From Niabella yanshanensis (GTDB lineage Bacteria; Bacteroidota; Bacteroidia; Chitinophagales; Chitinophagaceae), in NCBI RefSeq assembly GCF_034424215.1, contig NZ_CP139960.1, forward strand, positions 5,270,001-5,334,000: a DNA stretch of 64,000 nucleotides. The letters are read 5' to 3'. Both the position numbers and the translations under genes were made by a program. The first letter of the stretch is position 1; every line of letters begins with the position of its first letter. Under the pieces are notes generated by a model. The model was not told the DNA's origin and did no database searches. It saw only the letters and a program-made list of their open reading frames with translations. Shown piece by piece: positions 1-64,000 of the stretch.

Positions 1-1649
1 TGCAAGGTATTGTTCCAGGTAATGGTAGTTTCCTGGCCGCGGTTCTCGTTGAGGCTATTGGGCCTGTTTTGCCTTCCCATTCCTTTATCTCCATCAGCGC
101 CGCCACCATCCACATCTCCAAAGTTTTGGTTGAAAGCTTTGTTGTGCAGCATATTGAGATCAATACCAAAATTGGTTCTGAATTTTAGTTCTTTGTTGGC
201 CAGAAATGCGTATTCGGCAAAAGCATTTCCGAAGGTTTTTAAATTTACTCTTTTATCGTTGGTAAAGTAGGCCAAGGCGATAGGATTGGCACTAAATTCA
301 TAACGATTAGCCGAACCGTTCCAGCTGCCACCATTGGCCTGTACGTTTCTATAAAAGAAGGGGAGGTCGGTATAAGGATCTTCGGGTGAGTAGGTGGGAT
401 CTGAGGGATCTTTGAAAACTGAAATTACCGGTGGCCGTAAAAATGCATGACGTATGATTCCCGGTGCGTCGCCACTTGATGATATTTTGTCCTGCCGTAT
501 ATTGGTAATTTGCAAATTGGCGCCCACTTTCAGCCGGTTCGTTAAATTGCCGATCACATTGCTTCTGAAATTGATCCTTTCATATTGGTCATTATCATAA
601 ATGACTATACCATTTTGCTTGTAGTATCCACCTGATATCAGGTATTGTACCGATTCGTCGCCACCACTGGCGGTAATGGCTACATTTTGGCTACGTCCTG
701 TCGTAAACAGCTCATCCAGCCAATTGGTATTGGCGAGGTCGGTTCTTGCTTTATCAGTGGTGTATGGATTGGTGCCTGTGTTGCCTGAGTTATTCCAGCT
801 TTCTTCCATTTTATCCATGTACTGGCTGCCGTTGAGCATGGTAGGCAGATTAGCCACCTTATGAAAGCCGGTAAAGTAATTGAGTTCTATAGCAGGTTTC
901 CCCTTTTTACCTCCCTTAGTGGTGATTACAACCACACCAGAGGCAGCTCTCGAGCCATAAATAGCCGCTGCTGCTGCATCCTTCAGTACAGTTATGCTTT
1001 CAATATCCTGGGGATTCACAAAATTGATCTCGCGGGAGGGAATGCCATCTACTATATACAAAGGGTTATTGTTTCCAATAGTTCCGTTACCCCGTATTCT
1101 TATTTCTATGCCATCGCCGGGTGCGCCCGTACTCTGGGTTACCTGTACACCGGCCACGTTTCCTTGCAGTAACTGCCCCACATCCGGCACGCGGCGGGTG
1201 CTGAGATCTGCCATATTAACACTGGCAGCGGCACCGGTAATCGTGCTCTTTCTTTGGGCAGTATAACCTACCACCACAATATCGTCCATTGCCTGTGTTG
1301 AGGGCGTCATCGTAAAATTAAAATCGGTTAAACCGGCGGTAGTAACTTCCAGCTCCTTGTATCCGACAGAAGAAATAACCAGAACTGCATTTTCGGGTAT
1401 ACTGATAGAGAATGAGCCATCATTATCCGATACAACAGCGTTGCTGGTACCTTTTATTGAAACGGTGGCCCCTGCGATCGGCTCTCCATTGGCCGAAACC
1501 ACTTTGCCGGATATATCCCGGCCGGTTTGCTGGGCAAAACTGGTAAGGGTGCATAAAAACAACGCCAGGCCGAAGCTCAGCAGGCGAAGCACGCCGGACC
1601 ATTGGGAATCTGCGACGGACAAACAATTTTCGTTCGGTTGTTGTATCAT
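1..1649 (-). CDS. SusC/RagA-like TonB-linked outer membrane protein, N-terminal part (runs off left edge)
   Basis: This is the first ~550 codons of a SusC-type porin, the TonB-driven channel that pairs with a SusD lipoprotein to import oligosaccharides or peptides. The frame stays open from the ATG at 1649 to the window edge. In order it shows a signal peptide ending near TSFAQQ, a carboxypeptidase-regulatory-like domain (GKVVSANGEPIAGATVSIKG), the TonB-box region before DDIVVVGY, and the plug domain with LYIVDGIPS and the SusC hallmark VLKDAAAAAIYGSRAA. The barrel begins after that and is cut, so SusD and any enzymes lie to the left of this window. The hybrid two-component regulator just upstream on the same strand is the obvious candidate regulator. 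The family call is sure; the substrate cannot be told. Confidence 0.93.
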   Translation of the reverse strand, partial: MIQQPNENCLSVADSQWSGVLRLLSFGLALFLCTLTSFAQQTGRDISGKVVSANGEPIAGATVSIKGTSNAVVSDNDGSFSISIPENAVLVISSVGYKELEVTTAGLTDFNFTMTPSTQAMDDIVVVGYTAQRKSTITGAAASVNMADLSTRRVPDVGQLLQGNVAGVQVTQSTGAPGDGIEIRIRGNGTIGNNNPLYIVDGIPSREINFVNPQDIESITVLKDAAAAAIYGSRAASGVVVITTKGGKKGKPAIELNYFTGFHKVANLPTMLNGSQYMDKMEESWNNSGNTGTNPYTTDKARTDLANTNWLDELFTTGRSQNVAITASGGDESVQYLISGGYYKQNGIVIYDNDQYERINFRSNVIGNLTNRLKVGANLQITNIRQDKISSSGDAPGIIRHAFLRPPVISVFKDPSDPTYSPEDPYTDLPFFYRNVQANGGSWNGSANRYEFSANPIALAYFTNDKRVNLKTFGNAFAEYAFLANKELKFRTNFGIDLNMLHNKAFNQNFGDVDGGGADGDKGMGRQNRPNSLNENRGQETTITWNNTL

Positions 1650-1917
1650 ATTGATGGCTTTAGAATTAAATCGTTTTTACATTTTCATACAGGGACTGTC
1701 AGAATGAGTTCACCTTTCGACAAGCGCGGGACCTCCCTTTTTTTAGCGTGGTAAACCGTATAGCATAAACCGGCAATCACTGTTAAGATGATTGATCAAA
1801 ACTACAGTTGTACACTCTCGAAACGGGTGTACCATTATTGCATTTTACTGTATTATTATTGCAAAAGAAGGCTTTTTGTGTTTATTAAAGACTTGATTTT
1901 CAATTTTAAATAAGAGG

Positions 1918-4900
1918 TCAGGCTTTTAGCTCGTTGTTTTTTCGATAATCCTGGGGGGCGCATTCATATCTTTTCTTAAACTCCCGGAAAAAGTAAGATT
2001 CATTATTAAAACCACTGTTCAGGAACACTTCTCCAACCGGCATGCTGGTGTGTACCAGCAGATCGGCAGCCTTTGACAGGCGGGTATGTTTGATAAACTC
2101 CCCGGGTGTCATGCCGGTTAGAGATTTAGTTTTACGGTACAGCTGCATTTTACTCAGGAAGAGAGTTTTTTCAAGTAAACCGGCATTCAACTCAGGGTTT
2201 AATATTTCCTCCCGGATGATATTGGTGAGCTGCTCAAGAAATGCCTTATCATCTTTTTTGATCCCAGCGTCGCGAACGGGTATATTATTATTGTCTGTGT
2301 TTTTGAATAATTGCTGGATCCTTTTTTGGTATTCAATCAGCTTTCTAACCCTGACTTTCAGGTTGGATGTGTTGAAAGGTTTAGAAATATAAGCATCGGC
2401 TCCCGCTTCGTAGCCCTCGATATGCTGTTCTTCCATCGACCGGGCCGATAGCAGGATCACCGGTATCTGGCAGGTGGCCGGCGTTTCTTTGATCAGTTTA
2501 CACAATTCCAGCCCGTTTAGTAGCGGCATTAAGATATCGGCTATAACCAGGGACGGCATATAGCTACTAATGAGCGCTATAGCCTGTTGCCCGTCTTCCG
2601 CTTCGTAAATGATATAATCTTTTTTTAGTATATCTCTAAGGAGGTAGCGTATTTCGGCCTCATCATCTACAATAACCACAATATCCTTTTCGGCGTTCAG
2701 GATTTCTTCCATGGCAGCCGTTTTATTGCCCATGTTGGCCGGGCGTGCCAGGCTATCAGATGTCATTACTGTAAATAATTCAGAAGGGGTTGCATCCGCT
2801 ACGGGATGATCTGCAACCTGCTGGCCGGTATTTTTTAAGGGGATGGTGGTTGTAAAGCAAACTCCATCCTCCCGGTTTTCCGCAATAATAGTTCCTTCCA
2901 GCAGGTTCACCAGTTGAGACGTAAAAGCCAACCCGATACCTGTACCATAAGTGTCAGGCGCATTTTTTATATTATCGCCGGTATAAAATTTCCTGAAAAT
3001 ATCCCTGAGCTGTTCCTGGGGTAACTGAACTCCCGAATTAAAGACCTGCAAATAAAGGTGGCTATCCCGCGCCGTAGCCTGGAAGCTTATTCTTTCTCCC
3101 TTGCCCGTGTATTTAAAAGCATTGGATAGCAAATTGAACAGGATCTTTTCCAGTTTATCCTTGTCCATCCAACCCATCATATTACCGGAAATATTGTAGT
3201 CATATTCCAGCTTTCTCTTCTCGGCGAGTGGCGCAAATGGTTCTACAATATTGGTTAATAAGGCAGTCAGGTTCAGATAACTGAAACGGTTCTGTGTATA
3301 TCCTGTATCGGCTTTTCTGAATTCAAATAGCTGGTGTAACAAATACGTGAGCTTAGCCGTTTGTTGTTTGATCAAAGACAGGTATTTACCCTTATCATCT
3401 TTGATGACCAGCGTATCTGCTCTTTCCATGAAACGTTCAAAACCGCCCATAATAAGGGTTAAAGGCGTTTGCAGTTCGTGCGCTATATTGGTAAAAAATC
3501 CGATACGGTTTTCATGCACTTCCTCCTCTTTTAAGCGCATCAATTGTTCTAATTTTAGTTGTTGTTTTATGGCAGCTCTTCTTTTCCGGTAGCTGTATAA
3601 TGCATATATAGCGGAGCCAATAATAAGTGCATATACAACCATGGCCCAAATACTCAACAAGGGATAAGGCTGCACTTTCACCTGGAGTACGGCTATTTCT
3701 TTTGAGCTGAGCCCCTCGCCATTATTCCACTTAACTTTTAACTCGTAGTTACCGGGAGGCAGATTACTGTAGGATATTTTGGCTGTAGCTTTTTGCGTGT
3801 TCCAGGTATGGTCATACCCTTCCAGGAAATAGGATATCTCAAATTTTTCAGCATTGGCAAAATTAATGGCTGAGGCTTCCAGGCTGATATAATTTTCGTC
3901 CCTCGGAGTGGTGTAGGAGAGCGGCGCAACCGTATTATTATTTTGAAAAACAAAAAGACTATTCTGTCCTGAACTATGATTCCCTGCTGTTACATAGGAA
4001 ATCAAAATATTACCCAGGTAATTACTTTTACTGATCTGTGCCGGCAGAAAGCTATTAAATCCTGAAATCCCTCCGAAGTATAATTTACCGTCTTTGTCTT
4101 TCCAAACCGCACCATCACTAAATTCACTGCTTTGCAAGCCGTCTGTTTGCTGGTAGTTACTAACCGATAAGTTGGGCCAGGTTATCTTGGCGATACCTTT
4201 GTTGCTGCTGATCCAGATGTTGCCTTCATCGTCTTCGGTAATAGCATGTATGGTATTATTAGGAAGACCCTCTTCGGTGGTGATCTTTCCAAAAACAGGG
4301 TTGGTCTTTTTTATTTCGTCTGGATGTAAAAAATTAAGTCCGTAACTGGTACCTATCCATAGGATATTTCTTTTGTCCTTATATATATAAATAATGTCGT
4401 TATTGGATAAACTGCCCTCATATGTAAAAGCTTTAAAGGTTCTGAAAAAGCCTGTTTTTTTGTTTAAGAGACTTAGTCCGCCATACCGGCAACCCACCCA
4501 TATATGGTCATTATCATAAGGGGTGAGGGAGTAAATAATATTATTGGCAGGTCCTTTATCTCTTTGCCCGGCGCTGTATTTTCTTCCGTACACCAATTTA
4601 ATATTTCCATTCCCGTCTTTTGAAAACCGGAGGTGTAATAGCCCGTAGCCACTGGTGCCCACCCAAACAGAACTATCCGGATCCTGGTAAATGCTATATA
4701 CCGAACCAAAAGCAGGAGAGTTTTCTTTGTTTAGAATGTCAGACCATTTGAGGAATTTGTTCCTTTTGATATCATATATATTCAATCCGTTTCCATCTGT
4801 TCCAATGTAAATAAGGTTATCGATACCTTTCTTCAATGCATATACCGCATTATTGTCCAGGTATTGAGGGGCTGTAATATTTTTAAGTTCCTGGTCCTTT

Positions 4901-6015
4901 AAAATATTGTTGTAGGTAATGATGCCCCGTCCTTTGGTGGCCACCCATAGTTGTTGTCCATCTTCACAAAAAGCGCGTACCGGCCGGTTATAGGCGTTGC
5001 CTTGCTGAGACATAGTAACTGTTCCGAAGAATTTTGTCTGAGGTGTTATTTTCACAACACCATTACCATCGGTGCCCGCCCATAGGGTTTCATTTTTCAA
5101 TGCCCAGCTGGTGATGCGGATATTGGCCAGTGATCGAAGTAGACCCGACATAAAGCCAGACAACTGCCATGTGTTATTAAATGCAGTACAGCCGCCCGTT
5201 GCCCAGGCAACCACGTAGTGATTACTATAATATATAATGGAGTTGATGGCTCCATTTAATGAAACAATCGGCGTAGCTGCCTGATCAAAGCGATATAAGT
5301 ATTCATCATTATTTTTGGTAAAAAAGAGCTGGCCGTTGACCAGGAAGAAATTTGTGACATTATTTTGTATTGACTGACTCAATCTAAGTGCGTTCGCGTT
5401 GCTGGCCCAAAGTTGAAGCTGGTCGTTTTCTGTCAGAATGATTAAGCGGTTACTATTGTCAAAGGATATCTTTTTTACTTTAATTGAGTTGGTTCCGGGG
5501 ATGTTTTCAAACTTGTTTTGCTGGAGGTTATAGCGTATTAAACCCTGGCGATGAGTATAGCAAAATACCTGACCGTTTTGATCAATGGCAATTTTGTACT
5601 CATGCTCAGTTATATTCCCCGGCAGGTTCTGCTGGTAAAAAAAATTATAAAACCTGCCTTCTTTTTTATCATAACGGGTAATACCGCCTACCGTAGTGAT
5701 CCATAAATTTCCTGCCTGGTCTTCATCTATATCCTGGATGATATTACCGCCGATGCTTTGCTGATCATTACTGAGATTATAATTAAATATCCGCAACCGG
5801 GTGCCTTCAAACATATTCAGGCCGTCCCAGGTTCCCAGCCAAAGCAATCCATCTTTATCTATATGCAGGTCGTTAATAGAGCTGTTGGACAAACCATTGT
5901 AGTTGTCGTAAGCCTGTACCAGGAACGAATCGGACGGAGATGTAGCAAAAGTTTCGCCGCTCAAAAATAAAATGACGCACCACAGGGGTAACCACTTTAT
6001 ATAGTTATTCATCAT
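1918..6015 (-). CDS. Hybrid two-component system sensor/regulator (HTCS)
   Basis: At 1365 aa this is a one-protein sensor, kinase, receiver and DNA-binding regulator of the kind that controls Bacteroidota polysaccharide utilization loci. A signal peptide (to about residue 25) is followed by periplasmic Reg_prop beta-propeller repeats with motifs such as LWIGTSYGL, then a Y_Y_Y domain near 700-780. One membrane helix lies near 785-808. The HisKA domain has its phosphoacceptor at H846 (HELQTPLT), followed by a HATPase domain, a receiver with the phosphoacceptor at D1160 (IADILMP) and a C-terminal AraC-type helix-turn-helix (FFREFKKRYECAPQDYR). All expected catalytic positions are present. The gene lies 268 bp upstream of, and on the same strand as, the cut SusC gene, which it probably activates in response to a glycan fragment in the periplasm. 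Family sure, target inferred. Confidence 0.95.
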   Translation of the reverse strand: MMNNYIKWLPLWCVILFLSGETFATSPSDSFLVQAYDNYNGLSNSSINDLHIDKDGLLWLGTWDGLNMFEGTRLRIFNYNLSNDQQSIGGNIIQDIDEDQAGNLWITTVGGITRYDKKEGRFYNFFYQQNLPGNITEHEYKIAIDQNGQVFCYTHRQGLIRYNLQQNKFENIPGTNSIKVKKISFDNSNRLIILTENDQLQLWASNANALRLSQSIQNNVTNFFLVNGQLFFTKNNDEYLYRFDQAATPIVSLNGAINSIIYYSNHYVVAWATGGCTAFNNTWQLSGFMSGLLRSLANIRITSWALKNETLWAGTDGNGVVKITPQTKFFGTVTMSQQGNAYNRPVRAFCEDGQQLWVATKGRGIITYNNILKDQELKNITAPQYLDNNAVYALKKGIDNLIYIGTDGNGLNIYDIKRNKFLKWSDILNKENSPAFGSVYSIYQDPDSSVWVGTSGYGLLHLRFSKDGNGNIKLVYGRKYSAGQRDKGPANNIIYSLTPYDNDHIWVGCRYGGLSLLNKKTGFFRTFKAFTYEGSLSNNDIIYIYKDKRNILWIGTSYGLNFLHPDEIKKTNPVFGKITTEEGLPNNTIHAITEDDEGNIWISSNKGIAKITWPNLSVSNYQQTDGLQSSEFSDGAVWKDKDGKLYFGGISGFNSFLPAQISKSNYLGNILISYVTAGNHSSGQNSLFVFQNNNTVAPLSYTTPRDENYISLEASAINFANAEKFEISYFLEGYDHTWNTQKATAKISYSNLPPGNYELKVKWNNGEGLSSKEIAVLQVKVQPYPLLSIWAMVVYALIIGSAIYALYSYRKRRAAIKQQLKLEQLMRLKEEEVHENRIGFFTNIAHELQTPLTLIMGGFERFMERADTLVIKDDKGKYLSLIKQQTAKLTYLLHQLFEFRKADTGYTQNRFSYLNLTALLTNIVEPFAPLAEKRKLEYDYNISGNMMGWMDKDKLEKILFNLLSNAFKYTGKGERISFQATARDSHLYLQVFNSGVQLPQEQLRDIFRKFYTGDNIKNAPDTYGTGIGLAFTSQLVNLLEGTIIAENREDGVCFTTTIPLKNTGQQVADHPVADATPSELFTVMTSDSLARPANMGNKTAAMEEILNAEKDIVVIVDDEAEIRYLLRDILKKDYIIYEAEDGQQAIALISSYMPSLVIADILMPLLNGLELCKLIKETPATCQIPVILLSARSMEEQHIEGYEAGADAYISKPFNTSNLKVRVRKLIEYQKRIQQLFKNTDNNNIPVRDAGIKKDDKAFLEQLTNIIREEILNPELNAGLLEKTLFLSKMQLYRKTKSLTGMTPGEFIKHTRLSKAADLLVHTSMPVGEVFLNSGFNNESYFFREFKKRYECAPQDYRKNNELKA

Positions 6016-6149
6016 TAAGCCTCATCGTTTTATATAGCAAGTATACGGAATCTTAAGCCTAAATAATAGATAGGTCATTAGTTAGATAACCGTTGGCCTT
6101 TTGCTCATCCGGCAATTCTCTATGGGATAGAAGTTTTCCTAATAGGCCC

Positions 6150-8114
6150 TTACTTCAGTATTAAACCCGCCAATGGGGGTAGACTGATCGTGATATGATA
6201 TTTTTTAGTTGCTTCATCCACTAATTCGCACCTGATATCAGTATTATACACATCGCCGGTTCCGTCGAATTCTTTCAGGTCAGAGTTGAACAATTCCCTG
6301 GTGTATTTTTTACCATAGGTCTCAATTACCCAGTCGTTGCGAACTTCTGGTGTGGCGTTTAGTATGATCAACACATCATCATCGTCTTTTTCAGCCTTTC
6401 TTTTGTATACCATCACCCCCTCATTCCGGTGATTGAGGTCTGTCCACTCAAATCCCCCGATATCAAACTGGCGACTGTAAAGCGCAGGTTCTTCTTTGAG
6501 TATCCGGTTAAGCGTTTTAAGACAATGCTGCGCCCCTTTGTGGCTATTGTGCTTTAATAAGTGCCAATCCAGTTCAGATTTATAATTCCATTCGCTGGTT
6601 TGTCCAAACTCACTGCCCATAAATAACAGCTTACCACCGGGGTGTGTCCACATATAAGTGAAGAACAGCCGGAGATTGGCAAACTTTTGCCATAAATCGC
6701 CGGGCATTTTAAATAGAAGCGGACTTTTACCATGTACCACTTCGTCGTGACTGATGGGGAGCATGAAGTTTTCATCATAATAATACATCATACTAAACGT
6801 AAACTGATTCTGATGAAAGGTGCGGTGAACAGGATCCAGTTTAAAATAATCAAGCGAATCATGCATCCAGCCCATCATCCATTTCATACCAAAACCCAGG
6901 CCACCTGTAAAAGTGGGTTTGGAAACACCGGGCCAGTCGGTTGCTTCTTCGGCGATGGTTTGTACGCCGGGGAAGTCGCGGTAAACCATTTCGTTTAAAT
7001 TTTTTATAAATTCAATAGCTTCCAGATTACCATCTCCTCCATGTTCATTGGGTTCCCATTCGCCTTCTTTGCGGGAGTAATTCAGTTTAAGCATAGAGCT
7101 TACCGCATCTACGCGTATACCATCGATATGAAAAAGATCAAACCAAAATCGCGCATTGCTGATCAGGAAGGATTTTACTTCGCCTCTTTTGTAATTAAAA
7201 ATGTAACTGTTCCAATCGGGGTGGAAACCTTTACGCATATCGGCATACTCATAAGTATGGTTGCCGTCAAACATAAACAAACCGTGCGAATCATAAGGGA
7301 AATGCGATGGTACCCAATCGAGTATCACACCAATACCTTCCTGGTGAAACGCATCAACCAGGCGCATAAATCCCTGCGGATCTCCGAACCTTGAGGTAGG
7401 CGCAAAATATCCTGTGATCTGGTAACCCCAGCTGCCATCGAAAGGATGCTCTGCCACCGGCATAAATTCTACATGGGTAAAGCCCATCTCTTTCACATAG
7501 GGTACCAGGCTTTCTTTGATTTCGTCATAGCTCAGGTATTTATGTTCGTCGTTTGCATCGGGTCTTTTCCAGCTGGCTAAATGAACCTCGTATACACTCC
7601 AGGGCGCATCCAGTGCATTAGGTTCTGCTCTTTTTTGCATCCACTCCGTATCGTTCCATTCATATTGAAGATCCCAGGTAATAGAAGCTGTAAGTGGTTT
7701 CAGTTCCCAGAAATTAGCTAAAGGATCACCTTTGTCGACAATGCGATTATTAGGCCCTACTATATGATACTTGTATAACTCACCATGGTTGATATCTGGT
7801 ATAAACCCTTCCCATACGCCGCTATTGTCCCACCTGGGTGTAAGCGGATGAGAAAGTTTATTCCAATCGTTAAAATTGCCGGTTACAAAAACAAATTTGG
7901 CGCTGGGAGCCCACACGCAAAAATACATGCCCCAAATGCCGTTTACCTGCAGGGCCTTCGAACCAAATTTTTGATATAATGTATAATTAGAACCGTTCTG
8001 GAAATTACTGATATCTTCTGAGGTGAGAATGGAGTAATTCCAGACAGGTTTTGAGGTGTCTATAAAATTTTCCTTTTCAAACTTTTCCTGCAAAACTTTA
8101 ATATCAATAGACAT
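6150..8114 (-). CDS. glgB: 1,4-alpha-glucan branching enzyme (GH13)
   Basis: This enzyme forms alpha-1,6 branch points in glycogen by cutting and transferring alpha-1,4 chains, in the cytoplasm. The protein has an N-terminal CBM48-like beta-sandwich (about residues 50-150), a GH13 barrel and a C-terminal all-beta domain. The catalytic residues are visible: nucleophile D336 in DGIRVDAVSSM, acid/base E389 in IAEEATDWPGV and D457 in SHDEVVHGK, numbered from the chosen start. The frame is open 24 codons further upstream, but the ATG at 8114 (MSIDIKVLQ) gives the normal N-terminus and 654 aa. No glycogen synthase, ADP-glucose pyrophosphorylase or debranching gene lies nearby, so it stands alone here. 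It is followed 134 bp downstream by the HTCS gene on the same strand, probably an unrelated unit. Confidence 0.93.
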   Translation of the reverse strand: MSIDIKVLQEKFEKENFIDTSKPVWNYSILTSEDISNFQNGSNYTLYQKFGSKALQVNGIWGMYFCVWAPSAKFVFVTGNFNDWNKLSHPLTPRWDNSGVWEGFIPDINHGELYKYHIVGPNNRIVDKGDPLANFWELKPLTASITWDLQYEWNDTEWMQKRAEPNALDAPWSVYEVHLASWKRPDANDEHKYLSYDEIKESLVPYVKEMGFTHVEFMPVAEHPFDGSWGYQITGYFAPTSRFGDPQGFMRLVDAFHQEGIGVILDWVPSHFPYDSHGLFMFDGNHTYEYADMRKGFHPDWNSYIFNYKRGEVKSFLISNARFWFDLFHIDGIRVDAVSSMLKLNYSRKEGEWEPNEHGGDGNLEAIEFIKNLNEMVYRDFPGVQTIAEEATDWPGVSKPTFTGGLGFGMKWMMGWMHDSLDYFKLDPVHRTFHQNQFTFSMMYYYDENFMLPISHDEVVHGKSPLLFKMPGDLWQKFANLRLFFTYMWTHPGGKLLFMGSEFGQTSEWNYKSELDWHLLKHNSHKGAQHCLKTLNRILKEEPALYSRQFDIGGFEWTDLNHRNEGVMVYKRKAEKDDDDVLIILNATPEVRNDWVIETYGKKYTRELFNSDLKEFDGTGDVYNTDIRCELVDEATKKYHITISLPPLAGLILK

Positions 8115-8414
8115 GGTATATGTTTGGAGCAATTTACGATAATTATAACACTGATGACCCTGTTTTGATTTAAATCCGATGTTCACCGATAAAATTTATT
8201 GGTTTACCGGATATCTATACTCAATTGAAATAAATACCTCTATTTTTATTACTGGTTGATTGTTGAAAAAAAGCTACGTGTCATTCGTAGATGTCCAGTG
8301 GTGTCGTGTTTTTTAACAAAAAATTGGTTGCTGAAAAATATAAGGTTGCTAATTGTTTATGGAAATTTGTTCATTGCGCGTCATAACGCTAATAACTACT
8401 TGTCAAAACAACTT
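8115..8414. other. Divergent intergenic region, 300 bp
   Basis: AT-rich gap between the leftward branching-enzyme gene and the rightward outer membrane protein gene. A reading frame continuous with the rightward gene begins at 8256, but the first segment lacks signal-peptide character and the better start is at 8415. I found no convincing promoter pair, hairpin or RNA gene here. Confidence 0.5.
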
Positions 8415-11210
8415 ATGAGATTATACTTAACACTTATGATACTATTTGCATGTTCGTGTGCTTATAGTCAAACATCTGTTATAAAGGGCGCTCTGGTAGA
8501 CTCTTCAGAGCATAAAAACCTTCAGAATACAGTTATTACCTTGTTTAACAGTAAAGATTCTATATTGACAGCATTTACCAGAGCCGGGGCCCAGGGAGAT
8601 TTTCAATTAAACGTACCTGACACCGGTAGTTATGTATTGCTGTTAACGCATCCTTATTTTGCCGACTTTTCTGACAGGATCATCATGAACCCAGGACAAC
8701 CCGTTGATATGGGTTTCATTAATATGATCTCCAAAAGTAAATTACTGGAAGAAGTAGTGGTAAAAACAGGATCACCCATCCGGATCAAAGGGGATACCAC
8801 TATTTATACTGCCGATAGTTTTAAGGTAAGAGAAGGCGCCAACGTAGAAGAGTTGCTGAAGAAATTGCCGGGTGTACAGGTAGATCGTAACGGTCAGATA
8901 ACCGCTTTGGGCGAAAAGGTAGAACGTTTTTTAGTAGATGGAGAAGAATTTTTTGGCAGCGATCCGGGTATTGCCACCAAAAATCTCCGCGCTGATATTG
9001 TAAAAGATGTGCAGGTTTATAAAGGCAAAAGCGACCAGGCTGCTTTTACGGGTATTGATGACGGGCAAAGCAAGCAAACGATGAACCTGGTTTTAAAGGA
9101 GGACAAAAAGAAGGGATATTTTGCAAAAATTGAAGCAGGAGGCGGGCTTAAGAATGGTAATAACCTGGGAGAGGGTGATAAGTTTAATAATGCCCTCATG
9201 TTTAACGCGTTTAAAGCAAAGCGGAAGATATCTGCCTATGGAATTATGAGCAATACAGGTAAACTAAACCTGGATTGGGATGATAGGAACAAATATGGCG
9301 GAACGGGCGATGTGCAGGCTACCGATGATGGTGGCATTTCTTTCAGTTCTATGGGCGGGGATTATAACCGGAGCGATGGTATACCTACTAACTGGAACGG
9401 CGGTATACACTATAATAATAAATTTAACAGTGATAAGCAAAGTATTAACGCCGGTTATCGTATTACCAAAATAAATGCACCAGGAGAAACCAAAAGTTAT
9501 TCCAGGAATTTTTTGCCTGATTCGACCTGGCTGAATTATAATAATAACAGCGGCTTTAGCTCTAACCTGAAGCAAGGTGCCAACCTGATCTTTGAAACCA
9601 AAATTGACTCCATGAATACCCTGAAGCTAACAGCCCAGGGCAATTTTAATAACATGGATGCCAGTTATAATTATTACAGTGAAAACCGAAACATCGATAG
9701 CTCTTTTATCAATGTAAACAACAGGCATGGACACAATAAAACGGATAACAGTAATATGGGCGCCAATTTACTCTGGATGCACAAGTTCAAAAAATTGTAC
9801 CGAACCATATCTGTTAACGGAGGCTTTAGCCATACAGAGGCAAAAGGCACTGCTTTGCTCTATTCTAATATCGATTTTTACAGGAACGGGGTAGTTGACA
9901 GCACAGGTACACTAGATCAAAATACAATTTCAGACAATGTGCTCAACAATTTCAATACCCGTATTGCATATACCGAGCCTTTACTCAAGGATTTCTATCT
10001 TGAATTGAGCTATTCCTTTGGGCTAACAAAAAATGCGAATAACAGGAATGTATATTTTAATGATGGAACGGGCGGCTATAATCAATTTGTAGATTCGTTA
10101 AGTAACGATTTTCAGCTTAATACTTTAAGTAACGCACCCGGTATTAATTTCAGGTACAATAAAAAGAAACTTAATTTCTCTTTGGGTACTTCGGCGGCTT
10201 TCACCAATCTCGATCAACGCGATCTTACTAATGGGACAACCCGTGGGTATAACTTCGTGAATCATTCTCCCAGGGCCAATCTTACCTACAAGATCAAGCC
10301 CAGCGAAACCCTGAATTTTTATTATAATGGTGCGGGGCGTGCGCCTTCTCTGAATCAGTTGCAACCCATACCCGATAATTCAGATCCGTTGAATATCAGG
10401 GTGGGCAACCCATTGCTGAAACCCTCTTTCTCCCACGACTTTGATCTCTATTATAATAGCTTCAAGACACTGAAGGAGCGTGGCATATGGGCTTATGCGA
10501 GCTATAATTTCAGGCAGAACGCATTTACACAATTCAGTGAGTTTGCTGATGGTATACGAAGATATTATGATGTTAACACCAATGGAGTGGCCAGCTTTAA
10601 TTCTAACTTTAATTATAATTTTAAATGGAAAGGTCCTGGTATTCGCATTGGCGCCGGTGTAGGATATGGATTTAACAGGAATGTGGATTTCGTAAGCAGC
10701 TTTTCGGCCGATAACGGCAGCAGCGCTAAAAACATCACCAAAACCAATATCTATAGCTTTTCAATAGATGTTTATAAAAGTGTAGATGAAAAATATGATT
10801 TTGGTCTGGCCCCCAATGCAAGATATAACAATACCAGGGCCACGGTGAGCAGCAATGCCAATGCCAATTACTGGAGCGGCGGATTAAATATCTGGGGAAA
10901 TGTACAACTACCGGGTAAAATCGAAATCAGAACAGATGTGGATGCCAATTATGTACAAAAAGATCCGCGCTTCCCTGCTAATAATAATTATGTGATATGG
11001 AATGGCTTTATAACAAAAAAGATGTATAAAAACCAGTTTGAGGCAAGAATTTCTATATATGATATCCTGAACCAAAACAGGGGTTATAACAGGAACTTCG
11101 GTAACTACAGTTTTACGGAGACCTACAGAACGACACTGCAGCGCTTTTGGCTGGTTTCTTTTGTTTGGAACATTACAAAAAATGGCACCGGTACTCCAAC
11201 GGCTAAATAA
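8415..11210 (+). CDS. Outer membrane beta-barrel protein with regulatory-like and plug domains
   Basis: A TonB-receptor-like outer membrane protein of the OMP_b-brl_3 kind, about 931 aa. The start at 8415 (MRLYLTLMILFACSCAYSQ) opens a typical signal peptide; an upstream in-frame start at 8256 would add 53 poorly fitting residues. After the signal comes a carboxypeptidase-regulatory-like beta domain, then a plug-like domain (LPGVQVDRNGQITALGEKV, with FLVDGEEFFGSDP), then a long barrel ending in an aromatic-rich strand (FWLVSFVWNITK). It lacks the SusC hallmark motif and has no SusD partner. The GLPGLI gene starts 7 bp after its stop, a pairing common in Bacteroidota, which suggests the two work together on an unknown export or uptake task. 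Family sure, cargo unknown. Confidence 0.88.
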   Translation: MRLYLTLMILFACSCAYSQTSVIKGALVDSSEHKNLQNTVITLFNSKDSILTAFTRAGAQGDFQLNVPDTGSYVLLLTHPYFADFSDRIIMNPGQPVDMGFINMISKSKLLEEVVVKTGSPIRIKGDTTIYTADSFKVREGANVEELLKKLPGVQVDRNGQITALGEKVERFLVDGEEFFGSDPGIATKNLRADIVKDVQVYKGKSDQAAFTGIDDGQSKQTMNLVLKEDKKKGYFAKIEAGGGLKNGNNLGEGDKFNNALMFNAFKAKRKISAYGIMSNTGKLNLDWDDRNKYGGTGDVQATDDGGISFSSMGGDYNRSDGIPTNWNGGIHYNNKFNSDKQSINAGYRITKINAPGETKSYSRNFLPDSTWLNYNNNSGFSSNLKQGANLIFETKIDSMNTLKLTAQGNFNNMDASYNYYSENRNIDSSFINVNNRHGHNKTDNSNMGANLLWMHKFKKLYRTISVNGGFSHTEAKGTALLYSNIDFYRNGVVDSTGTLDQNTISDNVLNNFNTRIAYTEPLLKDFYLELSYSFGLTKNANNRNVYFNDGTGGYNQFVDSLSNDFQLNTLSNAPGINFRYNKKKLNFSLGTSAAFTNLDQRDLTNGTTRGYNFVNHSPRANLTYKIKPSETLNFYYNGAGRAPSLNQLQPIPDNSDPLNIRVGNPLLKPSFSHDFDLYYNSFKTLKERGIWAYASYNFRQNAFTQFSEFADGIRRYYDVNTNGVASFNSNFNYNFKWKGPGIRIGAGVGYGFNRNVDFVSSFSADNGSSAKNITKTNIYSFSIDVYKSVDEKYDFGLAPNARYNNTRATVSSNANANYWSGGLNIWGNVQLPGKIEIRTDVDANYVQKDPRFPANNNYVIWNGFITKKMYKNQFEARISIYDILNQNRGYNRNFGNYSFTETYRTTLQRFWLVSFVWNITKNGTGTPTAK

Positions 11211-11217
11211 AAATACT

Positions 11218-11985
11218 ATGATGAAGCAATTACTCCTACTGACCGCTTTTCTATATGCTGGTTTGGCACAGGCCCAAAAATTTATAACCAGTGGTACCAT
11301 AGAGTTTGAAGTAAAAACCAATCTTCAGAAATCATTGTCCTCAGTGGCCTGGGATGATGATGATAACAGTTTTTTCAAGCAGATCATAGCCTCTCAGCCA
11401 CAGTTTACCGTTAATTATTATAAATATAGCTTTAGTGACAATAAAGCCAATTATATATTTGACCGAAATGCGGATACCAAAAAAGTATCGCCCTGGTTGA
11501 GTAATATAAACGAAGATGATCTTTGGTATAGCGACTATACCAATAAAAAATTCGCTAATCTGAAAGCCATTGACGACAATTACCTGATTACCGGCGATCT
11601 TAAAAATGTGGAATGGAAATTGTATCCAAACGATAATACACAGATTGCAGGCTTTAATTGCCGCCGGGCCAGTACTATATTGTTTGACAGCGTTTATGTA
11701 TTTGCTTACTACACCGATGAGATAGCCATTAGCGGTGGTCCTATGAGTGTAAACGGACTTCCCGGAATGATACTGGGCCTGACTATACCGCGTATGTATA
11801 CCAGCTGGATTGCCACAACACTTACGCTGGATAAACCAGAAATAAAAGAACCAATAAAAGGGAAAAAGAAAACTGAAGCCGAATTGCAGATCCTTTTAAC
11901 GGACCTTGCAAAATCCCGTATTAAAGAATGGGGCAAGAATTCGGCGAAATGGATGAACCAGATGATATGGCGAACCTTTCTTTAA
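11218..11985 (+). CDS. GLPGLI family protein
   Basis: A secreted protein of the GLPGLI family, 255 aa from the ATG at 11218 (MMKQLLLLTAFLYAGLAQAQ, a signal peptide). The family's name motif appears here as GLPGMILGL, in the usual context of NGLPG and then a basic region (PIKGKKKTEAE). The biochemical function of this family is not known. It follows the beta-barrel gene by 7 bp and is almost certainly cotranscribed with it. The gene converges on the LacI-type regulator, leaving 47 bp between the two stops. The low-complexity acidic stretch DDDDN near residues 45-50 is unremarkable for the family. Confidence 0.88.
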   Translation: MMKQLLLLTAFLYAGLAQAQKFITSGTIEFEVKTNLQKSLSSVAWDDDDNSFFKQIIASQPQFTVNYYKYSFSDNKANYIFDRNADTKKVSPWLSNINEDDLWYSDYTNKKFANLKAIDDNYLITGDLKNVEWKLYPNDNTQIAGFNCRRASTILFDSVYVFAYYTDEIAISGGPMSVNGLPGMILGLTIPRMYTSWIATTLTLDKPEIKEPIKGKKKTEAELQILLTDLAKSRIKEWGKNSAKWMNQMIWRTFL

Positions 11986-12032
11986 ACATGAAGATCCGGT
12001 TAGCAAGGATAATGGTAGGAACTCAAAAATTA

Positions 12033-13067
12033 TCAAGCGCTTTTTTCCATACGGGTAGAATCCCTAATAACCAGGTTCGTTTTAATAACGATGGTTTCTG
12101 TTGCAATAGTATTATTCTTTTCTTCAACATTCCGGATTAATAGTTTGGCTGCAGCCTGTCCCATATCAAAGGCGCTGTCGTCAATAGTAGTGAGCGTAGG
12201 GTCAAGCATCCTGGAAATCGGGTAATTGCTGAATCCTACTACTGCAATATCACCAGGGATTTGATAGCCAGCTTTTTTAAATACCTGCATGGCTGTTATG
12301 GCCGTATAGTCATTCGCGCAAAACATTCCATCGGGCACCGTTCCTGAGGAAAGCAACCTTTTTGCACAGCTGGCGCCTTCTTCATAGCTCAATTCAGACG
12401 TATATTTTACCAGCTTATTATTTACAGGAATATGATGTTGAATTAAGGCGGCTTTATATCCTTCCAGTCTGGCTTTAAAAATATCAGTTGATTGAGGGCC
12501 GGCTATATGACAGATTGTCTTTCGCCCCAGGTGAATCAAATGTTCCGTTGCTTTAAAAGCAGCTTCAAAATCATCAATCACCACCTTGCTTACATCAAAG
12601 CTTTTATTCACACGATCATAGAATACCAATGGCACATTTAATTCCCTGAACTTATGAAAATGGTCGCAGTTTTTTGTTTCAAGCCCTATGCAGGCTATAA
12701 TGCCATCTACCATTTTAGATTGTAAGATCTGGGTGATTTTAATTTCCCGGTCTAACGAGTCTCTCGATTGAAATATAGTGACGTTATAGCCTTGTTTATA
12801 AGCAATCTCTTCTATTCCGCTAATAACATGCGAATGAAAATAAATATCTATGCGGGGTACAATTACACCTATCGTATAGGTTTTGTTTCTCCTGAGGTTC
12901 GATGCAACGGAATTAGGGACATATCCTAATAGCCTGGCCATTTTTTTTACTTCGGCAGTCGTTTTTTTTCCAATGCTCGGATGATCATGGAGCGCGCGGG
13001 AGATAGTGGAAATAGACAGATTCATTTTTTCCGCAAGCTCTTTTATAGTGATTTTAGAGACTGACAT
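12033..13067 (-). CDS. LacI family transcriptional regulator of the adjacent glycan locus
   Basis: A LacI/PurR-type repressor of 344 aa. The N-terminal helix-turn-helix and hinge are clear (TIKELAEKMNLSISTISRAL, then the hinge near NSVASNLRR), followed by a periplasmic-binding-protein-like sensor domain (TYTIGVIVPRI, with DGIIACIG and DGMFCANDY). I chose the ATG at 13067; a TTG six codons upstream would sit inside a palindromic operator. It is divergent from the SusC/SusD/NagB/GH20 operon. Two palindromes of LacI type lie between, one immediately upstream of this gene and one on the operon promoter, so both autoregulation and control of the operon are likely. The effector is probably a breakdown sugar such as GlcNAc, GlcNAc-6-P or GlcN-6-P; that is inference from the operon content. 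Confidence 0.93.
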   Translation of the reverse strand: MSVSKITIKELAEKMNLSISTISRALHDHPSIGKKTTAEVKKMARLLGYVPNSVASNLRRNKTYTIGVIVPRIDIYFHSHVISGIEEIAYKQGYNVTIFQSRDSLDREIKITQILQSKMVDGIIACIGLETKNCDHFHKFRELNVPLVFYDRVNKSFDVSKVVIDDFEAAFKATEHLIHLGRKTICHIAGPQSTDIFKARLEGYKAALIQHHIPVNNKLVKYTSELSYEEGASCAKRLLSSGTVPDGMFCANDYTAITAMQVFKKAGYQIPGDIAVVGFSNYPISRMLDPTLTTIDDSAFDMGQAAAKLLIRNVEEKNNTIATETIVIKTNLVIRDSTRMEKSA

Positions 13068-13082
13068 TACAATAGATTTATG

Positions 13083-13092
13083 CAAACGTTTG
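13083..13092. promoter_or_regulatory. LacI-type operator next to the regulator start
   Basis: Perfect 10-bp palindrome CAAACGTTTG with the central CG typical of LacI-family sites. It lies 15 bp before the regulator's ATG on its own strand, so it fits autorepression. The same core recurs at 13221-13232. Confidence 0.7.
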
Positions 13093-13220
13093 TGTTAGTT
13101 CAATAGATGAACTATTTGTATAAATATACGAAATTGAATAATAATCTGTTTGTTTTGTTGTATTTTTTTAGAAAATAGTAGCAAGCTAGAGGAAAATAAA
13201 ATTTTATTTAGAAATTTTAC

Positions 13221-13232
13221 GCAAACGTTTGC
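13221..13232. promoter_or_regulatory. LacI-type operator overlapping the operon promoter
   Basis: Perfect 12-bp palindrome GCAAACGTTTGC. Flanking bases extend the symmetry to 24 bp (13215-13238) with one mismatched pair. The right arm supplies the TTTG of the promoter's -33 box, so a bound repressor should exclude the sigma factor. Confidence 0.78.
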
Positions 13233-13259
13233 TTAAAATAAATGGATGTTTTATATTTG
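13228..13259 (+). promoter_or_regulatory. Bacteroidota-type promoter of the SusC operon
   Basis: TTTG at 13228-13231, a 20-nt spacer, then TATATTTG at 13252-13259. This matches the known Bacteroidota pattern of TTTG near -33 and TAnnTTTG near -7. Transcription should start near 13266, giving an untranslated leader of about 140 nt before the SusC ATG. Confidence 0.72.
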
Positions 13260-13405
13260 GTTAAGACTAAGACAAAAGTCTGGGTTAACTACATTTTTAA
13301 ACGATTGCTTCTGGTAGGTTAGCCCGGGTGAAGAACCGTGATATTCAGTGTATATAATATAGTTGTTGGATAGCTACTGGCGTAGTTTTTATAAAACATT
13401 TAACT

Positions 13406-16400
13406 ATGATTGAAATCATTAGACTGCAATTGGCAAAAACTATCGGACGTGTTTTTTCAGGTAAATCTTTGCCTATTCTTGTTTGTTTCCTGGCTTTGAT
13501 GCCGGCTATATCGGGAGCATCTTCTTTATGGCAAACCTCAATTAAAGGTAAGGTGTCAGACTCTGAGAACGGGCAGCCGCTAACAGGGGTTTCCGTTTCT
13601 ATTAAGGGACAAACTGCGGGTGCTACAACAAATGAGAAAGGCGAATATGTTGTAGAAGCAAAAACCGGGGATGTTCTGGTGTTCTCTTTTGTGGGGTATA
13701 TTTCAAAGGAGTTTGTAGTGACAGATAACACGGTTGTTGATATAACGTTGGAAAAGGACGTAGCCAGCCTTGATGAAGTTGTGGCCGTTGGTTATGGTGT
13801 TCAAAAAAAGCGGGATATAACAGGGGCCATTTCTTCTGTAAGTGCGAAGGATATAGAGAACACACCGGTCAAAGACGTGCTTACGGCCATGCAGGGGAGG
13901 ATGGCAGGTGTGCAGGTGGTATCCAATTCAGGAGCGCCGGGAGACGGTATTTCGGTAACCGTGCGCGGGCAGTCGTCTTTAAATGCCGGAAATGCACCTT
14001 TATACGTGGTAGATGGAATTCCTATAGAGTCATCGTCTATTTCTCAGCTTAACGGATTTGACTCACATGGTTTAAGCCCGTTATCTTATATTAATCCTGC
14101 AGACATTCAGTCTATTGAAGTTTTAAAAGATGCTGCATCGACCGCTATTTACGGGTCGAGAGCCGCTAATGGGGTAGTAATGATTACTACTAAAAGCGGA
14201 AAGGCCGGAAAGGCGAAAGTTAGCCTGAATTTTTATACAGGGGTAAGTAAAATAACCAGGTACCTGGATGTATTAAACGCCACGCAGTGGCGGGCTAATA
14301 TACTGGATGCCTATAAAAATCTGGATAAATATAACGGCGCTACCATACCCACCATTCCGCACTGGTCGGTGTTAGACTCTTTAAATCCTATGAATAACGG
14401 AGACGTGGACTGGCAAGACGTTATGTACCGTACTGCTAACCAAAAGCAGGCGAATGTATCGGTAAACGGAGGAAGTGAAAAAGCACGCTACTCACTCAGC
14501 ACTTCTTTATTAGACCAGGATGGGATCTTTATTGCTTCAAATTATAAGCGCATAACATCCAGGTTGAATACAGATTTTGATATTTCTTCTAAAATAAAGC
14601 TAGGTTATAATATTTTATACAGCCATGAGCTCAATAACCGCATCAATGCAGGCGGGGATGGCAACCACAGCCTCGTACAGTCAATATTGGTGCGTCCGCC
14701 CACATATGCACTAACCTACCCCGATGGGTCGCCTATCAATTATTTCAATGGAAAAAGAAATCCGGTAGGCCTGGCACTAGAAGCAACGCATACAAACAGA
14801 ACCCATAGGCTGGTAGGAAGCCAGTACCTCGAATACCAGATTTTAAAAAATCTAAAGTTCAGAACTAATGTCAGCATTGATTTTCTGTCAATGAAAGAAG
14901 ATGAATTTTTACCTGCAACTGTAGATTACAGGGAAGGATATAATTCAGGAGCTGTGCGATCCATCACTAACTTTACATGGGCTAATGAAAACTATTTCAC
15001 CTACAATACCACGCTAAATGAGCGGCATAATATTTCTGCAATGGCTGGTTTCAGCCAGCAGGCGTGGAAGCTGGAAACCACAGGCCTGGACGGAATGTAT
15101 TTCGCAAGTGATAACATAAGAACGCTCAATGGGGCTGGTACCATATCCAACCAGGCTGTAAATACAACAGTGGAGCATGGAATGGCTTCTTATTATGGAA
15201 GAGTAGGGTATAACTACGACAGCAAGTATATCGTTCAGGCGAATATAAGGGCTGACGGGTCTTCGAGATTTGGCAAGAAAAACAGGTTTGGTTATTTCCC
15301 GTCGGTATCTGCTGCATGGCGGTTTTCAGCCGAACCTTTTTTAGAAAAGCTCTCTTTTTTGAGTGATGGTAAGCTAAGATTTAGTGTTGGCCAAACAGGT
15401 AATGAAGCCATTGGAAATTATACAGCTCGCGGAGAATTTGCGATAGGCGCCAATTATTTAGATAATTCCGGTGCGGCGCCTACCATAATGCCTAACTCGG
15501 GCCTTACCTGGGAAACGTCTACACAGTACGATTTAGGTCTGGATCTCTCATTATTCAATTACCGTGTTTCATTAAGCGGTGATGTGTATGTAAAAAATAC
15601 CAACGATCTTTTATTTGATGTGCCGATACCCGAAACAAGCGGCTTTGGCTATATTACTCAAAACATAGGCAGTATACAGAATAAAGGCTTTGAACTGTCG
15701 TTAACAACTTTTAATCTAACCAGAGATTTTAAATGGAATACGAACTTTAATATAGGTGTCAACCGCAACAAGATCATCAGCCTGCCAGATAATGTATTAA
15801 CCAATGGTTACATACAAAATGGAGTTTACCATATTTTGAAGGTGGGCCAGCCGATTGGAGTTTTTTACGGATATAAATTTCTGGGTGTATATGTAAATGA
15901 TGCGGATAACGTAAACCAGGTAAGAAATGCTTCTTCGAATGGGAAAATTTATAAAGGTGGGGACCCCATATGGGATGATCTTAATGGAGATAACATTATA
16001 GATGCCCGGGATCAACAGATAATCGGAAATGGCCAACCGGATTATACCGGCGGTATAACGAATGACTTCTCTTATAAAAACTTTTCACTCAATGTGTTTT
16101 TCCAGTTTTCTAAAGGAAACCAGATTTACAGTATACTCAATCAGCTTAGAAACTCTGTTGTGGCATATAACAACGTATCCAGAGATGCTTTAACCAGATG
16201 GAAAGAACAGGGAGATATAACTGATTATCCCAGGCCTATATTTAACGATCCCCTTAACACTAATAGCAGGGTTTCCGATCGTTGGATTTACGACGGGTCA
16301 TACTTAAGACTAAAAACAGTGCGCCTGTCCTATTCTCTACCCCAGCATATTATAAACCGCCTTAAAATAAGCGCTGTTAAATTATATGCATCTGGTGAAA

Positions 16401-16534
16401 ATCTTATTACCTGGACACGATATACAGGCTATGATCCCGATATCAGCTCTTATAGCGGACTACGAATTGGACTGGATGGAGGTTCTTACCCTCAGAGCCG
16501 AACATTCATTTTTGGTTTAAATGTAGACTTATAA
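13406..16534 (+). CDS. SusC/RagA family TonB-linked outer membrane protein
   Basis: Full-length SusC porin of 1042 aa, the outer membrane channel of this glycan locus. After a signal-like N-terminus (hydrophobic stretch in residues 22-38) come a carboxypeptidase-regulatory-like domain (IKGKVSDSENGQPLTGVSVS), the segment DEVVAVGYG, and the plug with LYVVDGIPI and VLKDAASTAIYGSRAANGV. The C-terminal barrel ends in a terminal strand with aromatic residue (TFIFGLNVDL). The SusD partner starts 4 bp after the stop. Expression is probably set by the LacI regulator through the promoter at 13228-13259. Substrate is inferred from the downstream enzymes as an N-acetylhexosamine-containing oligosaccharide. 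Confidence 0.95.
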   Translation: MIEIIRLQLAKTIGRVFSGKSLPILVCFLALMPAISGASSLWQTSIKGKVSDSENGQPLTGVSVSIKGQTAGATTNEKGEYVVEAKTGDVLVFSFVGYISKEFVVTDNTVVDITLEKDVASLDEVVAVGYGVQKKRDITGAISSVSAKDIENTPVKDVLTAMQGRMAGVQVVSNSGAPGDGISVTVRGQSSLNAGNAPLYVVDGIPIESSSISQLNGFDSHGLSPLSYINPADIQSIEVLKDAASTAIYGSRAANGVVMITTKSGKAGKAKVSLNFYTGVSKITRYLDVLNATQWRANILDAYKNLDKYNGATIPTIPHWSVLDSLNPMNNGDVDWQDVMYRTANQKQANVSVNGGSEKARYSLSTSLLDQDGIFIASNYKRITSRLNTDFDISSKIKLGYNILYSHELNNRINAGGDGNHSLVQSILVRPPTYALTYPDGSPINYFNGKRNPVGLALEATHTNRTHRLVGSQYLEYQILKNLKFRTNVSIDFLSMKEDEFLPATVDYREGYNSGAVRSITNFTWANENYFTYNTTLNERHNISAMAGFSQQAWKLETTGLDGMYFASDNIRTLNGAGTISNQAVNTTVEHGMASYYGRVGYNYDSKYIVQANIRADGSSRFGKKNRFGYFPSVSAAWRFSAEPFLEKLSFLSDGKLRFSVGQTGNEAIGNYTARGEFAIGANYLDNSGAAPTIMPNSGLTWETSTQYDLGLDLSLFNYRVSLSGDVYVKNTNDLLFDVPIPETSGFGYITQNIGSIQNKGFELSLTTFNLTRDFKWNTNFNIGVNRNKIISLPDNVLTNGYIQNGVYHILKVGQPIGVFYGYKFLGVYVNDADNVNQVRNASSNGKIYKGGDPIWDDLNGDNIIDARDQQIIGNGQPDYTGGITNDFSYKNFSLNVFFQFSKGNQIYSILNQLRNSVVAYNNVSRDALTRWKEQGDITDYPRPIFNDPLNTNSRVSDRWIYDGSYLRLKTVRLSYSLPQHIINRLKISAVKLYASGENLITWTRYTGYDPDISSYSGLRIGLDGGSYPQSRTFIFGLNVDL

Positions 16535-16538
16535 ATCA

Positions 16539-17972
16539 ATGTTTATGAAAATAAATAGAGTGATTGTAAAATGTAAACTACCTGTTATGAAAATTATATC
16601 TATAAATGTAATTGTTGTTTTGTGTAGCATGCTGCTATTTTCCTCTTGTGTAAAACAGGTTTTAGACAAGGCTCCGGTAAGTAGTTTTTCGGCAGAAGAT
16701 TTTTATAAAACGCCTGCAGATGCACAAGCTGGTATTTATGGTATTTATAATGCCGTTCAATCAGCTTTTAGAATAAATTTTGCTTATTGGGGCGAAGGTA
16801 GGGCCGATAATGTGCAAACAACTCAATCGGGGGAAGGATTAATCCTGACGCAGAATAACCTCAATGAGTCAATGACCTCGGCGAACTGGACTAATTTGTA
16901 TACGATCATTAGTCGGGCCAATTACGCAATCAAATATATACCTAATGCTTATTCCGGTGGTAATGGAGGTGCGCAATTGATTGGGCAGGCTCACGCATTA
17001 AGAGCGCTGGCATATTTTTATCTGGTGAGAGTTTGGGGCGATGTGCCATTAATTGTAGAACCTTACAATTCTATTGACCAGGATATATTTGTGGCTAAGA
17101 ATAGCAGCGAAGAGGTTTTAGATCAAATCGAGCGCGATCTTAAATTGGCGTCAGCGAATTGTTTAGATCGCTTTAATAGCGACAATGATAGAGTGATGTT
17201 TACGAAAGGCAGTGCCAACGCCTTACTTACTGAAGTATATATGTGGCGCAAGAAGTATGCGGAGGCTGTGACCTCCTCCGCGCTGGTGTTGAATAATACC
17301 TTGTATTCTTTGGCAAAAACAATGGATGAATGGGGAAAGATATTTACGGGCGGATATTCATCGGAAAGTATATTAGAAGTGGGTTATAATGAAACGCAGA
17401 CCAATTCTTTGAGAGTTCTGTATGCTATTGGTTCCGATCCTGTATTTTTCCCTTCAGTTAAATTCAGAGCTTCTTATGAAAAAGGAGACCTGCGCATCCC
17501 ATATGTTTATGACACTACCATTGCACAGCCCAAGGCTATATGGAAATTTCTGGGAAAAGGTGTGAGTGATGAAGACCCGTCTCCCTCAGCTCAAAATATC
17601 GTTTTATTAAGGCTTGCAGATATAGTTCTTTTGCGTGCAGAAGCGTTAGTGAAATTAGGGGGCGCCTCAAATATAGCAGAGGCTTTAAGCCTGCTCAACA
17701 GTATCAGGAGCAGGGCCGGGTTGCCTGCTATAGAAAATGAAGAGAATGCTGCTGCCCGGTATGGCAATTTAGAGTTGGCTATTTTACATGAAAGGTCGAT
17801 AGAATTATGCTTTGAAGGTAAACGTTGGTTTGATCTGGTCAGAACTGATAAAGCGATAGCAACGATGTCGCCCATTAATGGATTGAGTGATCAGCGGAAT
17901 CTTGTTTGGCCCATTCACGTCAGTACCCTGAACAAAAATCCCAACCTTAATCAGAACGATTTTTACAGATAA
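16539..17972 (+). CDS. SusD/RagB family nutrient-binding lipoprotein
   Basis: The surface lipoprotein lid that pairs with SusC. The lipobox is FSSC, followed by the family start (KQVLDKAPVSSFSAEDFY), tetratricopeptide-like helices (GQAHALRALAYFYLVRVWGDVPL) and the C-terminal SusD signature (ERSIELCFEGKRWFDLVRT). Its 477 aa are a normal length. Several in-frame ATGs exist at 16539, 16545 and 16587; only the last gives a compact lipoprotein signal (MKIISINVIVVLCSMLL), so the true start may be 16587. Cotranscribed with SusC, 4 bp downstream if the first ATG is used. Confidence 0.94.
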   Translation: MFMKINRVIVKCKLPVMKIISINVIVVLCSMLLFSSCVKQVLDKAPVSSFSAEDFYKTPADAQAGIYGIYNAVQSAFRINFAYWGEGRADNVQTTQSGEGLILTQNNLNESMTSANWTNLYTIISRANYAIKYIPNAYSGGNGGAQLIGQAHALRALAYFYLVRVWGDVPLIVEPYNSIDQDIFVAKNSSEEVLDQIERDLKLASANCLDRFNSDNDRVMFTKGSANALLTEVYMWRKKYAEAVTSSALVLNNTLYSLAKTMDEWGKIFTGGYSSESILEVGYNETQTNSLRVLYAIGSDPVFFPSVKFRASYEKGDLRIPYVYDTTIAQPKAIWKFLGKGVSDEDPSPSAQNIVLLRLADIVLLRAEALVKLGGASNIAEALSLLNSIRSRAGLPAIENEENAAARYGNLELAILHERSIELCFEGKRWFDLVRTDKAIATMSPINGLSDQRNLVWPIHVSTLNKNPNLNQNDFYR

Positions 17973-18018
17973 ATATATTTAACGAACCCGGATCATGACA
18001 TCGTAAAAAAAATACCAA

Positions 18019-19470
18019 ATGAAAATAATTTTCACCTATAAATCAGGTTCCACCCTGTTAGCGGTATTAGTACTGTATATTCTTATTATGTCGGGTTGTC
18101 AAAAGCAACCGCAGTTTAAGTATGAGTATGATAATCCAGGTAGCCAGCTGGGCGTGTCTGCGCTTGCTTTTGTACAAAGTACAGACTCGTTGTCGATGTT
18201 AGCGCAGGCCATTAGCATAGCAGGTCTGGGTGATTTTTACAGTGGCAATGACTTACATACTTTTATAGCACCTACCAATGAAGCGTTCGGCAAGTATTTA
18301 ACAGCAAACAAGTACGTAAATATAGCTGCAGTACCTGTTCCTATACTGAGGAACGTGTTATTGTATCATATTGTAAAGAACAAAACCGTATTTTCTGATA
18401 CTACTTACAATCAAAGGAATAACCCTGTGGCTTTTGAAACCGAGAACGGACAATGGATGTATCTCTCCCGGAATAATAATTATCAGGGAATGATTAATGA
18501 GGGTACTAATAAAAGCTGGACGATTTCAATTTCCAACCTTGAGCCCACAAACGGCGCAATTCACATTGTTCCCGAACTGGTATATTTCTCGGCCCGTACG
18601 GGAGGAGGAGCCCCGGAAATGCCTTTGGCCAGTGACACTATTTATGCTATTCAGGATGCTTATACCAATGGTGGTGGGTTAAGCACAACTAACTACGGGC
18701 TGAATCCGCTGCTTCGTTCAAAAAATGTAGACAATACAGGGGAGTACGATAGGAAGATATATATGATGTTCGATTTAAATGATATTGCAACTACAGGGCA
18801 ATTAAGGAAGGCAAGCATAGAAGTAGGCGTAAGCTTTACCGCCGCAAAGGGGCTACGACTATACCTGTATAATGTGCCCGATACCAGCTGGTCCGAAAGA
18901 ACATTGAATTGGAGCAATGCTCCTGCAGCCGGTGCAACACCAATAGCAAGCCTGGTTACCAGTAAAGTGTCGGATTTTAAATGGGATTGCACTGGTTTTA
19001 TAGCGGCGCAGTTGGTAAAACCCAGGAAAATTGCCATACTAATCGATGGCGATCCGCGTGGCGATGAGACCAATGATCTGATCTCAAAAGAAAATGCTGC
19101 CAACAAGCCTCCCCGGCTGGTTACAACGTTTTCATCCGGAAACAGTACGCTTGCCATGGGTATGAATGAGGGATTGGCAGTTGCAAAAGGAGGAGTGAAA
19201 GTTTTAACAAGCAGCGTGCTAAAAATGGAAGGTGCAGCACATGAAGATATTACTTATAAATTAGTTTCTGTTCCTGCAAAGGGCTGGTTGATTACCGGAT
19301 CCACTATATTAACCACGGGCAGTACATTTACGCAGCTTGATCTGGACGTTAATAATATTGTTTATGTGCATGGAAATGCTGATAATAGTGGGGATAAATT
19401 TAAGATATCTGTAAGCGATCCCGACGGCGGGATCATTGATCCTTTTGATTTTAATATAACAATACAATAA
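18019..19470 (+). CDS. Composite surface lipoprotein: fasciclin, CBM96/DNRLRE-like and cadherin-like (CSPG) domains
   Basis: A 483-aa lipoprotein (signal peptide ending MSGC) in the position normally held by a SusE/SusF glycan-binding protein. Three modules can be read. Residues ~50-190 are a fasciclin FAS1 domain (TFIAPTNEAF and LLYHIV). Residues ~215-372 resemble the DNRLRE/CBM96-type beta-sandwich that ends in a Pro-Arg-Leu strand (KPPRLVTTF). Residues ~380-483 resemble a cadherin-like CSPG repeat (NEGLAVAKGG, then GSTFTQLDLDVNNIVYVHG and KISVSDPDGG). No catalytic motif is seen, so a role in binding the glycan at the cell surface is likely. The FAS1 and cadherin-like calls are good; the middle module is less certain. 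Confidence 0.72.
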   Translation: MKIIFTYKSGSTLLAVLVLYILIMSGCQKQPQFKYEYDNPGSQLGVSALAFVQSTDSLSMLAQAISIAGLGDFYSGNDLHTFIAPTNEAFGKYLTANKYVNIAAVPVPILRNVLLYHIVKNKTVFSDTTYNQRNNPVAFETENGQWMYLSRNNNYQGMINEGTNKSWTISISNLEPTNGAIHIVPELVYFSARTGGGAPEMPLASDTIYAIQDAYTNGGGLSTTNYGLNPLLRSKNVDNTGEYDRKIYMMFDLNDIATTGQLRKASIEVGVSFTAAKGLRLYLYNVPDTSWSERTLNWSNAPAAGATPIASLVTSKVSDFKWDCTGFIAAQLVKPRKIAILIDGDPRGDETNDLISKENAANKPPRLVTTFSSGNSTLAMGMNEGLAVAKGGVKVLTSSVLKMEGAAHEDITYKLVSVPAKGWLITGSTILTTGSTFTQLDLDVNNIVYVHGNADNSGDKFKISVSDPDGGIIDPFDFNITIQ

Positions 19471-19554
19471 AAATATACAAAGTTGCCTGATAGCATAAAC
19501 AGCAAATAGCTTTATTGGTTCTTAATGAGAAATAAATATTTGTATTAATTAACT

Positions 19555-20346
19555 ATGGAAAAAGATATATTGATGCATTATGAATTACAAACTAACAATG
19601 TGCATGTTTTTGAAAATCGCAGATTGTTGGGCAATGCAGCCGGAAGCGATATTGAGAATGCAATAATTAAACTATTGAGCGTGAAGGATGAGCTGAGAAT
19701 GATATTTGCAGCTGCGCCTTCACAGAATGAAGTATTAGAATATCTGTCTTCATCGCCCCGGATAGATTGGAGCAGGGTTGTGGCTTTTAATATGGACGAA
19801 TACATCGGCTTACCGGATAATTCTAATGCGTTATTCGCATCCTATCTCAATGAAAAGATATTTAACAAAGTTCGTTTTAAAGCAGTAAATCTTATTACTG
19901 CCGGTCATGCAGTGGAGGAAGAAATTGCGCGATTTGAAAAGCTTATTAAAGCAAAGCCAATAGATATAGTGTGTCTTGGAATAGGAGAAAATGGTCATAT
20001 TGCCTTTAATGATCCACCTGTAGCGGATTTTAACGACGAGGCATTAATAAAAGTAGTAGAGTTGGATCATCTGTGCCGTATGCAACAGGTAAATGAAGGT
20101 TGTTTTTTACATTTAGATGAAGTACCTAAAACTGCTTTAACCTTAACAATTCCCGTGATTATGCAGGCCGGTCAATTATTTTGTATGGTGCCGGGTAGCA
20201 GCAAAAAACAAGCAGTTTGGGGAACTTTAATGGAGCCCATAAGTGAAGCCTGTCCTGCTACCATTTTACGTACGCACGCCAACTGCAGCTTTTATTTTGA
20301 TAAAGAGTCTTACCAGTTGGTTGAGGAGAGATCAAAGAAACAATAG
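19555..20346 (+). CDS. nagB: Glucosamine-6-phosphate deaminase-like protein
   Basis: Converts glucosamine-6-phosphate to fructose-6-phosphate and ammonia in the cytoplasm, feeding amino sugar into glycolysis. The family is clear from FNMDEYIGLP (substrate-binding and catalytic Asp region), GIGENGHIAFNDP and the C-terminal KKQAVWG segment. Compared with E. coli NagB, the loop has Asn where E. coli has Asp141 and Asp where E. coli has Glu148; such variants occur in a NagB-like clade, so the exact substrate is not certain. At 263 aa its length is normal. It sits between the surface lipoprotein and the GH20 gene, 5 bp before the latter. Neither a NagA deacetylase nor a GlcNAc kinase is present in the locus. 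Confidence 0.85.
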   Translation: MEKDILMHYELQTNNVHVFENRRLLGNAAGSDIENAIIKLLSVKDELRMIFAAAPSQNEVLEYLSSSPRIDWSRVVAFNMDEYIGLPDNSNALFASYLNEKIFNKVRFKAVNLITAGHAVEEEIARFEKLIKAKPIDIVCLGIGENGHIAFNDPPVADFNDEALIKVVELDHLCRMQQVNEGCFLHLDEVPKTALTLTIPVIMQAGQLFCMVPGSSKKQAVWGTLMEPISEACPATILRTHANCSFYFDKESYQLVEERSKKQ

Positions 20347-20351
20347 TAATA

Positions 20352-21908
20352 ATGAAGTATATAAAAACGCTCGTTTACGCAGCCCTGCTTTTGATCAGTA
20401 TGTTAGCAACCGTTCCTCCGGCAAGAGCACAGCAAAGCAGAGACAACCGGTTTAATCACAGAGGATTTTTTATTGACCTTCGCAGCCAGGTTATGACTAT
20501 GGATGCACTCCGGCATTTTGCCGGGGAGCTGGCGGGCTTCGGCATTAATACTTTAGTTGTGGAATGGGAAGCCACATATCCGTATAAAAATAATGCAACT
20601 ATTTCAAACGAAGTGGCCTATACAAGAGCTGAAATAGCCTCTTTTGTAAGTTACTGCAATGAGCTTGGAGTAGATGTTGTTCCTGTTCAGCAATGCTTTG
20701 GCCATGCGGAATATATTTTACGGCATGACCGGTACCGCAATTTAAGCGAGGATCAAAAGAATATATCCCAGATATGCCCGCTTAAAGAAAAAGAAGCTAG
20801 CTCGCTGTTTTCAGACTTGTTTGCAGACCAGGCATCTTTGCATACTTCAAAATATATTCATATAGGTGGTGATGAAACAAGACTGCTTGGGCACTGTGCT
20901 GCCTGTAAGGAAAAAGTAGCCAGAGAAGGAGTGTCGAAGTTGTTCGTTGATTATATGAGAATGATGTGTAGCATTGTTTTGAGATTGGGGAAAACACCAG
21001 TGATTTGGTCAGATATGCTTTTAAAATACCCCGAAGCAGCTAATGAACTTCCTAAGGAAACTATTTTGGTGGATTGGAACTATGGATGGAAAATTAATCA
21101 CTTTGGAAACGTTAGTGATTTACAGAGAAAAGGATTTACGTTTTGGGGCGCACCTTCTTTGAGAAGTCATCCTGATAACTGGTATGTTACTGATTGGCAA
21201 ACTCACTTCAATAACCAGCGTGATTTTATACCTTATGCACGCGCGTCTAAATATGATGGGATTATAATGACATCCTGGTCGACCTCCGGAGTATATAGCT
21301 TTATATGGGATGTTGGAAATACTATTACCGATATGGTGCCTATAAGGAACAATTATCCGTTATCCGGCTTTCGTATTTTAATAGCTTCCTATTTGCAGGC
21401 TTTAAATCAAAGAACTGCAATTGATCCGAAGTCATGGGTAGTGAAATACGCACAGGAAAGATTCGGGTTGACAGTAAAAGAGGGCGGGCAATTATGGCTG
21501 GCACTAATGCTTCGGCCCGAGCTTATAGAAAATGGAAAGTCATCTCAAGGTAAGTCAATAGAAAGATTACAGGAAGAAAATGATACTGCAAGATTATTGC
21601 TAAGCCAGCTAAATCCGTTGCGAAACAAAGATGAGGTGGAGCATTTTAGATTGATGGCGGATTTGAGAAAATATTATCTGGATTATAAAAAGCTGGAGGC
21701 TATCTGTAATCAGGCTGATTTTACTATAGATAAGGTTAACGCAGTATTGAATAAAGTAGAACGCTTAAAAGAAGAGGGAGTGATATTGGATAAACGGTTT
21801 GAAAGTTTACAAAAAGGATTTCTTAAAAAAACTGAAATCGAAAAGCAAAATGCTGTTAGAAATAAGCCGATAGAGAATTTATATCAGCGAATGGCTAGAA
21901 AATTATAA
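20352..21908 (+). CDS. Glycoside hydrolase family 20 protein (beta-N-acetylhexosaminidase-like)
   Basis: Expected to remove non-reducing terminal beta-GlcNAc or beta-GalNAc. A signal peptide (MKYIKTLVYAALLLISMLA, cut near ARAQQ) directs it to the periplasm or beyond. The barrel follows with RGFFIDLRS, a conserved Gln/His stretch (VQQCFGHAEYILRH) and the family's catalytic pair D174-E175 in HIGGDE. The C-terminal ~110 residues are helical and charged, with coiled-coil-like character. It is 518 aa, and lacks the usual N-terminal GH20b domain, so it is a compact GH20. The gene follows nagB by 5 bp, which supports an N-acetylhexosamine substrate. Exact linkage is unknown. Confidence 0.85.
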   Translation: MKYIKTLVYAALLLISMLATVPPARAQQSRDNRFNHRGFFIDLRSQVMTMDALRHFAGELAGFGINTLVVEWEATYPYKNNATISNEVAYTRAEIASFVSYCNELGVDVVPVQQCFGHAEYILRHDRYRNLSEDQKNISQICPLKEKEASSLFSDLFADQASLHTSKYIHIGGDETRLLGHCAACKEKVAREGVSKLFVDYMRMMCSIVLRLGKTPVIWSDMLLKYPEAANELPKETILVDWNYGWKINHFGNVSDLQRKGFTFWGAPSLRSHPDNWYVTDWQTHFNNQRDFIPYARASKYDGIIMTSWSTSGVYSFIWDVGNTITDMVPIRNNYPLSGFRILIASYLQALNQRTAIDPKSWVVKYAQERFGLTVKEGGQLWLALMLRPELIENGKSSQGKSIERLQEENDTARLLLSQLNPLRNKDEVEHFRLMADLRKYYLDYKKLEAICNQADFTIDKVNAVLNKVERLKEEGVILDKRFESLQKGFLKKTEIEKQNAVRNKPIENLYQRMARKL

Positions 21909-22015
21909 AATGGGTAGCAAGTAGTGCGTTTTGCCTCAGAAGATTATCTGCACAACTATAACAGTCCGAAATAGCCGGGTTGTATGATTTGAAGAAACTT
22001 TTAAATTATAGTATA

Positions 22016-22783
22016 ATGCTTCAACATATTACAATACAGCTGGGGTTGATTATTTTATTATTGCTTCATACAGGTTGTCAAAAAACAACTTCCGGAAACC
22101 AGGAGGACGAAACACCCGTAAAGGGGGCTAGAATAATAACTTTTTCAGGGCATCAGTGGGAAGTGCGTTCATCGTCAGGAAAAGCAGCAGGCCCGGGCCC
22201 AAATTTCTTTTCAGATTCAGAAGATAATGTGTGGTTGGATAATAACGGAAGGTTACACCTTAGAATCACCATGCGTAACGGCCAGTGGTACTGTGCAGGC
22301 ATAAAGCTGTTAAAGTCTTATACCTATGGCCGATACCTGTTTGAGTTAGATAGCAGGGTAGACACGCTTGACAAAAATGTAGTAAACGGGTTATTTATTT
22401 ATGAAAATGATGACCAGGAAGTAGATATAGAATTTTCGAAATGGTCTGTAGATCAAAATATGGATGCGCAGTTCGTTGTACAGCCGGGAGATAAAAGTGG
22501 CAATAAAAAAAAGTTTTTCCTGAATCATGCCGATCATCAATCTGTTCATTGGATCGATTGGTTTCCCGATCAAATTGCTTTTGCCAGTTTCAGGGGGCTT
22601 TTGCGGGATACCGCGAAAGCTGGAAATATGATTCAGAAATGGGCCTATTCCGGAGACGACTTACCTGTAGACAGAGATGAAAGCGTTAAGTTGAATTTGT
22701 GGCTTTTTAAGGGGCTTCCCCCTGCCAATCGTAAAGAAACAGAAGTCATCGTCTCAGGGTTCAGGATTATAGAAAAAAAGTAA
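22016..22783 (+). CDS. GH16-like lipoprotein
   Basis: A 255-aa lipoprotein; the ATG at 22016 opens a clean signal (MLQHITIQLGLIILLLLHTGC), better than the ATG 12 codons upstream. The body resembles a GH16 concanavalin-type jelly roll: a Trp-rich first strand, GRYLFELDSRVD, and the catalytic pattern E135-V-D137-I-E139 (followed by FSKW), the non-bulged E-x-D-x-E of lichenase-like members. Aromatic residues Trp-Ile-Asp-Trp after HHWxD-like segment fit the family. It may be an endo-acting enzyme on the cell surface, opening beta-1,3/1,4 linkages before GH20 trims the product, for instance an endo-beta-galactosidase on poly-LacNAc; the substrate is inference. Gap to the permease gene is 19 bp. 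Confidence 0.68.
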   Translation: MLQHITIQLGLIILLLLHTGCQKTTSGNQEDETPVKGARIITFSGHQWEVRSSSGKAAGPGPNFFSDSEDNVWLDNNGRLHLRITMRNGQWYCAGIKLLKSYTYGRYLFELDSRVDTLDKNVVNGLFIYENDDQEVDIEFSKWSVDQNMDAQFVVQPGDKSGNKKKFFLNHADHQSVHWIDWFPDQIAFASFRGLLRDTAKAGNMIQKWAYSGDDLPVDRDESVKLNLWLFKGLPPANRKETEVIVSGFRIIEKK

Positions 22784-22802
22784 AAGCATAAAGAAACGTT
22801 CT

Positions 22803-24110
22803 ATGAATAGGCCGGCAATCAACAAAACAACCCCCATTATTTTTATCGGAGTTATGTTTTTTGTTTTTGGGTTCACAACATGGATCAATGCTATGTTAAT
22901 TCCATATTTTAAGCTGGCTTGTGAGCTTACTCATTTCGAATCTTACCTGGTCACATTTGCTTTTTATATATCGTATTTACTTATGTCCGTACCCGCTTCT
23001 TATTTACTTACAAAAACAGGATTCAAAAGAGGGATGACAATAGGATTCTGGATTATGGCAATGGGCGCTTTTATATTTATACCAGCGGCTTACGGAAGGG
23101 CCTATCCTTTATTTCTTTGCGGGTTATTCTTTATTGGTATCGGTCTTACGGTGTTGCAAACAGCTGCTAATCCGTATGTGACTATTTTAGGATCCAAGGA
23201 TCGTGCTGCGCAACGTATAGGTATAATGGGCATCTGTAATAAAACTGCCGGTATTCTGGCCCCAATTATCCTGGCCGCTGCAATTTTTAAACCCGGTGAT
23301 GAAGAATTATTTAAAAATATTGCTGAAATGGCCCCGGCTAATAAAAGTGCATTATTGGATAAGCTGATACTTCGTGTGATACAACCTTATGCGTGTATGG
23401 GAGCTGTGTTATTTTTCTTGGGCGTAGTGGTTCGTTATTCTCCATTACCTGAAATAGAAAGTTTTGTAGAGGAGAAAAGCAGCCAGGCAACTGCACATAA
23501 AAGCATCCTCGCATTTCCACATCTGATATTAGGAGCAATAGCTATTTTTTTGCATGTAGGTTCCCAGGTAATCGCTGTAGATACTATTATCGGTTATGCG
23601 CAGTCGACAGGGATCGCTCTTATCAATGCTAAAGTTTTTCCCGGGTTTACACTTTTTGCTACTATTTGCGGCTATCTTTTGGGCGTTATTCTGACACCCA
23701 GGTTTATATCCCAGCTAAATATATTCAGAGTTTGTACTATAATCGGCTTGCTTTTTTCCATAGGCATATTGGTGGCAGAAAAAACGGTTATGTTATTGGG
23801 TTATCAAACTGATCTTTCTTTATATTTTATAATAGCGCTGGGATTTGCAAACTCCATGATATGGGCGGGCATATGGCCATTGGCTTTAGATAATTTAGGC
23901 GCTAAATTGAAACTAGGTGCTTCCATTTTAGTAATGGGACTTTGCGGAAATGCTTTACTACCCTTGGCGTATGGCTACCTGGCTGATTTATATAGTTTGA
24001 GATGGGGTTATGTGGTCTTGATTCCCTGTTATTTGTATTTGATCTTTTATTCTTTTTATGGCTACCGGATACAGTCATGGAAAAAGACCAGTCAGGCTCT
24101 GAATGCCTGA
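22803..24110 (+). CDS. Major facilitator sugar permease, FucP/GluP/NagP type
   Basis: A 12-helix inner membrane sugar:proton symporter, 435 aa, of the FHS family that includes FucP, GluP and NagP. Visible are the first helix (FVFGFTTWINAMLIPYFK), the loop TKTGFKRGM and the family segment LTVLQTAANPYVTILG. It is the last gene of the LacI-controlled locus and would bring the monosaccharide released by GH20, probably GlcNAc, into the cytoplasm. NagP-type import leaves the sugar unphosphorylated, so a kinase encoded elsewhere would be needed. It converges on the aspartokinase gene with 24 bp between stops. Confidence 0.87.
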   Translation: MNRPAINKTTPIIFIGVMFFVFGFTTWINAMLIPYFKLACELTHFESYLVTFAFYISYLLMSVPASYLLTKTGFKRGMTIGFWIMAMGAFIFIPAAYGRAYPLFLCGLFFIGIGLTVLQTAANPYVTILGSKDRAAQRIGIMGICNKTAGILAPIILAAAIFKPGDEELFKNIAEMAPANKSALLDKLILRVIQPYACMGAVLFFLGVVVRYSPLPEIESFVEEKSSQATAHKSILAFPHLILGAIAIFLHVGSQVIAVDTIIGYAQSTGIALINAKVFPGFTLFATICGYLLGVILTPRFISQLNIFRVCTIIGLLFSIGILVAEKTVMLLGYQTDLSLYFIIALGFANSMIWAGIWPLALDNLGAKLKLGASILVMGLCGNALLPLAYGYLADLYSLRWGYVVLIPCYLYLIFYSFYGYRIQSWKKTSQALNA

Positions 24111-24134
24111 AATACTAATAAAAACCTAGACAAG

Positions 24135-25406
24135 CTATCCTTCCCTATATAGTAACCGGATATTTTGGGTTGTTTGCTGCCTAACCAGGAACTGTTTTTC
24201 CTCAGCGTATTGTTTTAAGGACGCGTTGTCGTAATGTCTTATTGTTAAGAGGGTAAGTCCGGGTGTGACCTGTACATCAAAATTCTGAGACGCTTCAGCA
24301 GCAAACTGGCTGATCTTTTCTTCACGGTTATCAAAAGCATAGGTAATGCTGATGGCCCCGTTTTGTGTAAGCGTAGGAGTGATAAAGAGTTTTTCAAACA
24401 GCTCGTATAGTATCTCGGTATTATGCTCGCCAATAAAAGAAAAATCTTTTGATTTCAACTCTACCATTACCTGGTTTCTTTTAATAACAATAATAGGAGG
24501 GAGCTGCCTAACCGTATTGTTATGAATATGGGTGCCTGGTAAATCCTTATTCAGAAAACACTTTACAAATAGGGGAATACTCTTATTTTGTAAGGGTTTA
24601 ATCGTTTTCGGATGAATAACCTGGGCGCCGTAATAAGCCATTTCAATCACTTCGGTATAGTTTAATTCTGGGATCGATACTGCGTCGGCAATTTCTTTCG
24701 GATCGGCATTCATTACACTTTCCACATCCTTCCATATCGTCTGGCTTTCAGCATCCAGCATGTTAGAAAATACGGCCGCGGTATAATCACTTCCCTCACG
24801 TCCCAGCGTGGTGCTTTCGTTTTCGTCGGTAGCGCCAACAAATCCCTGCGTCAACACCAGAGAGCCTTCGTCCAAAACCGGGCGGATCAGGTCATTTACT
24901 TTTTCCTGCGTAAAAGCCCAATCTATATTGGCATCTCTGAAATTATCATCTGTGCGGATAATATCTCTTACATCCATCCATTCATTGCGGATACCTGCCT
25001 CATTCAAATAATGGCTTACTATGGCAGTAGACATAAGCTCACCCGAGCAAACAATCTGGTCGTAGTAATAGTCGTATTCACGAACCGGCCGGTCATGCAA
25101 GAGCCATTCTACTTCCGTGAAAAAATCTTTTAGCTGTGCTTCGCAAGCCAGGTAATTGGTTACTAAAAGGTACTTGGCCGTAGTTATATGTTGCAGTTTT
25201 ACCTGTTCAAAGAGTTGCAAGGCTTCTTCTTTTTTTTGCTGGTAAAAAGCTTCGGCCACTTTTTCAAGCGCATTCGTGGTTTTTCCCATTGCAGAAATCA
25301 CTACCAGCAGTTGTTGGTTGGGGTACTGCTGTAAAATAGCTGCAACATTTTTTATCCGTTCCACACTGTTTACTGAAGCGCCGCCAAACTTAAAAACTTT
25401 AACCAT
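24135..25406 (-). CDS. lysC: Aspartate kinase (monofunctional)
   Basis: Catalyses ATP-dependent phosphorylation of aspartate, the first step toward lysine, threonine, methionine and diaminopimelate. The ATG at 25406 opens the signature MVKVFKFGGASV; upstream codons in frame lack family character. TLGREGSDYTAAVFS and VIHPKTIKPLQNKSIPLFVK mark the kinase domain, and the C-terminal ~130 residues carry two ACT-like regulatory domains (SITYAFDN and VTPGLTLLTIRHY). At 423 aa it is of normal length and not fused to homoserine dehydrogenase. It is divergent from the ABC ATPase gene and has no biosynthetic neighbours. Confidence 0.93.
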   Translation of the reverse strand: MVKVFKFGGASVNSVERIKNVAAILQQYPNQQLLVVISAMGKTTNALEKVAEAFYQQKKEEALQLFEQVKLQHITTAKYLLVTNYLACEAQLKDFFTEVEWLLHDRPVREYDYYYDQIVCSGELMSTAIVSHYLNEAGIRNEWMDVRDIIRTDDNFRDANIDWAFTQEKVNDLIRPVLDEGSLVLTQGFVGATDENESTTLGREGSDYTAAVFSNMLDAESQTIWKDVESVMNADPKEIADAVSIPELNYTEVIEMAYYGAQVIHPKTIKPLQNKSIPLFVKCFLNKDLPGTHIHNNTVRQLPPIIVIKRNQVMVELKSKDFSFIGEHNTEILYELFEKLFITPTLTQNGAISITYAFDNREEKISQFAAEASQNFDVQVTPGLTLLTIRHYDNASLKQYAEEKQFLVRQQTTQNIRLLYREG

Positions 25407-25553
25407 TGTACTTTTTTGAGAGTGCAAATGTCGTGGTTTGTTGGCAATATTTTGAGCGTTTGACCCAGGTGCCCGGAGAAAATCAGGTATAGTGTCTTTT
25501 GATACAGTTAACTTTTCAACCGTCATCTGCCAACTAAATTGTAGTTTTAGCCC

Positions 25554-26315
25554 ATGGCAAAAGTGATGATATCCGTAAAAGACCTGGTTAAAAATTATGG
25601 TGATTTTAACGCTGTAAAAGGGATTTCTTTTGAGGTATTTGAAAATGAAATATTTGGTTTATTAGGCCCTAACGGGGCGGGTAAATCTACTACCCTGGAA
25701 ATTATTGAAACGCTTCGCAAAAAAACAAGCGGTTCGGTGCAGGTGGCGGGATATGATTTAGATGCTAGTCCTAATACGATAAAGGGGCTGATTGGGGTAC
25801 AATTACAGGCCAGCAGTTACTATCCGGGTCTGAATTTACTGCAACTGATCGATTTGTTTGCCGGTTTGTACAACCAGAAAGTGGACGGCATGGAATTGTT
25901 GCGCTCGGTAAACCTGGAAGAAAAGGCCAAAGCTAAGTTCAAAGAATTGAGTGGTGGACAGAAACAACGCTTTTCCGTGGCTACCACGCTTATCAACCGG
26001 CCTAAAGTTATCTTCCTGGATGAACCTACTACCGGTTTAGATCCCCAGGCCCGTCGCAATTTGTGGGAGCTGATTAAAACGATTAAGGCACAGGGCACTA
26101 CCATCATACTAACTACCCATTATATGGATGAAGCAGAGTATTTATGTGACCGGATTGCAATTATAGATGCAGGTAAAATTGTAGCATTGGAAACACCCGA
26201 CAACCTGATCGATCACTTGGTAGCATCTGGTTTTGAAAGACCAAGGGAAGTGAAAAAAGCCAACCTGGAAGATGTATTTATTCAATTGACAGGTAAAAGT
26301 TTAAGAGATGCCTGA
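25554..26315 (+). CDS. ABC transporter ATP-binding protein (orphan)
   Basis: A cytoplasmic ABC ATPase of 253 aa, of the DrrA/CcmA-like multidrug and polysaccharide exporter group. Walker A is GPNGAGKST at residues 38-46, the signature is LSGGQKQRFSVA, Walker B is VIFLDEP and the switch histidine follows in LTTHYMDEAEYLCDR. The short C-terminal tail ending LEDVFIQLTGKSLRDA is typical. No permease gene adjoins it: the next gene downstream encodes an FKBP. It must use a membrane partner encoded elsewhere or have lost one. Confidence 0.9.
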   Translation: MAKVMISVKDLVKNYGDFNAVKGISFEVFENEIFGLLGPNGAGKSTTLEIIETLRKKTSGSVQVAGYDLDASPNTIKGLIGVQLQASSYYPGLNLLQLIDLFAGLYNQKVDGMELLRSVNLEEKAKAKFKELSGGQKQRFSVATTLINRPKVIFLDEPTTGLDPQARRNLWELIKTIKAQGTTIILTTHYMDEAEYLCDRIAIIDAGKIVALETPDNLIDHLVASGFERPREVKKANLEDVFIQLTGKSLRDA

Positions 26316-26378
26316 TGAGCAGGTTATATAAATCTGCCCATGGGCTATAGATTTATAATTATTTTTGAAAAAAGTTTT

Positions 26379-26822
26379 ATGGATTTGAATTTACAACACA
26401 AATTACGTTCCGCTATGAATGAAAAAATAGAAAAACAAAAACAGGAAGGCCGCGATTTTTTAGAGGCCAATAAAAGTAAAGAAGGCGTACTGGAGCTGGA
26501 AGGTGGCATCCAGTATGAGGTGCTTAAGGAAGGTACCGGTATTCAGCCTGAATTGTCTGATTCGATAACAGCACATTATAAGGGCGCTTTATTAAGCGGT
26601 AAAGAATTTGATAGTTCTTTTAAACGCAATCAGCCTTTTACAGCAAGATTGACTCAATTGATCCGTGGCTGGCAGATAGCTATTCCTCTGATGAAAGAAG
26701 GTAGCCATTGGAGATTGTGGATACCTTCTGACCTGGCTTATGGCGACAGGGGCGCCGGTGGAGATATTCCAGGTGGCGCTACCCTATTGTTTGAAGTAGA
26801 ATTATTAAAAGTTAATAAATAA
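26379..26822 (+). CDS. FKBP-type peptidyl-prolyl cis-trans isomerase
   Basis: Accelerates proline isomerisation during folding. The ATG at 26379 gives 147 aa: a helical N-terminal segment of Mip/FkpA type (residues 1-45, NEKIEKQKQEGRDFLEANK) and a C-terminal FKBP domain with YEVLKEGTG, VTAHYKG-like SITAHYKGALLSGKEFDSS, and the end FEVELLKV. There is no signal peptide, so it is probably cytoplasmic. The next gene begins 4 nt after its stop. Confidence 0.9.
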   Translation: MDLNLQHKLRSAMNEKIEKQKQEGRDFLEANKSKEGVLELEGGIQYEVLKEGTGIQPELSDSITAHYKGALLSGKEFDSSFKRNQPFTARLTQLIRGWQIAIPLMKEGSHWRLWIPSDLAYGDRGAGGDIPGGATLLFEVELLKVNK

Positions 26823-26826
26823 TACA

Positions 26827-27369
26827 TTGGACATAGAGAACCAATATCCAATTGGACATGCTTCTTTTGTAGAGTTTTCTACCGCAGCTAAAGAAAGTGC
26901 ATTGGGCGATATACAGTTTCTGCCCAATGCACTGGAAGCTGCCATCTTAAACCTCGATGAAGCGCAGTTGCAAACACCTTACCGTGCCGGTGGCTGGACG
27001 GTTAACCAGCTGGTGCATCATGTGGCCGATAGCCATATGAATGCTTATATACGGTTTAAGTTGGGCTTAACGGAATCGATACCTACGATAAAACCTTATG
27101 AGGAACAATTGTGGGCGGAATTAAAGGATGTGGCTTCTATTCCTATCAATGTATCCATTACCTTACTGTTTGCGTTGCATCAGCGTTGGTATGCTGCTTT
27201 AAAGGACCTTGATGATAAAAGCTGGGAACGAACCGTTTTTCACCCTGCATCGCAGAAGGAATTGTCCTTATGGTATTTGCTGCAAATGTATGCCTGGCAT
27301 GGAAGGCACCATGTAGCACAGATAAACGGCCTGAGGGAGAAGATGAGGTGGGGGATTGGAGTTAGTTAA
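26827..27369 (+). CDS. YfiT-like putative metal-dependent hydrolase/S-transferase (DinB fold)
   Basis: A 180-aa DinB-fold protein close to Bacillus YfiT/BstA, a group that binds a divalent metal through three histidines. Visible are TPYRAGGWTVNQLVHHVADSHMNAYIRFK-type family core (metal His in VHHVADSH), and the C-terminal HGRHHVAQI motif providing two more histidines. No ATG exists before the core, so translation probably begins at the TTG at 26827, 4 nt after the FKBP stop, suggesting coupling. Activity in this organism is unknown; detoxifying thiol conjugation is one possibility from the family. Confidence 0.85.
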   Translation: MDIENQYPIGHASFVEFSTAAKESALGDIQFLPNALEAAILNLDEAQLQTPYRAGGWTVNQLVHHVADSHMNAYIRFKLGLTESIPTIKPYEEQLWAELKDVASIPINVSITLLFALHQRWYAALKDLDDKSWERTVFHPASQKELSLWYLLQMYAWHGRHHVAQINGLREKMRWGIGVS

Positions 27370-27408
27370 CTGGTTGATTGGTTGATAAGTTGACAGGTTG
27401 ATAAGGAG
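27369..27408. repeat. Degenerate 8-bp tandem repeat
   Basis: Five units of 8 bp, of the form A-Y-W-R-GTTG (ACTGGTTG, ATTGGTTG, ATAAGTTG, ACAGGTTG, ATAAGGAG). It begins at the last base of the YfiT stop codon. The same GTTGAYWN words recur at 28020-28041 and 58561-58584. Confidence 0.65.
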
Positions 27409-27450
27409 TACTGACCATGAACTATGAGCCATGACCTAAAATAATTTACA

Positions 27451-28005
27451 ATGGAGCTGAAATGGGAGATATTAAAATCGGAGCAGTTATTTAACGATCT
27501 CTGGTTTAAGGTAAGAAAGGACACCTGCAAAACACCGCAGGGTAAAATAGTAGATCCTTATTATGTATATGAATTCCCGACCTGGGTTACCTGTTTTGCT
27601 TTAACAGAAGATAATAAGGTGGTAATGGAGTTACAGTATCGGCATGCGATAGGCGAAACCTGCTGGGAAATTCCAGGTGGTTGTGTAGATGATACAGATG
27701 ATGACCTGGAGTTTGCCATAAAAAGAGAATTGCTTGAAGAAACCGGGTACGAATTTCAAAACTTTGAATACCTGGGAAAAACATGCGCCAATCCTTCCAC
27801 CAATAATAACTGGATGCACATGTTCCTGGCGAAAGGTGGAAAGAAAACAACTGATCAGCACCTGGATGAAAACGAAGAAATTCATGTAGAGCTGATGGAC
27901 CTGGAAGTGTTCAAAGAAAAATTCAGGAATAACGAATTCATACAATCGATGCATGTTACCTGTATGTTGTATGCGTTGATGAAATTGGGTGAGTTGAAAT
28001 TATAG
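27451..28005 (+). CDS. NUDIX hydrolase
   Basis: A 184-aa Nudix pyrophosphohydrolase that resembles ADP-ribose/nucleoside diphosphate sugar hydrolases. The Nudix box reads GGCVDDTDDDLEFAIKRELL followed by EETGYEF, giving the metal-binding REllEEtG core; the spacer is one residue longer than the textbook pattern and has Asp at the first acidic site. The N-terminal beta segment (WEILKSEQLFNDLWFKVRKD) and PYYVYEFPTWV match this subgroup. Substrate cannot be told. Flanked by two tandem-repeat gaps. Confidence 0.88.
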   Translation: MELKWEILKSEQLFNDLWFKVRKDTCKTPQGKIVDPYYVYEFPTWVTCFALTEDNKVVMELQYRHAIGETCWEIPGGCVDDTDDDLEFAIKRELLEETGYEFQNFEYLGKTCANPSTNNNWMHMFLAKGGKKTTDQHLDENEEIHVELMDLEVFKEKFRNNEFIQSMHVTCMLYALMKLGELKL

Positions 28006-28049
28006 CCGAAAAGTTGTTTGTTGACAGGTGGCAGTTGACCGACGTACCG

Positions 28050-28119
28050 GTATCCTTTAACGAGTATCCGGTAACCTGCATCCAGTAACAAGTATCCAGT
28101 AACCAGCATCCTTCCCATG
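28050..28119. repeat. Degenerate 14-bp tandem repeat abutting the AlkA-like start codon
   Basis: Four 14-bp units starting at 28050, 28064, 28078 and 28092 with consensus GTATCCAGTAACCA, then a partial fifth (GCATCC...) that contains the ATG at 28117. Two GTTGAC words precede it at 28020 and 28034. Confidence 0.72.
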
Positions 28120-28728
28120 CCTTACCGCAAACAGTTAAATAAAGACAAAGTGATGAAAGCCCTCATCAAAGAGCAGGGTGTTTATAGCATTGAGCAGAAA
28201 AAGAATGTTTGTCTGCAGCTCTGTGCTTCTATTATGAGCCAGCAGTTGAGCACCAAAGTTGCTACGGTCATTTATAATCGTTTCTTACAGCTGTTTAGAT
28301 CGAAATCACCTAAGCCTGCTGATATTTTACAGGTACCTCATGAAACCTTAAGAAGTATCGGTCTTTCGAATGCCAAAGCTATCTATGTTAAAAATGTTTG
28401 CCATTTCTTTCTTGAAAACAAGCTGACGGACGCCAGGCTTTATAAAATGAGCAATGATGAAATTGTATCGTTGCTGACCCGGATCAAAGGAGTGGGGCAG
28501 TGGACAGTAGAAATGTTGCTGATGTTTACGCTTGCCAGACCCGATGTATTTTCTACCGGAGACCTGGGTTTGCAGAAAGCTATCATCAAACTCTACCATA
28601 TAGAATATGCTAATCAAAAAGAACTTTTTGAAAAAATGAATGACATTGCCAATAGCTGGTCTCCTTACAGAACCTATGCCTGCCGCTACTTATGGCGGGC
28701 CTTAGACGCACCCCTTATTCCTGTATAA
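28117..28728 (+). CDS. DNA-3-methyladenine glycosylase 2 family protein (HhH-GPD)
   Basis: A base-excision repair glycosylase that removes alkylated purines. The 203-aa protein has the AlkA-type helical fold: LCASIMSQQLSTKVATVIYN at the N-terminus, the helix-hairpin-helix RIKGVGQWTVEMLLMF and the catalytic Asp149 in STGDLGLQKAI, ending in the conserved SPYRTYACRYLWRAL. It is the short version, without the E. coli AlkA N-terminal domain. The start codon overlaps a tandem repeat. Confidence 0.92.
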   Translation: MPYRKQLNKDKVMKALIKEQGVYSIEQKKNVCLQLCASIMSQQLSTKVATVIYNRFLQLFRSKSPKPADILQVPHETLRSIGLSNAKAIYVKNVCHFFLENKLTDARLYKMSNDEIVSLLTRIKGVGQWTVEMLLMFTLARPDVFSTGDLGLQKAIIKLYHIEYANQKELFEKMNDIANSWSPYRTYACRYLWRALDAPLIPV

Positions 28729-29089
28729 ACCGGTAGGCCCGTCTTTTTTGAGCCGCTGCTTGCCAGGAGTTTTCTTTTTCTTCGGCACAACATATAATCT
28801 CAGCAGCATTATAGGATATTCATTGATATTAATCCCTGAGTATTGGGAACCTATGTATAAATTGATACAGGGTATTTGTATCCCTTTCATAAAGCTGGTT
28901 ACAGCTGGTTTCACATATTTCTTGTTTTTAGTCAATTTATTTGCCACCTGCATGCCTTTGTTTCGCGGTCTTAAATTCTGATGCATGCCACGGGTATCTG
29001 CGGTAGCGCAAGTGCTTGCAGTATCGGGATTTAATTGCAAGGTATTGAACTGTCCGGGTTCCGGCTGGTAACTTCAAAATAATTGAAAT
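28729..29089. other. 361-bp gap with one doubtful leftward reading frame
   Basis: A leftward frame from an ATG at 28986 runs 94 codons and ends at 28702, inside the AlkA-like gene. Its product is basic (KKKKTPGKQRLKKDG near the end), has no recognisable domain, and overlaps a known gene, so I do not call it a gene. A 77-codon rightward frame (28748-28981) lies opposite and also lacks family character. No RNA gene or clear promoter was recognised. Confidence 0.35.
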
Positions 29090-30784
29090 ATGGCACGTCT
29101 GGTTTTATTAGCACACTTCATGTTACTCTGCTGCGGCTTATTTGCGCAGCATGAATTTATTACTGAATGGAAAGTATCTGCTCCTCCCTATGATATCACT
29201 TTTCCAGGTATCGGTATCAACTACAAAATAGAATGGGAACAAAAGGGAGCCGCTGGAGTGGCCGGCGTTATTAATCATGCCGGAAACGGCCAGTTGATTA
29301 GCTTCCCGGGAGCAGGTACTTACACAGTAAAAGTGACACCAGGTGTGGGAAGTTTTAGAGGCGTTAATAGCGGGGAGTATCCGGCCAGCGTGGCATTGCT
29401 GGAAAAGGTTACGCAGTGGGGGACCATCCAGTGGAGCTCCCTTCATTTTGCTTTTGCTGGTTGCAATGCTCTTGACGTAACGGCCACTGATATCCCTGAC
29501 CTCTCGGGAGTGAAAGCATTACATTTCATGTTTTACGGCTGCTCCAAACTGGTAGGCAACGCTCATTTTGACCGCTGGATAACAACCGGTGTAACAGATA
29601 TGAGTCACATGTTTTCAGGAGCGAGGTTATTTAACCAGCCTATAGACTGGGATATGGCTACGGTTACTGATATATCCGGCATGTTTGCGGAAGCATCGTT
29701 GTTTAATCAGCCCATTGGAAATTGGGAAACCGGTTCCGTTACTGACATGCAGTTTACCTTTACTGAAGCTGATTCCTTTAATCAGCCCATCGGAAACTGG
29801 AAAACAGATAACGTACTTGACATGAGTAATATGTTCAGGGGGACGAATTCTTTTAATCAACCTATCGGAGACTGGAACACCGGGAAGGTCAGAGACATGA
29901 GTAATATGTTTGCCTTTACCTCTGCTTTTAATCAACCGATAGGTGGCTGGGATACACGCAGTGTTACCAATATGTCATCTATGTTTTCTTATGCCAGTTC
30001 ATTCAATCAACCCATAGGTAGTTGGCAAACCAATAATGTAACCAACATGTCGTCTGTATTGAACTATGCATCTGCCTTTAACCATCCCATCAGTAACTGG
30101 AATTTATCAGGTCTCTCTTCCAATATAACGCTTACTGGTTCCGGGATGGATTGTACTGCTTACAGTGCTACTTTGGAAGGGTGGGCAACTTCTGCGGCAA
30201 CCCCGGATAATATGGCGCTGGCCGCGGTAGGGATGGTATATAACGCTTCAGCAACAGCCACGCGCCAACAACTGGTAAATAAAGGCTGGAGCATTAATGG
30301 CGACACCTATGACCCTGATTGTGTAGGCAATGCACTGCCCGTTCATTTCGGCGCTGTAAAAGCGACAATTCGGGGCAATCGTATTTTTGTCGGTTGGGAG
30401 TCCCTGCAGGAGGTAAATAACGATTATTTTGAAGTTCAGGCCTCCGCAGATGGACAGGTTTTTCATAAATTGGGTGACTTGGGTACGCAGGCTCCTGAAG
30501 GCAACAGTGATAGCTTGCTTTCGTACAGCTTTGAAGCAGGTCTTAACGGTGCCGGAGCTGCTATCGGGGTCACTGCCTTGCTGGTTATTTTGGGCATGGC
30601 GGGCCATCAGAGGAAAAAACAATTACTATTATTGATGACAGCTGTACTATTACTGGCTATCATTTCCTGTGCCAAGCAGGATATTGACCGGAGCGTTGAT
30701 CGTGAAATATTCATACGCATCAAACAGGTAGATAAAGACGGGAACTTCCAATATTCAAAAACTGTAAAGGCTGTAAGAGAATAA
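29090..30784 (+). CDS. BspA-type (DUF285) repeat surface protein with two C-terminal hydrophobic segments
   Basis: A secreted 564-aa protein. A signal peptide (MARLVLLAHFMLLCCGLFAQ) leads into a DUF285/BspA region, a Leu-rich-like solenoid with seven 24-25-residue repeats of the form FNQPIGNWxTxxVTDMSxMF. BspA proteins in other bacteria act in adhesion and matrix binding. Then follows a domain of the kind found at C-termini of secreted Chitinophagaceae proteins (LPVHFGAVKA ... NNDYFEVQASADGQVF). The end is odd: a hydrophobic helix (VTALLVILGMAG), a basic turn (HQRKKQ), a second hydrophobic stretch and a lipobox-like LLAIISC before a charged 35-residue tail. Surface location is likely; the anchoring mode is unknown. 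Confidence 0.85.
   Translation: MARLVLLAHFMLLCCGLFAQHEFITEWKVSAPPYDITFPGIGINYKIEWEQKGAAGVAGVINHAGNGQLISFPGAGTYTVKVTPGVGSFRGVNSGEYPASVALLEKVTQWGTIQWSSLHFAFAGCNALDVTATDIPDLSGVKALHFMFYGCSKLVGNAHFDRWITTGVTDMSHMFSGARLFNQPIDWDMATVTDISGMFAEASLFNQPIGNWETGSVTDMQFTFTEADSFNQPIGNWKTDNVLDMSNMFRGTNSFNQPIGDWNTGKVRDMSNMFAFTSAFNQPIGGWDTRSVTNMSSMFSYASSFNQPIGSWQTNNVTNMSSVLNYASAFNHPISNWNLSGLSSNITLTGSGMDCTAYSATLEGWATSAATPDNMALAAVGMVYNASATATRQQLVNKGWSINGDTYDPDCVGNALPVHFGAVKATIRGNRIFVGWESLQEVNNDYFEVQASADGQVFHKLGDLGTQAPEGNSDSLLSYSFEAGLNGAGAAIGVTALLVILGMAGHQRKKQLLLLMTAVLLLAIISCAKQDIDRSVDREIFIRIKQVDKDGNFQYSKTVKAVRE
29630..30151 (+). repeat. Seven in-frame coding repeats (mostly 75 bp) in the BspA-type gene
   Basis: Units begin at 29630 (72 bp), 29702, 29777, 29852, 29927, 30002 and 30077, each encoding FNQPIxxW-type DUF285 repeats; the last is divergent (FNHPISNWNLSG). 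Confidence 0.88.
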
Positions 30785-30840
30785 AGCCGCTGCCAGGGTG
30801 GTAAGCTGCCAGCTAGATCAGCTAACACAGGCCCCCGGGT

Positions 30841-32259
30841 TTAAGATGTAGTAAAAGCTATAGCTACAGCTGCCGTCTTTAATTTCGAAGGCAATACAAC
30901 TTTCACTTTTCCATTCACCAGCGACCATTTTAGTCGCTGCCTGGTCTCTAACAAAGTTACCGTACTGCCTTTGGCCGGGATATTGCCACTCCATTCTATT
31001 ATCGAGGGTGTGGCAGCACCATCGGCTACCGGCATCAGGGCATACATTTTTTTGCTGTCTTTTGATCGGGTAAAAAATACATTACCGTCCTGGAAAATAG
31101 CTGTTGAACGGGTATTGTAAATAGCTTCGCCATTGGCATCCATCCATTTGCCTATTTCGGTCAGCCGATCTATGATAGGTTGTTGTAAGCTGCCGTCAGC
31201 ACCAGGTCCTACGCCCAACAACAAGCTTCCTCCTTTGGCCACGATTTCAATAAGACTGGCAATAACTTTAGGAGCCGATTTAAAACTTTCGTTAGGTACA
31301 TAACCCCAGGCGCCGCCTAATGTCATACAGCTTTCCCATGGGTTGTCGATCTTATGATCGGGTATACGCTGTTCAGGTGTCTGGTAGTTTTCATACGGTC
31401 CATGAACGGTACGGTCTATCACCAGCAAGCCGGGCTGTTTTTTACGGGCCATGGCTGCTATTTTCAGGATGTCTATATCCTGGCTCCATTCGGGTATGGG
31501 CGCACCCCAGCTTAATACTTCAGCATTTACGGTTTCTTTGGGACGTACCCAGCCGCCATCCAGCCAAAGAATATCCATGCAGCCATAGCCGGTCATCAGC
31601 TCGCTGATCTGGTTATAAGTGTATTGTTTAAATTTTTCCCATCTCCAGGGAAATTTCCGGATGTCATAGTTGTTGTTACGATTGGCCGTTTCGTATACCG
31701 GCCACCAGTAATTTTCGCTATGCCAGTCGGGCTTTGAAAAATAAGCGCCGATCATCATGCCTTCTTTTCTGAAAGCATCAAAGACATATTTGGCCACATT
31801 GGCTTTAGGGTGGTTCTTAAAAGGCCCGTTGGTAATTTTGAAATCCGTTTCTTTGGTATCGAACATGCAAAAGCCATCATGGTGCTTGGTTGTAAATACC
31901 AGGTATTTCATACCGGCCGTTTTAGCAGCTTTCGCCCATTCATCAGGATTGAAATTTACCGGGTTAAAATCCTTTTGCAAACCCCAGTACCATTTTTTAT
32001 AGTCACCATAATAAGAGTTGCTGTCGCGGGTAATCCAATCTTCCGAGCATAAGGACCATGATTCAATAATGCCCGGTACTGCATACAGGCCCCAATGAAT
32101 GATCATACCAAATTTTTGATCCTGCCATTGATCCAGCTTTTGTTTTACCTGCGGATCGGTGGGCCATTCGTATTGGGTAGAGGAGGGGTGGATGCCTTGC
32201 TGCTGGGCGGTTGCCGTTAAGGTGGCTAAAACAATTAATGAAGTAAGAATATTTTTCAT
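30841..32259 (-). CDS. Alpha-L-fucosidase (GH29)
   Basis: Hydrolyses terminal alpha-L-fucose from glycans; a signal peptide (MKNILTSLIVLATLTATAQQ) sends it to the periplasm or outside. GH29 hallmarks are the active-site strand KFGMIIHWGLYAVP, the KHHDGFCMFDT segment and the nucleophile D234 in ILWLDGGWV. The protein is 472 aa and ends in a beta domain without further modules. It converges on the BspA-type gene and is not in an obvious operon, though fucose is common on N-acetylhexosamine-rich host or algal glycans, so it may complement the locus at 13406-24110. That link is inference. Confidence 0.92.
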   Translation of the reverse strand: MKNILTSLIVLATLTATAQQQGIHPSSTQYEWPTDPQVKQKLDQWQDQKFGMIIHWGLYAVPGIIESWSLCSEDWITRDSNSYYGDYKKWYWGLQKDFNPVNFNPDEWAKAAKTAGMKYLVFTTKHHDGFCMFDTKETDFKITNGPFKNHPKANVAKYVFDAFRKEGMMIGAYFSKPDWHSENYWWPVYETANRNNNYDIRKFPWRWEKFKQYTYNQISELMTGYGCMDILWLDGGWVRPKETVNAEVLSWGAPIPEWSQDIDILKIAAMARKKQPGLLVIDRTVHGPYENYQTPEQRIPDHKIDNPWESCMTLGGAWGYVPNESFKSAPKVIASLIEIVAKGGSLLLGVGPGADGSLQQPIIDRLTEIGKWMDANGEAIYNTRSTAIFQDGNVFFTRSKDSKKMYALMPVADGAATPSIIEWSGNIPAKGSTVTLLETRQRLKWSLVNGKVKVVLPSKLKTAAVAIAFTTS

Positions 32260-32362
32260 GCGGGCAAAATATTTTGCTATTTAAGATTGATCGTGAGCAT
32301 CTTTTCTTTGTTGTCTGCGAGGTATATTCGACTTTGGTTATCAGTATTCCTGACTTATTCTT

Positions 32363-33676
32363 TTAATTGATATCAAGATTTTCATCCCCCTCATTATAAG
32401 TCATATAAACCATAATTAATGTCATCATTTCATCGGTAGAACGCATGTCTCCGGTAGAACTGATCGGACGGGGAGGACTGTAAGGATTGAAAGGGTTACT
32501 AGCCGTATTGTCATAAGTGCCTTCGATAATCAGCTTTGATCCTTTTGGTATTTTAACCAGTTTTTTAAACCGGTAAATCTCCTGCCACCTGAAATCCCAA
32601 CGCGGTATATGCACCAGTTTAATCGAGTCATATAACGGTGTTAAGGCATACGATAAAAACTCTTTGCCTATATAGTGCATATGCGGCCACACATATAGGA
32701 TAGACATGTCTTCCCGGGGATTCATAAGTGTTAATCTGAATTTTTGGATGCTGTCTTTTTCTATGTAAAAGTTAGGCGTAATTTCCTGTTCTCCAATTCC
32801 CCCCGAACCAAAACTGATCACCTTAACCTTTCTTAGTACAGGGTCTTTAGTAAAAAACAGGTTCACGCCCAGCGAAGTGGTATCATCTTTAATTAAAGGA
32901 GAATAATGAACCGTAAGTAAAATAACACCTCTTTTGGGCATGGTCCAACCCATATTTTTAGGATATTGCTCATACGATGCGCCCGGTATCCAACCTGAAT
33001 AATATGCTATTTGTCTTTTATATGGCAGGTAAGCCTGGTATTTTGTCCTGTCATCATCAGTGAGTGACAAGTGGTCAATCGTATTGTATAAGTCGATCGA
33101 AGGATCATCGACCGGATGTATACTGTAGTTGGCATGATGAATCAATTTTTTATTAGTGCAAAAGAATTCAATTCCCTCCACATTTGCAGCGTCGGCAAGG
33201 TCGAATGGGATTTTGTAGACAACAAAGCGTTCCGTATTATCTCCCTTGACAGTTATTGGATTCCCATACTTTAGAACCAGGTCAGGCTTTCGGGGATAGG
33301 CCGACGGGTAGTAAGCTCCTGATGCACCCTTTTTTACCTGTTTGCCAGCCGGCGCTTTTGCATCCACCCAATTTACTATTGTTTCAATTTCAATTTTTGT
33401 TAGCGAGCGATCGTTGCTATATAATGCATAATGCGGATCTGCTTTCCAGGGGGGCATAAATTTGCTTTGCACAACATCCTTAATAAAAGTTGCTCTTTTG
33501 GCCACGTCCTTATAGGTTAACAAAGGGAAGGGGGCTGATTCGCCCGGTCGATGGCAGGTAGCACATTTCGCCTCAATGATTGGGGCCACATCCTTGTAGT
33601 AAGTAAACGTTTGACCACTACCTGCCCCGCAGATGAGCGTACAAAAGGCAATCAATATTATTCTATAAAAATACAT
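32363..33676 (-). CDS. Cytochrome c fused to PHM-like copper monooxygenase domain
   Basis: A secreted 437-aa redox protein. After a signal peptide, residues ~25-105 form a class I cytochrome c domain with the haem site C38-A-T-C41-H42. The rest resembles the two-domain copper type II monooxygenase core (peptidylglycine hydroxylase, dopamine hydroxylase). The six copper-ligand positions all appear: H180-H181 (LIHHANYS) and H257 (TVHYS) for one site, H332-x-H334 (WPHMHYIG) and M417 (STDEMMTLIM) for the other. Known relatives hydroxylate C-H bonds using O2 and an electron donor; the fused haem could supply electrons. The substrate is unknown. It lies 4 bp downstream of the redoxin-like gene and after a SusCD pair on the same strand. 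Confidence 0.82.
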   Translation of the reverse strand: MYFYRIILIAFCTLICGAGSGQTFTYYKDVAPIIEAKCATCHRPGESAPFPLLTYKDVAKRATFIKDVVQSKFMPPWKADPHYALYSNDRSLTKIEIETIVNWVDAKAPAGKQVKKGASGAYYPSAYPRKPDLVLKYGNPITVKGDNTERFVVYKIPFDLADAANVEGIEFFCTNKKLIHHANYSIHPVDDPSIDLYNTIDHLSLTDDDRTKYQAYLPYKRQIAYYSGWIPGASYEQYPKNMGWTMPKRGVILLTVHYSPLIKDDTTSLGVNLFFTKDPVLRKVKVISFGSGGIGEQEITPNFYIEKDSIQKFRLTLMNPREDMSILYVWPHMHYIGKEFLSYALTPLYDSIKLVHIPRWDFRWQEIYRFKKLVKIPKGSKLIIEGTYDNTASNPFNPYSPPRPISSTGDMRSTDEMMTLIMVYMTYNEGDENLDIN

Positions 33677-33680
33677 AAGT

Positions 33681-34259
33681 CTAAATGTCGTTAATGTAAC
33701 AGCCTACAGCTTTGGTTTCGGTGATCGTAATGGTGCGATTGTTTGATATTTCGGTCAGCGCATTCTCAAGATAAGCATGCTTGCTTAACACTTTTTTTTC
33801 TCCCAGGTTCTCAACCTTATCATCGATTGCTCCTTTGTAAACAATATGTTTGCCTTTGCTTACTACTATGGCCTCGGGAGTTATAGCAGCACCCAGCACT
33901 GCAACTAATTTTTTTTTGTTATCGATGTAAACAGGAAATTTTATTTTGTCTTTATCCACAAAATTTAGCACTTCTTGTTTACTGTAGGACTTGCCAGGGA
34001 CGATGCCTACCACCATAGCCTCCTTACTATTTGTATGTAGTTCATTCAGCAGGGGAATATAATAAGCTGATAACGGGCATTCGGGAGATAAGAAGATATA
34101 TGCGATTAATTTAGATTGAAGTAATGTAGAAGGATGTTTGTTATTAGCCAGTGAAGAAATGGCTTGTTTATAATGCGCACTGTTGAGCAATTTTTCCTGG
34201 CCGTGCGATGCGCTTACTGCAACTAAAATTGAAAAAGTAATACTTGAAAAATATTTCAT
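33681..34259 (-). CDS. Secreted redoxin (thioredoxin-fold) protein
   Basis: A 192-aa exported protein with a signal peptide (MKYFSSITFSILVAVSASHG) and a thioredoxin-like fold of the AhpC/redoxin kind. The active-site region reads FLSPECPLSAYYIPLL, with a single Cys instead of a CxxC pair, and the cis-Pro follows in AAITPEAIVVSKG. A second Cys sits near the end (AVGCYI), so the two may form a disulfide. Fused or adjacent redoxin plus cytochrome c/copper monooxygenase arrangements are known in other bacteria, which supports a joint role with the following gene, 4 bp away. Precise reaction unknown. Confidence 0.75.
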   Translation of the reverse strand: MKYFSSITFSILVAVSASHGQEKLLNSAHYKQAISSLANNKHPSTLLQSKLIAYIFLSPECPLSAYYIPLLNELHTNSKEAMVVGIVPGKSYSKQEVLNFVDKDKIKFPVYIDNKKKLVAVLGAAITPEAIVVSKGKHIVYKGAIDDKVENLGEKKVLSKHAYLENALTEISNNRTITITETKAVGCYINDI

Positions 34260-34290
34260 TAAAAGATGTGGATTGAATATCTACAAATTA

Positions 34291-34320
34291 CAAAACTCCC
34301 ATGTAATTATGGGAGTTTTG
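34291..34320 (-). terminator. Perfect 12-bp inverted repeat, probable terminator after SusD
   Basis: Arms 34291-34302 (CAAAACTCCCAT) and 34309-34320, loop of 6 nt. It lies 22 bp past the SusD stop and 31 bp before the redoxin start. On the leftward strand the stem ends in GGGAGTTTTG; the rightward strand has the longer T-rich tract, so it could work in both directions. Confidence 0.6.
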
Positions 34321-34342
34321 TTTTATTCTTTTTTTAGTGGAT

Positions 34343-36061
34343 TTAAGGCATATCCCACCAAACCCGGCCATAAATATCACCTGGTCCGGCACCGAAATTT
34401 GGATCTTTAGCCATTTCGTCGATAGCCGCTTTTGCATTTTCAAAGTTTCTATCTGTAGTCAATGGTAAATTGACCAATGCTCTCCTTGGCATTTTTTGTG
34501 CTACACCATCAGCTAAAATTTGCTCAAAGGCCAACACTGTGGTAGTATTAGGCATACCGGTTCTTTTGTACAGCGACCAACCTTCATTAGCCTGTTTAAA
34601 GAAATGCAAGTAAGACTGTGATGCTATTTGATCCATTGCCTTCGCAGTATTGAATTTTACTTTGTCGTGATTGTAGGCTGCATTGACCTCTGCGTCAGTA
34701 ATGGCTGTGTATTCGAACACCTGTGCACGACTGCCCATCACATCGTAGTATCTCATCGAAGCTTTAACCGCCGCTTCATATAACTGGCTGGCATTTTCAG
34801 TAGTGACACCTTTTACGGCTAACTCGGCCCGGAAGAACAGAAGTTCTGAGTAAGTTAACATAGGGAATGTTAAACTACCGGTTCCGGGAGCGCTGGGCGC
34901 CGTTAAAACCGGATTTTCAAGTGCAGGTGTAAACAAGCGGTACTGGATACGCGATAGTGTGTCGAGCGGCTGCTGCCTGTTATTGGCATTCAAAAAATTT
35001 CTGTTGTTATTATAGTAACGTGCATTAGCCGGATTGCTGGCCGCATCTGGCGAAGCAAAACCGCCTACATATTGCCTTGCCTTGACTACAGTGGAAGCCG
35101 GTATCACATTTTGTGCAATGGCCCGCGCCACGTTAGTGGCAGAGTATGCATTTTTCTGGAAAAATATCCGGATCCTTGGATCGGAGGTTTCATACATAAA
35201 ATCTACAACCGCTTTACTGCCTTTGAATAACGCGCCGCTTGGATCCCAGTTAGAGCCTGCACCAGCATGAGAAGAGGAAGTTACAAATTCAAGATTATCG
35301 TCGTTGCTGGCGAACAGATCTGCAGGATTGGCCAATACCTCTGTTGCAATTTCACGCTGTTTCGCAGCGTTGCGTTTCGCCCAGCGCATAGCCAACCTTA
35401 GGCGAAGGGCATTTGCAGCTTTCACCCATTTGGTGGCATCTCCCTTATAATATAAATCAGCTGCTCCAAAACTTACCTGGCCATCTGCATTACTTTTTAA
35501 GGCTGCAATGGAAGCTTTCAGGTCAGCATCAAACTTGTTGAACAAAGCTTCCTGTGTATCATACTTAGGAGTCACCGTCCCGCCATATCTGGCCTGGAAG
35601 GCTTCGGTATAGGGGAGGCTTCCATTAATATCCGTGGCATAAAAAGCATAGTAAGTCATCAGGATATTAGTAATAGCTACCTGGTGCTGACGGCTGGCCT
35701 GTTCCTGTTGAGGGAGTAGTTTGATAATCTCTAAAACATCTTTAAATACATTGCCCACACGGGAATAGAAATAGCCCCGGCGCTGATTAAAATTGCCTAC
35801 ATCAGACATAAAGGTTTTAGAGTTCCCGTTTACGGGTGTAAAGTATTGCATCCATGGCATCATGATCCGGTAGTAATCATAAAAATATTCATAATCTGCG
35901 TCAAACATCGCAATACAGCCGTTCGTAAACTGCTCTTCCGCTTTAATGTTGTAAATAGTTGCCGGGTTGGTATTATACTCTATATAGGTATCTTTTTTAC
36001 AGGCAGTAAAGCACACTGCTATAACAGCCGAAACAAGGAATAATTTATTTTTATGTTTCAT
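34343..36061 (-). CDS. SusD/RagB family outer membrane lipoprotein (SusD-like_2 type)
   Basis: A 572-aa lipoprotein (MKHKNKLFLVSAVIAVCFTAC as signal and lipobox) of the SusD-like_2 branch, recognisable from NTNPATIYNIKAEEQF, the QVAITNILMTYYAFYATDINGSLPY-type helix (here KALW replaced by ITNILM) and the C-terminal MPRRALVNLPLTTDRNF. This branch often pairs with SusC proteins whose cargo is not a classical polysaccharide. It follows SusC by 26 bp. A strong hairpin separates it from the redoxin and copper monooxygenase genes. Confidence 0.9.
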   Translation of the reverse strand: MKHKNKLFLVSAVIAVCFTACKKDTYIEYNTNPATIYNIKAEEQFTNGCIAMFDADYEYFYDYYRIMMPWMQYFTPVNGNSKTFMSDVGNFNQRRGYFYSRVGNVFKDVLEIIKLLPQQEQASRQHQVAITNILMTYYAFYATDINGSLPYTEAFQARYGGTVTPKYDTQEALFNKFDADLKASIAALKSNADGQVSFGAADLYYKGDATKWVKAANALRLRLAMRWAKRNAAKQREIATEVLANPADLFASNDDNLEFVTSSSHAGAGSNWDPSGALFKGSKAVVDFMYETSDPRIRIFFQKNAYSATNVARAIAQNVIPASTVVKARQYVGGFASPDAASNPANARYYNNNRNFLNANNRQQPLDTLSRIQYRLFTPALENPVLTAPSAPGTGSLTFPMLTYSELLFFRAELAVKGVTTENASQLYEAAVKASMRYYDVMGSRAQVFEYTAITDAEVNAAYNHDKVKFNTAKAMDQIASQSYLHFFKQANEGWSLYKRTGMPNTTTVLAFEQILADGVAQKMPRRALVNLPLTTDRNFENAKAAIDEMAKDPNFGAGPGDIYGRVWWDMP

Positions 36062-36087
36062 TTTCTTTTGTTTTAAGGTTAAGTGAA

Positions 36088-39000
36088 TTAGAATCCGGCA
36101 TCAATTTTAAATCCTACGCTGCGTACAAAAGGTACACCGCCGTATTCAGCAAAGGCGCCGGCTCTGTTACTCAATAACCCTCCTTCGGGGTGAATGCCAT
36201 CTTTGGTGGTTGTATATAAGTACCCCAGATTTCTTCCAATCAGGCTAACTCGTAGAGAGTTTAACTTTAGTTTGTTTGCGATTACAGATGGCATTGTATA
36301 TCCCACCGATACTTCACGCACAGCTACCCAGCTGTTTTCAAAAGTAGAATACTCACGGATGCCTGTTGCCCACTGTGTTAAACGGGCATAGTAAAGACGG
36401 GCGCTTACTGGTTCTACAATGTTTTGGTCTACAGCTTCCTGGTAACTCATTCCGCTTACATCATAAGTCTGACCATTCGGAGCTTTGATTGAAATGCCAT
36501 TTCCAAATACGCCTTCAGGTATAATACCATCATTAAAAGTGCCTGTAATATTGCCCGATGCGTCGAATGTGTTTCTAACAAGACCGCCGAACTCTTCTGA
36601 CCGTCCAAAAAGTGTGCTTTCAAGAGAACCATTAGTAGACCCATATTGGTGCGTAGCTGAAGCCATCATGCCACCAAACTTTCCATCCACCTGGAAGCCC
36701 AGCGAGAAGTTCTTATAAGATAATGTTTGAGAAGTGTTCAGCAGGAAATTTTCCATCATGGTACCCAGCTCTTTGGTAGGCTGGCCTAACTCTGAACTTC
36801 TGTAAAAACTACCATTTTGTTTCAGCACTTTCTGACCGTTTGCTGGGTGTGCTATATTGTTACCCTGTGCATCCTTAGCCTGGTAGCTGGCGTACCCATA
36901 ATTGGTGATGATAGTACCATAAGGCAGGCCTGGACGCGCCACAGAAGCCATATCAGCACCGAAGGCCAGGTCAAGGTCATAAGAGGTTACCCCTGGTGCC
37001 AGTTCAATAATTTTGTTTCTGTTGCGTGTGAAGTTGATAGACATGTCCCAGTTGAAATCGTTTGTCCTTACGGGAGAAGCTGTTAACAGGATTTCAACAC
37101 CCTGGTTTTGAATATTTCCTGCATTGACCAACTGAGCTGAAACGCCGCTTTCAGAAGGTAGCGCTAACGGCAGCAACTGGTTGAACGAATTTTTCTTGTA
37201 ATAAGCGACGTCTATGCCCAATCTGTTTCGGAAAAATTTCAGATCAGCACCTACTTCAAATTCCTTGCTTAGCTCATTTTTGATTTCCTGGTTGCCCAAA
37301 GTAGATCCGTCGAAGCCGTAGCGGGGGATAGTACTACTTGGTAGGTTGTAATTGCCAAGAAACATGTAGTATCCGGTACTGGTTTGCCAGGGTCTTACAC
37401 CGGCACCGGTTTGGGCATAGCTTAAGCGTAATTTACCAAAGGAAAGGATATTCGATAATGACGAACTTTTAAAAGTCTCCGTAAAGATCCAGGCCAGGCC
37501 AGCACCAGGATAAAAATAGTTTGAAATGCCATGCCCGTCGTTTGGATAGAGTAGTGTAGAAGTCCAGTCATTTCGTGCACTGAAGTTTAAGGTCAGCATA
37601 TTTTTATAAGTGAGGTCTCCAAATAAGTAGGCGGCATCAATACGTTTGGATACGCCGCCTTCATTAGATATGCCTCCATTAGTTGTTGCTGCATTTACGG
37701 AGTTGCCAATAAAAAAGCCTCCGGGAGTTTTTAGCCCGCCACTGGTTGCAGATTGACTGAAGCGCATCGGTTCGTATGCCTGACTTTCACCACCGATTGA
37801 AGCAGATAGCTCAAAGTCTTCACCTAAATCCTTAGTTGCAGTTAATAAAGCCTGTAACCTGGTATTTCTTCTGGTAGAATTATAAACTGAGTAATCTCCA
37901 CCCGCGAAACCTACACCAGTGCCCCAGTTCTTAGTTTCCCTGTCCATCCCTACATTATTAATGTTCCCCCTCAGCAATAAATTGAGCCAGGGAGTTATTT
38001 TTGCGGTAACATCAAGATTAGCTAATAGGGTGTTTTCTCTCTGTGTTGTATTTCGGTAATTTAGGTTGAAGAACAGTCCTGCTAATCCATAAGGGTTGTT
38101 TCTGTTTAAGCCGCCCTCCGGATCGAGATAATTTTCCATCCAATACTTGGTGTCATAGTTTCTTGGGTTATAGTAAGCCAGGGCAAATAAGGGGTTATCG
38201 GTACTACCTTGAGCCATTGGATTTTTCGCTGCAGACATGGAATAGTTTACACTACCATCTATCGTTAGAAAATCAGATAACTTCTGCGTTACGCGTAATG
38301 CAAATGCGTTTCTTTTCAGATCACTATTGGGTATAATGTATGTGTTGTATAAATTCGAGTACGACGCCCTGAAGGTGGTTTGTTCCGTACCGCCCTGAAC
38401 TGCAACGTTGGTATTGATAAATTTGCCCGTCTGAAAAGCATCCAGCACGTTATTAGGTTGCGCGTTCCAGCTGATCATTCGGTCGTCAATATCTCTTACC
38501 TGCTGACCGTTAAATCGCGGACCAAAACTCCAGAAATAATTGGCAGCATCTACTTCAGGTACTCCATCTTCGCCATTAGCAAACGTTGGGTTAATACCAG
38601 CTCCAAACTCGTTTTGCAGCTTTGTTGCTTTAAAAGCCTTGTCAAAAAGCTGGCTATGCGAAAAGTTAATACCTAAACCTTTTTGCTTTCTACCTTTTTT
38701 GGTAGTTATTATTAATACCCCATTCTGAGCCTGTGAGCCATATAGGGCGCTTGCCGCAGACCCTTTTAAAACTGTTACACTTTCATAATCATCTGAATTC
38801 AGGTTCTTCATCTGGTTACCAAAATCCTGTGCACCCCCCCAGCTGTCGCCGCCTGTTGTTCCGGGCTCCATAATAATTCCGTCGATTACTACGAGCGGCT
38901 GTGTATTGGTGGTTAAACTGGTATTCCCTCTTATACGAATGCGGGATGAAGACATAGGACCACCGTTGCCCTGGTTGATAAAAACGCCTGCCACTTTACC

Positions 39001-39435
39001 TTGCAAAGCATTTACAATATTTGCATTACTTGCTCTTGTTATGTCATCTCCCTTAACTTCAGTTATCGAGTAGGCAAGCTTTCGCGTATTTTTACGGGTA
39101 CCGAAGCCGGTAACTACAACTTCGGTCAAGGCATCATTTGTGGTAGATAGTGAAGCAGACACCGTGTTGCTATCGCCAACCTGGATAGTACGTATGGCGT
39201 ATCCTACCGAACTGATCTCAAGTTCCGGGTTTCCCTCTACAGATATCGAGTATTCGCCATTTTCATTTGCAACTACTGCCTGAACAGTGCCCTTGATCGT
39301 GACGGTGGCACCCGGTATAGGCTTACCCTCTGCATCTGTGATGACGCCTGTAATGGTACGCTTTACCTGAGCCAACAGACTGCCGCAAGTAATTAGCAAC
39401 AATACAATGGTCGCAACTAATTTTCTTTTCTTCAT
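36088..39435 (-). CDS. SusC/RagA family TonB-linked outer membrane protein
   Basis: A full SusC-type porin of 1115 aa from the ATG at 39435 (MKKRKLVATIVLLLITCGSL); an in-frame start 18 codons upstream fits worse because it precedes the signal peptide. It has the regulatory-like domain (RTITGVITDAEGKPIPGATV), LTEVVVTGFGTRK, and the plug with LVVIDGIIM and VLKGSAASALYGSQAQNGV. The barrel ends VRSVGFKIDAGF. It is the first gene of a leftward unit with SusD, and lies downstream of a ROK regulator gene on the same strand. Confidence 0.94.
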   Translation of the reverse strand: MKKRKLVATIVLLLITCGSLLAQVKRTITGVITDAEGKPIPGATVTIKGTVQAVVANENGEYSISVEGNPELEISSVGYAIRTIQVGDSNTVSASLSTTNDALTEVVVTGFGTRKNTRKLAYSITEVKGDDITRASNANIVNALQGKVAGVFINQGNGGPMSSSRIRIRGNTSLTTNTQPLVVIDGIIMEPGTTGGDSWGGAQDFGNQMKNLNSDDYESVTVLKGSAASALYGSQAQNGVLIITTKKGRKQKGLGINFSHSQLFDKAFKATKLQNEFGAGINPTFANGEDGVPEVDAANYFWSFGPRFNGQQVRDIDDRMISWNAQPNNVLDAFQTGKFINTNVAVQGGTEQTTFRASYSNLYNTYIIPNSDLKRNAFALRVTQKLSDFLTIDGSVNYSMSAAKNPMAQGSTDNPLFALAYYNPRNYDTKYWMENYLDPEGGLNRNNPYGLAGLFFNLNYRNTTQRENTLLANLDVTAKITPWLNLLLRGNINNVGMDRETKNWGTGVGFAGGDYSVYNSTRRNTRLQALLTATKDLGEDFELSASIGGESQAYEPMRFSQSATSGGLKTPGGFFIGNSVNAATTNGGISNEGGVSKRIDAAYLFGDLTYKNMLTLNFSARNDWTSTLLYPNDGHGISNYFYPGAGLAWIFTETFKSSSLSNILSFGKLRLSYAQTGAGVRPWQTSTGYYMFLGNYNLPSSTIPRYGFDGSTLGNQEIKNELSKEFEVGADLKFFRNRLGIDVAYYKKNSFNQLLPLALPSESGVSAQLVNAGNIQNQGVEILLTASPVRTNDFNWDMSINFTRNRNKIIELAPGVTSYDLDLAFGADMASVARPGLPYGTIITNYGYASYQAKDAQGNNIAHPANGQKVLKQNGSFYRSSELGQPTKELGTMMENFLLNTSQTLSYKNFSLGFQVDGKFGGMMASATHQYGSTNGSLESTLFGRSEEFGGLVRNTFDASGNITGTFNDGIIPEGVFGNGISIKAPNGQTYDVSGMSYQEAVDQNIVEPVSARLYYARLTQWATGIREYSTFENSWVAVREVSVGYTMPSVIANKLKLNSLRVSLIGRNLGYLYTTTKDGIHPEGGLLSNRAGAFAEYGGVPFVRSVGFKIDAGF

Positions 39436-39726
39436 ATTTGTTGTTTTTGATTTGATAAAAGTTTGTTCTCTATTACACAACACGCCCAACTACATTCGTA
39501 TTATACGATTTGTATCATTTTTCTATTCTTGTATCTGGTTGTCGCGGCAGTTTGGTTTTAACGCATATGGCCTACCGCATAATCGTTCTCAATTGTTAAG
39601 TAAATGTAAACTATCTTTTGTATAAAATGAAATACTTTTTAAATTTTTTTGATAACTTTTGTTAAAAGGAAATATTTAATGATGAGTGATTTATGAGTTA
39701 TATAAATTGCTCGATACGACGAGTAT

Positions 39727-40947
39727 TTATGCAATCGTTTTTTCCGTTAATAGCCTGGGCAGCCGCTCATAATTATCCATGATCAAAGCAGTAGCGCCAA
39801 CCAGCTCTGCATTATAACCCAGGGAGGATATTTTAATTTCGGTATGTTCAGCAATTTTGGGAATGCAATGCTCATTAACGGCCTGCTGAATAGGAGCTAC
39901 CCATACTTTCCCTGCCAGTGAACCGATACCGCTAATAACGATCAGCTCCGGGTTTAATAAGTGGATCAGAATGGCAACCCCTCTGCCGATATTATAAGCC
40001 GCTTCCGAAATAAGGTCAATGGAGAATTTGTCCCCTTTTTGTGCCGCTTCAATTATTTTTTTAGCCGACTCCTCGATGCGTTCCTTGTTCAGCTCTTTTA
40101 AAATAGAAGGTTGCGTCAGTTTCTTAAACTGCTGGATGCCTTTTTGAGCCACCACCATCATCGAAGTTTCTGTTTCCAGGCAGCCATGTTTCCCGCAGCT
40201 ACATATCTTATTATTATCAAACAGGGGAATATGACTGAATTCGCCCGCAAAGCCTTCTTTACCCCTGAACAATTTTCCATCAGCAATAATGCCGAGGCCA
40301 ATTCCCCAACCAATATTGATCACCATTACGTGCTGCTTGTTTTTAGCAGCACCCCATTTTAATTCTGCCAGTCCCACGAGGCTGGAGTCGTTATCGATTA
40401 ATGTGGGAATCTGTAGCGCATCCTGTATGGTATTAACAATAGAACCGTTATACGTAGGTAGAAAGGTATGATTCACTCCCTTGGCTACATCTACAAATCC
40501 GGGCATACCAATACCAATACCCGCAATTTTTGATACGGGAATATTCGCCTTACCAATAAAAGTTTTGAGGTATTCAATCAGCTCATTCAGGCTGTTAGGA
40601 TTATTGGCCAGTACCAGGTCGAATTTCTCTACCTCGCCTATGATACTGTTGTCATTCGAAATAAGCGCTACACGTGTGACCAGCTGGTCCATCGCCACCG
40701 CCACCACATAAAATACGCCGGACTTAATGCTATAAGTTTGAGGGCGCCTTCCTCCGGTTGAAGCCGCATATCCTTTTTCGATCACCATTTTCATGCTGAT
40801 CAGCTCGCTCAGGTACTGCGTGGTAAGGGGGATGCTTTTACCGATCAGGTTGCTTAGATCAGCACAGGACAGCTGTTTGTTAAAAAACAAGTGCTTTAAA
40901 ATCTCCTTATAGAATTTCTGCTTTTTGGAAATGATGTTGGCAATCAT
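39727..40947 (-). CDS. ROK family transcriptional regulator (NagC/XylR-like)
   Basis: A 406-aa ROK protein with an N-terminal winged helix (KHLFFNKQLSCADLSNLIGK, residues ~15-75) and a sugar-kinase-like C-terminal domain. The ROK zinc motif CSCGKHGCLET and the loop LFRGKEGFAGEFSHIPL are intact, and the active-site region IDNDSS is present. The N-terminal phosphate loop of active kinases (DxGGT) is replaced by IS-NDNS, so it is probably a sugar-sensing repressor and not an enzyme. It sits 291 bp upstream of SusC on the same strand and is the likely regulator of that unit. Confidence 0.9.
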   Translation of the reverse strand: MIANIISKKQKFYKEILKHLFFNKQLSCADLSNLIGKSIPLTTQYLSELISMKMVIEKGYAASTGGRRPQTYSIKSGVFYVVAVAMDQLVTRVALISNDNSIIGEVEKFDLVLANNPNSLNELIEYLKTFIGKANIPVSKIAGIGIGMPGFVDVAKGVNHTFLPTYNGSIVNTIQDALQIPTLIDNDSSLVGLAELKWGAAKNKQHVMVINIGWGIGLGIIADGKLFRGKEGFAGEFSHIPLFDNNKICSCGKHGCLETETSMMVVAQKGIQQFKKLTQPSILKELNKERIEESAKKIIEAAQKGDKFSIDLISEAAYNIGRGVAILIHLLNPELIVISGIGSLAGKVWVAPIQQAVNEHCIPKIAEHTEIKISSLGYNAELVGATALIMDNYERLPRLLTEKTIA

Positions 40948-41134
40948 ATTAACTATTTTCGTTAGGCAGTATATTCAATTCGAGTTAAATATAGAAACTT
41001 TTTTAATTTTTAAAAAAACTTTTTAAAAATTTTACTAAACATTTTATTAACATGAAGGGATTCGGGGTGGAAAGAGAAGGATAGAAGGTTCAATATTCAG
41101 TGTTCAAGGTTCAAATGGTAGTGGGTTGAGCCTC

Positions 41135-41218
41135 CGTACATTGTATACCCTACATCGTACATTGTATATCTTACATCGTACATCATAGATAGTACATCAT
41201 GCATTCAGTGTCTAACAT
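41135..41218. repeat. Four 21-bp tandem units
   Basis: Units start at 41135, 41156, 41177 and 41198. The first two agree at most positions (CGTACATTGTAT followed by nine bases ending TACAT), the third keeps the ends, the fourth is decayed. The array lies in the gap between the ROK gene start and the MiaE stop. Confidence 0.75.
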
Positions 41219-41231
41219 CTGGCTGCCGGCA

Positions 41232-41840
41232 TCAATGTATCCGGTCACCCCTTACTTCGAGGTCCTGCATTATCTCGGTTTCATGGTTCAGCCACTCTGC
41301 CCAGCGCGCACGTACTTTCTGTTTAGGCAGGTAAGTTTCTGCCAGCTCTATAAATAAGGTATAGTGCCCGGCCTCGCTTTCCATAAAACGACGGTAGAAT
41401 TTAGCCATATAAGCATCATTGAGTCCCTCGCTCAGGCGTTTAAACCGCTCGCAACTGCGTGCTTCAATCATGGCCATCATTAAAAGGTGATCTAGAAAGC
41501 GGTCTTCGGGAGAGCCGCCCTTTTGCTGAAATTCAATCAGCTTGTTTACATAAAGATCTTTTCGCTGCTTGCCCAATTTCAGGCCCCGCTTGTGGAGCTC
41601 CTGCAATACCAGGCGAAAATGTCCCCATTCTTCAGTCACAATAGGGGCCAGGGATTTTACCAGTTGCTCCCTGTCGCTGTATCTTTGTATTAAAGTGATG
41701 CAGGTGGTAGCCGCTTTCTGCTCGCAGTAAGCATGATCCGTAAGTATGGCTTCCAGTGATATTTCCGCCAGGTTTACCCAGCGGGGATCGGTTGGTAACT
41801 GAAGACCTAAAATATTTTTGGTATCCTGGGATAAGTTCAT
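41232..41840 (-). CDS. miaE: tRNA-(ms2io6A) hydroxylase
   Basis: A ferritin-like diiron enzyme that hydroxylates the isopentenyl group of ms2i6A37 in tRNA. The ATG at 41840 (MNLSQDTKNILGL) gives 202 aa. Iron-ligand motifs are TEEWGHFRLV and ESEAGHYTLF, the two E-x-x-H turns of the four-helix bundle, together with DHAYCEQKAA and IEARSCERF supplying further carboxylates. MiaA and MiaB, which make its substrate, are not in the window. Confidence 0.92.
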   Translation of the reverse strand: MNLSQDTKNILGLQLPTDPRWVNLAEISLEAILTDHAYCEQKAATTCITLIQRYSDREQLVKSLAPIVTEEWGHFRLVLQELHKRGLKLGKQRKDLYVNKLIEFQQKGGSPEDRFLDHLLMMAMIEARSCERFKRLSEGLNDAYMAKFYRRFMESEAGHYTLFIELAETYLPKQKVRARWAEWLNHETEIMQDLEVRGDRIH

Positions 41841-41959
41841 GTGGTAAAAATATGTTTTAAAGACGAGGTTTGGCATACAGCGACATATATCACAGAATTA
41901 ACGCTCAATAGTGTTGCGTTATTGGATTTCAATACGTTATTTATTTATCTAAATAATAA

Positions 41960-42316
41960 ATGGCTATGAAAAGCTCCCTTGTCTACTTACTGGTTTGTAT
42001 CGCGTTGTTATCATGTAGTAAGGCTCTTGATGTGGAAAAAGACATGTATTTCAAGCAGGTGAACTGGGTAGAGCCCCCGGGAGAACGTGATCCTATTGCA
42101 GGCGTGGCGCCTATGCATCTGGAATTGCGTACGGATGGCCGCGCTTTTCTTTATCCTGGCTCAGGTGATATTGTATGGGATGGTTCTTATAAGGTGACTA
42201 CTAAAAAAATAAAAGTAACGCTGAAATCGATAGACAGATCTTACGAATTTAACGTTAAGTCCTCCACCGAATTGAAAGGGCCAAATGGAGAACTCCTGCA
42301 TTTGGAAGACCGATAG
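41960..42316 (+). CDS. Small lipoprotein, unknown function
   Basis: A 118-aa lipoprotein. The signal and lipobox are clear (SLVYLLVCIALLSC), followed by a short all-beta domain rich in charged residues (WDGSYKVTTKKIKVTLKS). The domain resembles a lipocalin-like META-type fold in pattern only; I do not recognise a family. The initiator may be either of two ATGs (41960 or 41966). It lies between the divergent MiaE gene and rpsO. Confidence 0.72.
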   Translation: MAMKSSLVYLLVCIALLSCSKALDVEKDMYFKQVNWVEPPGERDPIAGVAPMHLELRTDGRAFLYPGSGDIVWDGSYKVTTKKIKVTLKSIDRSYEFNVKSSTELKGPNGELLHLEDR

Positions 42317-42391
42317 CAGGCGGATTGACAAAGAGGCATCCGTTACTTGAAAAAAACTTCCGGCGATTCAGAGAAATCCGAAATTATTCCT

Positions 42392-42399
42392 TACCTTTG
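42392..42399 (+). promoter_or_regulatory. Candidate -7 box for rpsO
   Basis: TACCTTTG matches TAnnTTTG and lies 52 bp before the rpsO ATG. There is no TTTG 19-21 nt upstream, so only half the pattern is present. Confidence 0.42.
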
Positions 42400-42451
42400 C
42401 CGCCTTAAATTATAGGATACAAAAACAGGATGACCTTTTAAAAAAGACAGT

Positions 42452-42721
42452 ATGCCACTTACAAAAGAAAGAAACGCACAGATTTTTGAACAATTTGGTG
42501 GAAGCGCCGCTAACACAGGTTCTATTGAGGGCCAGATTGCGCAGTTAACAGAGCGTATCAGCCAGATCAGTAAGCACTTACAGCAAAATAAAAAAGATTT
42601 CTCTACTCACCGCGGCTTGATGCAGTTGGTAGGTAAGCGTAAAAGCTTGCTGAGCTATTTGCAAAAGCATAACCTTTCTGGTTACCGTGCTTTAATTGAG
42701 AAACTAGGTTTAAGAAAATAG
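42452..42721 (+). CDS. rpsO: 30S ribosomal protein S15
   Basis: Primary 16S rRNA-binding protein of the small subunit platform, 89 aa. The whole sequence fits the family, with TGSIEGQIAQLTERISQISKH and the RNA-contacting region FSTHRGLMQLVGKRKSLLSYL. It precedes pnp, the arrangement conserved in many bacteria, but here a strong hairpin lies between the two. Confidence 0.97.
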   Translation: MPLTKERNAQIFEQFGGSAANTGSIEGQIAQLTERISQISKHLQQNKKDFSTHRGLMQLVGKRKSLLSYLQKHNLSGYRALIEKLGLRK

Positions 42722-42802
42722 TCTTTTCCATCTTGCAAAGTTGGGAAAACGGTTCTATATCCTGGGTTTGATGCACTAATTTCAGACTTATTTATATATT
42801 TT

Positions 42803-42839
42803 GTATTCCCAACATTCGCTGTTGGGAATACGTGTTTTT
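42803..42839 (+). terminator. Hairpin between rpsO and pnp
   Basis: Perfect 11-bp stem: GTATTCCCAAC at 42803-42813, 7-nt loop, GTTGGGAATAC at 42821-42831, then GTGTTTTT. Likely an intrinsic terminator or a processing site for the rpsO-pnp transcript. Confidence 0.7.
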
Positions 42840-42978
42840 ACCTGCTTGCAATTTTTTTACCTGCTCAATTAAATAAAATCATATCAGGTTGGAACGTTCT
42901 TTCAAACGTTTTTGATCATTAGGAGCAATAATTGAGCGTATTGCTGGCTTCATAATCAAATACTTACAAAAATATTTT

Positions 42979-45153
42979 ATGTTACAACAACCATTAAGAA
43001 CAACCTTCGATTTAGGCGATGGCCGCGAAGTTGCTATAGAAACAGGGCGCCTTGCCCGCCAGGCGGATGGCTCGGTTACGGTAAGCGTAGGTAAAGCAGT
43101 ATTGCTGGCTACCGTAGTTGCGAATAAAGAACCCAAAGAAGGACAGAGCTTTTTTCCTTTAACTGTTGATTACCAGGAGAAATTTGCTTCTGCAGGTCGT
43201 ATCCCGGGCTCCTTCTTCAAGCGTGAAGGCCGTTTGAGCGACTACGAGGTATTGATCTCACGCCTGATTGACCGCGCCTTAAGACCTTTATTCCCCGATG
43301 ATTATTTCTGCGAAGTACAGGTACTGGTTACCTTGATCAGCAGTGATCCTGAAATACTACCGGATGCATTAGCTTGTTTGGCTGCATCTGCTGCTTTGGC
43401 AGTATCTGATGTGCCCATTAAGGAAATTTTGAGTGAAGTACGTGTAGCCCGCATTGATGGCGCTTTCAAAATAAACCCTGGCAGGACGGAATTGGAGAAT
43501 GCTGATATGGACTTTATTGTGGCTGCCACTGAAAAGAACCTGATGATGGTAGAAGGTGAGTCCCAGGAGTGTTCTGAGGCTGACCTGGTAGCTGCTTTGG
43601 GTGTGGCCCATGACGCTATCCGGGTTCAGATCAAAGCGCAGCAACAGCTAAGAGACCTGAAAGGTGTAACCACTAAAAGAGAATACACGCTTCCTGCTAT
43701 CAACGAAGCTGTGAAAGAACGTGTATATGCTTTTGCGAGCGATAAAGTATATGAGATCGCTAAAAGCAAATCTGCAAAGCACGACAGAACGGATCAGTTT
43801 AAAGCATTGGAAGAAGAATTGCTGGCTAAATTGGTTGAAGAGTCAACGGAAGAGCTTCCTTTTACGGATGTTGAAAAAAGACTGGCTAAAAAATATTACC
43901 ATGATGTTCAGTACGATGTGGTAAGAGACATGGTTTTGAACGATCGTATCCGCCTAGACGGCAGGCAGCTGGATGAAATTCGCCCATTAGATATGGAGGT
44001 GGATGTACTGCCTTCTCCGCACGGATCTGCTTTATTTACCAGAGGTGAAACTCAGTCTATTACAACTGTTACCTTAGGTACTGGTTTAGATGAGTTGTTG
44101 ATTGAAACCGCAGCCTCTTCTAAATACTCTAAATTTATCCTGCATTATAATTTCCCGCCGTTTTCAACCGGTGAGGTGAAAATGATGCGTGGACCTGGTC
44201 GCAGGGAAGTAGGTCATGGTAACCTGGCCATGCGTTCATTAAAGCAAATGATGCCTGCTGATTCTGAATTTGGTTATACCGTTCGCGTAGTAAGCGATAT
44301 CCTCGAATCTAACGGATCTTCTTCAATGGCTACTGTTTGTGCCGGTTCTCTGGCATTAATGGATGCAGGTGTACCTTTTCCAAAACATGTGGCAGGTATA
44401 GCTATGGGATTGATTACCAAGGGTGATAAATTTTCTATCTTAAGTGATATTTTAGGTGATGAAGACCATTTAGGAGACATGGACTTCAAAGTAACCGGTA
44501 CACGCGAAGGTATTTGCGGGGTGCAGATGGATATTAAAGTAGATGGCCTTCCCATGGAAGTAATGAGCCAGGCTTTAGAGCAGGCGAAAGCAGGCCGACT
44601 ACACATCCTCGAACATATGTACAAGGCTATTCCGGAAGCAAGGGAAGAAGTGAAACCTCATGCACCACGTGTGGTTAAGATGTTTATCGATAAGGAATTT
44701 ATTGGTGCAGTGATCGGGCCAGGCGGTAAAGTGATACAGGAAATTCAACGTGAAACAGGAGCAACGATCAATATCGAGGAAGTAAACAATATGGGTGAGA
44801 TCAGCATCTTTGGGGTGGAGAAATCATCTGTATCTAAAGCAGAAGACTGGATCAAAGGCATTGTTGCCGTTCCGGTTGTAGGTGATGTTTACGACGCCAC
44901 GGTAAAATCAATAGTTGCCTTCGGAGCGTTTGTAGAATTCTTACCAGGAAAACAAGGTTTGGTTCACATCAGTGAAGTAAGCTGGAAACGTTTGGAGACC
45001 CTGGAAGGATTGGTAAAAGAGGGAGACTCCATGAAAGTAAAACTGATTGGAACAGATCCTAAGTCGGGTAAATTTAAATTGTCGAGGAAAGCTTTAATTC
45101 CTAAACCGGAGAGAAAACCGGAACCGGGAGAAGAAAGTCCTTCCGCTAATTAA
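42979..45153 (+). CDS. pnp: Polyribonucleotide nucleotidyltransferase (PNPase)
   Basis: Phosphorolytic 3'-5' exoribonuclease of the RNA decay machinery, 724 aa. Two RNase PH domains are visible; the second contains the active region GRREVGHGNLAMRSL and SSSMATVCAGSLALMDAG. A KH domain (about 565-625, GAVIGPGGKVIQEIQRETGA) and an S1 domain (about 634-704, ATVKSIVAFGAFVEFLPGKQ) follow. The end is a short Pro/Glu-rich tail. It trails rpsO by 257 bp with a hairpin between them and ends in its own terminator. Confidence 0.97.
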   Translation: MLQQPLRTTFDLGDGREVAIETGRLARQADGSVTVSVGKAVLLATVVANKEPKEGQSFFPLTVDYQEKFASAGRIPGSFFKREGRLSDYEVLISRLIDRALRPLFPDDYFCEVQVLVTLISSDPEILPDALACLAASAALAVSDVPIKEILSEVRVARIDGAFKINPGRTELENADMDFIVAATEKNLMMVEGESQECSEADLVAALGVAHDAIRVQIKAQQQLRDLKGVTTKREYTLPAINEAVKERVYAFASDKVYEIAKSKSAKHDRTDQFKALEEELLAKLVEESTEELPFTDVEKRLAKKYYHDVQYDVVRDMVLNDRIRLDGRQLDEIRPLDMEVDVLPSPHGSALFTRGETQSITTVTLGTGLDELLIETAASSKYSKFILHYNFPPFSTGEVKMMRGPGRREVGHGNLAMRSLKQMMPADSEFGYTVRVVSDILESNGSSSMATVCAGSLALMDAGVPFPKHVAGIAMGLITKGDKFSILSDILGDEDHLGDMDFKVTGTREGICGVQMDIKVDGLPMEVMSQALEQAKAGRLHILEHMYKAIPEAREEVKPHAPRVVKMFIDKEFIGAVIGPGGKVIQEIQRETGATINIEEVNNMGEISIFGVEKSSVSKAEDWIKGIVAVPVVGDVYDATVKSIVAFGAFVEFLPGKQGLVHISEVSWKRLETLEGLVKEGDSMKVKLIGTDPKSGKFKLSRKALIPKPERKPEPGEESPSAN

Positions 45154-45167
45154 GCTTTTACAAATTA

Positions 45168-45728
45168 TTACCAATAGTTCATCAACCTCCGCTCTGAGCG
45201 GAGGTTTTGTTTTGATAAGATATTCCCGCCATGGATGATCCCTTCCTCGGATTTTGAAAGGTCAATAACCACTGAATGCCGTAACACCGCTCCGTGTCTG
45301 ATAAGAGATCGCCGATCAGTAAAACTAGAGCTCGCCGATGGAGGCAAATGGCTCACGATCCCATGATTGGTAACAATAATTTTAGCGTAGGTTGTTGGGA
45401 TGGGTTGAGGTAAAGACAATAGCTGCTGCCCGTTTTTAAAGGCAACGGGAAAGGTTCCATGAATGGTAACAATCTTTATGCTCCCCGGAGTGGCTTCTTT
45501 GTCAGATGAAATGTTTTGCCAGGATACCATTTTGCAACATTTGTTTTTAAACCAGTTTTGGCAGGAACAAACTACTTAATCTTTTTTCGTATACGGGAAC
45601 GGCATCCAGGTCTTTGGTATAAAATAGATAATGTTGAGTGCATTGGGATCGGCTTTGGTGGGAGGATGTTGAGCCTGAAAGCAGGAGAGCCCGGTGATAC
45701 AGCAGAGCAGGGTGGTGGTCATTTTCAT
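45168..45728 (-). pseudogene. Decayed lipoprotein gene, several frameshifts
   Basis: A leftward ATG at 45728 opens a convincing lipoprotein signal (MKMTTTLLCCITGLSC) but the frame stops after 50 codons at 45576. The text continues in another frame: NIIYFIPK joins DLDAVPVYEKRLSSLFL after a one-base shift, then a stop codon interrupts before KQMLQNGILAKHF, and a third frame carries on with DKEATPGSIKIVTIHGTFP. The remaining frame runs into the pnp terminator. Joined, the pieces read like the N-terminal part of a conserved secreted protein whose name I cannot give. The downstream half is missing. At least two frameshifts and one or more stops make this a pseudogene; a sequencing error is less likely because several changes are needed. 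Confidence 0.58.
45184..45215 (+). terminator. Intrinsic terminator of pnp
   Basis: GC-rich stem AACCTCCGCTC (45184-45194) and GAGCGGAGGTT (45196-45206), then TTGTTTTG. It begins 31 bp after the pnp stop. Confidence 0.85.
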
Positions 45729-45846
45729 CACTGAATATAAAGACTTTTATTGATAACTGTTTTGAACACTATAACCTGCTGCCCGATTATAATAATATGT
45801 AAAAGAAATACCGGCTATTGATAGGGGATGCTTTATTTTTGGGCCA

Positions 45847-46632
45847 ATGTCGGACATACGAACCATAAATGTTACGCGCTATGTAACACCTTTACGTGAA
45901 GGAGGCTCTTTACCAGCGATAGCTGAAGGAGACGACGGCTTCTTATATGCCTTAAAATTCAGAGGCGCCGGTCAGGGAATAAAGGCGCTGGTTTCGGAAT
46001 TTATTGGAGGCGAAGTAGCAAGACTGCTGGGGCTAAAAGTTCCTGAGATAGTATTTGCATATCTGGATGAAGCCTTTGGCCGAACTGAGCCGGATGAAGA
46101 GATACAGGACCTTTTAAAAGCCAGCCAGGGATTAAACCTGGCCCTCCATTACCTGAGCGGCGCGATCACTTATGACCCTGCATTAAGCAAAACAGATCCT
46201 TTACTGGCCTCCAAAATAGTTTGGCTGGATGCCTTTTTAACGAATATGGATCGTACTGCCCGCAACACCAATATGCTGATCTGGAACCGGGAGCTTTGGC
46301 TGATTGACCATGGCGCCAGCCTGTATTTTCATCATAACTGGCAGAATTGGGAGACCCAGATGAAAAGTCCGTTCCCATTGATTAAGGACCATGTGTTACT
46401 GAAGGAAGCCGGTTTGCTGGCAGAAGCCGATCCAATATGCCGGGAACTATTAAATGAAACGGTGATTGATGAAATACTCGATGCATTGCCTGCTGAATGG
46501 CTGGCATATGAAGAAACAAACGGCATCGCCGAAATAACCAAAAAAGTGTACCGGGACTTTCTCAACTTCAGGTTACAGAATAGCGGGATATTTTTAAAAC
46601 AAGCCATTGATGCAAGAGCAGCAGTTATATGA
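45847..46632 (+). CDS. Short HipA-like kinase
   Basis: A 261-aa protein with the HipA-type kinase core and no N-terminal HipA domain (full HipA is about 440 aa). The nucleotide-binding beta region reads GFLYALKFRGAGQG, the catalytic loop is NMDRTARNTNM with D135, and the metal-binding Asp is D154 in LIDHGAS. HipA proteins phosphorylate protein targets such as aminoacyl-tRNA synthetases. No HipB-like antitoxin lies next to it; instead it overlaps a DUF3037 gene by 23 bp. The role, whether toxin, defence or regulatory kinase, is unknown. Confidence 0.82.
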   Translation: MSDIRTINVTRYVTPLREGGSLPAIAEGDDGFLYALKFRGAGQGIKALVSEFIGGEVARLLGLKVPEIVFAYLDEAFGRTEPDEEIQDLLKASQGLNLALHYLSGAITYDPALSKTDPLLASKIVWLDAFLTNMDRTARNTNMLIWNRELWLIDHGASLYFHHNWQNWETQMKSPFPLIKDHVLLKEAGLLAEADPICRELLNETVIDEILDALPAEWLAYEETNGIAEITKKVYRDFLNFRLQNSGIFLKQAIDARAAVI

Positions 46633-46996
46633 GTACGCGGTAATACGGGTGGTGCCACGCGTGGAGCGGGAGGAGTTTGTGAATGCAGGCATCATACTTT
46701 TTTGTAAAAAAACAAAATATGTAGATTGCCGGATCGCATTACCTGTAGAGAAGCTGCAGTGTTTCAGCCCCGACATTGACCTGGGTTTTATCCGCCAAAA
46801 TCTTGACGCTTTCGAAAAAGTTGCTTTGGGAGACCGGCTTAGCACTTCTCCAATTGCCCATCTGGATGCACCATCTCGTTTCAGATGGCTTACCGCCACC
46901 CGCAGCACAGTGATACAATGTTCGAAAGTTCATCCCGGGCTTACAGGCGATCTTGCCCTGGCAATGAAAAAATTATTGCACGAAATGGTGTTGTGA
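46610..46996 (+). CDS. DUF3037 family protein
   Basis: A 128-aa protein of the DUF3037 family, from the ATG at 46610 (MQEQQLYEYAVIRVVPRVER), preceded by an in-frame TTG. EFVNAGIILFCKKTKYVDCR and the C-terminal SPIAHLDAPSRFRWLTATRS are the conserved parts. The function of the family is unknown. It overlaps the HipA-like kinase gene by 23 bp, so translation is probably coupled; the same pairing is known in other bacteria. Its stop abuts the stop of the convergent UbiA gene with no base between them. Confidence 0.85.
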   Translation: MQEQQLYEYAVIRVVPRVEREEFVNAGIILFCKKTKYVDCRIALPVEKLQCFSPDIDLGFIRQNLDAFEKVALGDRLSTSPIAHLDAPSRFRWLTATRSTVIQCSKVHPGLTGDLALAMKKLLHEMVL

Positions 46997-48004
46997 TCAG
47001 GCTGTTTTCGTGCGGCGGCGTTTAAATAGAATCCTGTAAATATCTTTTAATATCATGATCCATCTCGCAGGGAATAGCAATAGCTGAGCGCATAAAACGA
47101 TCCAGGCATCCGGCTGGTTCATGGATGCATATAGTAGTAATGCAACAGGAAAAAACAGGTCAGTAAAATCTAACAATAATATCTGGTAGTTGAAATGATT
47201 ATGAAGGATGGGTATAGGCTGCTGTCTTAATACCGTATACCGGAGCAGCATTAAAACCAGGTACGCAATCATTGCTATATACACAAAAAGGTTATTCAGC
47301 ATAGATAACATCAGGGCCAGCGCTGCCAGCTCCGTTGCGAGAATGAACCATTCTATTTTTTTAAAATCACCCGGATTTCGCGCGGTGGCAAAAGTTTTAA
47401 TCCCTGATTTGATGTCATTTTCCCTGTCGGTAAACTGATGCCAAAGAATGCCCCTTAAGCCACCGCAGGTAGCCCATACAAATACGGCTGCCAGCCACGC
47501 GTAGTTAATGTTTTGTCCCGACAGACAACAAAGACTGCTTACCATCAAAAGGCTGATGAAAATATGTGCACCGCTGGCATCTGCCAATACACCCCATATC
47601 CCCCTGTTTTTAAGACGGAATGGCTGAAAGCTATACATGCTAAAGGCGATCCAGGGAATTGTATAAAAAATACAGGAAAGTATATCTGGATAGTAGAAGA
47701 AACAAATAAATGCGGCTCCCACAGACAGGCAGGCCAGGGGTAAAAGCCAACGCATGAACGGGGGAAGCGCTGCCATTTTATTGAATTTACCTGCTTTCTG
47801 GTCTACTTCAATATCGCTTACATCATTGATGATGCTTACGTAAATAGCGCCTACCACAACCGAAAGAAGGATGATTGCTATATAGCCATAATAGTCAAAA
47901 ATATTCCGGTTGCCTAACAAAAGTGTTGCATACCCTACAGCCAGGATAGGGGGGAGTTTATAGTCCCACCAATCATGCGATCTTACCAGTCGGGCGAGGT
48001 TCAT
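46997..48004 (-). CDS. UbiA family prenyltransferase
   Basis: An integral membrane prenyltransferase of 335 aa with about nine hydrophobic helices. The first metal/diphosphate motif is intact (N60-D61-V-S-D64-I-E-V-D68) and so is the second (DRENDIKSG). UbiA enzymes join a polyprenyl diphosphate to an aromatic or sugar-phosphate acceptor, or cyclise. It overlaps the GT2 gene by 4 nt (ATGA) and is the last gene of a leftward cluster with GT2, GT4, an ABC exporter and a cyclase-like protein, so a prenylated glycoconjugate is a reasonable guess. No ubiquinone or menaquinone genes are near. Confidence 0.88.
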   Translation of the reverse strand: MNLARLVRSHDWWDYKLPPILAVGYATLLLGNRNIFDYYGYIAIILLSVVVGAIYVSIINDVSDIEVDQKAGKFNKMAALPPFMRWLLPLACLSVGAAFICFFYYPDILSCIFYTIPWIAFSMYSFQPFRLKNRGIWGVLADASGAHIFISLLMVSSLCCLSGQNINYAWLAAVFVWATCGGLRGILWHQFTDRENDIKSGIKTFATARNPGDFKKIEWFILATELAALALMLSMLNNLFVYIAMIAYLVLMLLRYTVLRQQPIPILHNHFNYQILLLDFTDLFFPVALLLYASMNQPDAWIVLCAQLLLFPARWIMILKDIYRILFKRRRTKTA

Positions 48005-48984
48005 TGGCTTACTGCTTTTTGAGCTTTACTGTTTTTTTCTTCTTTTACCCGGTTAATTCCAAACATTATTACCTGCGGAATACTCCTGAAGGTTTGTATG
48101 GAGTCCAGGTACAAAGATTTTACCAGGAGCTTTGCAGTTTTAATAATGTTGAACTCTCGGATCAGGTGGTGTTTAGCTAACTCCACAAGGCTATATACAT
48201 GTTTGTTTCTCAATGCCTTATATTGGTTGCTATTCATGTGCGGTTTAAAATCACGCATCATCTTTTCCACGTCGGCAATATACAGGTGTTCCAGCACTTC
48301 CTTTCTTCTCCTGCCATCGTATACATTTGACTGACCCGCATATTTTTTCCATAATCTCTTCAGTGTAAATGCCGCTTTTCGTTCTCCTGAGTACAAAGCG
48401 GAGAGATACAGGTACCAGTCATCGCCGATCTTAATATCATTATTCCAGCCATTTTTAATCAAGTCATGTTTAATGACTGCCGAAGACGAGGGCGAGGGGC
48501 ATCCCTGTACATAGATAGTCCGGAGGTCATCGCTCGACAGATTAACCCAGTCATCTTTGAGCAGGTTAAAATAAGGTACAACAACAATGTCTGTTGACAG
48601 AAAATCCCGCACGCTTCCGTCCTGATCCTGCTGATCCCAGTTGGTAAATACAAAATCAAGTCCATCCCTCACAATTTTGTTCACGCACTCCTCCAAAAAA
48701 TTCGGATACCAGATATCGTCTGAATCCAGGGACGCGATCAGGTCGCCCTTTGCCTGTTTTAATCCGGCATTACGCGCACTGGCCTGTCCGCCGTTTTGTT
48801 TGTGAATGCGCGTGATAGTATCATATTTTTTTAATATGTCAGCGGTGTTATCCTTCGATCCGTCATCTACTACGATGATCTCTATATTTTTATAGCTCTG
48901 GTTAAGCACACTGTCAATGGCATTCGATACGGTACCACCACGATTATAGGTAGGTATAATAACCGATACTAGAGGTTGGGTCAT
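48001..48984 (-). CDS. Glycosyltransferase family 2
   Basis: An inverting GT-A glycosyltransferase of 327 aa. Visible are SVIIPTYNRGGTVSNAIDSV, the nucleotide-binding VVDDGSKDNT, the metal site in ASLDSDDIWYP, and a C-terminal helical region without membrane segments. It starts 1 nt after the GT4 stop and its last 4 nt overlap the UbiA start, so the three are translated together. The donor sugar cannot be told. Confidence 0.92.
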   Translation of the reverse strand: MTQPLVSVIIPTYNRGGTVSNAIDSVLNQSYKNIEIIVVDDGSKDNTADILKKYDTITRIHKQNGGQASARNAGLKQAKGDLIASLDSDDIWYPNFLEECVNKIVRDGLDFVFTNWDQQDQDGSVRDFLSTDIVVVPYFNLLKDDWVNLSSDDLRTIYVQGCPSPSSSAVIKHDLIKNGWNNDIKIGDDWYLYLSALYSGERKAAFTLKRLWKKYAGQSNVYDGRRRKEVLEHLYIADVEKMMRDFKPHMNSNQYKALRNKHVYSLVELAKHHLIREFNIIKTAKLLVKSLYLDSIQTFRSIPQVIMFGINRVKEEKNSKAQKAVSQ

Positions 48985-50148
48985 TTATTGAATCAGTTTA
49001 GAGACAGCATGTGCAAAAAGTGCTTCAGGACTTTCGGGTACATGCTGTGTAATATGAGTATGGGCGCTTTTTCCCATTATGTTCCAGTTGTGCCGCTCAT
49101 TCCATGCCTTTTCCATGGCGGAGGCGAAATTGTTCTCATTGGCTTCACCTATAAACCCGGTGACGCCTTCGTGTACGATTTCGGCGTGACCGCCTGCCGG
49201 AGTCACAATAACCGGTCTGCCAATTGCCATGGCCTCTATGGTCACCAGGGGCATTCCTTCGCTTCTCGATGGCAGAATTAAGGCATGGTGGGTTTCCCAG
49301 CACTTAATTATGTCAGATTGATAGGTCTGAAAGGATACATTTTCTACATTCAGCAGGGCGGCCATTTCTTTTAGGGCCAGCTCATCAGGACCTCCGCCAA
49401 TAAAGCTGATTTCTACCGGCCGGGATTTCCAAGGCTCTCTCGACAAAATACGTAATAAAATGTCCTGGCCTTTATCGATAATAAAAAAACGTCCAATACA
49501 GGCAAATTTATAACTCGTTTTTGATTCGGGGAAAGGAATTATGGAGCGTCTGAATTTTACCGGGTTCCAAACGATTGCTGCGTTGGTAAATCTTAGCCCG
49601 AATTGCTCTTCCGTAATGCGTTGATTATGCGCTGAGACAAAGAAGCATTGTACAGATTTTTTCCAGGCCTGGATCATGTAAGGTCTTTCGGGGTTATCAG
49701 GCCAGAAAAAATCTACTGCTTTGTGACTAATGATGGCGTAGGGGATCTGCTGCAGTAGACACTGATACGCGTAGCCCAGCCCGTCAAAATTGATAGCCTG
49801 GTTGATCAGCACCAGGTCCGGCTTATCTTTTCTAAGTAATGATCCTAAAGCTCCTGTATACTCATTATTATAATGAATAGGATTTTTATTACCGGACAGG
49901 TAATTTTGTACTCTCTTCCATATTTTTCCCGGTAGCCCGTTTAACTTCGGCTTGAAGTTTACAAGTGAGACGCCCTTATCGCGGATTTTTACAACTTCGG
50001 GATGGCTGAAGTTGAATTGCCGTTTGTATACGGAAACCCTGTATCCGAGTTTCAGCAACAACGGAGCAGATTGCGCCCATAGTTCCTCGCTGCCGCCCCA
50101 GTCATCGGTGCAACAGGTAATGAAAACAATATGTTTACTTTCAGCCAT
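48985..50148 (-). CDS. Glycosyltransferase family 4 (GT-B)
   Basis: A retaining GT-B enzyme of 387 aa. The donor-binding domain shows FACIGRFFIIDKGQDILLRI and the E-x7-E type motif LPSRSEGMPLVTIEAMAIG. The N-terminal domain starts HIVFITCCTDDWGGSEELWAQ. It lies 2 bp after the ABC exporter gene and directly before GT2. The pair could build a short glycan on a lipid or terpenoid acceptor. Confidence 0.92.
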   Translation of the reverse strand: MAESKHIVFITCCTDDWGGSEELWAQSAPLLLKLGYRVSVYKRQFNFSHPEVVKIRDKGVSLVNFKPKLNGLPGKIWKRVQNYLSGNKNPIHYNNEYTGALGSLLRKDKPDLVLINQAINFDGLGYAYQCLLQQIPYAIISHKAVDFFWPDNPERPYMIQAWKKSVQCFFVSAHNQRITEEQFGLRFTNAAIVWNPVKFRRSIIPFPESKTSYKFACIGRFFIIDKGQDILLRILSREPWKSRPVEISFIGGGPDELALKEMAALLNVENVSFQTYQSDIIKCWETHHALILPSRSEGMPLVTIEAMAIGRPVIVTPAGGHAEIVHEGVTGFIGEANENNFASAMEKAWNERHNWNIMGKSAHTHITQHVPESPEALFAHAVSKLIQ

Positions 50149-50150
50149 AT

Positions 50151-51965
50151 TTAATAATCAGCAGCCTCCGTTGTACTTTCTTTAAACAGATTGGCGTAGG
50201 CGCCATTCCTTTGCATCAATTGCTCATCAGTCCCCTCTTCTATGATTTGCCCCTGCGATAAAACATAGATGTAATCGGCATGCAGGATAGCAGAACGCCT
50301 ATGGCTGATGATCACCGCGCCACGGTTACCAATCCGCTCCCTGAACGTGCTGAACAGTTCTTTCTCAGAAACAGCGTCCAGCGCACTTGACGCTTCATCA
50401 AATATCAGGAACCGTGCGTCGGAATAAAAACACCTGGCCAGGGCCAGCTTTTGCCATTGGCCGATGCTGACTTCCCGTCCATCTTCAAAAGTTCGTCCCA
50501 TAGTAGTGTCGTAAGCATTGGGGAATGATTCAATGAACGAGGCTGCTCCTGATTTTGCAGCTGCATCCTTAGCCCGTGCCAGGTTAAAGGGGTCATTGAT
50601 ATTACCAAAGAAGATATTTTCACCCGCAGTAAAACTGTACTTATTAAAATCCTGGAAGACAATACCCAGCTGTTTCCGGTAGTGTTGGGGTTCAAACGCT
50701 CTGATATCCGTATCTCCCCATAGTATTTGCCCTTCAGTAGGATCATAAAGGCGGCATAATAGCTTGATCAGCGTGGATTTACCTGCACCATTTAAGCCAA
50801 CCAGCCCGATAATCTTACCCGAAGGAATGGTAAGGTTGATGCCTGATAGGGTTTCTTTTTCTGAATGGGGGTAGGTGAAGCGAACATTGTTTAGCCGAAT
50901 GCTCACGCTTTCATCAGAGGGTATACATTCCTGTTGAGCGTGCTGATCAAAATGATTTTGAAGCTCCAGCAGTTCAAAGGCACTATTAATATAAATACTG
51001 TTTTGGTAAACGACAGAAACACCCGCTGCTATGTGCTGAAGAAGGGTAAAAGCCTGCGGAAAAGCTACCAGGAACAGGGTTATATCACCTGTGCTGGTTT
51101 CGCCCGATACTGCTTTAAGTGCAATAAATCCAATGCAGAAAAAAATACCTATATAAGACAAGGCGGTAGTAAACACTTCCAGTTGCGTTCTTTTTAAACT
51201 CAATGACAGCTTTTCTTTAAGAAGGGTATAGCGTATATCGCTGAATTTTTGCCTGAGATAGCCGCCCAGTGAGTAGGTACGGATTTCTTTTGCTGCTGTA
51301 TCTGTAGTAATAAGGTTGCTGAAATAACCCGATTTTCGTTCCATAGACGTTTGAGCTATTCTAAGAATATTGAGTTTTCTCGAATATTTCAAACGGATCA
51401 GCAAAGTGGGTAAAACAAACAAAGTGATAATAGGTAACAGCAGCCAGTTAATCAGTAACAATACGGATGCCACTGCTGCCAGAGATAAAAAATTTTTTAC
51501 AATTTCGATCAAAGTAGTAATTAACAGGCCTGGCTTATCAGTCCCGGCTTCTAATGCGCGTTTGAGAACATTATAATAAGAAGGGCTTTCGTAAAAAGAA
51601 AGCTGAAGATCTACTGCTTTTTCATGCACCTTGTTATTAATGTACTCAGAAACCTTGGTGGAAAGTACTTCTATTGAGTAGGCGCTGAATGATCTTAGTA
51701 CGAAATAAAGAACCCCGGCCACCCCACTCAGTATTACAAAGCGGATAATTTCGGTTGGGGCTTCTGTCGAATGAAGTGTGGTTTTGGCCACTATATCAAT
51801 GAGCAGCTTCATAAGATATAGAGAAGCAAAAAACACCAATGTCTCCAGGACGATTAGGGTAAGCGAAATATACAGCCATCTGGGAGCAGCAGTTTTAACC
51901 AGGCTGATTATACGTGGCAGGTTTAAACTATGTTTAATATGAGAAATTTTTCGGCGAATAGACAT
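50151..51965 (-). CDS. ABC exporter, fused membrane and ATPase domains
   Basis: A 604-aa half-transporter: six membrane helices (about 25-325) and an ATPase domain (about 355-600). Walker A is VGLNGAGKST and Walker B FLIFDEASSALD. The signature motif is changed: VSIGQWQK stands where LSGGQ is usual, a form seen in some peptide and lipid exporters. It is packed against the GT4 gene and follows the cyclase-like gene by 79 bp. It probably flips or exports the product of this cluster across the inner membrane. Confidence 0.92.
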   Translation of the reverse strand: MSIRRKISHIKHSLNLPRIISLVKTAAPRWLYISLTLIVLETLVFFASLYLMKLLIDIVAKTTLHSTEAPTEIIRFVILSGVAGVLYFVLRSFSAYSIEVLSTKVSEYINNKVHEKAVDLQLSFYESPSYYNVLKRALEAGTDKPGLLITTLIEIVKNFLSLAAVASVLLLINWLLLPIITLFVLPTLLIRLKYSRKLNILRIAQTSMERKSGYFSNLITTDTAAKEIRTYSLGGYLRQKFSDIRYTLLKEKLSLSLKRTQLEVFTTALSYIGIFFCIGFIALKAVSGETSTGDITLFLVAFPQAFTLLQHIAAGVSVVYQNSIYINSAFELLELQNHFDQHAQQECIPSDESVSIRLNNVRFTYPHSEKETLSGINLTIPSGKIIGLVGLNGAGKSTLIKLLCRLYDPTEGQILWGDTDIRAFEPQHYRKQLGIVFQDFNKYSFTAGENIFFGNINDPFNLARAKDAAAKSGAASFIESFPNAYDTTMGRTFEDGREVSIGQWQKLALARCFYSDARFLIFDEASSALDAVSEKELFSTFRERIGNRGAVIISHRRSAILHADYIYVLSQGQIIEEGTDEQLMQRNGAYANLFKESTTEAADY

Positions 51966-52044
51966 AATATTATCTAATGAACCTTTGGATATTGGTTGGG
52001 GCTTACGTAATGAACAAATATAACATAAATGACTAAGCCGCGAC

Positions 52045-53115
52045 TTAATTTCTACCCTGAGAAGCCGATTGGCCCCTGTATAAATGCAGGGCTTCTATAC
52101 AATAAGCGGTGGTTGTTTCCTCACTACCCCAAACCAACTTTCTGGAAGGACCGGATACCAGTTCAAAACGTCTCCATTCACCGTTTTTTGACTGTCTGGA
52201 TAATAAGCGTTCCAGGTATTGTGTTACTTTTTCATCCTTTACGCCAAGTCGCAATAAAGAAGATATGCCAAGTGCCAGTTCTAAATCGCAGTTTTCAAAA
52301 ATGTCGCTTGCCTTTATAGCATTAAACAATTTAGTAATAAATAACTCTTTTATTGCCGTCATTTCAGGTATGTCCAGTTCAAACAGGCGTGACAAAAATG
52401 AATAATATACAATTTCATTTAAATACCACTTATCCGAGCCTTTCTCCCTGTTCTGCACCAGTACATCTCTTATGAACTTAACAGCCGGTTTGGTGATTTC
52501 ATTATAACCCAGGTAGCAAACAATGTTCGCATTCACAACAACATCTATATCATTGCGCCTGTGGTCGTTCATCGTCCAGAAAAGTATCGATTTAACCGGC
52601 AGTTTAAGTTCCCTGGCAATAAGACGCCAGAAGGTTCTGGAGTACTGCAAAAAATTACTATGAATGGTAAACCAGGTATAAAATAGTCCGTTTTTTGCGC
52701 GGTTTAAAAGAAGCATAGACGTATTATCTACCGGTAATGCATTTCTTTTCTTTAAGAATCCGGAAATAAGTACCGTGTCATCGGTATCCGGCGGTAACAG
52801 CTTAAAAAGCTGGTTCCATTTTGTATAATAACCCCAAACGCCACCCCGGAACATATTATAGGTTAAAAAATTGACCGATCTGGCTAGCATATTATTGACA
52901 TCTTCCCGGTGCTGCAGGGGGACCAGGCAGGAACCGATAACAGCTGTTATCCCTGTTATGCTGTCTGGTGCGCACCATTCCTGCATTTCCGGGTCTGGCG
53001 CCATATAGGCAATAAATTCTCCATTGTGTAATTGATGACGCGATAGATAATCAACAGCCCTGTCAATAGAGGCATCTATTTTTTCTGATAATGTTTGCTT
53101 GTCCAAGTTAGCCAT
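52045..53115 (-). CDS. Cyclase/prenyltransferase-like alpha-toroid protein with DTDD motif
   Basis: A 356-aa soluble protein built of helical repeats like the squalene-hopene and class II terpene cyclase toroids. It has PP-D110-T-D112-D113-T, matching the DxDD(T) acid motif of class II cyclases, and a QW-like repeat (SRQSKNGEWRRFE) near the C-terminus, with further repeat starts at the N-terminus (YLSRHQLHNGEFIAYM). It is about half the size of a standard class II cyclase, so it may form one barrel only. No signal peptide. Neighbours are ispE upstream and an ABC exporter, GT4, GT2 and UbiA downstream. Catalysis is not proven; a binding role is possible. Confidence 0.7.
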   Translation of the reverse strand: MANLDKQTLSEKIDASIDRAVDYLSRHQLHNGEFIAYMAPDPEMQEWCAPDSITGITAVIGSCLVPLQHREDVNNMLARSVNFLTYNMFRGGVWGYYTKWNQLFKLLPPDTDDTVLISGFLKKRNALPVDNTSMLLLNRAKNGLFYTWFTIHSNFLQYSRTFWRLIARELKLPVKSILFWTMNDHRRNDIDVVVNANIVCYLGYNEITKPAVKFIRDVLVQNREKGSDKWYLNEIVYYSFLSRLFELDIPEMTAIKELFITKLFNAIKASDIFENCDLELALGISSLLRLGVKDEKVTQYLERLLSRQSKNGEWRRFELVSGPSRKLVWGSEETTTAYCIEALHLYRGQSASQGRN

Positions 53116-53165
53116 AGTTTATTATGTAAAAAGATGAGCAGTTTGTGAATAAATATAAGTGCGTG

Positions 53166-53978
53166 TTAAAGGTTTATTTGTCTAATAAAATAATTTTCGG
53201 GAAAATTAAGGATAACGTTTTGACTTTTTTCGAATATCCCGTATACGGTACTACCACTACCGCTCATAAGCGCATAAACAGCACCTGTGTGGTATAATAA
53301 TTCCTTGATGTTTCTAATTTCGGTATATTCACTAAACACTGCTGCTTCAAAATCATTAAACACAAAACTTTTCCATTCCTGTACTGGTTTTACGATGCTT
53401 TTTTCAAGAGGAAGAAGAGGCGTTGCTGGTTGTAACCGGCTGAATGCCCAGGGAGTTGAAATATGGATGCCGGGGTTTACAATTACTATCCGGTAACCAG
53501 AAAGATCCAGGTGTGTTCCGGCAAATACTTCTCCGCGGCCTGTCGCTAACACCGGCCGGTTCAGAATAAAAAATGGGCAATCACTACCCAGTTGTAAGGC
53601 ATACTGCAATAACTGTTCTTCTGTCAACTGCAGCGAAAATTTTTGATTCAGCGCAATCAGGGTGTGGGCGCCATTGGCACTGCCGGCACCCATCCCTGCA
53701 CCTGCAGGAATATTTTTTAAAAGATAAAAATGAACGGAGGGCAGTTGAGGGAAATCTTTTTTAAGCAGGCTCCAGGCTTTTATGATGATGTTATCTTCCA
53801 GGCGCCCGGGGATGAGCTGACCTGTAACAGTTATGGCTGTTTCGGGCGCCTCGATAAGTTCTATTACATCATAAAGCGGTAAAGGGAAAAATACGGTTTC
53901 CAGGTTATGATAACCATCTGGTCTTTTACCGGTGATATACAGACCAATATTGATTTTGCAATTGGAAAATCGGATCAA
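53166..53978 (-). CDS. ispE: 4-diphosphocytidyl-2-C-methyl-D-erythritol kinase
   Basis: GHMP-family kinase of the non-mevalonate isoprenoid pathway, phosphorylating CDP-methylerythritol at its 2-hydroxyl. The 270-aa protein shows the substrate-binding start CKINIGLYITGKRPDGYHNLE, the ATP loop NIPAGAGMGAGSANGAHTL and the C-terminal LMSGSGSTVYGIF. Length is normal. It precedes the cyclase-like gene by 50 bp on the same strand and may share its transcript, which puts isoprenoid precursor supply next to an isoprenoid-like cluster. Otherwise it is housekeeping. Confidence 0.95.
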   Translation of the reverse strand: MIRFSNCKINIGLYITGKRPDGYHNLETVFFPLPLYDVIELIEAPETAITVTGQLIPGRLEDNIIIKAWSLLKKDFPQLPSVHFYLLKNIPAGAGMGAGSANGAHTLIALNQKFSLQLTEEQLLQYALQLGSDCPFFILNRPVLATGRGEVFAGTHLDLSGYRIVIVNPGIHISTPWAFSRLQPATPLLPLEKSIVKPVQEWKSFVFNDFEAAVFSEYTEIRNIKELLYHTGAVYALMSGSGSTVYGIFEKSQNVILNFPENYFIRQINL

Positions 53979-54037
53979 AGCCTTGAAATATAAGTGAGGA
54001 ATACTACTTCCTGAAAATGATAAAAATAAGTTCCCGG

Positions 54038-54637
54038 TTATTGACGCTTCCGGCTGTTCAGCTCATCTCTGATAGCTATTGCCCTCATATAATCTTCACT
54101 TTCGAGCACTTCGTTTAAGAGCTTATTCAATTCCTCTACACTCATGTTTTTTAGATCATCATCTGCACTTCCGGTAACAGCAGCACCAATTACTTCAGCG
54201 CTCTCGTCAACAGGCGCCTGGTTTTTTTCATCCATTACAATACCGGCGTTACCTAAGATGTGCTCATAAGTATAAATGGGACATCCAAAACGAACGGCCA
54301 GGGCAATGGCATCAGAAGTGCGGCTGTCGATTTCGATGGTATCGTGATCAGATGAGCAAACCAGTTTACTGAAGAAAATACCTTCCTGCAAATCAGAAAT
54401 AATGATTTCGTGCAGATCGATTGAAAAAGCCGTCATGAAGTTTTTCATCAGGTCATGGGTCAAAGGCCTGCTCGGATTCATTTTCTCCAAAGCAACGGCA
54501 ATAGCCTGCGCCTCAAAGCCCCCGATTACAATCGGCAATCGGCGTAAACCATTCACTTCCCCTAAAACTACTGCATAAGAGTGCGTTTGAGTAATACTAT
54601 GAGAAAGCGCTACGACTTCTAATTCTATTTTTTTCAT
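54038..54637 (-). CDS. Bifunctional nuclease family (DUF151) protein with UvrB/UvrC-like tail
   Basis: A 199-aa protein of the BFN/DUF151 family: KIELEVVALSHSITQTHSYAVVLGE, LPIVIGGFEAQAIAVALEK and the conserved SRTSDAIALAVRFGCPIYTYE. The last ~45 residues form a UVR-like helical motif (MSVEELNKLLNEVLESEDYMRAIAIRDELN). Plant and bacterial members have nuclease activity; the physiological role is unclear. First gene of the leftward run that continues with ispE, 59 bp away. Confidence 0.9.
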   Translation of the reverse strand: MKKIELEVVALSHSITQTHSYAVVLGEVNGLRRLPIVIGGFEAQAIAVALEKMNPSRPLTHDLMKNFMTAFSIDLHEIIISDLQEGIFFSKLVCSSDHDTIEIDSRTSDAIALAVRFGCPIYTYEHILGNAGIVMDEKNQAPVDESAEVIGAAVTGSADDDLKNMSVEELNKLLNEVLESEDYMRAIAIRDELNSRKRQ

Positions 54638-54850
54638 AAAAACAAGCCACGAAACTAAGGATTTTTAGTGTTAAAAAGAAGTGGGACAAAAGGTAGGAGC
54701 GCTTTTTAATCAAACCCTAATATCTGAAGCGGCGGAGCAACGGACACTGACTTATATGTTTCAATAGCGTTGGTTGAAGCAGCTTGTCAAATTAGTTAAA
54801 AGAATAAAGATTAAATTTTTACCTTTATCAAAATATCGGCAGCCTTTTAA

Positions 54851-55534
54851 ATGAGCGGTAAGAAAATCATAATAGCGATAGATGGTAAGTCAAGCTGTGG
54901 TAAAAGTACCATGGCCAAGCAACTGGCTAGGGAATTGGGATATGTATATGTGGATAGCGGTGCTATGTATAGAGCCATTACGCTCTATTTTTTGCGGAAC
55001 AATGTTGATATTACTGAGGGAAGCCAGGTGAAAGATGCGTTGGAGGAAATTGAGCTCGATTTTCGTTTGAATGAGCAACGCGGCGAGGTAGAGATATTTT
55101 TGAACGATGAAAACGTTGAGTATCTGATACGCGAAATGATCGTAGCAGAAAAAGTAAGTGAAGTAGCTGCCCTGGAAGCTGTCAGGAATTTTGCCGTGAA
55201 CCAGCAGCAGAAAATGGGCAAATTAAAAGGCGTTATTATGGACGGCCGGGATATAGGTACTGTAGTTTTCCCTCATGCCGAGTTAAAACTTTTTCTGACT
55301 GCAGACAATGCCGTTAGGGTGGAAAGACGATTCAGGGAGCTTTATCAGAAAAACCCTAATATTACAATAGAGGAGGTAGCGCATAATATAGAAATGCGGG
55401 ACTACATTGATGCGAATCGTGAAATAAGCCCCTTACGCAAAGCCGATGACGCCATAGAAATCAATAATACACATCTTACACAGGAAGAACAGCTACATAA
55501 GGCATTGGAACTCGCTAACGGGCTCCTGAAGTAG
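54851..55534 (+). CDS. cmk: (d)CMP kinase
   Basis: Phosphorylates CMP and dCMP with ATP. The 227-aa protein has its P-loop at residues 12-20 (GKSSCGKST), the substrate segment VYVDSGAMYRAITLYF, DGRDIGTVVFPHAELKLFLTA and the C-terminal lid RDYIDANREISPLRKADDA. Length and order are normal. It is divergent from the nuclease gene with a 213-bp gap, in which TACCTTTA at 54820-54827 resembles a -7 box but no -33 box is seen. Confidence 0.96.
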   Translation: MSGKKIIIAIDGKSSCGKSTMAKQLARELGYVYVDSGAMYRAITLYFLRNNVDITEGSQVKDALEEIELDFRLNEQRGEVEIFLNDENVEYLIREMIVAEKVSEVAALEAVRNFAVNQQQKMGKLKGVIMDGRDIGTVVFPHAELKLFLTADNAVRVERRFRELYQKNPNITIEEVAHNIEMRDYIDANREISPLRKADDAIEINNTHLTQEEQLHKALELANGLLK

Positions 55535-55609
55535 GTGCAGATCATATAGCCATAGGTTGCCGGGCATTGCTGTTTAACGATTCACACATTAACTCTTAAA
55601 CCTATAAGT

Positions 55610-56713
55610 ATGAAAACAAGAAGAGCATTCCTGCAGCAAATGGGTATGGCTTCTGCAAGCATCCCTTTTTTAAATACCGGTCTTCTTAATTTCAACCGGG
55701 AGCCGGGAGATGATGGTCCGGTATTGCGGGTCGCCTTAATGGGACTGGGCGGATACGCGAGCCGTGTTGCAGAATCTATACAAAGTTGTAAGCGTGTAAA
55801 AATAACAGGCCTAATCAGCGGCACTCCGGAAAAACTTCAAACCTGGCGTAAAAAATATAATGTACCTGAAAGCAGTTGTTATAACTACCAGAACTTCGAT
55901 AATATAAAATCTAATAAAGATATAGACGTGGTGTATGTTATTACCCCCAATGCATTGCACCATAATCATACTATAAGGGCTGCGAGAGCCGGTAAACATG
56001 TTATTTGCGAAAAGCCCTTGGCGATTAGCGCGAAAGAAGGGAAAGAGATGGTAGAAGCCTGTAAAAAGGCGGGAGTAAAATTACTCGTGGGATATCGCAT
56101 GCATTTTGAGCCTACAACGCTTGAAGTGATCCGTATGCGAAGTAATGGTGAATTCGGTAGTATAAAATTCTTCCAGGGACTTTGCGGGTTTAGAATTGGC
56201 GACCCTGCTCAGTGGCGATTGAACAAAGCCCTGGCTGGCGGCGGCTCCATGATGGACATTGGTATCTATGCTTTGAATGGCAGTCGCTACATGGTAGGAG
56301 AGGAACCGGTTTGGGTAACAGCGCAGGAAACTAAAACCGACCCGGTGAAGTTTAAGGCGGGAGTTGATGAGACCATACAATTTCAATTAGGCTTTAAGAG
56401 CGGAGCCACAGCGTCCTGCCTTTCTACCTATAATATGAATTACCTGGATAAGTTTTTTCTGAACGGTGAAAAAGGTTTTGCCGAAATGCAACCCTCCATA
56501 GGGTATGGGCCTATCAAAGGGCGAACCCATAAAGGCGCAGTTGATGCCCCTATTGTAGTGCACCAAACGGTTCAGATGGATGAAATGGCGGCTATTATAC
56601 TGGATGGAAAAAAGCCAGTTGTTGCAGTAGATGGTGAGGAAGGGCTAAAAGATCTGAGGATCATAGAAGCCATTTACCAGGCAGCGGCCAGTGGCAAAAA
56701 AATAATGTTGTAA
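55610..56713 (+). CDS. Tat-exported Gfo/Idh/MocA family oxidoreductase
   Basis: A 367-aa NAD(P)-dependent sugar or inositol dehydrogenase-like protein. The N-terminus MKTRRAFLQQMGMASAS carries the twin-arginine signal, so it is exported folded with its cofactor. The Rossmann domain shows RVALMGLGGYASRV, and the catalytic Lys is K135 in CEKPLAISA. The C-terminal domain has the GGSMMDIGIYALNGSRY motif. Its substrate is unknown; glycosidase activity through an NAD-dependent oxidation is also known in this superfamily. It stands alone, with cmk upstream by 75 bp. Confidence 0.9.
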   Translation: MKTRRAFLQQMGMASASIPFLNTGLLNFNREPGDDGPVLRVALMGLGGYASRVAESIQSCKRVKITGLISGTPEKLQTWRKKYNVPESSCYNYQNFDNIKSNKDIDVVYVITPNALHHNHTIRAARAGKHVICEKPLAISAKEGKEMVEACKKAGVKLLVGYRMHFEPTTLEVIRMRSNGEFGSIKFFQGLCGFRIGDPAQWRLNKALAGGGSMMDIGIYALNGSRYMVGEEPVWVTAQETKTDPVKFKAGVDETIQFQLGFKSGATASCLSTYNMNYLDKFFLNGEKGFAEMQPSIGYGPIKGRTHKGAVDAPIVVHQTVQMDEMAAIILDGKKPVVAVDGEEGLKDLRIIEAIYQAAASGKKIML

Positions 56714-56735
56714 TTATTAGCGTGGATGTATCATA

Positions 56736-57452
56736 CTAAAGGTAGAGATAGTAATCTTTAAGTAAACGGGTAAAAACGGCACTGTAATCTGTACCTTCTT
56801 TAATTACTATACTACAAGCATCAGATTTGCTTTTGAGAAAAGACCCCCTGAGCATGATCCTGAATGCATCATGATTTTCTGTTTGATGCACTGCTGTTAT
56901 TTCGTTAATAAAAAGATGGTTCTTACCCATTAACGGTTTTAAATCTGCCAATCTTTTTTGAGGCAGTAAAAGAAAGAAAGCGCCATCGGCAGTAAGCTGA
57001 CGGGCTATCAGGCTGAGTAGTTCCGGCAGCTTTAATCCTGCATCATGATGTGCAATATTCTTCCCTGCTATGCTGCCTTTCAGATCATTTTCATAAAACG
57101 GCGGGTTGCTGACAATAACATCGTACCTTTTGTTGTAATGAAATTGTATTGCGTTAGCCTGGTGAAGGGTGATCCTGTTTGCAAAAGGGCTATTTGCAAT
57201 ATTATCAATGCTTTGCCTGTAGTCTTCCTGCTGTATTTCTATACCTTCTATCGAAGCATGCGTTTGCTGAGCGATCATCAAACTCAATAAACCACTTCCA
57301 CTGCCTATATCGAGGATGTTTTTTGCAGGATCCATGTTCCGGATATGATGGGCAACCCAGGCGCCAAAGAGGCAGGAATCGGTGGTAACCTTCATGCTAC
57401 ATTGGTCGTGGTTGACAATAAACTGCTTAAACCTGAAATAGGGGTTGGACAA
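56736..57452 (-). CDS. trmN6: tRNA1(Val) (adenine37-N6)-methyltransferase
   Basis: A SAM-dependent methyltransferase acting on A37 of tRNA(Val). Family features are SNPYFRFKQFIVNHDQCSMKV at the start (split here as SNPYFRFKQF and KVTTDSCLFGAWVA), the SAM loop LDIGSGSGLLSLM and the catalytic NPPF in DVIVSNPPFYENDL. The frame is open further upstream but the extra residues lack family character and overlap tsaD; the TTG at 57452 just before SNPYFRF is the best start, giving 238 aa. A short tandem repeat lies immediately before it. Confidence 0.85.
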   Translation of the reverse strand: MSNPYFRFKQFIVNHDQCSMKVTTDSCLFGAWVAHHIRNMDPAKNILDIGSGSGLLSLMIAQQTHASIEGIEIQQEDYRQSIDNIANSPFANRITLHQANAIQFHYNKRYDVIVSNPPFYENDLKGSIAGKNIAHHDAGLKLPELLSLIARQLTADGAFFLLLPQKRLADLKPLMGKNHLFINEITAVHQTENHDAFRIMLRGSFLKSKSDACSIVIKEGTDYSAVFTRLLKDYYLYL

Positions 57453-57460
57453 GGCGATAA

Positions 57461-57488
57461 TAATGAGTAATAAGTGATGAATGATGAG
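57461..57488. repeat. Degenerate 7-bp tandem repeat
   Basis: Four units TAATGAG, TAATAAG, TGATGAA, TGATGAG, with a partial fifth at 57489-57495. It fills the gap between the trmN6 start and the tsaD stop. Confidence 0.6.
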
Positions 57489-57492
57489 TGTA

Positions 57493-58533
57493 TTAGTGAA
57501 ATCCCCGGGCGGCCGGCTGAGCTGCAAGGGATGCAAAATCTCCGGCAAGCAATTTATAGTAGGCGGTAATGGCGATCATTCCGGCATTGTCAGTGCAATA
57601 CTGAAACTCGGGTATAAAAGCGTTCCAGCCATTCTTCTCACCCAATTCCGTAAATGCTGCCCGAAGGCCACTGTTGGCAGAAACGCCGCCGGCAATACAA
57701 ATATCTTTGATACCCAGTTCCCGGGCGGCTTTGCTGAATTTATTGAGTAAAATAGTGATAATCCTTTTTTGCACAGACGCGCAAATATCCGCCAGGTTCT
57801 CATCGATAAATTGCTTTTTCTCTTCTTCGGAAGCAGCGAATTCCTGTTTGTAGACCTGGCTCTTGCCCGCATTCATCAGAAAGTATAAAATGGCAGTCTT
57901 CAAACCACTAAAGCTGAAGTTATAACCCGGAATTTTCGGTTCGGGAAACTGGAAGCGGTCTGGGTTTCCTTCTTTGGCATATTTGTCGATCAACGGGCCG
58001 CCGGGGTAGGGCAAACCTAATAATTTAGCACATTTATCAAATGCTTCACCGGCTGCATCATCAATGGTTTCTCCAATGACCTCCATTTCTACCGGGCTTT
58101 TACAAAGCACGATTTGCGTGTGTCCACCGCTAACCGTAAGACATAAAAAAGGGAAAGAAGGTTTTTTATCAGGTATCAGGTTGGCCAATACATGGGCCTG
58201 CATATGATTGACTGTAATCAACGGTTTATCAAGGGATAGCGCCAGTGATTTTGCAAATTCCGCTCCAACCAAAAGCGAGCCGATGAGACCGGGGGCCTGC
58301 GTAAATGCAAATGCATCTACTTCGGGTAAAGTTTTTCCGGCTTTGTTCAGCGCAATATCTACTACCGGCACAATGTTCTGTAAATGGGCTCTCGACGCCA
58401 ATTCAGGAATAACACCGCCGTATTGCGCATGTACTGCCTGGGTGGCAATACTGTTCGACAATATGTTCCCGTCTTCGCAAATTGCTGCAGAGGTTTCATC
58501 GCAGCTCGATTCTATTGCTAATATTATAGGCAT
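57493..58533 (-). CDS. tsaD: tRNA N6-adenosine threonylcarbamoyltransferase
   Basis: Catalytic subunit that transfers threonylcarbamoyl to A37 of ANN-decoding tRNAs, in the cytoplasm with TsaB and TsaE. The ATG at 58533 (MPIILAIESSCDETSAA) is standard; a TTG two codons upstream is less likely. The metal motif is H110-x-x-x-H114 in NHMQAHVLAN, followed by SGGHTQIVL and the C-terminal YCTDNAGMIA. Length 346 aa is normal. Confidence 0.96.
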   Translation of the reverse strand: MPIILAIESSCDETSAAICEDGNILSNSIATQAVHAQYGGVIPELASRAHLQNIVPVVDIALNKAGKTLPEVDAFAFTQAPGLIGSLLVGAEFAKSLALSLDKPLITVNHMQAHVLANLIPDKKPSFPFLCLTVSGGHTQIVLCKSPVEMEVIGETIDDAAGEAFDKCAKLLGLPYPGGPLIDKYAKEGNPDRFQFPEPKIPGYNFSFSGLKTAILYFLMNAGKSQVYKQEFAASEEEKKQFIDENLADICASVQKRIITILLNKFSKAARELGIKDICIAGGVSANSGLRAAFTELGEKNGWNAFIPEFQYCTDNAGMIAITAYYKLLAGDFASLAAQPAARGFH

Positions 58534-58560
58534 GTGCAAAAGTAAGGGTTGTGTGGTTTA

Positions 58561-58584
58561 GTTGACTCGCTGATACGTTGATTG
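58561..58584. repeat. 8-bp tandem repeat, same word family as 27369-27408
   Basis: Three units GTTGACTC, GCTGATAC and GTTGATTG, just upstream of the tsaD start. Confidence 0.5.
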
Positions 58585-58638
58585 GAATAGAACCAAAAGT
58601 CCGGTTTCAGGCATTCTTGTTAACTGATCAACCCATTA

Positions 58639-59844
58639 CTAACTTCTGATAGCCACCACCGGATCCATCTTGGCTGCCTGCATCGCGGGAATGATTCCGG
58701 CAATGATACCTACCAATATACAGATAAAGAAGGTCCAGGCCATATTGGCTACAGAAACATAGATCGGGAATTCCAGGGCCTTGGTAAGAATGAAAGCCAG
58801 TAATACTACAAGCCCAAGCCCGATAATACCGCCTATAATGCAAAGAAAAGCTGCTTCGAGCAAAAATTCTGTCAGTATAATATGCCGTTTGGCGCCAATG
58901 GCTTTTTTAAGTCCGATCTGGGGAGTTCGTTCTTTCACCGTAACAAACATAATGTTAGCAACACCAAATAATCCCACAATAAGACTGATGCCTCCAATAA
59001 TGGCGCCACCAATATTCAGGCCCACAAAAGCAGCTTCTACTTCTTTGCTGATATCATTCAGGTCGTTGAGGGCAAAGTCGGATTCCTTGGTGGGACTTAA
59101 GCGGTGTATACTTCGCATAACACCATCCAACTCGTCTTTTAAAACGGTACTGGTGATATGCTCGTATCCTTTAACCATTATTTTAGGATCGGAGAATCTT
59201 TCGAGGTAAATAGTTTTGGCAAATGCGTAAGGTATAATAATACTTTTATCGTAGTCCCAGCCGCCGGTTAACTGCTTACCCTGTTTTTTAATAACACCAA
59301 TTACTTTTACCAGTCGCCCTTTCAGTTTAATGTCTTTATTAATAGCTGCTTCCGAGAGGGTAAAAAGTTTGGTGGCTACTTCATCACCAATGACTGCTAC
59401 ATTGGTACCGTAATTAAACTCTGCATCAGAAATATATCGGCCCTGGGCAAACGTGAGCTTCTGTATCTGGTTGTATTCTTCACTTGCACCATAAATTTTT
59501 ACACCACTTAAAATGGAGCCGCCGAATTCGATATTGTCTGAAATATCGTAAAAAAAAGCTGCGTACTGCGTACTGGGAGATCGTTCTTTGATTTGTTTGA
59601 GTTCATGGAATTTGGGGTAGGGGCGATTTACAAATTTCCACCAGGGATAGTCGGGGCCGCCGCTCCATACCCATTTATCGATGAAGATAATATTATCGCC
59701 CATCGATTTTATTTCGTTCTGAATATTGCGTTGCAGGCTGTTTACTGTGGCCAACACCCCAATAATGCAGAATATACCGATGGTTACGCCGAACAAACTT
59801 AAAAAAGTTCGCAGCTTGTTTTTCAATAGCTCCTGTAAAGCCAT
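58639..59844 (-). CDS. MacB-like ABC transporter permease
   Basis: A 401-aa permease of the MacB/FtsX type: one N-terminal membrane helix (FGVTIGIFCIIGVLATVN), a large periplasmic MacB-like core domain (about 45-270) and three C-terminal helices with the conserved VKERTPQIGLKKAIGAKR loop. It has no ATPase domain and no ATPase gene beside it. Relatives drive mechanotransmission for efflux or lipoprotein handling. It is the only gene of its kind here; start at 59844 fits MALQELLKNKLRTFLSLFG. Confidence 0.9.
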   Translation of the reverse strand: MALQELLKNKLRTFLSLFGVTIGIFCIIGVLATVNSLQRNIQNEIKSMGDNIIFIDKWVWSGGPDYPWWKFVNRPYPKFHELKQIKERSPSTQYAAFFYDISDNIEFGGSILSGVKIYGASEEYNQIQKLTFAQGRYISDAEFNYGTNVAVIGDEVATKLFTLSEAAINKDIKLKGRLVKVIGVIKKQGKQLTGGWDYDKSIIIPYAFAKTIYLERFSDPKIMVKGYEHITSTVLKDELDGVMRSIHRLSPTKESDFALNDLNDISKEVEAAFVGLNIGGAIIGGISLIVGLFGVANIMFVTVKERTPQIGLKKAIGAKRHIILTEFLLEAAFLCIIGGIIGLGLVVLLAFILTKALEFPIYVSVANMAWTFFICILVGIIAGIIPAMQAAKMDPVVAIRS

Positions 59845-59940
59845 CTTAAAACTATTGCCTATTATTTCTAAAGTAGAACGTATAGTTTCAACAATTTAAC
59901 AGGCAATTTAATATTTAATATCGGGAAATGGAACACTGTT

Positions 59941-61659
59941 TTACTCAAACAGCTCGTATTTTGTTTTGGGCCTGACCGCTTCATGCCATTGGAAACCTTC
60001 CAGTTTCATTTCTGAAGGTTTTTTTTGCTGTATGGGGTAAATAGTACCTTTTACATTACTTCGGAACGCAACCTTTTTTAATTGCTTGTCTTCAAAATAA
60101 GAATCGATAATATCACAGGTATTCTGATTAACACCCGTAAAGGCACTGTCATCATCCTGCAAATAATAAATACATTCTGCTGATCCCTTGGCCCGGACCG
60201 AATCCAGGCCGCCATCGACAAAATAGGCGTCTATCCGGGAGGCTTTGATCTGGTTAAAAACTTCATGCCCCATTGAGTTCACCATAAAACCGTTTTTAAA
60301 TGCTTCCATCCAATGTGGTTGTTTGTTTTTCGTGTGCAGTAAAATGGTATCTCCGGTAATCTGGCTTTCCTTACCCCACACCACAGGGTCTTTATATAAA
60401 CGGAATGTGGAGTCCCGGAAAGAATAAAATAAGCTATCAGACACAGCCTGCATCGAATCTGAATAGATTCTTACATGGTGAAAAGCTTCAAAATAGCGAT
60501 CAGTACTGTCATTGGATGCTTTCAGGTCTTTCCGAAAGGTTTGCGAAATAACCTGCGCATTTTTTTTATCTGTTTTTACGATACTGTCGCCAACAATAAC
60601 ACTGTCGGCATGGCTCACACTGTCAATAACCGGAGGCAGAACCACGGTTTCGAAAAGGTCGGATAATTTCGCGCTAAAGAGGGTATCGGCAGCAACATAA
60701 AGCGAGTCATTATCCTGTTTGATGATCATGACGGGCTTTTGCGTTGCCAATATGGCTTCATTAAGCCGGTTTTGAAAAATGGTATTTGCAATAATGATCG
60801 TACCGCGTACAGAATCTACAGCGATGGCATTACCCTCCGCACGGGCTATGTTATCATCGAGATAAACTTTGTCAGCGTTTAGTGTTGACTTGTTGTCATC
60901 GTTAATAAACGGGCGCTGACCAAATTCCGCCTGTTTGGTTCGAAGATTATAATAACCTTCTTTCGTGTCAATACTTCTACGGGCGCTATCTTTTATATGT
61001 GTCATCGATATAAAAGTGACAACTTCCGTGGCGGTATTATATTGTAATGAGTCGGCGGTGATTTTGTAAGCCGGATCATTAACAACTACATCTTTTTTAA
61101 AAAACACATTTTGTACATCTCTATAGTATTCCCCTTCTTTACTGGTAATGACCGTTTTTTTATTGACAACTTTTCCTCCCTGTTTATACACGCCTGTATT
61201 GGTAACCATATTATATACCAGGCTGGGCGTGGTAAGTGTAGCCTGCCCGTCTGTTAAACGTACATTTCCGTCCAGGTTGGCTATCTGGGGATTGCCGAAG
61301 TATTTAAGATGATCTGAATAGATATTAGTGGTGTCCCCGTCATTAATATGAACATGTCCCCAGGCTTCAAAAGTATTTTGGCGGTCGTTTTTGATGGCTT
61401 TATCGGCCTTGAAAAGGGTATTCCCCTGCCTGAGCACCACGTCACCTTCCAATATGACAAGACTGTTGGTGTCTGATTCTTTTCTCAGAGACAGGGTATT
61501 GGAATGTATGATCTTTATCGTATCTTTTAAGAATGTTTTTGCCCTGCTGGCTGCAGATGGGTTAAGAGAACTGGTAGCGCTATAGGCTATCAGGCATCCA
61601 AACACCAATAGTGCAAAGGGAAAAAAAAGATGGAGCGATTTTGAAGTTTTTTTTATCAC
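59941..61659 (-). CDS. OstA-like (LptA/LptD N-domain) protein
   Basis: A 572-aa envelope protein with an N-terminal signal anchor (SLHLFFPFALLVFGCLIAYS) and an OstA-like beta-jellyroll region (about residues 45-330), as in the lipopolysaccharide transport bridge. Typical strands are LILEGDVVLRQGNTLFKADKA and NIYSDHLKYFGNPQIANLDGNV. The C-terminal part is beta-rich and family specific. It overlaps the MCE gene by 4 nt (ATGA), so both are translated together. Likely role: LPS transport or outer membrane maintenance. Confidence 0.88.
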   Translation of the reverse strand: MIKKTSKSLHLFFPFALLVFGCLIAYSATSSLNPSAASRAKTFLKDTIKIIHSNTLSLRKESDTNSLVILEGDVVLRQGNTLFKADKAIKNDRQNTFEAWGHVHINDGDTTNIYSDHLKYFGNPQIANLDGNVRLTDGQATLTTPSLVYNMVTNTGVYKQGGKVVNKKTVITSKEGEYYRDVQNVFFKKDVVVNDPAYKITADSLQYNTATEVVTFISMTHIKDSARRSIDTKEGYYNLRTKQAEFGQRPFINDDNKSTLNADKVYLDDNIARAEGNAIAVDSVRGTIIIANTIFQNRLNEAILATQKPVMIIKQDNDSLYVAADTLFSAKLSDLFETVVLPPVIDSVSHADSVIVGDSIVKTDKKNAQVISQTFRKDLKASNDSTDRYFEAFHHVRIYSDSMQAVSDSLFYSFRDSTFRLYKDPVVWGKESQITGDTILLHTKNKQPHWMEAFKNGFMVNSMGHEVFNQIKASRIDAYFVDGGLDSVRAKGSAECIYYLQDDDSAFTGVNQNTCDIIDSYFEDKQLKKVAFRSNVKGTIYPIQQKKPSEMKLEGFQWHEAVRPKTKYELFE

Positions 61660-62639
61660 CTGGGTACTGAATCTTTTATTGCAGGAGCAGTTAGTTCGCC
61701 TGCTTTATTTTTTTTGCCAAAAACAGATATATTTACGTAGCGCTTAGGATGTACCCGCAAGTCATCCAGCAGTATTTCAGCGCTCAATAAAACGTCATTC
61801 ATTTTATTATACAATTGCCGGTCGTTAGTTAAGGCGCCCAGGCTGCCATTGGGATTGGTAATATTATTGATGGCGCTATGAAGGTCGGAAATAGTAGCAT
61901 TTAAGCTGTCCACTGTTTTTTGAAATTGTAATTGCTTTAAATTGCCGGTAAAGGTGTTGGCATTAAGTAGTATGCCCTCGATAGCCTCATTCTGGTTCTT
62001 CAGATTACCGGTAATAGCACTAACATTATCTAATGTAGCTGCCAACGGCTTGTTAACCCCGGCGAGCAATGCATTAAGGGAAGCAGTGGAGTAGTTCAGG
62101 TTAGTAATCGCGTTCTGAACATCACGCTGGGTGTTGGGGTTTAAAATCTGGTTGAAGTTAGACAATAGCAATGTAACAGAATCTGCTACCGTTTTGATCT
62201 TTGTCATCAAAGGTTTTGCTTCAGAAGAAAGATTACCCAGCAAACCCGCTTCCTCTTTAGTAGCAATTCTGCCTCCGTCTTCAATTAAGGTAGTTGAAGT
62301 GCCTCTCTCAATAACGATATTCGCAGAACCCAGAAGGCTTCCCTCGATATAAGCAACCGAGTTAGACGGTATGTGTACATCTTCGGTAATACTCAAAACT
62401 ACTTTTATTGCAGTTACATTTTCGTCTGCAGGCTCCATAGAGTAAACCGTTCCCACTGTCAGACCGTTTATTTTTATAAAATTTGATTTTTCAAGCCCGC
62501 CTACCGATTTAAAAATGGCATAGATCTTTGGTGTGCGGTTGAAGATATCTTTTGCTTTTAAAAACCTGAAACCAATTATTAATAAAGCTATAGATACGAG
62601 TGCCAGTACACCTACTTTTACTTCATTTGAAATTTTCAT
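61656..62639 (-). CDS. MlaD/MCE domain lipid-transport protein
   Basis: A 327-aa protein with one N-terminal membrane helix (VKVGVLALVSIALLIIGFRF) and an MCE domain at about residues 38-115 (YAIFKSVGGLEKSNFIKING). The remainder is helical coiled-coil-like (many Asn/Leu heptads, NAITNLNYSTASLNALL). MCE proteins carry phospholipids across the periplasm. No MlaE/MlaF genes are close in this window. It is followed, with a 4-nt overlap, by the OstA-like gene. Confidence 0.92.
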   Translation of the reverse strand: MKISNEVKVGVLALVSIALLIIGFRFLKAKDIFNRTPKIYAIFKSVGGLEKSNFIKINGLTVGTVYSMEPADENVTAIKVVLSITEDVHIPSNSVAYIEGSLLGSANIVIERGTSTTLIEDGGRIATKEEAGLLGNLSSEAKPLMTKIKTVADSVTLLLSNFNQILNPNTQRDVQNAITNLNYSTASLNALLAGVNKPLAATLDNVSAITGNLKNQNEAIEGILLNANTFTGNLKQLQFQKTVDSLNATISDLHSAINNITNPNGSLGALTNDRQLYNKMNDVLLSAEILLDDLRVHPKRYVNISVFGKKNKAGELTAPAIKDSVPR

Positions 62640-62802
62640 TGTACAAATTTACTTTGGGTTTGAACGCCGGGTAGCGCGCGACATATTTCTGATAGTCAAA
62701 TTAATAAGTATTACAATATCTGCCTAAGACAAATTATATGCCTGATTTTCTTTTGATCAGTTATTGGTTAATCATTTAGCAAAGTAGCTTAAATAAGTTG
62801 GT

Positions 62803-63765
62803 TTAACCATATTTTTCCAAATAAACCTTTACAGCATTAACAATATCTTTAACAATGGTGTTTTGTCCTTCTTCGCTCATCAGGTAAGCCTGGTCGTCGT
62901 TATTGCTTATAAAACCCATTTCTACGAGGATACTGGGCATACCGGTAGCTTGTAACACCCAAATGCCTTTATGGTTGCGTTGTTGAACGCCACGGCTGGT
63001 TCGCCCGCTGGCTACAAATTCCTTTTCAACCAGTGTTGCCAGGGCGTAGCTTTTGCGGAAGTAATGCTGTGCATAAATAAGCATACGCGCTTTTTCTGCC
63101 GGGTCATTGAGGTCCGGCAGTTTTAAGCTGTCTGCATCCAGGTCTTCGCCTTCCTCATTATAATAGTCTTCGTCGTCATCGGGCACATTATTTTTCAGGG
63201 AAGACAACTTTTGATCGTTTTTATTGACTGCCCAGATATAAGTCTCCGTTCCCTTCGCCTTATTTTCCACCCATACATCCTGGTAGCTGTTGACATAATA
63301 GGTTTGTTTTACTTTCTTTTTTCCTTTTTTAACCATCCGGGTACGTGCCTGCCTGCCTACAACTTTTTTAGTATACCATCCACCTGGTTTTCTTCCCGCA
63401 GCATTACAATGCAATGAAATGAAAAGATCTCCATGATTTTCGTTTGCAAATTGCGCGCGATACCGGTTGGCCGCATTCGCATTGGTATTACCTCCCGGCA
63501 GGGGAAAAGTGGACCTGGTTTCGAGGGTTTTGATGGACGGAAAAGTTTCTCTTAGCGCTTTGGCCAATTTTAAACCCACGGCAAGGGTAATGGTTGCCTC
63601 ATTGGTTTCGGTACCTCTTGCACCCACATCCGGGCCTCCATGGCCCGCATCAACAACTATCGTTTTTACGGATGAAGTGTTTTGCTGACCCCAGGCCGTA
63701 CCTAAACAATGGAGAACACAGCCAGCAATAAATAAGAATCGAATCATTAATTTAGTTCGTGTCAT
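62803..63765 (-). CDS. N-acetylmuramoyl-L-alanine amidase (Amidase_3)
   Basis: A periplasmic zinc amidase that cleaves the MurNAc-L-Ala bond of peptidoglycan. A signal peptide (MIRFLFIAGCVLHCLGTAWG region) precedes the catalytic domain with the four metal/catalytic motifs VVDAGHGGPDVGARG, TNEATITLA, FISLHCNA and LVEMGFISN. A charged insertion (about residues 130-215, with KGKKKVKQTYYVN and acidic DDDEDYYNEEGEDL) interrupts the fold and is typical of Bacteroidota versions. At 320 aa the length is normal. It precedes the MCE gene by 163 bp. Confidence 0.94.
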   Translation of the reverse strand: MTRTKLMIRFLFIAGCVLHCLGTAWGQQNTSSVKTIVVDAGHGGPDVGARGTETNEATITLAVGLKLAKALRETFPSIKTLETRSTFPLPGGNTNANAANRYRAQFANENHGDLFISLHCNAAGRKPGGWYTKKVVGRQARTRMVKKGKKKVKQTYYVNSYQDVWVENKAKGTETYIWAVNKNDQKLSSLKNNVPDDDEDYYNEEGEDLDADSLKLPDLNDPAEKARMLIYAQHYFRKSYALATLVEKEFVASGRTSRGVQQRNHKGIWVLQATGMPSILVEMGFISNNDDQAYLMSEEGQNTIVKDIVNAVKVYLEKYG

Positions 63766-63937
63766 TTTAAGGCTCCTCTTGTAGAGTAAGCCGGTTTTAT
63801 ATTTACGTTAACTATAGAGCCCGCTCCGTGTCTTTTACATATAGGTTTGTAACATATTTTTTGTTAAAAATCAATATATGTGACCCTATACATCATTTTT
63901 CATTCGGGCGCATGAAATTAGAATGAAAAATTTACTG

Positions 63938-63945
63938 TACGTTTG
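63938..63945 (+). promoter_or_regulatory. Candidate -7 box for the rightward edge gene
   Basis: TACGTTTG matches TAnnTTTG and lies 16 bp before the ATG at 63962. No TTTG stands at the expected -33 distance. Confidence 0.35.
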
Positions 63946-63961
63946 CGAACTTTGAAAACCA

Positions 63962-64000
63962 ATGCGCAAATTTAAAAGAATTTACCATGCCGTACTTATA
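63962..64000 (+). CDS. Start of a rightward gene cut by the window edge, possibly LptD
   Basis: Thirteen codons (MRKFKRIYHAVLI) read like the basic start of a signal peptide. In many Bacteroidota the gene divergent from this amidase and the OstA-like/MCE pair encodes LptD, the outer membrane LPS translocon; that is inference from gene order alone. Confidence 0.4.
   Translation, partial: MRKFKRIYHAVLI

Follow-up and report, generated by a model that had tools for sequence, protein, structure and literature searches.

The HAD-TCbeta synthases AsDMS, AstC and AacA share a TC beta-domain fold, a DxD acid pair and an Asn/Tyr network, features that recur in TOR, the toroid protein described here. 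In AstC, the substitutions D271A, D271N, D273N, N324A and Y361F cause loss of the cyclised product and T274 is also essential (PMC13244436). In AsDMS, D331, D333 and Y427 are essential (PMC12365925). Merosterolic acid synthase MstE (6sbb, 6sbd, 6sbg) is a single-domain class II cyclase similar in length to TOR. The substrate bound in 6sbg is, by the title of the entry, geranylgeranyl dihydroxybenzoate, which is already prenylated, and MstE thus acts after prenylation. The same order is found in the drimentine pathway of DmtA1 and DmtC1, where prenyl transfer is followed by proton-initiated cyclisation; DmtA1 is a XiaE-like membrane cyclase whose acidic residues are shared with Pyr4 (PMC6173783). 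Bacterial Pyr4-like cyclase clusters of the zig type also hold a cyclase and a UbiA-like prenyltransferase together (PMC13307353).

Results

The window, meaning the whole stretch of DNA analysed, is 64,000 nt of Niabella yanshanensis (GCF_034424215.1, NZ_CP139960.1, positions 5,270,001 to 5,334,000); positions below are counted within it. The first-pass annotation had described six closely spaced genes on one strand, and the ORF listing confirms six minus-strand frames with the gaps it gave. The MEP-pathway kinase gene ispE (53166..53978) is followed after 50 nt by the gene for TOR, a toroid class II terpene cyclase-like protein of 356 aa (52045..53115) assigned by profile, fold and residue counts, and after a further 79 nt by an ABC exporter with fused membrane and ATPase domains (50151..51965). 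A GT4 glycosyltransferase (48985..50148) lies 2 nt beyond, a GT2 glycosyltransferase (48001..48984) follows with 0 nt between, and a UbiA-superfamily prenyltransferase (46997..48004) overlaps GT2 by 4 nt. Pfam and NCBIfam both back IspE, the exporter, GT4 and GT2, and Pfam alone backs UbiA.

Next to UbiA is a plus-strand DUF3037 gene (46607..46996), paired with a HipA_2-like kinase gene (45847..46632, plus strand); both were assigned by Pfam. Several genus mates also have DUF3037 close to the cassette: it was recognised by eye at L007 and L008 and, using the L007 copy as a BLAST query, at L036, L037 and L038, whilst L035 showed no open frame for it. HipA_2-like relatives were found at the same five loci and in L035. 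A match to TAnnTTTG, which we take to be the Bacteroidota -7 promoter element, lies between TOR and the exporter (52015-52022) and was rejected as a candidate, since the window holds 57 matches against 70.7 expected, not above chance.

The ispE gene had been counted as part of the cluster, and this did not hold. It is a clear match to TIGR00154 (175.1 bits, cut-off 138.7) and was matched in 17/17 genus genomes, compared with 7/17 for TOR, which was not found in the other 10. In one relative (L106) the site is empty, with 65 nt and no ORF between ispE and pnp, the latter named by eye, whilst in G189 and G277 (L111 and L112) ispE lies away from the cassette. These results rule out ispE as a member and leave it as a flanking housekeeping gene. 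The cassette is five genes: TOR, the ABC exporter, GT4, GT2 and UbiA.

TOR matched no Pfam family and no curated family of terpene cyclases, and its one NCBIfam match was SCO2321 at 18.5 of 300 bits. A TOR profile searched against the PDB matched the drimenol synthase AsDMS (E=1.8e-16), AstC (8.8e-9) and squalene-hopene cyclase (6.7e-4). The strong score stems from residues 185-345; the acid-motif segment alone aligned weakly (independent E 0.059 for AsDMS and 0.66 for AstC). The structure prediction proposed by the first-pass annotation gave an AF2 model with pLDDT 79.7 and pTM 0.85, for which Foldseek ranks 1-10 were all AsDMS chains (3.3e-10; query TM 0.60-0.64 for these ten). MstE was found at rank 16 and AprG, an example of a toroid fold serving other chemistry, at rank 22 and below (E about 6e-5). 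By sequence profile and predicted fold, the nearest relatives of TOR are drimane cyclases, in line with the earlier claim of likeness to class II terpene cyclases. Its description as half-size is right as to length, but the size is not odd, since class II cyclases with a single domain have precedents, among them MstE (6sbd, 6sbg). Pfam detected no HAD domain in the 356 residues. Scanning genome contigs with TOR as a single protein gave no relative, whilst a profile scan gave 14 loci. In the 15 TOR pairs compared, differences were greatest at third codon positions, indicating that the gene is under constraint.

The motif D110-T-D112-D113-T had been proposed as the acid motif of TOR, and it is present. 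Among 37 distinct TORs, D110 is kept in 36, D112 in all 37 and T114 in 35, but D113 in only 18, with D, N, S, T or A at this position. The conserved core is thus DxDxT, and a strict DxDD reading was rejected. N197 (35/37) and Y231 (37/37) are also kept. These counts retain L037 (G680; shifted C-terminus), L038 (G677) and L032. In alignments read by hand, D110, D112, N197 and Y231 match AstC D271, D273, N324 and Y361, and D110, D112 and Y231 match AsDMS D331, D333 and Y427. The essential T274 of AstC falls at the variable position 113.

It is improbable that TOR is a toroid without terpene activity, for example one that converts sugars, as AprG does, or assists in glycan assembly. AprG is a fold neighbour, TOR is encoded among glycosyltransferase genes, and one TOR relative (L032) belongs to an NHLP RiPP cluster and has no UbiA within the stretch examined. 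However, drimane cyclases match more strongly by both sequence and fold, the four AstC catalytic positions are kept in at least 35/37 TORs, and TOR is linked to a prenyltransferase, beside which a relative (L105) carries a different type of cyclase.

The prenyltransferase matched PF01040 (39.1 bits, cut-off 34.2) and no NCBIfam model. Both of its metal motifs, noted before, are present as N60-D61-x2-D64-x3-D68 and D193-x3-D197. In 45 sequences, broken frames included, D64 and D68 are kept in 43 (2 gaps), D61 in 42, and D193 and D197 in 44 each. The exporter is MsbA/HepA-like but scores under the cut-off of each model listed (MsbA TIGR02203, 273.5 of 602 bits).

We considered whether UbiA might instead resemble decaprenyl-phosphate phosphoribosyltransferase (DPPR synthase), attaching sugar phosphate to the polyprenyl carrier used for surface polysaccharide, with TOR modifying the carrier lipid and the exporter acting as a flippase for carrier-linked glycan. 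DPPR synthase was matched by fold and weakly by profile (8j8j, E=0.015). Distant UbiA loci resemble polysaccharide clusters by eye, and their product may differ. Genes often found close to Pedobacter cassettes encode FdtA, an aminotransferase, a Core-2 GT and a second UbiA that is DPPR-like. By contrast, chlorophyll synthase was the best profile match (4e-5), and the best folds were AfUbiA, then DGGGP synthase. The second Pedobacter UbiA scored 55-60 bits against DPPR models, below their cut-offs, whereas the UbiA of the window matched none, and no polysaccharide locus was visible by eye among the ORFs at 42-60 kb. This alternative is thus unlikely.

As the first-pass annotation had suggested, Bacteroidota were searched for the toroid gene beside UbiA and glycosyltransferase genes. 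Among 22 TOR-first genomes, counted after merging duplicates and overlapping with the Pedobacter set, UbiA and GT4 were each near TOR in 21, GT2 in 19 and the exporter in 18; all four partners were found in 18. The E cut-offs were of our choosing (UbiA 1e-20, GT4 1e-60, GT2 1e-35, ABC 1e-80) and the stretches spanned 7.7 to 21 kb. Genomes with broken frames (G677, G679, G680 and G1113; completeness 72-91%) were scored present where pieces matched, and the hits in G126, G476, G341 and G666, which lie within frames of 535-744 aa and have E values from 2e-9 to 9e-5, were left out of the TOR family. A UbiA match occurred in 34 genomes, and the neighbourhoods examined covered 24 of these. At 30 Pedobacter UbiA loci, TOR was present in 21, a methyltransferase occupied the TOR slot in 2, neither was found in 6, and one (G1101; L221, 5,338 bases) was unreadable. 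Absence here means none within the stretch examined; L139 stops at a contig end, and G370 alone was also searched genome-wide for TOR. At L105, a Pyr4-type cyclase (Pyr4-TMTC) adjoins UbiA and GT2, and the contig gave no match to ABC or GT4. UbiA and GT4 are fused in four relatives (L145, L151, L154 and L155; L151 also by Pfam).

The grouping of these genes is beyond chance, since the set recurs in other genomes. That they are chance neighbours or unrelated transcripts is scarcely credible, even with a gene order that differs among relatives and TOR not found in most genus genomes. UbiA lies within about 10 kb of TOR in 21/22 TOR genomes, and the UbiA-GT4 fusions also argue against it. Correlated distances (0/999 permutations reach the observed value) point the same way, a result that species relatedness alone could also yield and that fits shared ancestry as well as co-function.

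The methyltransferase beside distant UbiAs was considered as a prenyl-diphosphate enzyme and rejected: the PDB matches of L147:9740-10513 were methyltransferases of phosphoethanolamine and other small molecules and gave no hint of a prenyl substrate. The methyltransferase found in place of TOR might methylate a sugar.

Discussion

We propose that the five genes form a modular pathway, which prenylates, optionally cyclises, glycosylates and exports its product, a terpenyl glycoconjugate (probability about 0.64). The data show gene linkage, a fold match, conserved catalytic residues, loci without TOR and UbiA-GT4 fusions in relatives. The cyclised or prenylated exported glycolipid first suggested for the locus remains the best reading, with TOR linked to UbiA, GT2, GT4 and ABC genes in other Bacteroidota, although without the role given to ispE.

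Activities, chain length, acceptor, sugars, export role and order of steps are predictions of the pathway. UbiA would move a prenyl chain, probably C15 or C20, onto a membrane-associated acceptor. The chain would be supplied by the cell's own prenyl diphosphate synthases; the N. yanshanensis genome has 3 matches to the polyprenyl synthase family. TOR, as a stand-alone class II cyclase, would protonate the far end of the chain via D112, held by N197 and Y231, and fold it into rings. GT4 and GT2 would attach sugars, and the exporter would carry the product over the inner membrane. TOR is likely a tailoring step, because some relatives have no TOR near UbiA, or a methyltransferase instead.

We slightly prefer prenyl transfer first and cyclisation later, for three reasons. 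UbiA is retained at loci that have no TOR; farnesyl diphosphate, once fully cyclised, can no longer serve as an allylic donor; and in the drimentine pathway the membrane cyclase DmtA1 works on a product of prenyl transfer (PMC6173783). In the reverse order, TOR would make a bicyclic diphosphate from free GGPP (or FPP) and UbiA would use it as a ring-bearing donor. This is a variant in step order within the main reading, its probability included there, and we regard it as possible but doubtful. TOR is closest to enzymes that use free FPP, and isolated TC domains of AacA and AstC yield cyclised diphosphates (PMC13244436). TOR lacks the HAD phosphatase domain of AsDMS, so that it would leave the diphosphate intact, and Pfam identified none of the five cassette proteins as a HAD phosphatase. 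Of the PPi-binding residues of AsDMS, R378 corresponds to R187 (Arg in 28 and Lys in 4 of 37 TORs). However, Y373 and Y426 are replaced by W148 (37/37) and W230 (Trp in 33, Tyr in 3, Arg in 1 of 37), UbiA lacks a nearby TOR at 8/30 Pedobacter loci, and a HAD gene lies near many Pedobacter cassettes. A C15 drimenyl-type diphosphate is not allylic and would not suit UbiA, whilst a C20 one would.

More tentatively, the cassette and the UbiA-GT4 fusions may be two forms of an undescribed Bacteroidota UbiA lineage that prenylates a sugar or glycan carrier, its chain tailored by interchangeable enzymes: a class II cyclase, a Pyr4-type cyclase or perhaps a methyltransferase. If so, one would expect a family of surface glycans that are capped or anchored by a terpene.

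The enzyme types are already known, and we found no description of a stand-alone class II cyclase combined with UbiA, two glycosyltransferases and an exporter. Among the matches listed by a literature search made mostly without subscription journals, no such cassette or product was described, which supports its absence weakly. The cassette is conserved but patchy. Should the proposed pathway hold, soil Bacteroidota would be expected to export a class of terpenyl glycoconjugates. Genus mates with, without or with a substituted cyclase would form a natural experiment and should differ in the prenyl part of the product, and the fusions of UbiA with GT4 suggest that prenyl transfer and sugar addition take place on a single intermediate.

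Comparison with known systems sets the cassette apart. Clusters of the zig type are mostly from Actinomycetota and carry P450s, and the main text contains neither 'glycosyltransferase' nor 'Bacteroid' (PMC13307353). UbiA beside Lipocone proteins, as described in PMC12419801, is a different neighbourhood. The Pyr4-TMTC beside UbiA in L105 offers a parallel to the drimentine pathway, which differs in its cyclase and prenyltransferase folds, its cyclodipeptide acceptor and its locus of cyclase, CDPS and prenyltransferase (PMC6173783). The exporter has the fused half-transporter layout of MsbA, HepA and PglK, which are among its best NCBIfam matches, but scores far under the equivalog cut-offs. 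MstE matches TOR with a lower fold score, E about 1e-5 and 15-16% identity. The best matches among HAD-TCbeta synthases are AsDMS, by sequence and fold, and AstC, by sequence. Unlike these enzymes, TOR has no N-terminal HAD domain, varies at the residue after DxD, carries Trp for two PPi-binding Tyr residues of AsDMS, and sits with UbiA, glycosyltransferases and an exporter.

Gene content and chromosomal site of the cassette

The ORF listing confirmed the six minus-strand genes placed by the first-pass annotation at 46997-53978, and the spacing of ABC exporter, GT4, GT2 and UbiA (2 nt, 0 nt and a 4-nt overlap) is as it described. Pfam and NCBIfam identified IspE, the ABC exporter, GT4 and GT2, and Pfam named UbiA. 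The 356-aa toroid protein (TOR; 52045..53115, minus strand) had no Pfam match. The inclusion of ispE (53166..53978, minus strand) in the cluster did not hold, with an ispE match in 17/17 genus genomes versus 7/17 for TOR. ispE is a neighbour of the cassette (46997-53115), outside the unit. In genome G022 (locus L106) the bifunctional-nuclease gene, ispE, pnp and rpsO lie together without the cassette, and in G189 and G277 the cassette (L008 and L007, respectively) occupies a site apart from ispE (L111 and L112).

In the window, the cassette and flanking genes for a HipA_2-like kinase and a DUF3037 protein (45847-46996) sit between ispE and pnp, an arrangement that recurs in G679, G680, G677 and G685 (pnp recognised by eye throughout). 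Several reading frames are broken at the cassette sites of G679, G680 and G677, and no open frame for DUF3037 was seen at the G679 site. Because the HipA_2-like/DUF3037 pair also adjoins the cassette in G189 and G277 (by eye), where the chromosomal site differs, the pair may travel together with it.

Distribution and linkage of the cassette

TOR matches were found in 6/294 genomes of the family, 8/395 of the phylum and 7/17 of the genus. A TOR profile scan of genome contigs gave 14 named loci: three in Niabella, eight in Pedobacter, one in a Chitinophagaceae strain and two in MAGs. After duplicates and four weak matches inside longer proteins were dropped, 22 TOR genomes remained. The first-pass annotation had proposed checking relatives for a toroid gene beside UbiA and GT genes, and this co-occurrence was found: stretches around TOR held UbiA in 21/22 genomes, GT4 in 21/22, GT2 in 19/22, ABC in 18/22 and all four in 18/22. 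Loci L031 and L051 contain only GT4, UbiA and TOR, and L032 has TOR alone of the cassette genes. The usual type of ABC exporter was not found in the TOR cassette of L030. Inside this cassette, at 10174-13339, a gene resembling a sulfotransferase (24.6 bits against a cut-off of 27) lies together with one that has acyltransferase and P450 domains. Pairwise distances of the five cassette proteins correlate (TOR-UbiA r = 0.853, 25 taxa, 0/999 permutations), a correlation that shared ancestry could also produce.

At L032:1803-9830 (genome G502, contig C124), a TOR relative carrying DLDDT lies near several small NHLP-like leader peptides, a radical SAM protein and a C39-peptidase ABC exporter. The one leader peptide tested scored 52.5 over 50.9 for TIGR03793, and UbiA was not found in 12,000 of the contig's 38,775 bases. 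A TOR-like region also forms the C-terminal part of two longer proteins, one of 651 aa (L033:2199-4154) and one of 741 aa (L039:7709-9934); in the L033 protein this region is a squalene-hopene cyclase C-domain by Pfam, and a radical SAM gene is close by.

No description of the cassette was found in the literature searched, judged from titles and opening abstract text among the matches listed. Its components are of known kinds; the combination looks new.

UbiA loci with and without TOR

The window UbiA scored above the PF01040 cut-off, had no fitting NCBIfam subfamily, and gave AfUbiA as the top fold match (6.4e-5) of its AF2 model (pLDDT 88.4). Both metal (Asp) motifs are present, as first reported, and are conserved across relatives. 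In the phylum, strong UbiA profile matches (E < 1e-50) occurred in 6/395 genomes, four of which carry TOR (the other two are G370 and G460). At E 0.001, 119/395 genomes matched, those beyond the strong six at 3.6e-9 or weaker.

The class search recovered cassette-type UbiA in 34/395 genomes at E 1e-20. Among 20 newly examined neighbourhoods, three (L140, L142, L158) hold a distant TOR and four a UbiA-GT4 fusion in a single frame of 753-767 aa (L145:3701-5962; L151:7014-9299, also by Pfam; L154:6519-8780; L155:6843-9146). Other loci resemble polysaccharide clusters by eye, from gene starts and a few Pfam matches. A class I methyltransferase adjoins UbiA on the same strand at L147:9740-10513; similar-looking gene starts (by eye) adjoin UbiA in L152, L153 and L157 and lie one gene away in L150.

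TOR is optional in UbiA loci. Cassette-type UbiA occurs in 30/145 Pedobacter genomes, and these 30 loci comprise 21 with TOR, two with a methyltransferase between ABC and GT4 (L104, L216), six in whose UbiA neighbourhoods neither was seen (L139, L209, L215, L217, L218, L219) and one unreadable. In L105, the gene directly after GT2-UbiA encodes a transmembrane terpene cyclase of 224 aa that is Pyr4-like (PF25129, 4.5e-20); the 12,281-base contig gave no TOR, ABC or GT4 match.

Among 26 Pedobacter loci listed, 16 gave a DegT-type aminotransferase match. FdtA, a Core-2-type GT and a TIGR04325 methyltransferase often accompany it, and this gene content hints at an amino-deoxysugar. None of these four was seen by eye among window ORFs at 42-60 kb. 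L104 also carries a HAD hydrolase, a second UbiA and a GMC-type oxidoreductase (15199-18376), with counterparts in other Pedobacter loci. This second UbiA resembles decaprenyl-phosphate phosphoribosyltransferase, below cut-offs; a second UbiA lies near the cassette in 14 among the 26 loci listed.

Predicted fold and catalytic residues of TOR

The suggested kinship of the toroid protein with class II cyclases was upheld by both profile and fold matches. Against the PDB, a profile of 11 TORs matched drimenol synthase AsDMS (1.8e-16), drimane synthase AstC (8.8e-9) and squalene-hopene cyclase (6.7e-4). The score came mostly from residues 185-345; the acid-motif segment alone was weak (0.059 for AsDMS, 0.66 for AstC). 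The AF2 model (pLDDT 79.7, pTM 0.85; weak at 38-52 and at 94-106, adjoining the motif) placed ten drimenol synthase chains on top in Foldseek (3.3e-10 to 1.2e-8), followed by 6ij1, two small squalene-hopene-type cyclases and the monodomain cyclase MstE; AprG, a sugar enzyme, matched at ~6e-5.

In the profile alignments, read by hand, TOR D110, D112 and Y231 correspond to AsDMS D331, D333 and Y427, each essential according to PMC12365925. D110, D112, N197 and Y231 likewise correspond to AstC D271, D273, N324 and Y361, each described as essential, as is T274, in PMC13244436. Among 37 distinct TORs, D110 is conserved in 36, D112 in 37, N197 in 35, and Y231, W148 and D189 in 37. The reported DTDD acid motif thus stands at D110 and D112 but not at D113, which is variable: this position, aligned with AstC T274, has D in 18 TORs, N in 12, S in four, T in two and A in one. 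The three distant TORs reached through UbiA retain D112 and Y231, and L142 has E at D110. Taken together, the predicted fold and the matching catalytic residues make it probable that TOR functions in the manner of a class II cyclase.

Proposed pathway and comparison with known cyclases

The window genome has three matches to the polyprenyl synthase family, so prenyl donors should exist. UbiA would transfer a prenyl chain, TOR would cyclise it, GT4 and GT2 would add sugars and the ABC protein would export the product. The kinship of TOR to enzymes using free FPP favours the reverse order, with cyclisation before UbiA transfer. We slightly prefer prenyl transfer before cyclisation, because UbiA is retained in loci that lack TOR and because DmtA1, the membrane cyclase of the drimentine pathway, takes a prenylated intermediate as its substrate (PMC6173783).

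HAD-TCbeta enzymes such as AsDMS and AstC have a HAD fusion whereas TOR does not, and TOR is therefore not a HAD-TCbeta enzyme. The AsDMS PPi contacts Y373 and Y426 correspond to W148 and W230 in TOR.
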